NCBI GenBank assembly: GCA_015143295.1
Contig: CM026551.1
Location: 14,061,827-14,125,826 of the forward strand
From: Tetracentron sinense
Lineage: Eukaryota > Streptophyta > Magnoliopsida > Trochodendrales > Trochodendraceae
Length of the DNA stretch: 64,000 nucleotides
Direction of reading: 5' to 3'
In this document: piece by piece, positions 1 through 64,000 of the stretch
How the letters are laid out: each line of letters begins with the position of its first letter
Position numbering within the stretch: the stretch's first letter is position 1
The notes under the pieces: generated by a model
Told to the model about the DNA's origin: nothing
The model's input: only the letters and a program-made list of their open reading frames with translations
Database searches by the model: none
Made by a program: the position numbers and the translations under genes

Positions 1-81
1 ACCCTTAAAAAAAAAAAAAGGAACCCCATTTAAGCAAACCCAAATAAGCAATATAAGAGTAGATAATATCAATATGCTTAC

Positions 82-276
82 GAGATGACTTGCGAGGATA
101 ACCCTAGCTCCATGACCCATCAAATACTTGATCGTGGGAACTGCAGCCCTAACCCTCGTATCATCAGTGATCTTCGAATTTTCATCCAAAGGAACATTCA
201 AATCAACCCTAACAAACACCCTCTTCCCCTTCAAATCAGCCTCCTTCAGATCACCAACACTCCTCTTAGTCGCCAT
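82..276 (-). CDS. PGK: Cytosolic phosphoglycerate kinase, exon 1 (partial gene)
   Basis: Seen: from an ATG at 276 reading leftward, 65 codons begin [20 protein letters not shown] and continue with [14 protein letters not shown] and ILASHL, then a GTAAGC donor directly after the Leu codon at 82. Known: this is the N-terminus of phosphoglycerate kinase, which makes ATP from 1,3-bisphosphoglycerate in glycolysis; the RVDLNVP segment is the family signature and contributes substrate-binding residues. There is no transit peptide before the conserved start, so the cytosolic isoform is inferred. The remaining exons lie left of the window. The 5' UTR and promoter would lie at about 277-500. The family and exon boundary are close to certain; the isoform is less so. 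Confidence 0.93.
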
Positions 277-1560
277 TAAAAGACCTGCAACTCCAAATGG
301 ATTTATTAAGATTTCAAAACATAAACATGGATCGATAATAACCGCACAAGATCATATAGAATTATTAAGAGAACCAGAGATCGATGATCAAACGATTGAA
401 CTTACAGTGGAAAAAACGAGATTGGATTGGGATACGAAATGAAAGATTTTTCTTAATTTCTTGAAGTGATGCAAACAAAGTAAAAGTATAGGCTATAGAG
501 AGAGGCGTGCTAGTTCTACTCTCAACCTTCCCCTACTCTCGGTCAAAAACCAGCACCTGGTTAAGTAAGGACAGGTGTTGGCTTTTGGTAGGTGATGGGA
601 AGTTGCTAAAGTGCACATGTCGATATTTGTTTTTTCCTTTTCTGGTAGGCAGCGTGTTGCGTGATTCGCGTTGCGTTATTCGCATATCCTTTAGGGCCTT
701 AGGGGTGCAACTTGAGTTGGCCCGACCAAACCCTAACCCAACTCGGTTAATGAGCGGGATTGAGCTGAGAATTCAAATTTTGGATTGGGCTTAGGGTGAA
801 ATCTTAGCCAACCTTGATGTAGAGTTGGGCTTGGGTTAAGGCCTTAACTCAACCCTAGCATAACATAAGTTCAGGGCTATCAATGGGTTGGGCTTAGGTC
901 CCGGCTGATCCATCTAGGCACAATCCTAAGTTGTAAGGGTCCGGTCTAAGTTTTCTTTTTTTCTTAATCCTCTCAAGGGAGAGGGGGGTTTGCCAGACCC
1001 CTACCAGTTTATTAATAGAAAAATAATCTTTGGGAGGCAAAAAACCTTACCCCTACAAACTCAAGGCTAAAAGAAACAAAAAATAAAACACTTACATCCT
1101 TACCTTTCTAATACTGATCCCTATACCCAATTTATCCATTTGAAGAATAAATTTGATTTTTCTTCAGATTGAGTTGAAAGAATAGAAGATGACTAATTCC
1201 ATACTATCACACCCTATGTTGGCTAATGTATAGCATTAGCTTCTCTATAACTATGATTGAGAGAACTATCACCTTGAAAGAGCATCTTTATCTTTTTATC
1301 CCAGTACCATGACTTCCAAGACATGGAAACTGACCAATTCTACATATCGACCAATATTTTTTAGTCTGAATCAATGATCACGTTCTGAATATTAAGGTTC
1401 TTGCATATCATCGATCCATCAAGAAGAGCGTGATATCCAACAGTGTAGTTACTACAATGACCATAGTGAGTAGAAACAAGCCGGAAAATCACCTTTATGG
1501 TTTCTAATAATGTCACCACCTCCAACAATACCTGGCCTGATCGAATTCTATCCGAGCACA
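277..1560. other. Intergenic region, PGK 5' flank and repeat-like sequence
   Basis: No coding exon recognised. The first ~220 bases should include the PGK leader and promoter. At about 505-560 there is a segment resembling the end of the small foldback element found at 23293-23463 (shared gctag..ctactctc..ggtcaa words). At 700-940 the sequence is rich in ttgggcttgggtt-type words, a pattern that recurs at 4030-4340 and 22810-23220, suggesting a dispersed repeat family. The rest looks unremarkable. Confidence 0.5.
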
Positions 1561-1599
1561 ATCCTCACTTTTGATTGGCAAGAGGGACATTTGTCATAG

Positions 1600-2445
1600 A
1601 TTTGAGGAATTGGCTTCCAACTAGTAGGGGTAAAGTCACCGAATGAGAATTTGAAATTATAAAAGTTGTTGGAATTAACATAGAAACTTTATCATTTCTT
1701 CGAGAGTTCTTCAAGATCTCAATTTGAACCATTGCATAGTGGAGTGCAAAGGATTTACATTCACCGTCGTCAACATCATCATCAAAATTCAACTTGAGGA
1801 AATATGAAGAGTTTGCTTGTTAGCATTGTTCCGACTTTGAAAAGTTGACAATTTGGGTAACGATGTGTGTGTGTGTGGGGGGGGGGGGGGAATGATCAGT
1901 TAATCGTCGTCATCATCACCACCATCAAAATCAACTAGAGGAAATATAAAGAGTTTGCTTGTTAACATTGTCCTGACATGGAAAAGTTGACAAATTGGGT
2001 AACGATGGGGGGGACAATCAGTTCATCGTCGTTGTCATCATCACCACCACTACTATCAATATCAACTCGATTAAATATAGTGTGCACAAGAGTTTGCTTG
2101 TCGACATTGTTCAAACTTGGAAAAGTTGACAATTGGTTGGGTAGTGATGGGGGAGAATAATTAGTTCCCCTCAAGTCGAGATAAACTATTGCTCCAAGAT
2201 CACCCTAAACTAGAGACTATACAGGTTGGCGGCATGCCCGATTTATGTTTCCAAAACCTTCACTTTGTATATATTGATTGTTGTAATGCTTTGAAGGACC
2301 TTACATGACTTTGTGGTGCTCAGGGCCTCCACGTTATTCATTTAATTGAATGCAAGGAAATTGAAGTAGTATGTGATGGTGTTGTAGTTGTCGATGAAGG
2401 GCTCACTACATTCTCAAGACTCAAAACACATAAAGTTTCATGACA
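1600..2445 (+). pseudogene. NBS-LRR resistance gene relic, leucine-rich repeat part
   Basis: Seen: 2201-2445 reads HPKLETIQVGGMPDLCFQNL followed by HFVYIDCCNALKDLT, a stop where Trp is usual, then LCGAQGLHVIHLIECKEIEV and a tail with FSRLKT. Known: 'L..V.I..C..LKDLTWL..A..L..L.L..C..IEEVI' is the typical C-terminal LRR unit of CC-NBS-LRR (RPS2-like) proteins. Upstream, 1660-1750 gives a weaker LRR-like reading (GINIETLSFLREFFKISI). Between them lie the tandem repeats at 1765-2160. No NB-ARC (P-loop, GLPL) is visible, so only the LRR end remains. It is interrupted by stops and is not functional. Confidence 0.62.
1765..2160. repeat. Three imperfect ~120-140 bp tandem repeats
   Basis: Three units begin with cgtcgt at 1765, 1905 and 2027. 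Each carries a (TCA)n-like stretch, the word gagtttgcttgt, then a ttgaaaagttgacaa-type word and a G-rich run (up to 14 G at about 1877-1890). The block sits inside the NBS-LRR relic and probably grew by local duplication after or during its decay. Confidence 0.75.
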
Positions 2446-2837
2446 TGCGAGGATTGAGGAGCATCTATCATCATACCATCAAGTCTTTTTTAATTCCTTT
2501 CCTGTTTTGAAGTCTCAGGGTCTTTGTAATGGAACAATTAAAGGGATAGGAGAAGCAGATCGAGAATGTTGAATGTCCCTCACTAGTGCTCATTACTGGA
2601 TCAATAGGGACGGATCGTATTTCACCTGTCTTGTCACTTAAAGGGAAAACAACGATGGTAGAAAAATTAAGAGTTAGAAAAAAAATCACATATGGGTACT
2701 GATGAAATTGGCCGAAGGAAAACGGCCCAACTGCAAAGGGGGGAGCCAAAACATGTGAGTGCCTAGTGCGATACGACTTTTTGGCTAAGTCATATCTTGC
2801 TGGGTGTACACTCTAAAGCATAAAGTTAGATGTTTCG
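2446..2837. other. Intergenic, no gene seen
   Basis: Between the LRR relic and the copia remnant. Short chance reading frames exist on the minus strand but show no recognisable motif. Confidence 0.4.
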
Positions 2838-3056
2838 ATAGTTTGGTTTTAAGCTAGACTTGTGGCTGAGGGGTTCACTCAAGAATATGGGCAGGATTAT
2901 GAGAAGACGTTTAGCCCTGTTGCTAAGATGACCACTGTTCGTCTCCGCCATTGTTGCAACAATCCATTGGCCTTCATATAATATAAAAAGACGTCAAAAA
3001 GGCCTTTCTTCACACATATTTATCTTCAAAAGTCTATATGTGGCTACCTCCAAGTT
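2838..3056 (+). mobile_element. Ty1/copia pol remnant (reverse transcriptase N-terminal part)
   Basis: Seen: translation gives [20 protein letters not shown] with [10 protein letters not shown], then DVKKAFLH and VYMWLPP after a short gap. Known: these are hallmark blocks of the copia reverse transcriptase (KARLVAKGF.Q, SPVAKM.TVR, DVKNAFLHG.L.EEVYM). The fragment is short, broken and old, with no LTRs in sight. It abuts the plastid-derived insert that starts about 35 bases downstream. Confidence 0.88.
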
Positions 3057-3089
3057 CCTTCTTTTTATTTTATTTTATTTTTTTAGTAT

Positions 3090-3835
3090 TGTTATTATTC
3101 AAACAAGCATGAAACGTATGCTTGCATATTCATCCATAGGTCAAATCGGATATGTAATTATTGTAATAATTGTTGGAGGCTCAAATGACGAGTATGCAAG
3201 CATGATAACTTATATGTTGTTCAACATCTCTATGAGTCTATGAACTTTTGCTCGCATTGTATCGTTTGGTTTGCATATCAGAAGTGATAATATATTAATA
3301 TTAAGCAAGATTATACATAAAAATATCTTTTTTTTTTTTTGCTCTCTCTTTAGTCCTATGTCTCTTATCCCTAGGAGGTCTTCCTCCACTAGCATGTTTT
3401 TTCAAAAAACTCCATCTATTATGGTGTGGATTCATGGTTTCAATAGGACTCCTTACGAGAGTTGTTTCTATCTACTATTATCTAAATATAATCATGTTAT
3501 TAACGACTGGACAAAACCAATAAACAACCCCTCACGCGCGACATTATAGAAGATATCCTTTAAGATCAAATAATTCCATCAAATCGAGTATGATTGCATG
3601 TGTGAGAACAACTACTATACCAACCAAATCCATGAACCCAATTATTGCAATTGCAAAATACCATTTTTTAGCTTCTAGAATATATTTCTTAGTTCAAGAT
3701 CACTCCTACTATCTGGGAATCAAAAAAGTAGTAGATCGGTTCTTTCCAAAATTGGAATCGGCTATGGTTATGAACATAATCATTAATGTGGTTAATTTCC
3801 GTAATAAATATTTTCTAAAAATTAAAGTTTGATTA
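3090..3835 (+). pseudogene. ndhB: Nuclear plastid DNA insert (NUPT): 3' part of ndhB and downstream spacer
   Basis: Seen: [20 protein letters not shown] at 3103-3162 and [15 protein letters not shown] at 3196-3240, then nucleotide stretches matching the plastid ndhB reading ([10 protein letters not shown] area near 3370, [15 protein letters not shown] area near 3445-3490, [12 protein letters not shown] area near 3550, MNPIIAIA near 3633). The match runs past the ndhB stop into the spacer towards trnL-CAA (to about 3835). Known: NdhB is a membrane subunit of the plastid NDH complex, encoded in the inverted repeat. Compared with plastid ndhB there are internal deletions and many substitutions, including a T-run near 3330. 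This is an aged organelle-to-nucleus transfer and is not expressed as NdhB. Confidence 0.92.
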
Positions 3836-4474
3836 TTTAACATAGAGTGATTAAATCTTAAATATAGTTAATAGGTGTCCAAGAGGACACGTGACGAGCT
3901 TAGGAGCTGCCCAATGAAACGTTCAAGATGCATGCTATCGTCCTCTCAATGAAACACAATTGTACGCGCGCGTCAACTAAAGAGGCTTGCTACTCAACAT
4001 CTGTTAGAGGAATTTCGTTTCCTAGATGGAGACTAGGGGTGCTAATGGGGCCGTGAAGTTGGGGTGGGCTTAGCGTATAAAGTATAAAGTCCGTGGTCTG
4101 TTTTAGTAGTCTTCTAATTGGGCTTAGTCTGACAAACCCGACCTGATTAGGCCCGTTTAGTTTATAGACAAAAAAATACACAAGATTTTTTAGATGGGCT
4201 GGCCGGGCCCAACTTGATGAGGCCAGATTAATAAATGGATTGGCACGGCTTGACCCATTTATTAATCAGGCCTACGTGGGCCAGGCCCGACCCCCCGATA
4301 CCCATACGGAGGCCCGTTAACACCCCCCAAACGGGGGACCCTGTAATGGGTCCCACCCCTATCTACCTCCAAAGTCCAACTGGGACTGGGATAGTTTCTG
4401 GCAGATGCCGTCCAAAAGCATACCTTTCCGCTCGGCTCTCATAAGATAGGTATTCTTTAAGAGTTTCTAAAGTA
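3836..4474. other. Intergenic region and 5' flank of the FtsH-like gene
   Basis: Contains a GC-rich dispersed-repeat-like stretch (4030-4340: gggcttag, ggcccg, gcccgacc words) and a pyrimidine-rich tract just before the next gene's ATG. No coding exon recognised. Confidence 0.4.
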
Positions 4475-7400
4475 ATGGCTCCCACTTTTTTTTCTCCCGT
4501 CCTCACGACTTCACCTCCCTTTCTCTTTGCAACTCGTCTCCCTCCCAACTTCTGTTTACCCCAAACCAAGTCATGTCCTCTATATCCATTTGCAGAGACG
4601 AAACCCTTTAACAGGAATAAGCTAAAAACCAGAGCTTTTAGAGAATGGCAGGAATACGAAGAAGCAGTGAAGGAGAAAGACCTTGCTCGTGCTCTTAGAT
4701 TTTTGAAATCTCTTGAACTTCAATCCTCGGATTCTTTGCCTCCTTCCATTTCTTCAATTCCTTCTTCAGGTTCTGATTTAAGCTTGTTTCGGTCTGAGAG
4801 GGATTGGGAAGTTCTTGATGCTTGTTTGAACGCAGAAGATATGAAGCTTGTGGGTAGTGCCTATGCTTTTCTTAAGGAAAGGGGATTCTTGCCCAATTTC
4901 GGGAAGTGCAGGAACATTGGTAATTTTTCCTTCTTTTTCTCCTCCAATGGTGGATACTGAGATATGGGTGCTCGTGAGATTTTTTACTCTATTTTTGAGG
5001 TGGGTTTTGTTTATTCTTGGTCTATGCATGTTGAGGTTGCGAGCGTGATATATTTGGGATTTTTAGAACACTTTTTGATGATTTGATTTTATAATTGTTT
5101 GCCTGTTCTCAGTTTTTGAAATTCAGAAAATTGGGATGAAATTTTGATGATCTGGCAATTATAGAGTGGCACTGGACTTAATTACTTGGTACTATATGTA
5201 AGAATTGAGATGTTTTGTTTTCGTTGTTCTTACTATTTATCTGTTTATGCTTATTTCAATTGTTTAGAAGTTCCTTTTCTGAGTGCTTTTGACAATTTTT
5301 TTTGTTAAATAGGATGTCGTGCAAGATCTCTGTCATGCATATTTGAGCTTCATACTTTACTGGGTGCAAATTTGAGTCTAATATAAAGATCACAATAGTT
5401 GGATTCTTCCGAGTCTTGGAATGTGTTCTTAATTTGTGTTCATCAGCACCTTCAGAAGTTAATAATATATGTGATTCGGATTAGGACGTGATGACTTAGG
5501 GATTAATGTTAGAATGATCACATAGGATTTCAATGTTTTGGTTCTTATCCATTTGTGCTTGGCTCGAATTTTCTTTTATAATTCCTCGCAATTTGAGAGT
5601 TGTACCAGGATAATTACATGATTTTTGTTCCTTTGATGCTCTTATGCTCTATTGACATCCTTGATCCAAAAGAGACAGTTTCTCCATATTTATAAATGTA
5701 GTAAGGGACCTATTTATCTTCCGAACTGGCCAAAACATTAGCACGATCATAAGCGGGTATATATATTCTTATGGACCAACAGGCATTGGAGCAGTTCTAA
5801 TTGATTTTGTAAAATGAATAACACGTTGTCCTCTAATTTTCCATGGGGATGCTAAATTCTCTTGTTATAGTTATCATGCTTTAATCTTTTTAATGTATTA
5901 TATTTTGTATAACAGATTTGAGTAGTTTTCAGTTAGCATATTTTTTCACCAAAAGATAAGTTAGCCTATGTTGGAAGATTTACTTACAGGTTTATATATT
6001 CTATTCAGACTAGCATGCACTTGTATGTGGCATTTTGATGATGGGCAAATACTTTCATCGAAATGATTATGTCTATAATCACTCTTAAGTCTTCTAAGTC
6101 GATTATTTTGTCATCTAATGAACGTGTTCTTATTTTGCCTCTCATTAAAATACATTACAATGACCAAATTTGTGTAAAAAATAAGCTTTCTTAATTTTAA
6201 TGTACCTTTCTAGCTCATTTTCCCCTTTTATTCATCTTTTGCAGTTTTGGAGGGACCAAGAGATGTTACACCAACTGTTTTGAAGTCTTCAACTGGTTTG
6301 GAAGGTTAAGTTCTTTTGTAGGATTTTTTTTAAACACTAAAGTTTCATGGAATTTACTTGCCTTTTCCCTACAACTAACTATCATGGAGGTATATAGTTA
6401 TTTCTACTTCTGTTCCATGTATGTGCACTGGGCATTCAGGTCAATTTTTATACATAATAATGTTTGCAACTTCATAAGGGCATATAATTTCTTTGATTTT
6501 ACATTAGGAATTCCACTCAAATGTTTCATATGATCTTTTGCAGTGACTAAGCTTTCACCAAAGAAGTGGGGTCTTTCTGGAAGCTCTAGTGTTGTTTTAG
6601 CTGCTTTTTTTGGTGGAGTGTCCTTTCTGCTCTCTCAAGGAATAGATATTAGACCTAACCTGACAGCCATATTGGGCTTAGCCATGCTAGACTCAATTTT
6701 CCTTGGTGGTTGTTGTTTAGCTCAAATCTCAAGTTACTGGCCTCCATATAAGCGCCGAATTCTAGTTCATGAAGCAGGGCATCTTCTTACGGGTAACTCA
6801 CATTTCACTGGAAAACAAGTTTTTGTAGCTTGAGGATATGGAATTGAAAAATGATCATACACTTTGGGAAGTTGGGAATTAGCATAAGTTCCATAAGTGT
6901 GCAAAAAGTATTGAGGTTAAAAAGCTATATATACTTATTTGGCAGTAGTCTTACGATTATTTTTCGAGGGGGATCTTTTCTTTATTTAATTGACCCCTGT
7001 ATTTTTTTGATGGTGTATAAGCACATTCACAGTGCTGTGCTATCTCTATTAGAATATTCGATTTACCCAGTTTACACTCATTCAATAATTGATTCTCTTT
7101 TATTAACTGTGTTTGCAGCCTATCTTATGGGTTGCCCAATCCGTGGGGTGATTTTAGACCCAATCGCTGCAATGCAAATGGGCATCCAAGGGCAGGTAAT
7201 TCTTATCTCCCATGTATTTTGTGGGATGTCCCCTAATTTTCTATTCATAGTTCTTGCAGTATCTCTCGGTATTGTAGATAATTATGCTATGATACTTGTA
7301 TGTATACAAATCTCTCTCTCTCTTTTGGGGGGTGGGGTGGGGTGGACAGGTGGAGGAATCTACGATGCGGTAGCATCTCATCATGGTTGATGTGTCTTAA

Positions 7401-10400
7401 TCTAAGACACTCTTATAGATGGGGAACAGTTTATCCATATGTGACAGGTAGGATGCTTAAATGCCCTAACCCAAATTTCACACCAATATGATTGTTCAAA
7501 CTTCAAACGGCTAATCTAAACTTTTATATGGAGGGTCAATAAATATATGTCCAAATAGCTCACAGAGAAAAATGCTCAATCGAATGGGTAGTTTCATTTG
7601 TACGTTTTTGTTGTCTTTCTCGTGAAATGTAAAAGAAGTGCTGTATCCAATGGATGATCCAGAGTCAGAAGTTTCTACCAATTGGCTTGTAAAGGGATGA
7701 AACCCCTTCATTTATGATGGGTGCCTGCCACATTATTGATGTTTTTCGTTTTCTCTTACAAGAAGCTCCCTATTTTTTTGGACCATTCAAAAAGTCGGAA
7801 GAAGTTAATTCTAGATGTTATGGATGTGCTGTGTGTCCTGGCTCCTGGGTTATTCAGTTAATTCTAGATGTTGAGTGTCATTGAGATACCATTTCTACAT
7901 CAGGGATAGACCTTTTCATCTTCATTTGGGATTTTATAGAATAATTATGTCTGCTAATGTTGCTTTTTCTAAGTATCTCGAGCGAATGGGGTGGGTTTTG
8001 TTAGTTTTTCATGTGGTCAGGACCACCTAAGTATCTCTCATCTCCAGTTTGCGGATGATACTTTAATCTTTTGTGAAGCTTGTCCATCTGAGCTTCTTTA
8101 TATTAGCTGTGTGCTCTGGCGTTTTGAGACAGTCTCGGGTCTTAGGGTAAATTTGGGTAATTGTGAGATTGTCAGGGTTGGTGAGATAACCATCACCAAT
8201 CTTGACTTGCTAGCTTGTTGTCTAGGTTGTAAGTCAGGATCCCTCCCATTTAGTTATCTGGGCCTTCCCCTAGGTGCCTCTTTTAAATCCAAAGCAGTCT
8301 GGAATCGAGTTATCGAAAAATTCTCCTCCAAATTAGCGGGCTAGAAATCGTCCTTCATATCAAAGGGAGGTAGGTAGGTTGACTCTCATCAAAAGCACTC
8401 TTAGGAATCTCCTGACCTACTTCATGTCTACTTTGTCAATACCCAATTCTATAGCCAGGACCTTAGACCGTCTTCAGTGCAATTTTCTTTGGGGCGGGTT
8501 TGGTGAGAAAAAGAAATGTCACCTTATAGCGTGGAAATCCATTTGTGTCCCTCTTTATGATGGGGCCCTCAACCTTACTCCAACTAGTCAAATCAATAAG
8601 GCTCTCTTGGGGAAATGGGTTTGGCGATTTGGTGTCGAGCGTGAGAGTTTATGGCGGAGGGTCATTGTTGCAAAATATGGAGAACTCTCTTATTGGAAAC
8701 CAAAGGCGGTTCGAGGCTTACATGATGTTGGTCTTTGGAAATGTATCATGAGTGTGGCAAAGTTACTTGATCCTCACGTTAGGTTTGAGGTCGGGAATGA
8801 GTATGAAACTCTCTTTTGGAAAGATTTATGGTGTGGCCCGTCGAGACTTCAGGATGACTTCGGGAGCATCTTCCTCCTTGCCCTTAACAAGGATGCTTTA
8901 GTTTCTCACTGTGTAGAGAAGGGTGGGGCATGAGTCTGTGTGGTGCCCCCCTCCTGTGTCGCAATCTGAATGATTGGGAAGTGGACGTCTTCCAACTCCT
9001 CTTGAGGAGATTAAGTTCCTCATCTGTTGTCCCTCAGCTTAGAGATTGTAGGTTATGGTGTAAGAGCAACAAAGATCGGTTTTCAGTGAGATCCTTATTA
9101 CAGACCCTTGGCCGAATACCAGTGCACTCCTTTTCCCATAAGGCTGTTTGGTTCTCAGGAGTTCCATCAAAGGTATCTTTCTTCCTCTGGGCTGCAACAT
9201 TGAATAAGATTCTTACCATTGATCATCTGAAGAGTAGAGGGTGGAATTTGGCAAATCGTTGTTATTTGTGCCTGACCGCGGACGAGACGGTTGATCACTT
9301 GACCTTGCACTGTCCGGTTGTCTTTGAGATTTGGGCATTTTTCCTCACTAGGTTAGGTGTGAAGTGGGTATTCCCTTTCTCCTTGTTGAACTTCTTATCA
9401 GGTTGGAAATTGATGACAATAGTGGGGGCTAAGGAAGCAATTTGGTCTAGACTACCTGGAGTTATCTCATGGGGGGTGTGGAAGGAACGAAATTGTCGCG
9501 CGTTTGACAATTCCTCCTCTCCCAATTCTCTCATACTGGCCCGTATTCGGCGCATGATTATGGATTGGTCGTCTATCACTCCGGTGGGAGATGAAGTGGG
9601 GGCTATTTTGGTGTAAGGAGCCATGTTTTGTGGGCCATTGGCTATGGCTTTCTCTGTTTTCCCTTTACATGTTGTTTTCGTTTTTGTTTGCTTTGCTTTC
9701 CTTGGTTCGCTCATGGTGAACTTTGTTTGCTCGTTCCTTTATATATATTTAATGTCTTGATTACTGATCAAAAAAAAAAATGTTGCTATTTCTAACAATT
9801 TTGTTATCCATTAGGCTCTCACGGCCAGACCCTACTTATACCCAAGTTCACTCTGATATGTAATTATTGTTGTTAGGGTTACAACATAAGTGTGACTTCA
9901 ATACTTTTCCTACAGGCAGGAACTCAGTTTTGGGATGAGAAACTGGAAAACGATCTTGCTGAAGGCCGAGTCAGTAGTACTGCTTTTGACAGGTGGGTAC
10001 GACCCAAAATAGGTAGCATCTTCTGCACTTTGTCGAGTGATAATTGATTCTCGGTACGATGAAACATGTCCAGGTACTGTATGGTACTTTTTGCCGGAAT
10101 TGCAGCTGAAGCTCTGGTTTATGGAGAGGCAGAGGGTGGAGAAAATGACGAGAATCTATTCAGGAGCATCTCTGTTCTTCTGCAACCCCCATTATCTGTT
10201 GCACAGGTCTCTGAGTTTCTACTTGATGGGTTTCTATTAATACTAACAAGCAGATACTAAACTTTGGTATTTTCTTTATTTTATAGATGTCAAATCAGGC
10301 GAGGTGGTCAGTTCTACAATCATACAATCTCCTCAAATGGCATAAAAATGCTCATCAAGCTGCTGTTAAAGCTCTAGAAAGTGGTGGCAGTCTTAGTGTT

Positions 10401-10442
10401 GTCATCAGGAGGATCGAAGAAGCAATGCCTTCTAATAGATGA
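4475..10442 (+). CDS. Plastid FtsH-like M41 metalloprotease-family protein (AT5G27290/VIR3 type), 7 exons
   Basis: Exons 4475-4919, 6245-6304, 6544-6792, 7119-7195, 9916-9992, 10074-10206 and 10287-10442 join in phase to 398 codons, all with GT/AG borders. The N-terminus is Ser/Thr/Pro-rich, like a plastid transit peptide. Two hydrophobic segments (about residues 185-201 and 208-229) precede a conserved zinc-site motif HEAGH (244-248). Later blocks AYLMGCPIRGVILDP, AGTQFWDEK and FAGIAAEALVYGEAEGGEND match the Arabidopsis AT5G27290 and VIR3 proteins, which carry the M41 region without the AAA ATPase. A role in plastid membrane protein quality or biogenesis is inferred from the family; peptidase activity is not proven. 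Intron 4 (7196-9915) contains a LINE. Exons 5-7 are repeated downstream as decayed copies, so this reading is the complete one. Confidence 0.9.
7973..9780 (+). mobile_element. 5'-truncated L1-type LINE in intron 4 (unit A)
   Basis: Seen: starts inside the reverse transcriptase (SHLQFADDTLIFCEA), continues through SYLGLPLGASFKSK, LIKSTLRNLL, NFLWGG and the zf-RVT zinc-binding region (VSFFLWAATLNKIL, RCYLCL, ETVDHLTLHCP) and ends in an A11 tract. It is flanked by a 17-bp target duplication aatgttgctWtttctaa (7956-7972 and 9779-9795, one mismatch). Broken: a TAG at about 8343 (WKS expected), a 4-base 'gtag' duplication near 8375, and a frame change near 8930. The TAG is also present in the unit B copy, so the LINE was already dead before the segment was duplicated. 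Confidence 0.93.
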
Positions 10443-13430
10443 AATGGAGGAGCACAAATGGATTGAGGTTTTCTCATGTCTGATACAAGGTAGACTTATT
10501 GTAGACTTTCTTTGGTTTTGATTAGAAAATTGGTTTGCACACATCTCGACCTTTGATTCGAGCTGTGGCAGGAGTCTAAGGATAGGATGGCACCGGAAGA
10601 TACTTTACTTTGTGAGTTCAATCCTTTTGGTGCCTGCAACAAAAGGCCTGGAAAACTGTTCTTTATGCTTAGATGTACCTCAAGAAATCACAAGCTCGTC
10701 ATTTTGTGAAGCAAGATGGAAGGTCGTGAAAATGGTATGGATGGAATCGTGGAATTAAGTAAACCTTATGAGTCAGAATATGATTATTATGGCCCCCAAG
10801 CATGGAAGCACCTGTATAACTTGAACATGGATAGTTTGTTGGAAGGACGCCAGTACAAGGGGTTTTTGGAAATGCAACTTGGGAACCCAATGCTCAATCG
10901 AATGCGTAGTTTCATTTGTACGTTTTTGTTGTCTTTCTCGTGAAATGTAGAAGAACTGCTGTATCCAATGGATGATCCAGAGTAAGAAGTTTCACCAATT
11001 GGTTTGTAAAGGGATGAAACTCCTTCATTTATGATGGGTGCCTGCCACATTATTGATGTTTTTCGTTTTCTCTTACAAGAAGCTCCCTATTTTTTTGGAC
11101 CATTCAAAACGTCGGAAGAAGTTAATTCTAGATGTTATGGATGTGTTGTGTGTCCTGACTCCTTGGTTCTTCAGTTAATTCTAGATGTTGTGTGTCATTG
11201 AGATACCATTTCTACATCAGGGATGGACCTTTTCATCTTCATTGGGGATTTTATGGAATAATTATGTTTCCTAATGTTGCTCTTTCTAAGTATCTCGTGC
11301 GAATGGGGTGGGTTTTGTCGGTTTTTCATGTGGTCAGGAGCACCTAAGTATCTCTCATCTCCAGTTTGCGGATGATACTTTAATCTTTTGTGAAGCTTGT
11401 CATTCTCAGCTTCTTTATATTAGTTGTGTGCTCCGATGTTTTGAGGCAGTCTCGGGTCTTAGGGTAAATGTGAGATTGTCAGGGTTGGTGAGATAACCAT
11501 CACCAATCTTGACTTGCTAGCTTGTTGTCTAGGTTGTAAGTCAGGATCCCTCCCATCTAGTTATCTGTGCCTTCCCCTAGGTGCCTCTTTTAAATCCAAA
11601 GCAGTTTGGAATCGAGTTATCGAAAAATTCTCCTCCTGATTAATGGGCTAGAAATCGTCCTTCATATCAAAGGGAGGTAGGTTGACCCTCATCAAAAGCA
11701 CTTTTAGGAATCTCCTGACCTATTTCATGTCTATTTTGTCAATACCTAATTCTATAGCCAGGACCTTAGATCGTCTTCAGCATAGTCACAAAAATTGGAG
11801 TTTTTTTGAAAAAATCGCGTTTTAAACGCGAATAATGGCCTCAGCAATTAAATCGGCGATTAAATTGCCTTTTTTTGAATAAATCGACGATTCGCATTTT
11901 AATTGCGAAAAACGCGTTTAAATCGCGAAAATCGTGAATCGCGTGTATTAAACGCTAACCGATTTTTTTGTTAATTTTTTGATTCTCTTAGGGGCAAAAC
12001 TGTAATATGCCTTTATAAAACATAAAACCCTTAGGTTACTATTCACCGTCGATTAGTTCGGAAGAAAGGAGATTCAAAAGAGATGAAGGAGAAGAAGAAG
12101 GAGAAGAAGGAAAAGAAGGAGAAGAAGAAGGGTTACCTCGCAGCCTCTCGCCTCGACAGCCAACCTCTCACGGTCTTCCTCTTGCCTCGACAGCCAGCCC
12201 CTCACGGTCTTCCCAAACAATCTCTCATGGGCTCACCTCGATAGGATCTTAACCGGTAAGCCTCTCTCTCTCTCTCTTTTTTTTTTTTTGATCTTTGTTT
12301 CCCTTTTTTTTTTGTATATATATATTTAAAATTTTTAGCAGATCTTTTGGTGACTGATTTGTTATTGTATTCTGGTTGCATGGTTGAGTTTTCTTTAATT
12401 TCAAGCATGTTTTTCTCTGCTTTGTTTTAAGTGATCTTTGTTCGATTTTAGCGGTTTTAGGGTTCCTGATTTTGTTCTTTTGGGAAACAAATCTCAAATC
12501 TCTATGATTAGGGTTAGGGTTAGTTTCAAAACTCACTTTTTTTATAAAAAATTATGATGAATATGAACCAGCCATGGGTTTTGTAACTGCTAATGGCTGC
12601 AGAAAACATGCGTTAAGCATGGAAACCACCTCTGCCCCATCTGTCGTTCCAGATGGAAATCCATTCACGACTTCTGTTTTCTTCAAGCCAGGTAAAAATC
12701 AAAATTAGCAAATTTATGAATGAAGCCCCCAATTTTTTTAGATCTTTGTTTCCTCTTCCGTAAGAACGAAGCCCCCAATTTTTTTCCTCTTCTAAAAACA
12801 AATTTCGGGTTAATTTTTTTTTTCTCATTTATTTTTTGTTTATGCAAACCCTATCTTTTACTTGGAGAGAACTGCTATTGATTTACTTGGAGAGAACTGC
12901 TATTGATTTGCCATTGAATTGCTATTTATTTTTTGTTCATGCAAACCCTATCCTTGATGTTGTGCTTTTTGCTGAAAATGATGTTAAGGAATAAGGAGTG
13001 GGACTGTTTTGCCTTTCCAAGCACTTGAAACTTATTGTTCTTTTACCTATAAACTTATCATTCTTGCCGTAAATGATGTTAAAGAATTGTTTTGCTGTAA
13101 ATGATGTTAATGGTTGCCGCGCGGATGGTCTGAATGGTCTGACTCTGAGATAGGGGTTATCACTTATCAGAGTCATATGCATGAATAATTTGGAACTAAT
13201 TCAGAAATCAAATCATCCCATATTTATGTGTAGCTTCTTATATCTTGGATACCTTTTTTTTAATAGTTAATTTGTACTTTATTTTGGAAGACTTTATTTT
13301 GAATGACTGTATCACTGATTCACTGTATGTATGATCATGCTTAATTACTTATATTATGAATTATTTTGTGCCTTTTCTTTTCTTTAGGGACTAGGGTTTG
13401 AAATTTTGAATCAAAGTATCAAAGTTAACC

Positions 13431-15598
13431 ATGCCAAGAGCTAGAGATCCTTTTTGGGAGTATTTAACTAAAGAAGAGGGGACAACGATTCGATGTAATT
13501 TTTGTCAAGAAGTGTTTGTGGGTAGAATTACCCGTATGAAGTTTCATTTTTCAAAGTTATTAGGAAGAGATGTGCGGCCTTGTCCTTCAGTGCCTGATTT
13601 TGTTAATGAAATGGCACTAGAGGTCGTACAAGAGATAGATTCGCGTAAAAAGGCAAAGATAATGCAACTCGTACGGGTAATTCTCAAGTTGGTGGTGCTA
13701 GTGGAAGTTCTACGGGATCAACTGGGCATGCAAGCACAACTTGTGGTAGCCTAGGTCCTCAAGGAAAAGGAGGTCAGCCAAAGGTAATGCAACTCGTAAA
13801 GAAGAAAGAAAAAGAGCTTGCAGATCATTTGATGGCAAAGGCTTTGGTGGCGAATAATTTTCCGTTTCAATTGGCAAGATCGCAAGAGTTTCAGGATGCC
13901 ATCACAGCTGTTGCGAATCATGGCCCAGGTGATGGTCTCCCAAGTAGTGAAACCTTTAGGGTGAAGTTATTGGCAAACTTGAAGGAGGAAGTAGAAGAGT
14001 ATGTTAAGAACATTAAAAAATCTTGGGAAACAACTGGGTGTACTATCATGTCTGATTCTTGGACTGATGGAAAGAAAAGGCTACATGTGAACTTGTTAGT
14101 GGCATGTCCTAAAGGGACAATATTTTAAAAAAGTGAGTGTACGGTGGGGAAGAAGAAAGATGCGACATTCATTGCGAATTTCATCTCATCTGGGATCGAA
14201 GAAATTGGAGAAGAAAATGTTGTCCAATTCATATTAGACAATGCTTCCAATTACAGTGCGGCTGGAAATATTATTGAAGATAGATATCCAAATATCTTCA
14301 AGACATTATGTACAACACACTGTTTGGATTTGATTTTGGAGAGTATAGATGAGCTTCCTCATGTGAAGCCAATTTTGGAAAATGCAAGACTTATTGTGAA
14401 GTTTTTGTACAAGTTTCAACATGTTCTTGATTTGATGAGATTACACACACAAAATAGAGAACGAAAAAGGCCCCGTGCTACTAGATTTGCAACACAATTT
14501 CTGTGTTTGCAATCTATTCTTAAAGAGGAACAAGCTTTACGGTTTATGATTGCTTCAGCTAAATGGAGAGCTCTTCCTCAAAGCAAGACACAAGAAGGAA
14601 TAGAAGTTTTTTTTTTTTGGAAGGAAGGAATAGAAGTTACAAATATAATACAAGGTAATATGTTTTGGGAGAAGGGCAGAGAGATAATCCATACAGTAGA
14701 GCCTCTTGTTAGGGTTCTACGAATGGTAGATGGTGATGGTTCTACTATGGGATATTTATATGAAAGCATGGATAGGGCAAAAGAGGCAATTAAAGAAGTA
14801 TATAGAGACAACTCTGAGAAGTATATGCCTCTTTGGAAGATAATAGATGATAGATGGAACAAGACATTACACATTCCCTTGCATGCAGCTGCCGCTTACT
14901 TGAATCCTTACTTGTTTTATAATAAACTTGTGAAAGTGGATAAGGAAGTGAGGGTAAGCATTGAGATGATAATTAATAAGATGATCCCTAGTTTTGAAGA
15001 GAGAAAGCAGTTTAACAAGGAGCTAAAAAGTTACCACCAACTAGATAATGACATCTTTACCACATGGGCAGTTGATTTCCTTTTGGATTCACATCCAAGT
15101 AAGTATACATTTATTTTCAATTTTGAATTTTGATTAAGATTTTAAATTTTATAGTTAAATTTTTTTAATTATGTATTTGTATTGTACTTAGGGGTTTGGT
15201 GGGATATGTGCGGTAGTCTAATCCCGACCATTCAGAAGGTGGCAATCAAATTGCACAGTCAACCATGTAGTGCCTCGGGTTGTGAAAGAAATTGGAGTGC
15301 TTTTGAGGCCGCACACACGAAGAAACGAAACAGATTAGAGCCAAATAAATTACATGATTTAGTGTTCGTTCGTATGAACTTGCATTTGATGAAGACAAGT
15401 GCAAGTAAAGAAAAGAATGATTCAGAACCAATTAGTCTTGAGAAAATTTTGCCATTCCCAGATATTCCTGAAGTTGAAGGGGATCATGACCTTGAAGTTG
15501 AAGATGGAGCATCATCTTCCAATGAAAGTTTAGAGAATGAAGAGAGTGCAGGCTGTGCAGCTATTGATTATCTAGATTTTGATGCAACTTTTCTGTGA
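13431..15598 (+). pseudogene. hAT transposase (BED finger, DUF659, C-terminal dimerisation domain), disrupted
   Basis: Seen: starts MPRARDPFWEYLTKEEGTTI with a BED-type finger (CNFC near 13497, then KFHFSK). A Ser/Gly-rich linker continues in another frame at about 13670-13780, so a frameshift lies near 13665. 13787-14128 is DUF659-like (SWETTGCTIMSDSWTDGKKR). A second disruption near 14125-14150 leads into QFILDNASNYSAAG and TTHCLDLILE (14150-15110). A likely intron 15102-15191 precedes CSASGCERNWSAFEAAHTKK and the hAT dimerisation region, ending in an acidic tail at 15598. Acts by cut-and-paste in the nucleus; this copy cannot make a full enzyme. A 30-bp in-frame insertion is at 14609-14638. 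Confidence 0.9.
14595..14638. repeat. Micro-insertion in the transposase gene (T10ggaagg between 14-bp duplications)
   Basis: aaggaatagaagtt occurs at 14595-14608 and again at 14625-14638, with ttttttttttggaagg between. The added 30 bases keep the frame (10 codons). Resembles a minimal antisense retroposition product: poly-A tail plus six bases with a target duplication. Confidence 0.75.
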
Positions 15599-16756
15599 TT
15601 GAGAAATTCAAGTGAAATGATTTTATTTTGTAGTTGGTTGAACTTCGTAATACTTTTTTGTTGATGGAATTGTAAGGATAAACAACCAGTCTTTTGTTTT
15701 TAATTTGAAGGAGTTGATGATGTCTTGGTAAATTTTGATGCTTTGTTGGAATGAAGTGGATGTTGAAATGATATGATGAATATATTATTGTTGATAATAT
15801 TAAGAGTTGATGATGACTTAGATATATTAATTAATATCATATTTATATTTTATAAAAAAAATATTTCCCCGATTTTTTCCGAACTTGAACCATACCGAAT
15901 TATTCCCGAATCCGAATTTTTTCCCAAATTTTACCGAATTTTTCCCGAATTTTCCGCATTTTTCCGAACTTGAACCCTGCCGAATTATTCCCGAATCCCG
16001 ACTTTGTGACTGGTTTTCAGTGCAATTTTCTTTGGGGCGGGTCTGGTGAGAAAAAAAAATGTCACCTTGTAGCGTGGAAATCCATCTGTGTCCCTCTTTG
16101 TGATGGGGGCCTCAACTTTGCTCCAACTAGTCAAATCAATAAGGTTCTCTTGGGAAAATGAGTTTGGCAGTTTGGTGTCGAGCATGAGAGTTTATGGCGG
16201 AGGGTCATTGTTGCAAAATATGGAGAACTCTCTTGTTGGAAACCAAAGGCGGTTCGAGGCTCACATGATGTTGGTCTTTGGAAATGTATCATGAGTGTGA
16301 CAAAGTTACTTGATCCTCACGTTAGGTTTAAGATCAGGAATGAGTATGAAACTCTCTTTTGGAAAGATTTATGGCGTGGCCCGTCGAGACTTCAGGATTA
16401 CTTCGGGAGCATCTTTCTCCTTGCCCTTAACAAGGATGCTTTAGTTTCTTACTATGTAGAGAAGGGTGGGGCGTGAGTCCGTGTGGTGCCCCCGCCTGTG
16501 TCGCAATCTGAATGATTGGGAAGTGGAAGTCTTCCAACTCCTCTTGAGGAGATTGAGTTCCTCATCTGTTGTCCCTCAGCTTCGAGATTGTAGGTTATGG
16601 TGTAGGACCAACAAAGGTCGGTTCTCAGTGAGATCCTTATTACAGTCCCTTGGCCGAATACCAGTGCACTCCTTTTCCCATAAGGCTGTTTAGTTCTCAG
16701 GAATTCTGTCAAAGATATCTTTCTTCCTCTGGGTTGTAACATTGAATAAGATTCTT

Positions 16757-17544
16757 TTTTTTAATTGGTAAATCATATATATTAAAGCAAAGTAAAAGAA
16801 CAATTTACAGAGGCGTAAACTAACTACAAAAGCACAAGAAACAACAAGAAAGAAAGTAAATACAAGCCCACACGGCTACGAGGTAACCTCAACAATAAGC
16901 GACATCACTCACTTCTTGCCCCATAGGACTTGTGGAGCTCCATACCACTATCAACTGCTACACACGAGATAAGATCCTCAGGTCGGATGAAGATGAATTC
17001 TCAAAATCCCTACCATTCCTCTCCTTCCAAATAGCCCACGAAAGAGCCCTGGGCAAAAGAGTCCTGATGGATTCCTTAGCTCCCACCGAAGCCGACAAAT
17101 GCCATCCAGATAAGAAGCTCAGAAAGGATGAAGGGAAGACCCACTATACTCCCATCCGAGCCAAGAAATAAGCCCAAACCCTAAAAACAATCGGGCAATG
17201 TAAGAGCAAATGATCTACAAGACTCTTCCGCCTTCAGGCACAAATAGCAGCGGTTTGCCAAACTCTACCCTCTCCTCTTCAATTGATCCAAAGTAAGGAT
17301 TTTATTTAAACCAGAGGAAAAATGATACCTTCGTGGGAACCGGGTTAGCCCACACAGCCTTATGAGGAAAGGAACGCGGAAAGACAGGACCAAGTGACTA
17401 CAATAGTGACCGCACTGAAAATCAGCCGTTGTTACTACGAGACCACATCCTAATATCACTAATCTGGGATCTGGGGACGGAGGCACTCAACTGTGCCAAC
17501 AGACGCTGCATATCCTCAATCTCTCAATCATTCAACGCTCTCCT
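16757..17544 (-). mobile_element. Antisense L1-type LINE 3' fragment inside the unit B LINE
   Basis: Seen: begins with a T8 tract (poly-A of a minus-strand element) and an AT-rich tail, then reads on the minus strand as zf-RVT-like sequence, including SGLNKILTLDQLKRRG near 17265-17340. It interrupts the unit B LINE where unit A is continuous (about 9208-9217), with loss of about nine target bases. It belongs to a different LINE subfamily from its host. No clean target duplication is visible. Confidence 0.82.
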
Positions 17545-18235
17545 CATTTAAAGAGTAGAGGGTGGAATTTGGCAATTCGTTGTTATTTGTGCCTGACCGT
17601 GGAAGAGACGGTTGATCACTTGACCTTGCACTGTCCGGTTGTCCTTGAGATTTGGGCCTTTTTCCTCACTAGGTTAGGTGTGGAGTGAGTCTTCCCTTCC
17701 TCCTTGTTGAACTTCTTATCAGGTTGGAAATTGACGATAATAGTGGGGACTAAGGAAGCAATTTGGTTTAGACTACCTGGAGCTATCTCATGAGGTGTGT
17801 GGAAGGAACGAAATTGTCGCGCGTTTGACAATTCCTCCTCTCCCAATTCTCTCATACTGGCCCGTATTCGGCGCATGATTATGGATTGGTCGTCTATCAC
17901 TCCGGTGGGAGATGAAGTAGGGGCTATTTTGGTGTGAGGAGCCATGTTTTGTGGGCCATTGGCTATGGCTTTCTCTGTTTTCCCTTTACATGTTGTTTTC
18001 GTTTTTGTTTGCTTTGCTTTCCTTGGTTCGCTCATGGTGAACTTTGTTTGCTTGTTCCTTTATATATATTTAATGTCTTGATTACCGATCAAAAAAAAAA
18101 TGTTGCTATTTCTAACAATTTCGTTATCCATTAGGCTCTCACGGCCAGACCCCAGTTATACCCAAGTTCACTCTGATATGTAATTATTGTTGTTAGGGTT
18201 ACAACATAAGTGTGACTTCAATACTTTTCCTACAG

Positions 18236-18761
18236 GCAGGAACTCAGTTTTGGGATGAGAAACTGGAAAACGATCTTGCTGAAGGCTGAGTCAGTAGTAC
18301 TGCTTTTGACAGGTGGGTACGACCCAAAATAGATAGCATCTTCTGCACTTTGTCGAGTGATAATTGATTCCTGGTACGATGAAACATGTCCAGGTACTGT
18401 ATGGTACTTTTTGCCGGAATTGCAGCTGAAGCTCTTGTTTATGGAGAGGCAGAGGGTGGAGAAAATGACGAGAATCTATTCAGGAGCATCTCTGTTCTTC
18501 TGCAACCCCCATTATCTGTTGCACAGGTCTCTGAGTCACTACCTGATGGGTTTCTATTAATACTAACAAGCAGATACTGAACTTTGGTATTTTCTTTATT
18601 TTATAGATGTCAAAACGGCGAGGTGGTCAGTTCTACAATCATACAATCTCCTCAAATGGCATAAAAATGCTCATCGAGCTGCTGTTAAAGCTCTAGAAAG
18701 TGGTGGCAGTCTTAGTGTTGTCATCAGGAGGATTGTAGAAGCGATGCCTTCTAATAGATGA
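18236..18761 (+). pseudogene. Decayed duplicate of exons 5-7 of the FtsH-like gene
   Basis: Exon copies: 18236-18312, 18394-18526 and 18607-18761, with splice sites kept. The exon 5 copy has a TGA at 18287-18289 where the intact gene has CGA (Arg). The exon 6 copy still reads FAGIAAEALVYGEAEGGEND. The exon 7 copy is one base shorter near 18615, shifting the frame. These exons cannot replace 9916-10442, but the preserved splice sites could still give aberrant read-through transcripts. Confidence 0.93.
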
Positions 18762-19240
18762 AATGGAGGAGCACAAATGGATTGAGGTTTTCTCATGTCT
18801 GATACAAGGTAGACTTATTGTAGACTTTCTTTGGTTTTGATTAGAAAATTGGTTTGCACACATCTCGACCTCTGATTCGAGCTTTGGCAGGAGTCTCAGG
18901 ATAGGATGGCACTGGAACATACTTTACTTTGTGAGTTCAATCCTTTTGGTGCCTGCAACAAAAGGCCTGGAAAACTGTTCTTTATGCTTAGATGTACCTC
19001 AAGAAATCACAAGCTCGTCATTTTGTGAAGCAAGATGGAAGGTCGTGAAAATGGTATGGATGGAATCGTGGAATTAAGTAGACCTTATGAGTCAGAATAT
19101 CATTATTATGGCCCTCAAGCATGGAAGCATCTGTATAACTTGAACATGGGTAGTTTGTTGGAAGGACGCCAGTACAAGGGGTTTTTGGAAATGCAACTCG
19201 GGAGCCCAATGCACCAAGTCACCAACATGGTTGACAAGTA

Positions 19241-19284
19241 TTGAAGTAATATTAAATTTTTTTTTGGTTGAAGTAATATTAAAT
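19241..19284. repeat. Micro-insertion (T8gg between 17-bp duplications)
   Basis: ttgaagtaatattaaat at 19241-19257 is repeated exactly at 19268-19284 with ttttttttgg between. Same form as the insert at 14595-14638. Confidence 0.72.
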
Positions 19285-20805
19285 GTTTGAGTTCTAAAAT
19301 ATAAATGTATCAATAATTAAGAAAGTAATAGACTCTATTTAAAAATAATCAGAAAATAAATTCACGAGAAAATATGTTAATGATATTTGTATATTTAAAT
19401 ATATTCTCGACCTCCTTTTTGTAATTTTGAGGATTTAACGCAATTTTTGAAAATTTCCTGGTAATGCCATGTGAAAAATTAATTCTCAAAAACATTTAAA
19501 TATTCTTACTTTGAAATTAGCCTATTATATTTCAGCAATTGTTTTTATTTTATTATGTAATAATTTTTCCTTAAAGCATTTTTTCATTTTTCAGACACGG
19601 TTATGTTTAACATTCAAAATCTAATAAGAATAGCTTCCTCTTGTTGAGTAGGGGAGCACACATTTGTCAGGCTCCTCCAGAAGAAGTAAATTATGCGGAT
19701 ACGTATGTTGCTATAATCATCTTTTGGCTATGAACTTCTTGAACAGCATTTAGATTAAGTCATGACTTCCAACTTCAGATGAAGAAATTGAGGTTTGGCC
19801 CTTTCAAAGGCATTCTTGGGCTAACGGAGCATCACCCAGTGTTAACCAGGTGTGCAAATAACTGTCAGACTTTAGTAATCAAGCTTTCAAATGCATAAGC
19901 TTCTGAGATCCCATTTTTGCCTCCTGTTCGTTGTTTTAGACAATTATTGTTCTGAATTTGAAAAAAAAGATCTGTGGGGAACAGGACTTTACTTGATATG
20001 TATGTTCTTCAGTGTTTTGTTTTGGTTATATATACATATATATAATATGCTCCAAGAAATGTTGTGGATGATGCGTCCTTTCATACATTGTTAATGTGGC
20101 GCTCACTGTCTCTCTTTCCTCATATGCCATCTGCACAGCTATGTTTGTAAATAATATCTTCAGTCTAAAAGATTAGTGATATGTGTTTTTTTTCCTTCTT
20201 AAAATGGGTATATATTATCTCAGGTCCATGGGTGTAGCTGCTCACAATGTTAAAGACCCAAAGGTAAAGGAATGCGCCCTGGGGACTCATCAAAGAGGTC
20301 TGACATGAGTCTGTGGGCACCCAATGTTTTGCTTTGTGTGTTAATTCTTATCTCTCACATCCCACGCGATTCACAGCCTTTGAATTTGCAAGCCATCATC
20401 ATTATTTCTGCATAGAACTAGTAGCAAAACTGGATCTTTTAATTTTCATACAGGTGATTTTATTATTCTCTAGGCCTCGTTTTCAGTATGACCAAAGTCT
20501 AAACAGGAATATTCTGTTTTCAAACGACATTTTTGCCTGGATCATGGGTATATAAAAGCAGGCTGTTCTTCTTGTTTAGAATTGTGAAACATGGATTTGT
20601 GCCAGTACTGTTATACTTGCATTATAACAGGATCTAGAAAACAGAGGCCATCCAACATATAGAAAAGGGAGTCATTCTATATTAGGTATAGAAACAAAAA
20701 AGATCTGTTGTCAGTCAATTCAAACTGGAAAAACAATGGGAGAAAACTGAGTAAAAAATCAGAATTGTAAGAAAGCAAAGCATTGTATCTACTATGGTTG
20801 TTTTG
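19285..20805. other. Intergenic region with weak exon-like stretches
   Basis: Between the duplication and the peroxidase gene. Plus-strand stretches with plausible splice sites occur at about 19779-19849 (acceptor ttcag, donor gtgtgc) and 20224-20262 (reads SMGVAAHNVKDPK). Phases do not join convincingly and I recognise no family. The rest is AT-rich without a gene. The last ~100 bases should hold the peroxidase 3' UTR. Confidence 0.35.
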
Positions 20806-22550
<1,745 letters not shown>

Positions 22551-23292
22551 TTTCTTCTCCGATTTCTTCTTCTTTCTTGAATTTTATTTCTTGCAGAGTA
22601 ATAGCAATTACTGATCAAAGCAGAGAGTTTCAGACAAAAGTTGCAGAAGGAAAGATGATATTTAAACCCAATAAAAGAGGGCGGGAGCTAATTATATAAC
22701 AGAAGCGGTTTGTGATATGACAAAAATACCCTTTCAAAATAACTGAAATGGATAATGCTAGTCTCATCTCATTTTCTCTTTTCCTCAATTTCTCTAGGGA
22801 CCAACAAGCGTCCTCAATTTTGGGTTTGGGCTGGGGCACCCCTAACCCTACCCCGCCTGGCAAGACTTCTATCTCGTTCCCATCCCAAACCCGGGTTGGG
22901 GCGGATGACCCCATCCCGTTTATCGAAACCCTTCTTAGCCCCGTCCTGTTAAGCAATAGTCGGGGCAAGGCGAGTTGGTGCTATTATACAATAAGATATT
23001 AAAATAATTTTAAAATTAATTTAAGGATAAAATAGACATTTAAATTATAAATGGGGTAAGGCGAGGTGAGGCAACTTACATCCATCCCTAGCCTTAACCC
23101 GGGTCAGATTTAGCCATATTTCTCATGCCCGCCCCTACCGGTTTCTGACCCTCCCAAACCCATCCCAATAGGGGTGGGTTGGGGCAGGTGACCCGATTAA
23201 CCCGGCCCATTGCGATCACTGTTAATTTTCTTGGTTGCCTTTGCAAAGGGTTTCGTGTGTACATGGTAAAGAAAGTATAAGAAGAAAGAAGA
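22551..23292. other. Peroxidase 5' flank and GC-rich dispersed repeat
   Basis: 22551-22740 should be the peroxidase leader and promoter. 22810-23220 is a repeat-like stretch rich in cccaaaccc, ggttggggc and cccggccc words, resembling 700-940 and 4030-4340. No coding exon seen. Confidence 0.4.
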
Positions 23293-23463
23293 GGAATGCT
23301 AGCCCTACTCTTGGTCAACCTCTACTCTCATCATCCATCAATCACCTGTCCATTTTATTGAAATTTAAAGCACTGTGTCAAAAAAAAAAGAAAAAAGAAA
23401 AAAGTGAACAAGTGGCAGTAAAGAGTGAGAGTATGAGTTGACTAAGAGTAAGGCTAGCATTCC
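23293..23463. mobile_element. Small foldback element (MITE-like), 171 bp
   Basis: Left end ggaatgctagccctactctt and the reverse complement of the right end (ggaatgctagccttactctt) match over about 38 bases, followed by gtcaac and tactctca in both arms. The centre is A-rich. Target duplication is not clear. A partial relative may lie near 505-560. Confidence 0.72.
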
Positions 23464-23959
23464 TCCAAGGGGCTAGCATTCCCCAACTGAAATTTGATGG
23501 AGGATTAGCTTGTTCCTCGTAGGGTTATAGCATTCCCCGACTTTTGACGGTCCAGATTGTTTAAAGACATCCTATATTAACGACATTATTATAAGTAAGA
23601 TAGGACTGAGTATCTTATACTTCCATTTTTATTTGCAAAACCCATTAAAAACAGTTTTTTAATTAAAAAAATAATAATTAATATAAAAAAAACCAAGGAT
23701 GGGTGAGTGAACCCTAGGGGTGGGTGAAGCTTACCCATGGTTAAGGGGTGTCAAAGGAGACACGTGGCGACCTCTAGGGGTTCCAACTTGAGAGATTCTC
23801 TCAAGTTGCAACTTGAGAGAATCCTGGGCCTAAAAGTTTTAAACCTATTTCAGAGTTGCCCTGAAAACAGCTAGCTTTCTGCAACTGAAGAAATCTCGAA
23901 ACCAATCTCTTCGTTTCCCTACTCAGAAATCCATTGTTTCAACTAACCCTTTTACTCCA

Positions 23960-24031
23960 ATGGCTTCTATCAGTCTCGCTCCGGCCGTTGGGCTCTCTGA
24001 AACATTTTCCAGATTGAGAAGACAAGGCAAA
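23960..24031 (+). pseudogene. TSA: Orphan exon 1 of a tryptophan synthase alpha-chain gene
   Basis: Seen: ATG at 23960 gives MASISLAPAVGLSETFSRLR then RQGK, followed at once by a gtaagc donor in phase 0. Known: plant TSA/indole-3-glycerol-phosphate lyase genes have a first exon ending LKKQGK|VA.IP.ITAGDPDL. The match is to the conserved start of the (beta/alpha)8 barrel. No second exon (ITAGDPDL, PYSDPLADGP) was found downstream. Either the rest was lost or moved, or an extremely long intron holds the next gene. There is no complete transit peptide, as in BX1/IGL-like enzymes or in a truncated copy. Gene family is fairly sure; status is uncertain. Confidence 0.68.
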
Positions 24032-24473
24032 GTAAGCATTTTGATTCTTTTAATTTTGTATTTATTTTTCTGTTTTTTTCAATAAATTGATTGTTTTATT
24101 ATGTTTCAATCTATGTTGATTAATGGGGTTTTCATATTTTTGGTTTCTGGTCGAATTTGGCTGTTTTCTCAATGGGGTATGAATTGGGTTGTTCTGATTC
24201 AGTTGGGTGTATGAATATATTATATATACTCTCATGGTGAAATTACATGTGGGTTTGATTTTTAATTTGTTTGATGAAGAGAAACTTATTCAAATAAATA
24301 AAATAGAAATAGCTAGGCATGCTTGATGATAAATGTCAATGCAGTGATACACATATCTCTATTCCTGTGGGATTGTTTATTACTAATTAGTTGCTGTTTG
24401 GACTTCACTTTTGGATAATATGATGAGAGAAAAGATGAAATCTAGTGTATATAACCCGTAGGAAGACTTCGGT

Positions 24474-24714
24474 GGCGTCTGGATTGGATTTTTTTTGGCC
24501 AAAAATCAATTCTGGTAAAATTGATTGTGTAGAAATTAATGGTCAAATAATTATTTTTTCAAATAATGGTTTTTGGAGAATATGAAGTTGAGAGACTCAC
24601 CTACTTATTCTCCGAACACTATTATTTGAAAAAAATGATTATTTGACCATTAATTTCTATACAATCAATTTTACCAGAATTGAGTTTTGGCCAAAAAAAT
24701 CCAATCCAAACGCC
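24474..24714. mobile_element. 241-bp foldback element (MITE) with ~100-bp arms
   Basis: Left arm starts ggcgtctggattggatt and the reverse complement of the right end reads ggcgtttggattggatt. Arms stay near-identical for about 100 bases (ggccaaaa, caattctggtaaaattgatt, ggtcaaataat) around a short centre at about 24580-24610. Target duplication not certain. Lies just after the orphan TSA exon. Confidence 0.88.
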
Positions 24715-25320
24715 CCATACATGTTTACAACTTTACATAAGTCATGTGACCCATGTACTAGGGGATCAGGCTCTCTTGGAAAATTAACCTGATTGGATGA
24801 TTGCTACCCTTTGTTCTTATCACTGATTTTTATGACTTCTCGTGGACCCCTTAGGGTCTGTTAGGTTTAGATTGTTGCAGTCTGATTATACAATAAGCCA
24901 AGGATTAAAAATACGGTTTTGGAGATGTATTAGTCCCAACCGAAACCTATACATATTGGTTTTGGACGATACATATATTGATTAGAGCAGATTTAAGGAC
25001 TGAATACATGTTTTGCAAGAGCTGAAATTATAAAAAAAGAAATTGCACTCTTTCTGAAATGAAGATATATTTGTGGTGTATGCATTCATTAATGCTCAAT
25101 TTTGCTACCAGATTGGAGACCTGATTGGACTTTGCCCATGAAATGGGCTTCCAGCCAGTATATCAGCTTATGAGAGTTAAGTTTTGGAATCAGGAAGCCG
25201 AGAAAAAACAGAAAGGGAATTGGAGGTGACATAAACCGTATCGATACGCGTCCGCTAGGTGAGGAGGATCATATCTCCTCTTCTAGACCATCTTTCTTCC
25301 TGGAAAGCTTTGATTCATGC

Positions 25321-27252
25321 ATGCAACGTCTTCACCAACTTGTACGTGATCACTGCCCCTCTTTTCTCCAATGCTCTACAAGCTTCCTTTCTCTCCTAGA
25401 AACTGCCACTGATAGCCGAAAACTCCATCAAATTCATGCTCACATGATCGTCACTGGCATCATCATCCATCCCTTTGCCGCTAATCGACTACTATCTTCC
25501 CCTGCACTCATACAACCTGATTATGCACGTTCAATCTTCTCCCAAATCAGTAGCCCCAATCTATTCATATGGAACACCATGATCAAGAAACTCACTGAGA
25601 ATGATAAAAGTTTTACATACCCTCCTTTTTTACTCTATAAACAGATGCTCAAGACCGGCACCAAACCCAATAGCCATACATTTATGTACTTAACCAAGGC
25701 CTTTGTGGCCGGGTCCCATCTCCTGGAGGGAGAAGAAATCCATGCAAATGTTGTGAAAACTGGATTTGGGTCTAGTCAATTTATTTTAAGCGCATTAATA
25801 GGATTATATGTTGTTTGTGGATTTGCGGATCGAGGGCGTAAGTTGTTTGATGAAATGTCTCAACCAAGTTTGGTCTTGTGGACTGTGATGATGCGAGCTT
25901 ATGTTTGTGTGAATTGTCCGAAAGAAGCCTTATTGCTCTTTCAGAAGATGAGGGTAGCCGAAATGATGCCTGACTCGGTGGCGCTCGCAACTGCTGTTTC
26001 TGCCTGTAGTCAGTTGGGGGATTTGGGGATTGCAAAAATGATGCATGGATTTATCTGCAAGAGTGGAATTGAAATTGATGCTTTTGTGAGTAGCGGGCTG
26101 TTGAGTATGTTTGGAGATAGTGGGAATTTAAATCTTGCATATCAACTGTTTTGTGAAATGCCCATGAAGAATATCGTGGTCTGGAACACCATGATTCATC
26201 AATGTGTCGAACATGACAGTCTGGAATTGATGCAGCATTTGTTTAATATAATGCCGGATAGAGATGTTGTATCATGGAATACGATAATTGGCGGGTTATC
26301 GCAGGCTGGCCGATGTAAGGAGGCAGTAGCATTGTTCCATGAAATGGAATTGTCTGATGTGAAACCTAATGGATTGACATTGCTAAGTGTCCTCTCTGCT
26401 TGTGCTAGTCTTGGAGCTTTGGATACTGGTACATGGATCCATGCTTATGCTGAGAAGAATAATCTGAATTCAAAGGGTTCATTAGATTCTAGCCTGATCG
26501 ACATGTATTCGAAATGTGGGAGCATTGATAAGTCAGTTCAAGTGTTTCAGAAGGTTCCCATAAGAGATCTCTTTTCATGGACATCCCTTATTTGTGGACT
26601 AGCTATGCATGGACATGGGAAGCAGGCCCTACATTATTTCTCCAGAATGCAAGCAGTTGGTGTACAACCAGATGATGTCACAATGGTAGGAGTCCTCCAT
26701 GCTTGTGCCCATGCAGGATTGTTAAATGAAGGGTGGCAGTATTTTCGAACGATGGAGAAAGTTTATAATCTGTCACCCAAGGTTGAACATTATGGATGCA
26801 TGATTGATCTTTTAGGTCGAATGGGGCATCTAGAAGAGGCATATGATCTTATAATGGAACTGCCTGTTGATCCGAATGAGGTAATATGGGGAGCTTTACT
26901 AAGTGCTTGTAGAGTCCACAGAAACGTGGAGCTCGGAGAGATTGCAGCCAAGAGGCTGCTTGAGTTAGACCCTTCTGATCCATGGGCCCGAGTAATGCTG
27001 TCTAACATGTATGCAGAAGCTTGTAGATGGGATGGAGTCATGAGGCTAAGGAAAGAGATGAAAGAGAGGGGGGTGAGGAAAACACCTGGGTGCAGCTCCA
27101 TTGAGGTGACTGGCAGAGTTCATGAGTTTCTTGTTGGAGACAAGTCGCATCCCCAGCAATCTGAGATTCATTCAATGCTAGAAAGATTGAACAATGTTGA
27201 AATTATGATGAAATGGAACAGCACAAGTTATTATATAAATGTTGAAAAATGA
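25321..27252 (+). CDS. PLS-type pentatricopeptide repeat protein with E/E+ tail, intronless
   Basis: One uninterrupted 643-codon frame from the ATG at 25321. Seen: repeated PPR units such as PNLFIWNTMIKKL, PSLVLWTVMMRAYV, KNIVVWNTMIHQC, RDVVSWNTIIGGLSQAGRCK, RDLFSWTSLICGLAMHGHGK, PDDVTMVGVLHACAHAGLLN and VEHYGCMIDLLGRMGHLEEA, then an E motif (NEVIWGALLSACRVHRNVEL) and an E+ stretch (GCSSIEVTGRVHEFLVGDKS HP). There is no DYW deaminase domain. Known: PLS/E proteins bind single-stranded organelle RNA and mostly guide C-to-U editing with a deaminase supplied in trans. Target site and organelle cannot be read here; a short N-terminus before the first repeats leaves targeting open. Intronless structure is usual for the family. 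Confidence 0.93.
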   Translation: MQRLHQLVRDHCPSFLQCSTSFLSLLETATDSRKLHQIHAHMIVTGIIIHPFAANRLLSSPALIQPDYARSIFSQISSPNLFIWNTMIKKLTENDKSFTYPPFLLYKQMLKTGTKPNSHTFMYLTKAFVAGSHLLEGEEIHANVVKTGFGSSQFILSALIGLYVVCGFADRGRKLFDEMSQPSLVLWTVMMRAYVCVNCPKEALLLFQKMRVAEMMPDSVALATAVSACSQLGDLGIAKMMHGFICKSGIEIDAFVSSGLLSMFGDSGNLNLAYQLFCEMPMKNIVVWNTMIHQCVEHDSLELMQHLFNIMPDRDVVSWNTIIGGLSQAGRCKEAVALFHEMELSDVKPNGLTLLSVLSACASLGALDTGTWIHAYAEKNNLNSKGSLDSSLIDMYSKCGSIDKSVQVFQKVPIRDLFSWTSLICGLAMHGHGKQALHYFSRMQAVGVQPDDVTMVGVLHACAHAGLLNEGWQYFRTMEKVYNLSPKVEHYGCMIDLLGRMGHLEEAYDLIMELPVDPNEVIWGALLSACRVHRNVELGEIAAKRLLELDPSDPWARVMLSNMYAEACRWDGVMRLRKEMKERGVRKTPGCSSIEVTGRVHEFLVGDKSHPQQSEIHSMLERLNNVEIMMKWNSTSYYINVEK

Positions 27253-27256
27253 GTCA

Positions 27257-27325
27257 TTTGGAGACAAATTGCATCCTCGGATTCATTCAATGCTACAAAA
27301 GATTGAGTCGTCGCTGAAGTTGTAA
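27257..27325 (+). repeat. Decayed partial repeat of the PPR gene's 3' coding end
   Basis: Just after the stop, 27257-27325 (ggagacaaattgcatcc, attcattcaatgctacaaaa, gaagttgtaatgaaa) repeats 27136-27213 of the coding region (ggagacaagtcgcatcc, attcattcaatgctagaaag, gaaattatgatgaaa) with changes and small gaps. A local duplication within the 3' UTR. Confidence 0.7.
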
Positions 27326-28529
27326 TGAAATTAACCAGTGTTCTTTATAAATATTTGATTTCCATGTAAATATATGTTACCTGTTATCAGAATAAGTTAA
27401 GTGTTAGGTATTGATGAAAAATCAGGCTAGCCTTACACCACTTAGTATGTAATACACTTGGGCATTAGCTCTGAAATAGAATCAACTACCTTGATGGGCC
27501 ACCACTTGGGTTAATTACAGCCCTGATTAGCGTCAACTACATTACCCGAATCGTGATTAGGATTGGTGTAATTTTGTAGTCCAATGCCTATAATTTTAGT
27601 GATGGTCCAAAATTAAGAAACTGATTGGACAGGCAAGCCCATCCCAATTCTATATTCAACTGAAAATAAACGTACACATTAATTATACAGTTTAAGACTG
27701 AATGGACATATAGCAGTTGGACAGTTATAGCTGACACACAATCCACCAAAAGGACTATTTTGAAGTAATAAAATTCATCTCGAGGAGAAATACAAAAGCA
27801 ACCATCAATCCCTTTCTTTAATAAAATTTAAAATTTTAATTAAACAAATATAAAAATGCTCTTCTAAGATAAGAAAAAAGAAAATAACTTCTCCAAATCT
27901 GCAAAATTATGAAACTATGTTCATAAATCAGATGAAATCCTGACAGTTGTAAACCAAAACCAACAAAAAAGACAATAGTTGCCAATGGAGCTATACTTAA
28001 GGAAATATAAAAATGGAGAATTATTCAGGTTAGTTTAGCTTTCATACTGGGAAAAAACCCAGGTGCTTTCTTTACCTGCTAAATTAAGTCAAATTCTTAC
28101 CAATTCTAGAAAGACCCAAGAATATACAAAATGTACACGGTAATTTGTTTCTCAAAAATGTATCTTTACAATCAGTAGAAGATAAAAATTAAACTTAGTA
28201 ATAAAAAAAAAAACCAACAACAATTCTGATATAGTTGAATTGATGGATACAGATCCAACTTCCATTATAAGAACAAAACTCGTCTCTAAATAGAGACAAT
28301 TGCAAGGAGACTAACTCCTAGAGATAGATTTCTTTTTCACTCTCACTAGTTTCAGGAACATTTATAATTTTGAATGTAAATTAATGTCCTGCCATGGCTA
28401 TGTCTGAAAGGAGTAACTTTCAACTACTTTATTGTTAATAGAGTTAGTCAAGGTGATGATGTGCGTTAAAGAATTTGGAAATGTCCAAGTATATGACACA
28501 TTATAATTTCGGCAATTTTTGTCTCTCTT
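27326..28529. other. Intergenic, AT-rich, no gene seen
   Basis: PPR 3' flank then AT-rich sequence without recognisable coding, RNA or repeat structure. Confidence 0.4.
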
Positions 28530-29255
28530 TCTTTTTTTTTTGATCGCTAAATAGGAAATTATATAAATGAAAAGAACATAATACTGAGGGGTTCACAAGA
28601 GGAGTGAACTCGAAAAAGAAACTAAACACAAAATAAGAAATCCTAGGAAAAAAAAAGAGAAACAAAGAGGCACAACCATGAGGAAGGAAATAAAAACTAT
28701 CAGCCCCAATTAACTAGCCAACCCTGTCCTCTCTTGCGAAGAGCCAAGATGAGAGAAGACGCATGACCCTTACACAAAGCTGATCTGGATGAAGGGGTGA
28801 CATTTCGAATACCCTCAGATTCCTCTCCTTCGAAATGGACCAGACAATAACCCCTAAGATAATGCTTCGGGCTTCCTCCAAACAACCCTCCACCTTAACC
28901 GAATGCTAACAACGTAAAAGTCTCGTAAAGTACGAGGAAAAACCCACCAAATAACCAACCGTGAAAGGAACTAGCCCCATAACCCGAACGCAAAAGGGCA
29001 ATGCAAAAGAAGGTGATCAACTGATTCCTCCTCTTGGAGGCACATGAAACACCCATTTGCCATCTTGCATCCTCTATTTTGCAAGTGATCACATGTGAGG
29101 ATTTTGTCTAGGGTTGCCGACCAGAGAAAGAAGGAAACTTTGGATGAGATACTCTGGTTCCACACCTGCTTATGCGGGATGGGACCTCCTTGGAGATCTC
29201 TAGAGGCCTTGTAGAGAGATCTCACTGAGAACTGACCCTTGTTCAAATTCCGACA
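28530..29255 (-). mobile_element. 5'-truncated L1-type LINE 3' fragment (antisense)
   Basis: T11 tract at 28531-28541 (poly-A on the minus strand), then minus-strand zf-RVT region at 29246-28971: GQFSVRSLYKAS, VSFFLWSATLDKILTCDHLQ, GCFMCLQEEESVDHLLLHCP. Related to but distinct from the LINE in the FtsH-like gene. No clear target duplication. Confidence 0.86.
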
Positions 29256-29709
29256 TCACTGAGATGAGGAAGAATGTTTAATAAAGGAAAAATTATGAAG
29301 TGAAAAAGTAAAGATGAAAGATGATAATTGGGGCATAGAGCTCCTACTTACATAGCCATTATATATTATGAGTCGGTCTATGGGTACTCCCAAATATACT
29401 ACCCAATCCTAACCGTCTATGGCTAATTGCTAAGGGCCAAGGTTTGGCTTGACTTATTTTGTCTTTTCTAATGGCACATCAGCTCTAATCCTAACATTTC
29501 AATAATTGAATTAAAAGGTTAGGATTTGGGAGTATATTTGGGAGTACCCGGAGATTTTTCATATATCATACCCATTGCCATATCACGAACTGTCAAGGGA
29601 TAACTTGGTACCTAAGGGTTTTAAAATAAGTTGGACCAAGAATGAATTCATTGAATGCAACTTTAATAACAACATTATTTGACTAAACCACTAAGGCGAT
29701 AGTTAAGAT

Positions 29710-30315
29710 TGATGGTCAGGAAATTCCCCAAAGCAATCATTTTCACTTTTCAGTACTTTGATTTAGTTATTCAATTTAATGGATACATGGAGGAGGAGGA
29801 TGTCTTCAATAAGATTAGTTAGGTGGCTAAAATGGAGAAGTGCTTTTGGAGTGTTATGGGACCAACACATTTCCATGAAACATAAACGGAAATTTTATAA
29901 GACAAAAAATAAGACCAACTATACTTTATGCTGTGTAATGTTGGGCGACCAAGAAGCAACATATTCATAGGATGAGGATTCTAAGATGGATGGGTGGAAA
30001 AACTAGGAAAGAGAAGATCATAAATGAAGGCATTTCAAGTATCTGTTTAGCTCCATCATGTGATAAAATAAGGAAAAATCCTTTGAGATGGCTCAAACAT
30101 GTTCAACGAAGACCAATGACAACACTAGTGAGGAGTAAGATAGTGCAAGTTGAAGGCTCTAGAAAGGCGGTGGGGAAGGTTGAAACGATGAAGATAGCAA
30201 GAAAAGATTTGATAAATCACGTTTTAACTTAAGATATGGCTCTTAATAGACTGGAATTGCGGAACAAGATTCGTGTTGGTGACCCCAAATAGGTGGGAGT
30301 AAGGCATGGACAAAG
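29710..30315 (+). mobile_element. RTE-type LINE 3' fragment
   Basis: Plus-strand readings in several frames: WLKWRSAFGVL, KRKFYKT, MRILRWMGGKTRKEKI, PLRWLKHVQRRPMTT, VQVEGSRK, ARKDL and MALNRLEWRNKIRVGDPK. Known: these match the C-terminal end of plant RTE-clade LINEs (MRMLRWM.G.TRKD, LRWFGHVQRRP, MALDR..WR..I.VADP). Broken by several stops and frame changes; old. Confidence 0.86.
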
Positions 30316-32426
30316 AGGGGAAAAAAAGAGAAGATTGCCACATCACAATATAAAGATAAATTGTTTAAACATGTGGCAAAACTTAAATTAGGTTAGGATT
30401 TAATCTGTATTTAGTTTAAGTTAGATTTTTTATTATTATTTTTGGTTTGTCTAAAGAGATAAGTTCAGAGGATTGAGCTTAGATTTAATACTAAGTTCTT
30501 TTATTTTATAAGGATATTTATATTCAGGAATGGCAGACAAAGCGGGCTGAGAAAAAAAAACTAAGTGGCATTAATGGATTACACCAAAAAGAAGATCATC
30601 CCTGACCCCCCAACCAAAAAAAACAACAACTAATTCTAGTTTCCAAAGTAGAGTAACTTTAGGTTTCTTCTATTTCTTTACATATAGGTTCATACCGTTA
30701 ACAAATTGTAAGTTGTAAAAAAATAAAAATAAAAATTTATTTTCCAAGAGAAAAAACACCAGTCCAAACAAAGGTTGTGGTGTGTAAATTGAGGCAAGAG
30801 ATTGAAGTTCTCTTTAATTTTATCATTTAATATTATATCTTCCCTTCTCTTCTTCTATTTTCTTTGTTTTTTTTGTTCGACGTTGCATGGTGCTTGTTCT
30901 TGATCTTGTGATATGAGAACAACCATATTCTTTGATTGTGGTGGAGAAAGAGGACAGTGAGATCTTGAGAACATGCTTTCTCCTTCTCTCTCATTGCTCC
31001 TTTTCTCTCATTGTGACCTGGGTGGTATCGGTTAAAGCTTTCAATCCATGGTATTGAGGTCTCAAGAAACCCTGTGCTCGATCAGAAATAAATAAATAAA
31101 TAAATAGAATCTTTGTGCTTTACTTACCGTAGTCTTCTGCAATGCAAACCCTGACCAGGATGTTATCAAATATAAAGTTCTGCTAGAAATCTTTTCTACA
31201 GTTCTCTGATCAAATCAAAACAATCAAGAGCCCTACACAATCAGTTATCCTCGCATACAGCCTGACCAAACAAAAGCCACCAACTCCTATGGACACATAT
31301 AGATCCTAACAAGTACAACACCCTCAAATCCCAACTATCCCCAGGGAATCTACATCCACTCCCAAATTTACTGAAGAATAAGCTGTCGTCAGTCTCACAA
31401 ACCTCTTGTCCATCTTATTATCTAGTATGCAACTCTAACTAAATATTATGATTTCTCTACCAAATTTTATGCTACCTTGTTGCTAGTAAAAGATACTACC
31501 TATTATGTCAATTTTGGGGATATAATTGTATAATTCTGATTGTCAAATCTATCAATTCTGTAAAGAAGCAAGATTTCCGTCAAATTGTGCTTAATTATCA
31601 GATACCTTTGTGATTACTCATTACTGCCTCCTTTAGGTATGGGTTATTTATGGGAATGATTATTATATTCTGATCTGTGAAATTGACCCAGGAAATAAGT
31701 TGGAGGAGAAGCACGACTGCAAACATTAGAAACACAATCGCCACTCAGTGAGGTCTTTTTTTATGGACTCATTACGTGAATTCACTTTTATAAACTTAAA
31801 ATATGTAGAGATTTGATGTTATCCATGTCATGAAATTCAAATAAAGGTGAGAACATTAAATAAAAATATTTTTCTGACCATGTTATGCGGATACCAAAAA
31901 ACACCGAATTAGATAAATACCCTAATGTATTTTATATGCAGTTGTATTTGTGATGTATTGTTCATATTAGATTCTGTACAGAACATCTATAGTTGATTTT
32001 TGTTATTCATGTCCTTAAGCTCATGGTTTCCAATTTATAACAATTTCTTCAATCAATTGCACTTTGGATCGTCTAATATTTATTGGTTTCTTGGGTGTGC
32101 TTGGCTGTTTGCTATGTGCTTTGTTCCTTGAATGAGAAATCGTATTTTGTATGACTCTTTGTTGCTTGGATGAGGAGTAATTTGCAATGTTGTCTTTGCG
32201 GTCAAAACTTTGTATTGAAGTGGATTTTGCCTGAGAAATGGGACTTCTAAATAGAAACATGTCAGTGAGCATTGGAGGATAAGTAGGAAAGGGATTAAGT
32301 TTTGGGTACTTAGAGCGTGTAACTGACTTATTGGGTTTTGGTTCGGGAATTGGCTGGTCTTGTGTTACAGGCTTACAAAACATTGGTTGTGCTGCTTGTA
32401 ACCTCGTGGAGTCTTTGTGACTTAGA
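30316..32426. other. Intergenic, no gene confirmed
   Basis: Mostly AT-rich. A minus-strand open frame of 143 codons lies at 32021-32452 (basic, Ser/Lys/Pro-rich, ends VQLIEEIVINWKP) with a possible acceptor near 32423; I recognise no domain. It may be a last exon or chance. A short (aaat)n run is at about 31088-31108. Confidence 0.35.
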
Positions 32427-32650
32427 TTTTTTTGATTGATAAACCAGAACATATATTAATCAAAAAGAGATACAACCCAACAAATCACCCAGGTCTACCC
32501 TATCCCGTCAGATTGAAACCCATTCTACAACCAGTAGTCGGATACCAGAACGAATGCGAGATAGAGAAGAAGGAGAATCCTCGAAGACTCTCTTGTTTTG
32601 CTCCTTCCATATCGATCATGAAATAGCTCCCGGGAGAATTGACCAAATAG
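32427..32650 (-). mobile_element. Probable LINE 3' tail (antisense), interrupted by the following LTR
   Basis: T7 tract, then an AT-rich stretch (gattgataaaccagaacata) typical of the ends of the L1-type LINEs here, then about 150 bases of less clear sequence. Assignment rests on tail form only; the LTR at 32664 begins just beyond. Confidence 0.45.
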
Positions 32651-32663
32651 TCCATGTGACTTA

Positions 32664-35221
32664 TGTAAGCACCCAATTTTTACACCCCTCCTTAACCATG
32701 GTTAAGAACTTTTAACCATGGTTATCTCAGCCGAGTCCCCTTAACCATAGGTCCAACCCTAGTTAATCCTAGGACCAACCCTAGAACCTAACCCTAGTCA
32801 AACCCTAGGACCTAACCCTAGTCAAACCTTAAACCTAGCTAAGCCCTAGCCTAGCCCTTAGGGCTTAAACCCAAGTCCAAGGACCCTAGGGCCTAAACCC
32901 TCGGTTGGCCCAAAAATTCATATTCAAAACCCCCATACCGCGTGCACTATTGGCCTAGGCCTTGTTTGGGCCCAGTAGTGGTGGTAGATTATCTACCGCC
33001 ATAGTTTTTTAGCCTGAGATGGTAATGGCGGTAGTTATTCTACCGCATAACTACCGCCATTACCTATTTCGTCCCCCTACACACCAGGCACGCTTCTGAG
33101 GCAGCCCCTCTCCTCTCCTGCACCTCCGCCCACCTTGGTACTATTGCCATGGGTGTCCCCAACCCTTGGCCTATAAAATCCAACACCCCCACAACCTTCT
33201 TCTCAGGTTGAAACGCCCCCACCCGAACCCCTGTTGGTTTTTCAAAATCCAGGCCCCCTTTCTAACACCCTCCAAGCCTCACTCGAGTTCCCTAGGGACC
33301 ACCCCAGCTCCCTCATCAGTTGTGCAGCCTCCCTGCCACCACCGCAGCACCACCAGACCGCCACAGAGCCACCACCACTGTCGTAGCCATCACTGCAGGC
33401 CAACAAGAGGGTATGGTCACCCCCTACCCCTTTTTACTTCTCTTAAGCATCAATGTGTGCCCCTGGTCATTCCAGGGGACTTTATCCTTTGTAGTTTGCT
33501 GTTCAAACCCAAAACAAGGGTTTCCCCCACCTTCTTCATAGGCGTGGGGAACCCCTCACTTGCAACTAGGCAGGCCTCTGGCAAATTCTGGGGGTCCCTC
33601 AATCCATGAGGGATCTCTTGGGATCCTTGCAGAGCAGCCCCGAAGGGCACAAGCCATTTTCTGGAAAAATCCAGGAATGGAGGTAAACACAGTACCGCCA
33701 TTGCATTAACCGTGGTTAAAATTGACTGAACCAAAGAAGTCCTTAATGGCAGTAGATGTTCTACCGCCATTACCTGTTACCAAATACAGTAACTTTAGCC
33801 CACTGTGGGGCCCACTCCAGACTACTCCCAGGGCCTACATCAGGCCCAGGGTATTCCTTGGACTTCCTTCTCCAACCCTGTGGGTCCAGTACCCCTTGGG
33901 TTCACCCCAAACTCTAACCCCAGGCCTGCAAAAGTCCCCTGGTATTGCTTCTGTAATGGCGGTAATCATATTACCGCCATTATTGATTTCCTGCTACTTG
34001 GGCTTTTGCACAGGGCCCAGGCCTGGTAGGAGGCCATTCTAGGCCCTGCCAAGCTCCCTGGGTCCATCCCAGACCTGCTCAGACCTTAACCAGGGGTTAA
34101 CCCAACCCCGGTTACTTTTTAACCATGGTTAGCTGATCTAACCTCAAGGAAAAAATCCCAGAAATTCCCTAAAAATCCTAAAAAATCAGAAAATGCAGGA
34201 AATGAATAAACCAAGCCTTGCACTTTGCCTAACCACGGTCAAATGGACTAACCATGGTTAACCCTTTGCATTAGCCATGGTCAAGCCCATTTAACCTTGA
34301 AAAATTGGGAAAAATCCTCGAAATTGCAAAACAGTGTTAAAGGACCATAAAACTGAATTTGGACCTTGTCAGTTGTTATCCATGGTTGGCAATCGTAACC
34401 ATGGTTAGACCACCTCTTAACTCCGGTTAAACCCTGTTTGGCATCCGGGCCCAATCTTGGCCTACCGGGCCCAATCTTGGCTTACCGGGGCCCAATCTTA
34501 AGCCTACCGGGCTTACCCTTGACCTCCGGGTCCAAACCCTAGCCTCCAGGCTTCACCTTTGGCCTCCGGGCCCAAATCGGCCTACCGGGCCCAACCTTAG
34601 TCTACCAAGACTAGACCCTTAGCCTACCGGGCTAAACCTTGGCCTCTGGGCCCAACCCCAAGCCTCCGGGCTCAAACCTTGGCCACCGGGCCCAACCCTT
34701 AGCCTCTGGGCTTAACCCCTAGTCTCCGGACTTAATCTTTGGCCTCCGGGTCCAAACCCTCTAAACCAAGCACTTGACCAACTCGGTCAATCATACCATA
34801 GCCTCAGGGCTAGACCTTAGTGCATGCACACACTCCCTCAACCTTGGCACAGGCTCATGTGTCAGAACTACACTCGGTCTGATCTCACCCCATGTGAGTA
34901 CGTAGGCAACCCTTCTCGGGTTCGACCCTAGTTAGCTTTTCCCTTCTTGGATTAATATAAACTAAAACTAAGGCATTTAAACAATAATTGACATTAATTT
35001 GGCTTATACCTAGGGAGTAGGTTACTATTGCAAAATGGAAGGACTGGGAGGCCTAACACATTCCCCGGGACTTAACCGAACCTCTTACCTAGAACTCTGA
35101 AGCAGACCAAGACCTTATCCATTAAACCCGGAGACTTATCCCTCCTGGATGAATAAGTGACGACTCCTAATCTTAATCTCAGACCAACCAAACTGTGGGC
35201 GAGCCGGAATCCGTGCTCACA
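32664..35221. mobile_element. Solo LTR (probable Ty3/gypsy family), 2558 bp
   Basis: Seen: starts TGTAAGCACCCAATTTTTAC and ends GTGCTCACA, with 5-bp target duplications actta at 32659-32663 and 35222-35226. No internal region is present, so it is a solo LTR left by recombination. Its start and several inner blocks (tacgtaggcaaccc..cgggttc, agggagtaggt, ggcctaacac) match the LTR at 59706, so both belong to one family. Inside: accatggtta words, four hairpins built from taatggcggtag/taccgccatta (33005-33985), and about 15 short repeats of the cctaccgggcccaa type (34440-34760). Age: intermediate, as the target copies are still exact. Confidence 0.88.
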
Positions 35222-35379
35222 ACTTAGATTGCAGTCTTATGGAACCATGATGTAAGTTGTCAAAATAAAAACAAATGAAAATCCATAGGTAGATTATACA
35301 TATCAAACAACTTATGGGTGCCATTTGGTTAGACTTCTTGAGTGACTTCTACAGACTTCTGAGTTCTGATTCCTAGGAA

Positions 35380-36352
35380 CAAGGTTCTGAATATCGATAT
35401 CGTATGTCATTTCGAGCTGTGGAAAGAAGATATATCTAGGATATTTCGCAAGATATATCGATATCGCGGGAACAATATCGCACGTGGAGGAAAAAATATA
35501 AAAAAATAGTGAAAAACATATAAATTTTCAATGAAACTTCAGGAAATGTTAAATAAGATGTTAATACACATCTGAGATGAATTTTTTTTAAAAAACAACA
35601 ATATATATAAGAGATGCAATGAGGAGGGAGCCAAGGAGCCAAAGACGTGCGCTGATGCTGACGATAATGTATGGTTCACTAATATTGATGTAACTTACAT
35701 AAAAAGTTGCTTTCATTTCTCAATCAAGCATAACAATTAACTCAAATACAATCAAAATCAATACTAAGAAGAGTTAAATCAATACTAAGAATAGTTAAAA
35801 TTAAAAACATTGTATTAAGATTTTATTAAATCTTTTATTGTGTGTATAATAAAAATCAATACTAAGAAGAGTTAAATAATATTTAATTTATAAAATATAA
35901 TTACGTTAATACTTGCAACACAGGGGTAATATGGTCATTTATGCAATAAAAAAAAATCTTTATTGTAATTAGTGTAATCTAAGGGAGGGTTTTGAAATAT
36001 AGATAAGAATGAAATTAATTTATAAAGAGACATTTAAAATTATTGTTTTATAACATAAGTTCTATTTTGTAAATGACCATTACAACTTAAGTATAAATAA
36101 GTAAACAATAGAAAATATATAAAATAAAAAAAGTAGAAAATATTTCGACCGAAATATACAAAATTTTGATCGAAATTTGCGAAAATTTGTAAAAACCATG
36201 TGAGAAAATGTAAAAAAAAAAAAACCAGTAGAAAATATTTCAACCGAAATATACGAAATTTCGTCGAAATTTACCAAAATACATGGTTCAGATGTTTCGG
36301 AACCTGTCGAGATAAAAAAATATCGTTGAAATTTACGAAATTTCAAACCTCG
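35380..36352. mobile_element. Non-autonomous hAT element, 973 bp
   Basis: Exact 8-bp target duplications cctaggaa at 35372-35379 and 36353-36360. Ends: caaggttctgaa at left and, reversed, cgaggtttgaaa at right. Subterminal zones carry repeats: tatcgatatcg at the left, cgaaatttac/cgaaatatac at the right (36140-36340). No transposase reading. It inserted into a sequence that looks like the arm of a foldback element (35316-36540). Confidence 0.87.
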
Positions 36353-36606
36353 CCTAGGAAATCAAAAGTCCGTTAAGTTGGCGTTTGGTAACCACTTTCG
36401 AAGTTACTTCCCGAGAAAACAAAAAGTTAGGGGAATTTGAAAAATCAACTTCCCACGAAGCTGCCCAGGCCGCTTTTGCGGGAAGTCAACTTTCTCGACT
36501 TTTACGGGAAGTTGAAGGAGGCTCATACCCGAACGAATACTTGGGGAGAAGGTGTCTCGTGTTAGGGTTTTGTTTTGTTATAGTCGAGAGTTCTCTCTCT
36601 CAAACC

Positions 36607-39206
36607 ATGTGTGTTCATCTCGAGGCAGAAGAATCCCCTCAACCGAATGCTGCAAATCTCATCGCCGACATCAACGAATGGAGATCCTACTTGTATCTCG
36701 TCAGTGAGTGAATGATCTTTTACTTTTATCTCTCTTTTTTTTTTCTTTTTCTGGAAAAGGTTTCCCTCATTTCTTCTAAACCCTATCTCCATTCATGCTA
36801 TTAGTAAAATTTATATAAATGACGATTGTTTTCAATGTTTAATTAATCTGTATTTTTCTACATGTACCAATTGGCCTCTATAAATTCCCAAGCGCTTGAA
36901 GAACCAGAAAGGTGAGTACTTTTATGGTTGTGTTTTCAAGTTCTTTTACTTGTTGGGTTAATTTGGTGTTTTGTTTTACAATTATTAAAATTGAAACCCT
37001 AGAATTTGTTGTAGTTCTTGAAGGATTATCTGTAGATTGGAAGATTTATTATTCCATTATTCCTTTTTTGGCTTGGCATTTGGCATCATTCAGTCAGTTT
37101 GATCTTCAGTCTACAGCCGGGTGAGTATGTGTCTCCCGGTGTTTAGGTTAAGGACTTAAGGGTTCGCCTGTGGACATGAGGATTTTGACCGAGGCTTGAG
37201 CTGTGTTTCAAAACCTTGAAGGCATTGGTGCTCAATTTGACCTAAGGTATTCATGGGCACAACATTAACTTTGAACAACAATAAGCTCCGAAAGTTAATT
37301 GCCCAGCCCAAGAAGGTTAGGGCTGATTAGGTTTAGTTCATCCGTATAGTTTGGGTCAAAATTTTCTTTTTGACCAAGTTGGTGTGGGGTGGACTAGGTT
37401 TGTATAGTGGCTGTGTAGATGGTGAAAGATAGATGTTAGGCTCATGAAATTTGACCTCTTTATTATTTCAAGCCCCTTTTTTTTTGTATACATACTACTT
37501 TAAGGCATTAATCTAACTGCCTACCAGGTGATAGGGGCCATAAGGCCTCGCCTTATAGTGTGGAATGTATAGGTTGGCTATAAGTAAATACCACAAAGGG
37601 TCAAATACGAAACCTTTTTGAGCAATTGGGTTAATTTGGGGTGTTGGTAGTTTGGGGTTTTGAGTTTGGAGAGGGAGGTCTTGATTCTAATGGGGTTTGT
37701 TTGGGTAGTGGGTGATCTTGAAGGATTTCTTGTTTTTGGATTCTAGGGTGTTTGAGAGGATGAGAGTGGGATATGACAGGTGAGTCTGATGAGGATATTT
37801 GTTGATTGTGCTCTTGGTTTGATGGATGGTTGTGTGTGTTGGGTGTGGGGGTTTGATTTTGAAGTGGTGATAGATTCTTTGCCTCTTTGGGTCCTGAATA
37901 GCTGACATGTGTATTGCTCTTTAGTTGAATGATAATAATTCCATCAAGACCAAGAACTTATCCTTCGTTCAATATCCATAAATTTGGGTCTTTAGCTCAA
38001 ATCGGAAGAGCGCTTGAAAAATGGAGGGTTACTCCAATTCTCAAGAAGATGGTGGTTCGAATCCACCAAGATCCGTAACTGTGATTGTCTATAAGTTATA
38101 ACTCTGAACTTGTATTTTATGTTTACCCATCTCTTTTATCCATGGACATGACCAACTCTACAAGAGTTGGTATATAGAAATAATCATATACCAACATTAT
38201 AGCATATATAAAACTCTCAAAAATTACTTCGTATCAGTGCAAACCAAGCACAAATTGACTTCTGGGTTTTCAAAAGTCAGTTCTCGCATGTGCAAACCAA
38301 ACACTATTTTACCCTTCGAATGACTTTGCAAGACTTCTTAAGGTGTTACTTCCTGCAAAGTTAACTCCTGAAGAAGTTTTTTTCTTCTCTGAGAAGTCTG
38401 TCCAAACGAGGCCATGAGAATCAACCACTATGCTCATAAGTAGACCAAGTGCAGAATCTTGGTAAAGAATAATTGGGACTGGAAGATGTGGCTAAAATCA
38501 TCTCTCAAACTGACTATTTTCAATTAAGTTAAAACAATGCTAAAATCTGCTGGTGCACAGTCCTCACGAGTCATGGCTCCATGAGTGTTTCTTTCAATCA
38601 ATTCCATTTTTTTGGGTAGGTAATGCTAACTGAGATGTATCCAATGAGACTCTAAAAGGGTTAAAACATGTGTTGGAGCATGTGTCCTGGCCACTGCAAC
38701 AACCCATATGTATTCTCCAATGATTAATAAACATTAGAAAATTAGGACGAATGTATGAAAAGTTATAAATAATGGATGCATGCTTTGGATAATCTTCTGT
38801 GTTGGTGACAACCATATGTTTGCCCATCTTACAAGTATACTGTCTATTAACTGCTTTTTGTCTTTCTTTCTTGGAAAGTAGGATTTCTATATAATATATT
38901 TTTTTTAAAAGTACAGTATCTTGTAAATTTAGTTGATGAAGAAGGTAGTTAAAGTTGTTCTGGATTTATACATGGTTGTTCCGATGCTTGGGTGATCTTC
39001 TTTCCCAAACTAGGGAGTTCCAAGATCTGTCCAACGACAATGACTTCTCAAAGAATAATGAGTTTGCCACCTGGTTAAAAGCAGAGAGGATTTCAGAACT
39101 CCGACCTTTCTTTCGAGGGTGCATGAAAAATTTGAATCTCAATTCTACAAATGCATTGCAAGTGGACTCCCGGACATCCCAGAACTGGAAAATAAATGAT
39201 TTGTAA
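36607..39206 (+). CDS. Hypothetical small protein, four phase-consistent exons (tentative)
   Basis: Exons 36607-36703, 36893-36911, 37094-37120 and 39014-39206 all have GT/AG borders and join in phase to 111 codons: MCVHLEAEESPQPNAANLIA at the start, NEWRSYLYLV before the first donor, and a last exon with FATWLKAERISELRPFFRG ending INDL. Two exons are very short (19 and 27 bases), which is allowed but weakens the model. The frame is open upstream to 36385, but that part lies in foldback-like sequence, so the ATG at 36607 after a pyrimidine-rich leader is preferred. I do not recognise the family and give no function. The last intron holds a tRNA-like sequence and a foldback arm near 38200-38413. 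Confidence 0.4.
37986..38075 (+). tRNA. tRNA-like sequence with oversized anticodon loop (likely pseudo-tRNA or intron-bearing)
   Basis: Acceptor GGGTCTT (37986-37992) pairs with AAGATCC (38068-38074), one G-T wobble. D arm GCTC/GAGC (37995-37998/38008-38011). Anticodon stem CTTGA/TCAAG (38013-38017/38041-38045) is perfect. T arm GGTGG-TTCGAAT-CCACC (38051-38067) is perfect. The region between the anticodon stem strands is 23 nt rather than 7, with an inner GGAG/CTCC hairpin, and no U sits at position 33 if an intron is placed at the usual 37/38 site. B box GTTCGAATC is perfect; A box is near-consensus. Anticodon cannot be assigned. Confidence 0.55.
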
Positions 39207-39599
39207 AAGCATTTCTGCTAGTGTGATCCCTGTCTGTCTGTTTCTTCTTTTGGATAACTTATCAGCAGCTATTTGTCAAAACAATTACACGTTTTTTATA
39301 AAGTAGAGAAAACATCTGCAACTGCAAGGCTTATTTAGTTTTTATTTTATTTGTTTGCTTTGGTTTTTTTTTTCTTTGGGGGGGGGGGCTCTTAAACAGT
39401 CTACTATGAATCTTGCTTCTACAATCTATCATGAAGCTGGCTCACCCCGAGAAAAACAATGGAATCTCATAAATGATACAGAATACTAGGGCTGAACTTG
39501 AGGAATAGTTGAGTCAGTTCAGTATAAGAGGATGAAGTATGAACCTTGGGAGTACTTCTTTGTTCAAATTGCTCAGACTTGCACTCCCTCGTTGAAAAA

Positions 39600-40370
39600 G
39601 ACGGAGACCAGGCTTGCGTCAAATAGAGCTTGGACCAACCCCAAATTATGCCTATGCACCCCCAAAAATCCCAGGGGCAGAATGCAATGCCCCAGGGCAC
39701 TCATAGATATAGAGCCAGCTTGTGGCCAGAATTTAAACTATTGCATGGTTTCTTTTTCATTTCCAAAATAGACAGATGGATCATGGTAGAGTTTGTGCTG
39801 ATGACTCAAAGGAAGTTCACAAGGCAAACTAACAATCCCCACAATATTTCCTCTCAACGTTTGTCCAAATCATCATATCCTGAAAGAAGGAAAAGGGGAG
39901 AGTCACCACAGTGATCTCACAGCACCACTTTATTAGCTAAATATGTGGCATTTATCTACGACAGCAATGATCAAAGCAACCAAGAAAAAATAAGTTTTCA
40001 CCCAATTCAGTTCAATGAAAACTGCTATTATTGGGTACATAACATGCTAACTAAAGAAAAATCTTTAATTATTTTCAGGCTAGATGGACAAACTTAAAAT
40101 CCCATCATAGTGCTAAAGAAAAACTGACTGATTTTATCAAGATTTGGATTAACCACGACCAACAATCATTGGAACTGTCATAATTAAGGATTAACCACGA
40201 CCAACAATCATATTGCCCAGGTGTTCTTATCCATCAAGGAATTGTCACTTTATTGACAGTTCAAAGTGACTGGATAGTCCAAATGAGGGTCCAATCGACC
40301 CATAAGGTCATCTTAGAGGATAGAAATCAAAGAATCAGGTGGATCCTTGTTCCATTTGGAATGATGTAGC
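39600..40370. repeat. Block sharing several segments with the H-protein gene region
   Basis: 39852-40085 (tatcctgaaagaaggaaaagg and on) matches 48185-48420. 39690-39770 (cactcatagatatagagccgg-like) matches 43110-43165. 39774-39835 matches 50280-50340. 40180-40280 matches 50010-50130. 40285-40370 matches the 3' part of the LINE ORF at 43360-43445. The order differs between sites, so this is not one simple duplication. Confidence 0.75.
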
Positions 40371-40555
40371 TAATAATTCTATTCAGGACGATGGTCATCT
40401 TCCGGACTACTGGACTCCAAAATTTTTCTAGACGAATAATTTCCGAACTCCAACTTGGTAACTATGGCTACAAGTATGATATGTAATATATGGTGGACAA
40501 TATGGAAATAAGCATATAAAACATAACTACTTTAAATAGGGTGGTAAATTTACCC

Positions 40556-40937
40556 ATGAAGAGCAGCTCTCCCATATGCATCTACCATAATATTATATGA
40601 AGCTCTATCTGGCTCACATCCCATGTGCTGCATCAGAGAGAATATTTTGGCAGCCCCATACGGAAAACCTGAACGGCTGTTAGATGGGGAAAGTAAAGAG
40701 CACTATTAGGTACATCATTGGAACATTTATTTCAGGACAATAAAACATCAGAAAATAAACTGTATCAGCTATTAACATGTGAGCTTCCATGAGGGCATTA
40801 TAAGCATACACATCAAGCTCATGTCCAGCTTCTTGCAACTCCATGAATACTTCTGCTGCTTTCTCACAAAGTCCATTCCTTGCAAATGCAGTGACCAGAG
40901 CAGTATAAGTGCTATTACAAGGAAGTTCATCTATGAT
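40556..40937 (-). pseudogene. PPR gene fragment (P-class, AT2G35130-like), two exons
   Basis: Minus strand: exon 40937 to about 40780 reads STYTALVTAFARNGLCEKAA, ELDVYAYNALMEAHM; exon 40668-40556 reads FPYGAAKIFSLMQHMGCEPD then RASYNIMVDAYGRAALHG. Known: these match consecutive PPR motifs of AT2G35130. The middle residues (YSRAG expected) are missing at the exon join and no further exons were found on either side, so this is a fragment. Organelle RNA binding is the family role; this piece is unlikely to work. Confidence 0.78.
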
Positions 40938-43319
40938 CTGGAATTAACAGATTGATCAAAATTATAATCTAAGATGTCTAGTTACTATTAAGAATACATA
41001 TATGGATTATAGTAACATGGGTATAAGACTACAAATTTCTATCTAAGAGACAGATTCCCATACTTGGCTTCCCATCATACGCATTGAAACCATGAGAATT
41101 ATTTTCAGTTTGATAAAACCAACTACCATGGTTCTGTATAAACCAGTACGGTAAAAGATGTGAAATCATCATCTGAACAGAATGCAGGTAAATATTTATA
41201 CAAATTTAATACAGTTAATGCAAGCAAATAGAAGTATGCCTCATTTCCAGGTTATGATTACAACACAAAAGATGAAGTGCTTCCATTTCTGGATACCTGC
41301 TGTCATGGATAAAATCCACCGAGTAAAACTTAAGAGATTACAAGATAGTAGGTAAATGTACTCAGATAAAGGCCATATCTTCGCATAAGTAAATTGATTC
41401 CACTTTCTTATAACTAATATTTACAGTCTTAGCTAAGGATTATTTACAGCCTTATGTCTAGATACTATAAATAATATTTACAGCACTCAGTCCAGTACAG
41501 TAATCAATTCAAAAGATGTGAAATCATAAATAATCATCCGTGTATAATTTTCATTGGTCAACAGGTTTGACAGTCAGGTTCAATTCAGCAAATAAACCCA
41601 AACCTGATGCTGAAGCTTCATTTCTTGCCTTTGTGTGTGTGTGTGTGGAATCATTTTAGCTATGCATGTCCAGGGAAGTCCATGGTGCTCCTTGGGATGC
41701 ATTATTTACAATGCATCAATGATATAACTTTCGAAAAGGTGCACAGTCATGGTGATCAGACAATTCATTTAACAGTTCTCACCTAGGGGATCTGATAAGT
41801 AATAAACAACCTGTTTCGGGGATTGTAACCATTTATGTTACACATTCTCCGGACCGTGTCTCACACTTTTTTGGATGTCCGAAAGAACGTGATTGAGTGA
41901 AGTGTTGCAGAAATCCATTGGTGGATGTTTCTCAGCATAAATATCCTGGGTGTGGATTATCAAATGCTGGGTCTTTCCCTTGCACTGGAAACATGTGTAT
42001 ATTTCATTTGGAAGGCCTTACCCAATTGGGATCCTATACTTCGTTTATGAAAACATCCATGATTATTTTTCTGTCCATTATGTTCGAACTATTGTAGTTA
42101 ACAATTTTATGTTACCATGAACGAGAATCGGCACGAACTTGTAAAAGTTATGCAAAAAAAATTTCTTACCAGCACAATTGGATCCCATTGCTTATTGATA
42201 TGAACCACGGGAATTATTGGCTCTCCACCAGCAATCACTCTTACAACCAAAGAGAAGCCCGCATCTTGATTCTATAAAGGGATTATTTAAGATACATTCA
42301 ACAATCAAACTACAAATATAAAAGGAGTTAACAATACAATTGATCACTGTTATATATAATCTCTGACATGTGAGTTAACTGCTCAAAGGAGTCAATGTGA
42401 ATAAAATTATACAAGTGACGTTGAAGCACATGGTTTCTCGAATAGAATAGGAATGCATGATAAGCTACTGAGCTATCATTTTATCTGTACTTGTCTGGTT
42501 AAAAAAAAAACTCCGATAATTTTTTTTTTTTTGGATGGTAACTCCGATAAAATTTAAGAGGTACATATACAGTAAATCACATTAACTAGTTATCTCCAAT
42601 TCAGCAACACTTAGGGATCCTTAGGTACAAATTGTATGTTTTTTATTTTATTTTTAAATATACATATTAAATCATTTGATTTATAAACTTGGCTACACTT
42701 TTCCTGCTTAGTTAAGACCAATATACTCTGCACAATTAAATGGAAACAAGCTAAAACCATCGACATTTGCTAATTTACCTAAGCAAATCAGAAAACAAAA
42801 CAAAACCTACAACTTAAGAGCACCAGCTGAGAAAGAAAACCCTACAACCTTTTCATAATAACTGTCACTCTGCTACTGCATCTTTGATTCCCTTCAGTTC
42901 TGGTCTCTGGCAAGGTTTCCAGATCCTATTTCTCTTCCTGGGGGTTCCAAGAATCAGATGAACCAATTGGATCACTTAGAACTGCATCCGGATTCTCAAT
43001 TATAATTGAAGATGCCAAACTTTCCCCTGTTCCAGTATTAGCATTACTGATAAACATTGGTCCAAGGATGTGCAATGCTAAGTGCAGGGGTGCCCTAATG
43101 CATGCCCCACGTCACTCACAGATATAGAGCCGGCTGGCTTGTTGCATGTTTTCCTTTTCAGTTCCCAAATAGAAGATGTACAAAAGCAAAACAGGAGAAA
43201 CATCTTAAGGGATCAAATGAATTTATATTGAACAAGATATCAAAGAAGATAATTTGTATTTATACAAAACCAATTACAAAAAATGTATACATTTGAACAA
43301 AAGAATCTGTACCGGACAT
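40938..43319. other. Intergenic with scattered exon-like and repeat pieces
   Basis: 41106-41145 and 41425-41450 resemble 47335-47395. A minus-strand stretch with acceptor and donor at about 42272-42171 reads FSLVVRVIAGGEPIIPVVHI; unrecognised. Another at about 43065-42930 reads PMFISNANTGTGES and ends NPQEEK-stop; unrecognised. A short GT run is at 41633-41647. No gene confirmed. Confidence 0.35.
42509..42550. repeat. Micro-insertion (T13ggatggt between 11-bp duplications)
   Basis: aactccgataa at 42509-42519 is repeated at 42540-42550, with a T13 tract and ggatggt between. Same form as those at 14595, 19241, 48315 and 56371. Confidence 0.75.
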
Positions 43320-44600
43320 ATTTTTTTTTTTTAGACAAAAGGTTTACAAGATCAAACGAGGGACCAACCGACCCATAAGGTCATCTTCCAGGATAGGAAT
43401 CAAAGAATCAGGTGGATCCTCATTCCATTCTTCATGATGAACAGCTTCTACAGCCATGTTAGCTAAATGGTCAGCAGCATGGTTTGCTTCCCTGTACTCG
43501 TGATGAGCCACAACCCCCGTGAAATGCTTGAGAAGATTTTGACAGCTGATAATAAGAGAAGAAATTTCTTCGTAGCAAGGTTTCTGCAGCCCATTTAACA
43601 TCTCTATCACAAGTTTGGAATCGCCTTCAATCAAAATGCACTCAACATGGAGTTTAACTGCCAATCTAAGCCCATCATACAATGCCGAGGCCTCAGCAAC
43701 TAAGGGGGAGGTGTTAATTGGGAGCGGTGTCACAAAAGCGCCAATAAAGCTGCCATCTGCATCTCGAAGTAGCCCTCCTGCTCCTGCCTTGCCTGTTCCC
43801 CCTTTCGCAGAGCCATCAAAGTTGAGCTTGGTCCATTGACTAGATGGACGAGTCCAAGCAATATAACGAAGAGAGACTGGACGACTTGATGGCTGTTCAA
43901 CACCTCCTTCAATGGGAGCTAAAACCCATGAACCATATGCACTATAGCTCATAGACCGACCATCTTTAGTATGAATGATAAATGGCTTCATACTACATAC
44001 TTTCGCTTCATGACCCACCCGACCACAAGTAAAGCATAAGCTGGGAATTTCATACTGGAAGTTCTGGAAAAGCCCACCTTCTACACCATCAATCCTGTTC
44101 CCTGTAGGCAGTCGAGAATTCAAATCCACTTCCACACACATACGTATAGACTGCTCTCCAGAAATTTCCTCATACACAGCTATCTTGATGGGTTGTCCAG
44201 CTACAGACCCCATTTCATAGAGGAATTGGGGATCCCAATACTCACAAGGCAGCTTGGGAAATCTAACCCAAATCTGACTGAAAGCCATGCTTTCACTCTC
44301 GGCACTGAAATCCGGGTGCCATCTTTTCATCACAAGGCACTGCTTGCCCATGAATAAGGGTCCCTGCGACCACACCCGACTGAAGTCGTCTACTTCAGAG
44401 AAGTCAAAGACATAGAAGTTATTACGTTGTTCAAGTACGTGGACATAACCACTCAGTTTCCAGGTTGAATGAAGCCGTGACATATCTAGTTTTCCCCGGA
44501 GTAGCTTACCAATCAGCTTAAGGTTCAAATAACCAGAGACTTGTTCTTCCTCTTCTAACACTTGCCCTACTTTTAGCTTACCCATGTATGCTATCTGCCT
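43320..44600 (-). mobile_element. Internally deleted LINE derivative with poly-A tail
   Basis: On the minus strand the 413-codon reading (separate entry) is followed by about 10 bases and an A13 tract (T-run at 43321-43333), the mark of reverse-transcribed insertion. Endonuclease and reverse transcriptase are absent, so it must have moved with enzymes from another LINE. The 5' border is near 44590-44640. No sure target duplication was found. A second piece of the same 3' sequence lies at 40285-40370. Confidence 0.82.
43344..44585 (-). CDS. DUF4283 - CCHC zinc knuckle - RNase H fusion (LINE-derived), intact 413 codons
   Basis: Starts at the ATG ending 44585 and runs without a stop to 43344. 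Residues 1-175 are DUF4283-like (NLKLIGKLLRGK, WKLSGYVHVLEQRNNFYVFD, WVRFPKLPCEYWD). C184-x2-C187-x4-H192-x4-C197 is a zinc knuckle. Residues about 253-380 are an RVT_3-type RNase H with all four acidic residues: Asp257 (NFDGSA), Glu298 (AEASALYDG), Asp322 (EGDSKLVI) and Asp372 (NHAADHLAN). Known: DUF4283-CCHC is the usual ORF1 of plant L1 LINEs and this RNase H sits at the end of ORF2. Here they are joined in frame and ORF2's front is lost. An RNA-binding nuclease is possible by inference; host use is unproven. Confidence 0.88.
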   Translation of the reverse strand: MGKLKVGQVLEEEEQVSGYLNLKLIGKLLRGKLDMSRLHSTWKLSGYVHVLEQRNNFYVFDFSEVDDFSRVWSQGPLFMGKQCLVMKRWHPDFSAESESMAFSQIWVRFPKLPCEYWDPQFLYEMGSVAGQPIKIAVYEEISGEQSIRMCVEVDLNSRLPTGNRIDGVEGGLFQNFQYEIPSLCFTCGRVGHEAKVCSMKPFIIHTKDGRSMSYSAYGSWVLAPIEGGVEQPSSRPVSLRYIAWTRPSSQWTKLNFDGSAKGGTGKAGAGGLLRDADGSFIGAFVTPLPINTSPLVAEASALYDGLRLAVKLHVECILIEGDSKLVIEMLNGLQKPCYEEISSLIISCQNLLKHFTGVVAHHEYREANHAADHLANMAVEAVHHEEWNEDPPDSLIPILEDDLMGRLVPRLIL

Positions 44601-45251
44601 TCACTTGTCTTCCTGTATCCAAAAGAGAATATTTTGGTTAGTGTTGAATGATTTCACCAACAAAAGTGATCGTACGTTTAATCATAGAAAATGGTATTTC
44701 AATCAAGCGACGACTTGTATAGAAAATGGTATATTACCGGAATGAATAACTGGGTTTATGCTCCAACGATTCCAAAAGACTAACAAGGCACTTCCAGATA
44801 TGATCTATGAAGCTTTATTAATGCTTTGACGGCCAAAAACAAATAGGAAGAAATTTGATTTTTGAAGCTTTAATGGCTAAAAACAAATATGAAGACTTCG
44901 TTTTTTTCTCAGATGTATCCAGAAAATGTTATCTCGTCCCTTGGCTTTTTTCAATTTCTTATATAAGCATCAGGAAATGTATGGTTTTATTTTAGAAACT
45001 TTTTTTTTATGGTATTAAATTTAGAAACTTGATATCGAAGCCATTTAAAAAAAATATATAATTTGTCTTTTGATGGTTTTATCGACCCTCTCGTGCTGGG
45101 CTGGGCCGGGCCCACCAGAATTGGGACATTTTTAAAATGGGTTTTTTCATATCGGCGGTCTAGGTTTATCCTAGTTTGAAAATTCACTGTTATATAACAG
45201 TTTTGGTTTGCAAATTAACTAATTGTTTTATTTGCAAGCGTTGGACAAAGA
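44601..45251. other. Intergenic, no gene seen
   Basis: AT-rich; includes a short near-repeat pair at about 44800-44900 (gaagcttta, ggccaaaaacaaata / ggctaaaaacaaata). Nothing coding recognised. Confidence 0.35.
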
Positions 45252-46125
45252 AACTCAATCCTTAGTTCCATTAGACTTTCATTTGTGATTGTTAATAAAA
45301 TGACTATTATGCCTTTAAGAATTAAGAGTTTTAATTACCTTACAAAGCCACTTTAACTGCTCTTGAACTGTGGTTAATAAGTTTTAACCATAGGTCAAGG
45401 GAGTTAAAAGTGAATATATATGGTTTTTTTTAAACCAAAGTTAGATGCTTTAACTCTAAGAGTTAGTAAATCTTAACCACAAGTAAAGGGAGTTAAAAGA
45501 GGACAAGTTATTTTTTCTTTTTATCTAAAACCAAGGTTAGATGCTTCAACACTACGGGTTAGTGAATCTTAAACACAGGTCAAGGGAGTTAAAAGGGACA
45601 GTTAATTTTTATTTTTTATTTTCTAAAAACCAAGGTTGCATGCTTGAATCCTAAGGGTTTGTTAATCTTAACCATAGTTAAATGGAGTTAAAAAGGGAAC
45701 ACATTTTTTTTTTCTAAAAACTAAGGGTATATGCTTTAACCCTAGGGTTAGTAATCTTAACCACAATTAAAGGAAGTTAAAAAGGGACACGATAATTTTT
45801 TCTTCTAATACCAAGGTTAAATGCTTTAACCCTAAGGGTTAGTGAATCTTAACCACAATTAAAGAGAGTTAAAAAGGGACACGATAATTTTTTTTTTCTT
45901 TTAAAAACCATGGTTTGATGCTTTATCCTTAAGGGTTAGTGAATCTTAACCACAATTAAATGGAGTTAAAATGGGACACATTAACTATAGGGGTTAAAAC
46001 TTGTTAACCATAGTTAGAAGACAGTTAAAGAGGCTTTGTGAGGTTAGAAATATCTTAAGGCCATAATAGTTATCTCACTAGCAATTACAAACGAAAGTCT
46101 AACTAAACTAAGGATAGGGTTGAGG
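45252..46125. mobile_element. Long-TIR foldback element with tandem-repeat core
   Basis: Left arm 45255-45360 (ccttagtt, ttagactttc, actattatg, cttaag, ttacaaagcc) is matched in reverse by 46020-46120. Core 45360-46030 is about seven tandem units of 85-95 bases with words gttagtgaatcttaacca and agttaaaaagggacac. No transposase. The same core, inverted, occurs in the element at 56613-57530, which has different arms. Confidence 0.78.
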
Positions 46126-46555
46126 TTGATTGTCTAATGGTTGGAAAACCATGAGTTACTTTGCAAAACTATTACATATAATAGTGTATTTGCAAAGTAG
46201 AAAGAACGTAGCAGCTGATATACAGAAATGCTAAGAAATGGTAAATTTGTGTTGGTAGTTGGTACAGGTCTTCTCAGCAAATTTGAAAGATGGAATGAAC
46301 TCTAAGGGTAATTTGATCATTTAAACTACGGATATTTTGATATATATATTTTTTTAATTAGGTCATTTGTGAGAAATGTTGAAAAATGTCTTAAAAGGTT
46401 AATTAAAAGGGAATGGTAATGAGAAAATGACATTGTTCTTGGATATGTGCCCCTGTAAATTTGAGTGTTGTCAGGTTCAATTTTAGTAGGTGTAGGAATG
46501 TACCTTCCACCCAAACTCGGTCCATTTAAAGTGGGTCTAAATGTCCACTCCAACT

Positions 46556-47222
46556 AGGGCTGAGTATGGAGCTAAGGAGCCGAGGTTTTATTGAACATGT
46601 AAATATTTCAAGGTGTTCAAGCTTTGCTCGGCTCGGCTCGGCTCGGCTCGGCTCATTTATAAACGATCATCGATCGAGGCTCAAGCTGATCATGAACCCA
46701 ACTCGGCCTTTTAATGAGCTTGATTAAAATATTATTTGTTTAAGAATATACATATATGATTAATTTAAAAAATAACTCTTTGATGAGATGAAATAGTTTA
46801 GGAAATAGTTAATGTACCTGGGAAATGGATTTTACAATCCAAGGCTGGACCTCATTGGTCCATGCCAGTTGGTGGGTATTTAAGAGGGGGGCATGGACCA
46901 ATGAGGTTCAACCTTGGATTGTAAAATCCATTTCCCAGGTATGCTAATCACTGCTCAAATAATTTCACCAACTTAATCTACAACTTTTACGTGAAATAAC
47001 ACTTGGTATTCCTTTTTTTTGTCCCTTAAGTCTGTTAATTATCTTAAATATTTTAGTAATTTAAATTATTTCAAGCTTTTAATAAGCTGAGTAATGGTGT
47101 ACTTAGGCTTGGCTTATTAACTAAACGATATCGAAAATCAAGCTTGTGCTTTGCTTGTTTACTAAATAAACGAATGAGCTGGAGCTTTTATCGAGCTGAA
47201 CTCAAGTTGTTCAAGAGCCCCA
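46556..47222. repeat. CGAGCT-rich dispersed repeat
   Basis: Carries (ctcgg)n runs at 46630-46655, many gagctt/cgagct words and matching ends (ttcaagctttgctcgg; reversed right end ttgaacaacttgagttcagc). Probably an old non-autonomous element. Interrupted by the foldback element at 46817-46939. Confidence 0.55.
46817..46939. mobile_element. 123-bp foldback MITE, TA target
   Basis: Arms cctgggaaatggattttaca ... tccaaggctggacctcattggt match in reverse (accaatgaggttcaaccttgga ... tgtaaaatccatttcccagg) over about 50 bases. Flanked by TA at 46815-46816 and 46940-46941, as for Tc1/mariner-type MITEs. Confidence 0.85.
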
Positions 47223-47900
47223 TATTCATTAATCACAATGCATCATAATGAGGGACCCCTTTACCCGAAGCATAATGTTTAACCCATTTAAAATAAATAA
47301 ATTAAATATTTTAAAATAATTATAAGATTTTCAGTTTGATAAAAGCAACTACCATGGTTCTGTATAAAACAACATTTACAGTCTTAGGTGCAATAAAGGG
47401 GTATTCACCATGTAATTCACTCCAAGATGAAAAAAATCATCGTTTTATGCTTGTTTTCAAAGTATTTACCTGATAATGCTTTTGTGGAATTTTCGTAAAT
47501 AACCAAAAACATGAAAATACCATTTTTCTCCTTAAATGTATAGCCATTTTACCCTCCTTAAATGTATAAAGCCTCCTTAAGGACAAGTTAAAACACGAAT
47601 GGATCTACGGATATCGAGTTTGAATGATACATGTTTTGTTTTAATATGATTAGTTTTTACAGATTTCATATTCTAAGATTTGAGTAGACAATCCTATTTC
47701 TCATGGAAAATAGTTTGTTAAGAGATTAGATAAATTAACGTCCTACAAATAATTAAAATTCTACATTATCAACCACATTGTCGCTGTTAGTGTTTCCCAA
47801 GCATTTCTTGATGAACTTTCTTCTCCAACTGTTTAATTCTACTACTCAATGAAACGTTTAAGCCTAAACATTTGAGCTCGAGTCAAGCTCACGCCTGAAA

Positions 47901-48120
47901 ATTTCAACATCGGCAGAACATACACTAGTGGAATTGAGTATTTATTTCTACTAATTGAGTCAACTCAAAACATTAATGTTCCGGACTTTTAAAGGTGAAA
48001 TTTCAACATCGGCAAGGTGAAATTTCAACATCGGCAGAACATACACTAGTGGAGTTGAGTATTTATTTCTACTAATTGAGTCAACTCAAAACATTACTGT
48101 TCCGGACTTTTAAAAGTTTC
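47901..48120. repeat. 121-bp tandem duplication
   Basis: 47901-47998 (atttcaacatcggcagaaca through ttccggacttttaaa) is repeated at 48022-48117 with few changes. An extra short copy of the first ~22 bases (ggtgaaatttcaacatcggc) lies between at 47994-48015. Confidence 0.85.
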
Positions 48121-48314
48121 ACCGAAAGAACGGAGCCTAATAGCTCTATTTAAAATTTTCAAATATTTCCCCCCCAATGTTTCTCCTTCTCATCACATCC
48201 TGAAAGAAGGAAAAGGGGAGAGTTCTTGCAGTAGTCTTCACTTGAATAGTTAAATGTGGCATTTATGGACAACAACAATTGTCAAAGCAAACAAGAACAA
48301 ATAAGTTTTCAACC

Positions 48315-48353
48315 AATTTAGTTCATTTTTTTTAGGGGGTTAAATTCAGTTCA
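48315..48353. repeat. Micro-insertion (T8 plus G-run between 11-bp duplications), empty site known
   Basis: aatttagttca at 48315-48325 and aattcagttca at 48343-48353 flank ttttttttagggggtta. The paralogous stretch at about 39999-40010 (cccaattcagttcaatg) has a single copy with no insert, showing the uninterrupted state. Confidence 0.7.
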
Positions 48354-48557
48354 ATTGAAACTGATGATTATTGGGTACATATGATGCTAATTGAAGAGAA
48401 ATCATAAATTATTCTCAGGCTAGATTAGACAAACTTCACTTGAAGTCTCTACACTCACATTTGGATAAAGAAAGAAAAAAAGGTGCCATGAAAATACATG
48501 GTTATAGAAAGATGAGAATGGGAATTATTTAAAAAAAAATGCATTCCAAGGGTTCAG

Positions 48558-51500
48558 TCAATGCTTTGCATCTTCTTCTTCACAAAACTTGGAGTACTGA
48601 TCAGAGTCCATCAACGTATTTAGCTCCCCTTCATTGCCCATCTCCACTTTTATAATCCATCCATTTTCATACGGGCTCGCATTAACCTGAATCAAGAAGT
48701 ATAGATTAAAATAGATTAAATAACTCTCTTCCCAGTGTTCTTTACTTGAGAGAAGCTGAAACAACCAATAACAGGAGGGAAAAAAAACAGTGATTTCCAC
48801 GAATGAATTAAAGAGACAAGAATGAATTTGCAATAATAAATGTTGTAAGGGTTTATTTGGAGAGAATCAAGGCAGGAAACTACCAAAGTAAGCATACAGC
48901 ATTGATGCAACTAAAAGCCTATTGCTTGTTTTAGTTTGTCGAATGAAATCAGCTCCACAGTCCACACACAAACACAGAGGTTAGATCATCAGACAACCTT
49001 TGCAAAGGGAATGTTACGAATACAAACCCTTATTCATTGATTTAACTGTAGCGACATATGTACATATGCATATTCTCTGTGAATATAAATAAGGTTTTGT
49101 TTACAGTTATAACATAAAATTTTACTCGGATTGAGTTCAGAGTCTTCAGACATTGTGAAGCAAAACTGGCAATTGACCGTACTTTGTAAGAACTCAGTTT
49201 CAAGTGCGACGTAGGTGTTTTGATTCATAAGCAGATATTTCATATCTAATGGTTTAGAACTTAAGTTAATTTTCTATATTATAATCAATATTAACTTGAT
49301 TCTGACAGCACACATGTGTTCAACACATTGCAGCCGGGTCAAAACATCAACAGGACCAGTTTTAGTTGAACCTGGTATAACTGACTGGATTTCTTTCATT
49401 TGTTCCACGAGTTTGTAGGAGAAATCATGTCATATTGGAATGCAAATATCACCAAGAACCCACTTTATATGACACATAAGCTCAAACAACTAGATCAATT
49501 TCAAAACATTATGAGAAATTATCAGAGTAATATTATGGGCAATAATCTATCATTTGATGACTCACCAAACCGGGGGAACTGTTGAGCCCTTCATTGACTT
49601 CAATCACTTTTCCTGAGATAGGAGAGTTAATGTCACTAGTTGCCTTGACACTCTCAACCGCCCCAAAACTGCTTCCCTGTGTTACAGTGGTCCCCACTTC
49701 AGGTAATTCCACATAAACAACATCACCTAAATGGTCCTGAGCATGGTCGGTTATCCCTACGGTTGCAGAATTACCATCAACTTTGACCCACTCATGAGAG
49801 TCAGCATATTTCAGATCCTTCAGAACTGCAAATGGAGGAAAACAGAAGTCTCAATAATAAATGACATAATCAAGGGTTAATTACAAACCCTACAATCTAT
49901 AGAGATTTTTATTTAGGGAAAAAAGAGAAAATTTTGCTATGATATACAGATGCCATATAACTGACACCTAACCATCGATCTGGCCTGGCCAGTTAATGGG
50001 CCATTATGTGGATTAATCACGACCAACAATCACATTGCACAGGTGTTCTTTTCCATCTAAGGAATGGTCACTTTCTGGTCTTTCGACAGTTCTCAATAAC
50101 TTTATTGACAGTCCAAAGTGACTGGACAGTCGGGTTTCATGGCATGTCCATGCTTATTCATCTCTGTATAGCATAAAAAAAAATCCCATCTGCTTAAGTA
50201 TATAGAGGAGTCTCCTTCTGGCTCTCGTACTCTATATATGGTTGTATATAATTTGTATAATTGTGCGTGTGGAGATAAATAAATGGATCATGGTAGAGTT
50301 CGTGCTGACGACTCAAGGAAGGCTGCAAGGCATACAAACAATCTCCCGAATCGATCTTAAATTCAATTTGATAGGAGCCAGCTGGTTCTGACTAGCACAG
50401 AGAGAAGCTTTAACTACATCAAGTAAATTAGTTCATTACAGAAAAATGCTAGAAAGTGATGGATTCTGTTTGTGAAAGGTGTATAGCCTACACGGTTATC
50501 CTAAACAAAACTTCACTATGATAAGCCAATTCAGATGCATGAAGATCTGGTTCTATGACAGGGACTACAGGGGAATTACAACTACGGAGTGGTGTTGTGA
50601 CAATCTCCACTCTTTAGAGAATCTCGGAATAAAGTGATTATAAAAGCCCACTTGCATCTAAAGGCACTCTAAGTACAATTTTCTAATTTTTATCACAAAT
50701 TTTATTGTCAGCCAAGTTTGTCAATTAGAATCACTCTGAATTAGAAAAATCGCCAATTTGCGCATATACTCTACAGTCTACACAGGCAAAATAACTTTTC
50801 CCCGCTCAACACGTCTCAGGTTCAGATGCTCCATGAAATCATGTGAGGAACCTCCATTTTTTAATTTATAATCTGTTCTGTTGCTATAGCTTACAGACTT
50901 GCAAACCTCGTTCTATCTTTTTTTCCTTTTCTTTTATCTTTTTTTCTTTATGTATAGAGCTATATTGTTCATTTTTCTATTAATTTCCCACTTTGTAATT
51001 CTCCAAAAAGGCCCCTTTTCTTTTATTCTTAATATATTCCAATGTAGACAAATTGTCTAGGCGACATCTAGGCAATAGGGAGTTCCCTAGGCGAGGCAAT
51101 GCCTAGTCGTTGCTTGGGTGAAGCTTAGGCAACAAAAATCTACTTTTTCTATTTAAACTATCAAAAGTTAGTGAGTGCCCGCCTAGATCATGATCTAGGT
51201 GATAGGGGTTATTGCTAGACGAGGTGGTAGCTAGGCAACATTTTGACTACACTAATATATTCCCACCATCAAAGAAAAAGGTAAAGGAATAATCACAGAT
51301 TTTTTAATACAACAATTTCTAAAAGTTGATAAAATCATATGCCAGAGCAAAGAATCCAGAGAAGACACGATAATCTTTAAGCCTTCTCACTTGACTTTGT
51401 TAGAGTGAAAATCTACCTACGCATTATAATAAATCTATTGCTGACTTTGGCGAAAAGTTGCTTTCTGCCAATTCTTCAAACCACAGTTTGTATAATGTAA

Positions 51501-52117
51501 ACCACTAGATACACCTGCCAATCACACTGATTATCTGATCCGGAGCAGATAATTTTCCCCAGCCAATCAAACTACTGCCCAGATAATAAATGACACTGTC
51601 GTGGTTTACCTCACAAGTCATAAGGAAGCATGGTTTCCACAAGGACAATATTATCTTGAAAAAAGTGTTTTAAAAGGTAATGCATGAGGTGAGGCAATAT
51701 GACCTCCATATAAGTGACGTGCAAGCCTCAAGGCGTGAAGCAGGCTTAAGCCCTATGTTTTGTCACTTATATATATAAAAAAAAATTAAGAAATGAGAAA
51801 AATGCATAAAGGTTTAGAAAAGGAACGATAAACAATTAAATGATTCAACCATCATATGAAAAAATAAAATGTAATAGAGTCAAGCAAACACTGCAATATA
51901 AACTTACCTTTTGTTTCATATTAAACTACCTGAAAGGCTGAAAGCCAAGCAGGTTGGGTGGACAGGTGGTGGATTCAGAGATATTAGAGAGTTGGGGGAG
52001 AGATACGGTTTAATTCTTCTCTTCACATCCAATACAGTTTAATTCTTGACTGTTACAAAAAAGTAAGGGATTGTGAGACGACTCAAAATGAGGTAACTCC
52101 TTGATTCTAGAATAACT

Positions 52118-52153
<36 letters not shown>

Positions 52154-52487
52154 CTACATATCCCTTTCTTTAAACTTCTTTTCAGTTATGAAGGAAAGTG
52201 GTTGTGTTAGGCAATTAGGAAGAGGGGGAGGGGGTGATCATAATCGGTAATACGAAACACCACCTCACTACATTTAAGTCGCTTTCCATGACTTTAAATT
52301 GGTAAATTTAGTTCCTATACTTGATTTTTTTTAATCTAATTTGATTTCTTTAAGAAAAAGAAAAGATTATTCGTATCGTCCGAAACTGATACCGAAACCA
52401 ATACATATAGGTTTCGGTTGGGACCGATACATCACTCAAAACCATATTTTTAATCCTTGCCTGTGAGGGCCATGACTCTATGTAGAA

Positions 52488-52545
<58 letters not shown>

Positions 52546-55500
52546 GTGGGGTAGATGTGAGCGAGATGAGGATAATATGTAGAGGGACAGGATAGAAGTG
52601 GGGGCAAAGAGAGGATGAATAATAGCCAGCCAAGCAAGCTGTGTTGTTGCATATAAAAAAGTGGTTGTAAGTTGTGGGTTGGTGCAACTAGTCCTTGGCT
52701 CGAAGGCTTTGGAACACCCTCCGTTACCAAAAAAAAAGAGTGGTGGTAAGCTAAGCTCTAAAGTATTGTACATGTGATGCACCTTAGTTTCCTTCTCGAC
52801 TGTTCAATTTGTATGCGCAATAAATGAACCATCAGATTAGAAAGTTCTCTTATACTTATTTGTCCACTTTTTGAGATAAAATATTTGGAAAACTAACCAG
52901 TCACCACCTTCCAGTACATGGAGGATTACGAGGGAAAACATTTGGTCAGATCTCCTCTCCTCTCGGCCAGATCTCTATCTCTCTCATATTATTTATTGCC
53001 TTTTTTTTTAGGATTTATTTAGCAACTTTAAAAAGATCTACTTCTTAGCCTAATGGCTTTCACTAATTATAATTGGTTTTCTTTTAATATTAGCAAAATT
53101 GTGAGCTTTGCTGATGTTTTGAATCTGAAATTTTTGGGTTCATTTTCTTGATTAGTAGAATGCCCCTTGGGTATATGTGTCAAAATTTTGTGAAACGTGG
53201 ATTTCATTGGTGCCTCTGTATTATGTCTAAAGAGGTTATTTTGTTCTCATATTTACAAATCTTGATTTTTCAAATTAAATTTTAATTTTATCAAGTCTTT
53301 TAATATTGTCGTACGTTTTTTTTTTCTTTTAGCATTTCCGTGCATCGCACGGGATATTTACTAGTATGTGATGAAAAAAGAAATGTCAGTCATCAATCCA
53401 AGGGACTGATTTCAAATCCACCAAATAAAAACAAAGAAGTTGCAATAAACTATTTTGTGGGCTAGCGGCTCAAAATCACATCTTTTACTAGGAAATCTTT
53501 AATCTGAAATGAAGGTTCCAAAGGGATTTAAAATTCGAATAATATAAACATAATAAAACTTGATTCCACTCGAAAGTTTGCTGGGTCGAGTAACTTAAAA
53601 AACTCGAGTCGTTCCAACTCGGAATATATATGTAATAACTTGAAAAACCTGGGCTAAAAGAACTCAAAGTATCATGGTTTTACAACCTTAAACCTAAAAA
53701 CTAGGTTTAAAAGAACCCATAGTAGGTTGTCTTTGTAGGCCAAAAAAATATGAAACATACACAGTGTGACGTTCGAGTTTAGGTTTTAAATAATGAAAAA
53801 TATACCCTTTTGTGACTCGACCCGACCGAGTCACCCAAGTAACTCGACAAATAGTGTCTCCTTCATGTTTTGAGGCGACTTGACTTGAAATTCAGTCGAG
53901 TTGAGTAACTCGACCGAGTTATTCGGGTGACTCGCCGAGTTTTCGAACTATGGTTTAAACAAATAAATTCTATATTAATGGCATAACTATGATATAATAC
54001 ATTCAGACAAATGATACATATCTATCTCTATCACAACTATATCTACGCACACACGCGCATGCCCACACATATGAAGGTGTCACCAGTAATAAATAATGAA
54101 TGTTGTCCACTGGAGGACAAAAGTTCAATATTTTTTCTGTTGGGAGACATCCTAGTCCATGCAAGTAGATAATTAATTCGGACAAGACATGGAATAGCTA
54201 ATAACCCAAATCATGGAAAACCAAAGAATAGAACTAGATTATGTTAGATCTCCAAAGAAAACGATGAGACTCTTAAAGGATTTGATATTTGATATCTATT
54301 TGTGACCTTGTAAGCATTGAGTTAAGTATAGTACAAGTTGTATTGAGTTGGAAATAAGCATGATGATAGAAATAAATAATTATAGGACTTCTCAATCCAC
54401 GAAGGCAATTTTACTTACTATAAGGATAATTCACCATAATTTCAATGAGGGGTGGAGCCAGGGCAAGGGGGGGCACATGCCCCCCGAAATTTTGGAAATT
54501 TTTTTTTTTTTTTATAGGAGCATAGCATGGGGTATGGGAACAGCTTTGAAAAAAAAATAGTTTAGGGCATGGGGACAGCAGGCAGCTATCCCCTTGAATT
54601 TGGGAAAAAATATCTTTTATACTATATTGTTTAATTATTTAACAGGGCATGGTCATGGGCAAAACTTTTAAAAAACATACTATATTATTTAATTGTTTAA
54701 TAGAGTATAGCCATTAGGCAAGGGGGACCTGAGCTTTTGAAAACAAAAAATATTTTTTAATTAATTTAACAGGGCATAGCCATAGGGCAAGGGGACAGTT
54801 TCCACGTAAATAAGGAGAAACAATACCCGTAGGATATGTACGAAACGTATGGACGAAATAGCCTATGAACTTAGTTGTCAACAAAAAATCATGGGCTATG
54901 ATTCTGAACCCCCATCCCCCTAGACCCAAAATATATTGTGCACGCTTAATCATTCTTGACAAATTCATCAACATGGTGCACATTCAATCAACCATTGCCT
55001 GCCTCCCCCCCAACAATAAAATCCTGGCTTCGCCCCTGATTTCAAGTTCCGTGGTTTGTATAATCCAACCAACACACCACATTGTCTTCCTCAATCATAA
55101 TAGTCGCTGCTAATATATCTCTTGCTGGCTAGTGAAGAATAATAACCAAGCATTTGAACCCTGAAAATCATAAATTATAATCCTGACCAGTATCTAGTTA
55201 AGAGTTATCACAAAATTGTTGAAGTAAAACCCAACAAATAACCAAACCACACCGTCCAAGTAATGCCTTGAATCATTAAAGCAGTACCCATAGACACAGA
55301 TTCATGTTTGTGGTCTGTATAATCCAACATTGTCTAGGGAAAACTCGTTAGGTATTGAAGGGGAAAAAAAAACATTGCTCAGCATTTCAACTCTTAAAAA
55401 CCATAAATTACACAATCCTTTATCAGTATCAGTTATGATAAATCGCGGCATTGTAAAACCCAATAGATAACCAAACCACACTATCTCGAATCATTGAAAC

Positions 55501-56059
55501 AGTATCAATGGACACAGATTCATGCAATCCAGTATCCTTAAAAAGGAAAAATTGAAAAGGAGCAGTTATAGTGTTACACATAGGAGTGAATGATAATTTT
55601 TATTTATCTTTTTCTCTAAGAGAAACTTCCATTCAATATATAAACACCCCAACGTTCTAGATCCACAAAACAGTAAAGAAAAACATTTTAAAAAAGAGCA
55701 TAAATTCTCAAATCAAAACAAGACAATAAAAAGCTTCAAACACACAATCTATGCATTGATCAACCCTAAGACTTGGATTACACAGAACAAAAAACGAAAA
55801 ATAAACAGAACCCATTTCGAAAAATCATATCTTTCCCTTAAAGGACTATAGATCAAGCATTTTTAATAGATTCATAAACAAGATCTGCATGCATAACCAC
55901 TGTTTTATAGTTCCCTTGTCTTCTTTAATGAGTAACAAGATGAAAAACCAAATAAGAAAACATGAAAGTGGGTTTTGATTTACCAGAAGAAAAACCTCTG
56001 TGGAAAACAGAGACCCTGAGATAAGAAGCACCCCTTGAAGCCCACAATCTGGACGCCAT
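48558..56059 (-). CDS. GCSH: Glycine cleavage system H protein, mitochondrial, 3 exons
   Basis: Exons 56059-55984, 49825-49566 and 48686-48558 join in phase to 154 residues. Exon 1 ([20 protein letters not shown], then RGFSS) is a mitochondrial presequence rich in Arg and Ser. Exon 2 reads [38 protein letters not shown] and [18 protein letters not shown] with lipoyl Lys86; exon 3 ends [11 protein letters not shown]. Known: the lipoylated H protein carries the aminomethyl group between P, T and L proteins of glycine decarboxylase, central to photorespiration. Length is normal for the family. Intron 1 is 6158 bases (49826-55983) and carries several transposon insertions; intron 2 is 879 bases. 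Splice sites are canonical. Intact by inspection. Confidence 0.95.
51041..51252. mobile_element. 212-bp non-autonomous DNA element in H-protein intron 1
   Basis: Flanked by identical 11-bp words taatatattcc at 51030-51040 and 51253-51263. Ends are loosely inverted (tgtagacaaattgtc; reversed right end tgtagtcaaaatgttg). Inside are repeated ctaggcga/cctaggcg words. The target length suggests a Mutator-like origin, but the family is not certain. Confidence 0.65.
52123..52150. repeat. (TC)n microsatellite
   Basis: Fourteen TC units, in H-protein intron 1. Confidence 0.95.
52489..52542. repeat. Compound (GT)n(GA)n microsatellite
   Basis: About 11 GT units followed by about 16 GA units. Reading frames across it are artefacts. 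Confidence 0.95.
52846..53364 (+). mobile_element. Helitron-like element: clear 3' terminus, tentative 5' end
   Basis: Seen: ccgtgcatcgcacgg hairpin (53339-53353), then about seven bases and CTAG (53361-53364) followed by T, the classical plant Helitron end (hairpin plus CTRR, target A|T). The candidate left end tctcttatacttattt at 52846 resembles Helitron 5' ends but is preceded by T instead of A, so the start is uncertain. No Rep/helicase; non-autonomous. Confidence 0.65.
53520..53960. repeat. cgagtyactcgac-rich repeat
   Basis: Dense words such as gactcgaccgagtc, aactcgacc and ctcgccgag towards the right, aactcgagtcg and aactcgg at the left. Likely an old non-autonomous element inside H-protein intron 1; boundaries not resolved. 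Confidence 0.45.
54447..55038. mobile_element. Non-autonomous hAT element, 592 bp
   Basis: 8-bp target duplications atttcaat (54439-54446) and atttcaag (55039-55046), one mismatch. Ends gaggggtggagccaggg and, reversed, caggggcgaagccagga, about 13 of 17 matching. The inside has three imperfect repeats with acagggcatggycat and catactatattatttaattg words. Confidence 0.8.
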
Positions 56060-56612
56060 GTGAATCAAAACTCACCTCTCTCAGACTCTCTCCCTTCTAC
56101 TGCTTATGAGAGGATGCGTTTCTTCTATTTTTAGGTTCTTCTAAGTTAAAGAGGATACATGTATTTGAACATTTTGAAAAAGAAAAACTATATAAGGTGG
56201 GTAGTGTCCTTTTGTTTTTTGGTCAAGGTAACAATACCACAAGGCAATGCTACAGGTAATAGAAGGGAAAACACACACACCACTCTCACACACACACAGC
56301 CACATACAACCACTAAGCCCATGAAGAATCAACCCACAGGAACCTCAAAACGGGTCAAATTTAGCTTTGCCTCGTGGTATTGTTTTTTTTTTGGAAGGTG
56401 TCTTGTGGTATTGTTAACTTAGACCAAAATGCATCAAATTTCTATTGCAATTCAAACCCCACCAACCCAAAGTTGGTGAGTGTTGGTGGGTAGTGGAGAC
56501 AATTGGTAGAAGCACCAAGCTTGGTTCAATTGGCTACTAAAAGTAGAAGCACTAAGCTTGGTTGCCCTAACATTGTCTTGTAACACGTGCCATGCCCTTG
56601 AACAAAAAAAAA
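56060..56612. other. H-protein gene 5' flank
   Basis: Should hold the leader and promoter of the H-protein gene (minus strand). Contains a micro-insertion at 56371-56415 and a (CA)n-like stretch at 56268-56310. Confidence 0.5.
56371..56415. repeat. Micro-insertion (T8ggaaggtgt between 14-bp duplications)
   Basis: ctcgtggtattgtt at 56371-56384 and cttgtggtattgtt at 56402-56415 (one mismatch) flank ttttttttggaaggtgt. The ggaagg word after the T-tract is the same as in the 14595-14638 insert. Confidence 0.75.
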
Positions 56613-57530
56613 GGGTAAATTACACTCACCTCCCTTGAGGTTTGGAGTAATTTCAGAAACCTCCCCTCTTGTTTCTGAAATTACATTGACCTCCCTTGTT
56701 AGGCTCATCCTATTAACTCCGTTAACTAATGTTACTATTTTCCAATTTTACCCTTATTACTTAGAGGAAACACACAAGCTTAGTTTGAAAGCTCAACCAA
56801 AAAACACATAAACTTCCTAAGCCGCCACATGTCCCTTTTAAGACACACTAACTATGATTAAGATTCACTCACCCTTAAAGATTTATTCATCTAACCTTAG
56901 TTTTTAGAGAAAAAATAACTTTATGTGATTATGCTTAACCACAATTAAAGGGGGCTCTACAAGCCGCCACACTTCCCTTTTAACACCCATTAAATGTGGT
57001 CAAGACTCACTCACCCCTAAGATTTATCCATCTAACCTTAGTTTTAAGAAAAAATATTAACTTTATGTTAATTATATTGAACCCCAGTTAAGTGTCTCAA
57101 TAAGCCGCCACGTGTCTCTTTTAATACCCACTAACTATGGTTCAGATTCGCTTAACCCTAGAGTTCATCTATCTAACATTGGTTTTTAGAAAAAGAAATA
57201 TATAATTACCTTAAGTTGATACTATTAACCTTAGTTTTGGAAATATATATTAACTTAAGTTGATACTATAACCTTAGTTACAAAACCCAATTATCATTTA
57301 TTTTATTGTATTAATTGACTTTACAAAGGGTAATTTAGACATTTTAAAATGTTTAGTGATGATATCATCAAAGTCCATCCATAAAAGTAACGGCCAACTA
57401 ATGGAAGGGGGTAAATGTTATAGAAACCAAAGTTGAGGGGAGGTCAGTGTAATTTCATAAACAAGAGAGGAGGTTTCTGAAATTCCACCAAACCTCAGGG
57501 GAGATGAGTGTACTTTACCCCCCCCCCCCC
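56613..57530. mobile_element. Long-TIR (Mutator-like) element, 918 bp
   Basis: Left arm gggtaaattacactcacctc ... gaggtttgg ... tttcagaaacctcc is matched in reverse by the right end (57420-57520) over more than 100 bases. Flanks are A9 on both sides (56604-56612 and 57531-57539), fitting a 9-bp target duplication, though a homopolymer is weak proof. Core 56760-57300 has about four tandem units of about 120 bases (gccgccac, gattaagattcactca, ctaaccttag), homologous in reverse to the core of 45252-46125. Confidence 0.8.
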
Positions 57531-57564
57531 AAAAAAAAAGGTGCGGCCAATGGCTAGGCCTGGT

Positions 57565-57660
57565 TAAACACCGTGGGGATAGCCTAGCGGTTGTATATCC
57601 CCTCATTAGGAGGGAGGTCCTGGGTTCAAATCCCGTGAGGAGGGAGTGCGTGGTTGTTGA
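57565..57660 (+). other. tRNA-like pol III promoter head (SINE-like) directly before a LINE
   Basis: A box TAGCCTAGCGG (57580-57590) and B box GTTCAAATC (57624-57632) both fit the tRNA consensus exactly, 34 bases apart. About 25-45 bases further on the LINE reading begins. No full cloverleaf. Either a SINE head next to the LINE or part of the LINE's 5' region. Confidence 0.65.
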
Positions 57661-57684
57661 TTCTACCCGGAACAGATACCAAAT

Positions 57685-59705
57685 ATGGTTACTATGAAAA
57701 TCCTTGGATGGAACTGCCAAGGGTTGGGCCACCCTCGGACAGTTCGTGTGTTGAGGGATATAGTCTCTCATTCTCGGCCACACATAGTTTTTCTGATGGA
57801 AACAAAAAATAAACGTCCAAAGATTCTTCAGCTAGCGCAGAAACTCAATTACGACAATGTAGCCACGGTAGAGCCCATTGGGCTTTCTGGTGGGCTTGCT
57901 CTCTTGTGGTCCAGTTCTGGGCCTCCAGTTATTGTAAATTCAGCTGATCCTAATATGATTGATGCTTCTATCTCTGACTCTTCTAATGGATGGAGGATGA
58001 CCTTCATTTATGGCCCAAACAATGCAACTTATCGGCACATATTATGGAGTAACTTAACTGATGTGGGACAACACTGTTCGGAGCCCTGGTTATGCTTGGG
58101 GGATTTCAACGACATTTTGGCAAATGGTGATAAATTAGGAGGTAATGCTCTAAACCCTTCTCAGCTTTGTCCTTTTCAGAACTTAATTTCCAATGCAAAC
58201 TTAATTGACCTGGGGTTCCAAGGCCCATCCTTCACGTGGACAAACCGTAGACAACACCCGCATTTCATAGCAGCTCGCCTGGATAGAGCCTTTGCAAACC
58301 CAGCTTGGCGGGGAGGTTTTCCACAGGCGTTTGTCAAAATTCTTCCGACCATTGGGTCGGATCATTGCCCACTCCTGATGCTCAGAAGTCATCCGATTGG
58401 CTTGGCATAAAACTGTGTTGGGTCCAAAATGTTCAAGATCAGCCAATGCCTCTGCTTCTACCGGGAGGACCTGAGCAAATGGAACTAAACTTCTTTTGAT
58501 TTCCTTCCGGCTCGTATCAATATTCCAAAGCTAGTATTTCTGAAATTCAAGTTCAGCGGACAAATTCTCCAAACAGACAACACCTTTTTGCTCTCACAAA
58601 CGAGTTGGACTCAGCCCTCACTCAAGAAGAGGCTTTGTGGCGGCAAAAAGCCCGGGCTGATTGGCTTGCTCTTGGTGATAGGAATACCCGATACTTTCAT
58701 ACCGCGGCGGTGAACCGGCACCGAAGGAATCGAATTTTCTCCATTCAAGATGAGCAAGGACAATGGTTGAACTCAAAGCTTGAAATCATTGAGCACGTTC
58801 TAAAACATTTTTCTGATTTGTTTACCTCATCTCAGCCAGACGGTATTGCAGAGGTCCTCACGATGATCCAGCCCCGGGTTACTGAGCAGATGAATTCCGA
58901 GCTTTGCTGAGCGGTTTCTTCCATTGAAATTAAGGAGACTTTTTTCCAAATTGGTCCGTTGAAAGCTCCCGGACAAGATGGTATGCCGGGGCTCTTCTAC
59001 CAAAAACACTGGGATATCGTGGGAGAAGAGCTGTGTGATGCCATCCATCTCTTCTTTAGTCAGGGTTTTTTGCTCCAACAGATCAATTCTACCCATATTG
59101 TCTTGATTCCAAAGGTGCCTAACCCGGTTAATCTAAACCAATACCGGCCTATTAGCCTTTGCAAGAGGGATCGATTGATGGCGGTAAAGTTAGATCTGAA
59201 TAGAGCTTATGATCGTGTGGAGTGGCAATTTCTCTTCCAAATTTTGGAGAAAATGGGCTTTTGTGATAAATGGATTGACTGGATAAGGCAGTGTATAACC
59301 AAGGTATCATACTCAGTCGTCCTAAATGGGGAACCTCAAGGCCATATTATACCAACCCGGGGTCTTCGGCAAGGAGATCCATTATCTCCCTACCTTTTCT
59401 TGTATGCGCTGAGGCTCTGTCTTGTCTTCTTCAAAATGCTTTGCACACGGGGAAATTAAGTGGGATTACCATCACGAGGAGAGCGCCAACTCTTTCTCAT
59501 ATGTTCTTTGCGGACGACTGCTCGATCTTCTTAAAAGCCAACTTGGATGAACCTGCCTTCTTGTTGGAGTTACTTTCCAAATATGGTCGAGCTTCCGGAC
59601 AGATCGTGAATCACAACAAATCAGGAGCTTTTTTCAGTGCCAATACCCCTTGGTGTTTCAGAAGAACGATTGCCAAACTTCTTCACATTAAAAATGTATC
59701 TTCTT
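57685..59705 (+). mobile_element. L1-type LINE ORF2: endonuclease and part of reverse transcriptase
   Basis: 57685-58410 reads MKILGWNCQGLGHPRTVRVL, VFLMETKN, FIYGPNN, CLGDFNDILANGDKLGG and IGSDHCPLL: a complete AP-type endonuclease domain with its catalytic Asp/His blocks. 58605-58910 is the linker. 58959-59710 is reverse transcriptase: KAPGQDGMPGLFYQKHWD, YRPISLC, AVKLDLNRAYDRVEW, LRQGDPLSPYLFL, FFADDCSIF. About 60-70 usual residues between YRPISLC and AVKLD are missing, there is a stop near 58408 and a frame change near 59410. The sequence stops at 59705, where an LTR element begins. Confidence 0.92.
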
Positions 59706-62089
59706 TGTAAGCACCCCAATTTTGCACCCCTATAGTCTTTTTTATACTCTTAAAAACCCTTTTAAAAATCCTCTTTTACAACCCTCTTTTCAGGTGTTTT
59801 GATTTTCAAAAACTACCCCTAGGGTGAAAAATGATCAAAATGCCCCTAGGGTAAAAAATGACCAAAATACCCCTAAAAATGTGCCAAAAAGTTTTCATTT
59901 GGTTCAAAATGATTTTACAAATTTTTTGATGAATTTTACCTATTTTGAGGATTAAATTTGACTTAAAATGGTTGAAATTGACCGAAATGCCCCTGAGTGT
60001 AAATTGACCAAAATACCCTGAAAAGTTCAAAAAAATCCACGTTTTATCTAAAATATTATTCTGAATTTTACCAGTTCAATTTTGACTATTTTTGGGCTCA
60101 GAATGTGCTTAAAACGATAAAAACAGTTTTTCGACAAATAGGAGTATAAACAAAAAAACCCAAAAATCAGTTTTTTGAAGGGCCAAACAGGCTCTAAGGG
60201 GCAAGCTCGCCCTTTTAAAAGGCGCGGGACCATGTGGGCCCCACTTTCATGGCAAACTTCATTTTTTATTATTATTTTTGTTCACAATTAAATATATTAA
60301 AATCTCGTCGTTTAAAAAGGCGCGGATTTAGAAATATCCCCGTCGACGCGTTGCCGACTCACTGTTCGCACCGCTTTACTATTCATTAAAATATAATAAA
60401 TCGCGCCCTTTAAAAAGGCGCGGGCACTACTCCGAGACCCTATAAATACCCCTCCTCCCTTCCTTCAAAAATCATTCATTTTTCACTCCACTCTCCTTGG
60501 TTTTCCGAGTTTCATTTCCGAAACACTAAATCTTTAGTTTTTTTTGGAGAATCCCTCTTTGTCCGAAAGTTCGCCGTACTTTCGGGCAGGTAATCCCTCT
60601 ATCCCTAGTCTTGCTTTCAACTTTTTAGCTTTATTAAATTGCTTAGTTTCTAGTTTTTGTCTTTAATATCTAGTTTAGACTGCTTGCCTGTCGAACCTCT
60701 GCCCAAATCCCGGTTCAAATATAGTCTCGCTTAGTCGAACCCCTGCCCAAATTTCAGTTCAAATATAGCCTCGCCTAGTCGAACCCCTGCCCAAATCCCA
60801 GTTCAAATATAGCATCGCCTAGTCGAACCCCTGCCCAAATCCCAGTTCAAATATAGCCTCGCCTAGTTGAACCCCTGCCCAAATTCCACTTCAAAACTAG
60901 CCTCACCTAGTCGAACCCCTGCCCAAATCCCAGTTCATAGCCTCGCCTAATCGAACCTCTGCCCAAATTCCAGTTCAAATATAGCCTCGCCTAGTCGAAC
61001 CCCTGCTCAAATTCTAGTTCAAAACTAGTCTCACATAGTCAAACCTCTGCCCAAATGTCAATTCAAAATATAGCCTCGCTTAATCGAACCTCTGCCCAAA
61101 AACCCTGATTAAACCCCAGCTAAACCCTAATTAAACCCCAGTTAATCCTGATTAAATCCCAGTTAATCCTAGTTAAACCCCAGTTAACCCTAGTTAAACC
61201 CTGATCAAGCCCTAGTTAACCCCAGTTAAACCCTGATTAAACCCCAGTTAATCCTAGTTAAAATCTAGTTAACCCTAGGTAACCCTACCTAAACCCGAGG
61301 TAAACCCTACCTAAACCCTAGCTTAACCCTAGGTAAACCCTGGCTAAACCCTAGTTAAACCCTATCTACCTATTCAAACCCTTGTCAGAGCCTCGATTCA
61401 AACCCTGTTCAAATACCCACCGCCAGGCTCCTCAGCACGAGCTTAAAAGGCCATTTCGCTCCCAAATCAGCGAAATCCATCAAATCAAATCATCCAAACA
61501 TCGTTCCTCAGCACGAGCTTAAAAGGCCACATTGCTCCTCAGCACGAGCTTAGAAGGCCACCTCGCTCCTCAAATAGGAGCAACAACCCTCAAACCTTTC
61601 AATCACTCACAATCCAGTCCAATCAAACCAAATCAAACCATCAACTCCCATCCGGAACTACGTGTGGCTTGATTCCACTAACTGTGGATACGTAAGCAAC
61701 CCTGATCGGGTTCAGCTCTCCCTAGGATAGAATCCCTATTCTGTTTCTACTCTATCCATCTCAATTCATGTATTTCATTCAATATTACATTGCTCAGCAT
61801 ATAGATAAAATTGCAAGCTTCTTTATGGTTTCCTTTATTTGATTCAGACTTAGGGAGTAGGTAACCATCTCCGGATGGGGGTTTAGGGGTGCCTAACACC
61901 TTCCCCTAACTCAACTGAATCCCTTACCCTGACCTCTGATTTCCAGACTAAGCCTTATCCAACAATTTTAGGGACCTATTTCCCTCAGAATTAGATAGGT
62001 GGCGACTCACAACTCAATTACAATTTATCACTATTCCTTATTCGGATTTATCCTGATCGGGAATGGAGGGTAAAATTCAGGTACCCACA
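59706..62089 (+). mobile_element. LTR (left) of a probable Ty3/gypsy element, 2384 bp
   Basis: Starts TGTAAGCACCCCAATTTTGC and ends ..GTACCCACA, followed two bases later by a primer-binding-site-like word tggcgactctgctgggg. It lies inside the LINE at 57685. Parts: AT-rich left third; a segment near 60290-60430 with repeated 'ttaaaaaggcgcg'; a probable TATA (tataaatac, 60441) and transcript start zone; nine or so 44-bp repeats (60683-61097); telomere-like aaccctagttaaac repeats (61095-61370); then blocks shared with the solo LTR at 32664. The right partner would lie outside the window. Confidence 0.82.
60683..61097. repeat. 44-bp tandem repeats within the LTR
   Basis: Units with tcgaacccctgcccaaat and cagttcaaatatagcctcgc recur about nine times with small length changes, followed by a degenerate ccctagttaa array to 61370. 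Confidence 0.9.
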
Positions 62090-64000
62090 GCTGGCGACTC
62101 TGCTGGGGACTCTGGTTTCGCAGACCAGTATTCAAGCCAAAATCTAAGTCTGAATCAAATACTGGAAACCACATCAGAATCTTTCAATTTCATCTATTTG
62201 TTATTTCATTCATTCATTATTATTAAAACCTCAGACATTTGTTTGCAAAACTTAGCAACTTGCCTAGGGTTCCATTTTTATTCATTGTTTGATTTTGAGT
62301 GATTCATTCATATTCATTGCATAATAGAATAAGAACCCTACACTTATCTAGATTGGATCTGGTAAGCTTACAATCGAGGGATGGTTATCCCCGATGCTGG
62401 AGCCCAAAGATCTGTGGAAAGTATTGGTTGTAGACCGAGAGATGGTTATCTCCGGTTAACGCAACTGGTCTTTCCCACTTGCACCAATCATTCCTTTTCA
62501 GGTATGTTTTATACCGGAGAGTCGCATATACGGTCAAGTGCTCCTCAACCTTATAGTAAAAAACCTGCATACACCAGCATGAGCATGTAGATTATAAATC
62601 GTTGTTTCGGCATAAACCAAGAGCTACCCGTCAGAAGGGACAACCATATCTTTATTCTACTCTTGGTTTAAGCCGCTCCCTCATTTCTGTTTAGATATAG
62701 GGATTTCCTTATCCCTATACCTAACCTATTTTGGAGCTTGTGTGAGCTAAATTTGATGTTAGATAGGTGTGGACCCTAACCCTTCTTAGCCAACTCAACA
62801 CATGTGTGAGGCTAATACCCTAGATCAAACTGGTCAAGGGGCAACCAACCAACCTACATTATAATGGGTTGTATGGACTCTCATTTTTTCAGTTTTATCT
62901 TGACCCATTTGGGCTCTGGATTCCTATCCACTCACCCCAACGGGTTACACGCGTTGAATTAGCTCACCCTTAAAATATGTTAATTCTTTCAATTCAATTC
63001 ATTCAATTTCGTTTCAAATCTCAATTCCTATCGGCACCATCCATCTTCTGAGTTACATCTAATTCAGGTTTTTTTTAGTCAAAATTTATTTTGATTAATC
63101 CATATCACCATCCATTTTCTGAGTCATATCTAACTCAGGTTTTTTTTAATCAAAATTTATTTTGATTAATATCCAATCCAGTTCTGAGTTACATCTAACT
63201 CAAGTTTTTTTAGTCAAAATTTATTTTGATTAATATCCAATCCATACCAACCCATCCATCTTTTGAGTTACATCTAACTCAGGTGTTTTTAGTCAAAATT
63301 TATTTTGATTATATCACCCTAATTCATCATTTAAGTTTCCATCTAACTCAAATTTGTTTTTTTTAATCAAAACTCATTTTGATTAATTTATATTTAATTC
63401 ATTTCATCACTATTCTTTATCCAAGTTTACATCAAACTCAGGTATTGTTTTTTTTAGTCAAATTCATTTAGACTAATTCACATTCAATCCATTGCATTCA
63501 AATTTATTCTTATTTGTTTCTATCAAGATTCAAATTCATTCGTTGGCATTATCATTCATCATGTTATTTTGAGCGTAACTCAGTCATTTCTTTCAAAATT
63601 TAAATTCAAATTCATTCTACTTAAATTCAATTCATCATGTGCATATCTTGATTGCATCATCATGCATTAGGTCTAGTTAAGTCTGGTCCATCTGTATGCA
63701 GTATCACATTGGCAACTGATCCTTCAAATTTGGGTAATTTCTTCAAGCCGCAGGGATTCCCCTGGCTATGAACTAGCAATGCTAGCAACTATTCCCAGAA
63801 AAAAAATGCCCTAGATCACAGATCCAAGGGGCATATCATGGTTGCTTGATTTTGTTACCCATTTATTGAAAGATCAGTAATAGAATCCGGCCCAAGCACA
63901 CAGCACTCAGCATCCATATCTTCATCATTGTATAAACAGAATGTTGTTCATTTGTATAAAGGGTCCATCAACATGTCTTGAAACACATCTTGTGCATGAT
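62090..64000 (+). mobile_element. Internal leader region of the same LTR element (runs off the window)
   Basis: Follows the primer-binding-like word. No long reading frame in 1.9 kb, so gag/pol would lie further right. 63040-63470 contains about six imperfect repeats of 60-75 bases (catctaactcagg, tagtcaaaatttattttgat). A long untranslated or ORF-poor leader is known in some large gypsy lineages; lineage is not fixed here. Confidence 0.68.
63040..63470. repeat. ~60-75 bp tandem repeats in the LTR-element leader
   Basis: Six units built on gagttacatctaactcagg, a T-run, and agtcaaaatttattttgatt, the last ones more diverged. Confidence 0.82.

Follow-up and report, generated by a model that had tools for sequence, protein, structure and literature searches.

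A DUF4283–zinc knuckle–RNase H frame in Tetracentron sinense most likely represents a LINE copy with an internal deletion, probably retroposed

DUF4283 is described as a conserved domain of LINE ORF1 across diverse plants (PMC11288735), and an RNase H of the archaeal type, marked by an active-site arginine, is reported to occur in the Ta11 L1 elements of higher plants (PMC5348765). In human L1, LINE RNAs that have been shortened return to the genome as SpIREs (spliced integrated retrotransposed elements), and those with an altered ORF1 are described as depending on ORF1p supplied in trans (PMC5860796). Here, we analyzed a 64,000-nucleotide stretch of T. sinense DNA (hereafter, the window), in which the RNA-binding part of a plant LINE ORF1 and a LINE-type RNase H share a single open reading frame (Table 1).

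The frame lies on the minus strand, which the initial annotation had left unnamed, and runs from an ATG at 44585 to a stop codon at 43346-43344, specifying 413 amino acids. The RVT_3 match spans the complete Pfam model, while zf-CCHC_4 stays under its curated cut-off and so does the Pfam RNase_H model (19.2 bits; cut-off, 25.8). The CCHC spacing of the knuckle is kept, and all four RNase H acidic residues (D257, E298, D322, and D372) are present, plus R365. No endonuclease or reverse transcriptase model of Pfam matches the frame; because an autonomous LINE requires both, the frame is a LINE derivative rather than an autonomous element. The ORF listing, the Pfam matches, and the residues themselves thus bear out what had been claimed from inspection, namely, one intact 413-codon DUF4283–knuckle–RNase H frame with the CCHC and four acidic residues kept and the reverse transcriptase missing between the domains. 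The length of the frame is beyond chance expectation: it extends over 418 codons from stop to stop, exceeded in the window only by a PPR frame (643 aa), whereas the longest open frame in each of 30 Markov-1 simulations of the window averaged 147 codons and never surpassed 182. An AlphaFold2 model of the frame, computed in single-sequence mode, has a mean pLDDT of 33.0.

Table 1. Coordinates of the fusion frame, its parts, and other LINE pieces in the window
Feature	Positions	Strand	Details
DUF4283–CCHC–RNase H fusion frame	43344-44585	-	413 codons; ORF listing and Pfam
DUF4283 (plant LINE ORF1, RNA-binding)	44169-44474	-	Residues 38-139; PF14111, E 1.8e-22
Zinc knuckle	43992-44063	-	Residues 175-198; C184-C187-H192-C197; zf-CCHC_4 22.8 bits, cut-off 27
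RNase H domain (RVT_3)	43452-43823	-	Residues 255-378; PF13456, E 6.8e-29, PDB relatives
Probable ORF1/ORF2 junction zone	43851-43919	-	Residues 223-245; inferred
12-A run, putative poly-A tail	43321-43332	-	11 nt past stop codon
Sibling of the frame's 3' end	40280-40369	-	77 bp at 89.6% identity; 30 codons, one stop
LINE endonuclease piece	57685-58410		Shifted or partial frame
LINE RVT_1 piece	58959-59459		Shifted or partial frame; also piece 59291-59710
LINE zf-RVT pieces	8930-9616 and 28971-29255		Shifted or partial frames; also piece 8379-8933

The two halves of the frame probably meet in the short junction zone of Table 1, as delimited by the gap between a YG-W motif from residue 217 on, which we take to be the one that trails the zinc knuckle, and the start of RVT_3. 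R365 corresponds to the active-site arginine of archaeal-type RNases H and completes the D-E-D-R-D set. Among solved structures in the PDB, its best relatives are Rv2228c and Sulfolobus ST0753 along with a halophile-type RNase HI, and NCBIfam returned prokaryotic RNase HI models, every one under its cut-off; the nearest named RNases H are of the archaeal and bacterial RNase HI types. Judging from these residues and matches, the RNase H half appears to be of the archaeal type, as in Ta11-type plant L1 LINEs. Since DUF4283 is a LINE ORF1 domain and the archaeal-type RNase H is found in Ta11 L1 elements, both halves would fit a single parent, a plant L1 LINE. The anatomy initially proposed, an ORF1 part joined to the RNase H of ORF2, was right according to the domain matches and the cited LINE descriptions.

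We regard it as on the whole probable that the frame derives from a plant L1 (Ta11-like) LINE by internal deletion and was retroposed in trans. The parent would have carried ORF1, with DUF4283 and the zinc knuckle, and ORF2, with endonuclease, reverse transcriptase, and archaeal-type RNase H. Splicing, or a template jump as the RNA was being reverse transcribed, may have removed from its RNA the segment between the end of ORF1 and the start of RNase H, and the machinery of an intact LINE would then have written this shorter polyadenylated transcript into the genome in trans. The joined frame would have come out in phase by chance and has stayed unbroken so far. If translated, its protein might bind RNA via DUF4283 and the knuckle and possibly cut RNA:DNA hybrids, and it would be unable to copy itself. 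This origin fits best because an A run sits beside the stop codon, LINE domains occur on both sides of the junction, and a broken sibling lies nearby; other LINE pieces in the window are a further point in its favor. Against it stand the lack of a standout target site duplication (TSD), a 3' UTR of just 11 nt, compared with the 189 bp given for poplar Celine (PMC11288735), and the possibility that the A run is not the true end of the element. No parent LINE bearing both this ORF1 and this RNase H turned up in the window, and the deletion is for that reason one that we infer.

The A run, seen as T12 on the plus strand, bears out the claim of a poly-A stretch behind the frame. Only six A runs of at least 11 nt occur on the strand of the frame in the 64 kb, and arithmetic from that count puts the chance that such a run falls no more than 50 nt from the stop codon at about 0.5%. 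When the sequence past the A run was compared with the 1 kb upstream of the ATG, no match stood out as a TSD from those obtained with random pieces. The best candidate (10 nt with one mismatch, at 45124-45133) did no better than 60 of the 150 random pieces of 1 kb used as a null; two of the 150 scored 25, probably by overlap with the site itself. Widening the search to 2 kb (to 46600), for which no null was drawn, yielded A-rich matches only. A TSD may have been missed owing to an old or long 5' end. Of the two readings originally offered, a recent non-autonomous retroposon with a coding advantage or a constrained gene, the retroposon, understood as a deleted LINE copy, is the better fit to the A run, the LINE domains, and the broken sibling, but its recency gains no support from the TSD search. 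Among full-length copies of poplar Celine, a TSD of at least 10 bp is reported for 43 of 58, and 14 of the 58 have retained the two ORFs intact (PMC11288735), so that plant LINEs with an intact ORF, or without a TSD, are not out of the ordinary. Downstream of the frame, 43097-43178 shows weak similarity to 39681-39778, downstream of the sibling (73% over 98 columns); homology may thus resume past the A run, which would then perhaps not mark the true end.

The sibling lies 3 kb away on the strand of the frame, with its 77 bp at 40280-40356 matching the 3' end of the latter. Over the 30 codons that can be compared, 11 differ, by three synonymous changes, seven replacements, and one stop. This pattern looks like neutral decay; 30 codons say nothing firm about the main copy. 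Exon-like fragments seen by eye at about 40586-40943 hint that the sibling might lie inside an intron of a PPR gene. A tblastn search of the window with the frame retrieved no other DUF4283 and no second RNase H of good score, and a degenerate DUF4283 DNA pattern matched the window once, at the fusion frame itself. A stretch at 1235-1429 on the minus strand may be a decayed RNase H with stops, although the match is very weak (tblastn E, 0.10). The other LINE fragments, initially noted as broken, do indeed occur as shifted or partial frames in all pieces scanned (Table 1).

LINE DNA is also tandemly duplicated in the window, as a 3.3-kb stretch repeated across 7571-11780 and 16013-19212. Its matching segments are 7571-8477/10889-11780 (93.6%), 8470-9214/16013-16756 (94.0%), and 9223-10893/17544-19212 (96.8%). 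A 4.2-kb insertion (11781-16012) interrupts the second unit; it contains a DUF659 frame (14144-15133), has near-matching ends CATAGTCACAAA...TTTGTGACTG, and is flanked by an 8-bp duplication, GTCTTCAG/GTTTTCAG. We take this insertion to be a hAT-like DNA transposon. Upstream of the frame, a tandem array of units of ~95 bp, about 75 to 84% alike, occupies 45372-45982, and similar units recur in inverted orientation near 56830-57208. A glycine cleavage H-protein exon is found at 49536-49850 on the minus strand, and a frame near 48558-48700 looks by eye like the last exon of that gene (48558-49850, minus). Another stretch, 42926-43051 (minus), suspected by eye to be the last exon of a host gene, has no Pfam match.

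A deletion could alternatively have taken place in the genome, removing the middle of a full-length LINE, from the ORF2 endonuclease to the reverse transcriptase, and leaving the frame as a chance in-phase scar. The domains follow the order and orientation of a complete LINE and are trailed by a poly-A run, and rearranged LINE DNA does occur elsewhere in the window, the tandem duplication being one example. Such an event would nevertheless have to be a later deletion that happened to be in phase, an outcome expected about one time in three, in an older copy whose remainder had stayed free of stops and frameshifts; we thus judge it improbable. Collapse of a LINE during sequencing or assembly, with loss of its middle, would produce the same picture, and a misjoin is conceivable in repetitive LINE DNA represented here by the assembled sequence only. 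However, the joined frame is in phase, the window contains no N, and nothing else in it hints at a misjoin, which renders an artifact very improbable indeed.

How long the frame could have persisted by chance bears on a different kind of explanation. In a simple model of neutral decay that assumes 60% transitions, 0.1 indels per substitution, and 80% of indels breaking the frame, an unbroken frame survives in 24% of cases at 1% divergence, 5.5% at 2%, 1.1% at 3%, and 0.07% at 5%. Under this model, the intact copy is either young, below roughly 2 to 3% neutral divergence, or constrained. The fusion might accordingly be a host gene or a long-lived non-autonomous family under selection, for example, because it binds RNA and clears RNA:DNA hybrids or interferes with LINE RNA. 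Besides the low modeled survival at 2 to 3%, this view draws on a frame that has remained unbroken, with its four acidic residues, arginine, and knuckle kept although no TSD remains. It is also consistent with the stand-alone archaeal-type RNases H reported for oomycetes, where 21 of 25 genomes carry them, in part possibly as cellular genes and in part as remnants of LINEs (PMC5348765), and with the DUF4283-zf-CCHC_4 products listed, with no RNase H stated, in a cassava proteome and a ryegrass pollen transcriptome (PMC5365129, PMC7694982). Youth would explain the survival equally well, however, a LINE-like A run adjoins the stop codon, and the passages retrieved from the literature on DUF4283 describe neither such a fusion nor a function for it. 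Selection on the fusion is therefore unlikely in our view, if slightly ahead of in-place deletion, with assembly error last in what is a rough order.

Nor did the collections searched yield a relative bearing the junction: none was found among the 25 pattern-matching stretches of genome_contigs or the 14 of viral_contigs, and the degenerate DUF4283 DNA pattern retrieved nothing from either. By tblastn, phages returned no match, and plasmids returned a single record, an archaeal RNase HI family protein of Salinibaculum (38.4% over 21% of the query). These collections comprise viruses, phages, plasmids, and prokaryotes and hold no plants; absence from them says little about plants and is no test of selection on the fusion, so that it speaks neither for nor against a coding advantage or constraint. 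Predicted plant proteins with the DUF4283–CCHC–RNase H order may well exist in public databases, in which case the fusion would be a recurring LINE by-product.

A bolder proposal treats the fusion as a stand-alone gene under selection or as a self-sustaining non-autonomous family of plant retroposons. Its protein would coat RNA of the LINE type and cut the RNA:DNA hybrid formed by that RNA, and LINE copying would be either promoted or impeded as a result. We consider this doubtful; instead of a new plant gene, the frame most likely represents a LINE copy that has lost its middle and was probably retroposed. As a dead copy, it would be one more LINE derivative bearing an in-phase scar. Should the junction recur across plants, it would represent an RNA-binding nuclease built of LINE parts alone, and whether plants keep LINE pieces to control hybrids or LINEs would become directly testable. 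The significance of the locus is modest unless the junction proves conserved.

HAL1 and other ORF1-only non-autonomous LINE families resemble the frame in that they keep ORF1 coding without a reverse transcriptase. Unlike the frame, to our knowledge, they carry no RNase H fused to ORF1. Stand-alone oomycete RNases H of the archaeal type likewise lack a reverse transcriptase and are in part read as LINE remnants, yet they belong to another lineage, and the sections available of their description mention no DUF4283 partner (PMC5348765). Plant L1 LINEs share more with the frame: DUF4283 in ORF1, as in Celine (PMC11288735), the D-E-D-R-D RNase H, as in the Ta11 group (PMC5348765), and a terminal A run, of 12 in both Celine and the frame (PMC11288735). 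The frame departs from these elements by its missing endonuclease and reverse transcriptase, the union of ORF1 and RNase H in one frame, and the lack of a visible TSD; the ORF2 of Celine is itself described with endonuclease and reverse transcriptase only (PMC11288735). Human SpIREs offer a parallel for the route proposed here, a shortened LINE RNA returned to the genome. Their described joints fall within the 5' UTR or link the 5' UTR to ORF1 (PMC5860796), whereas the putative splice in the T. sinense frame would connect ORF1 to the C-terminal domain of ORF2.
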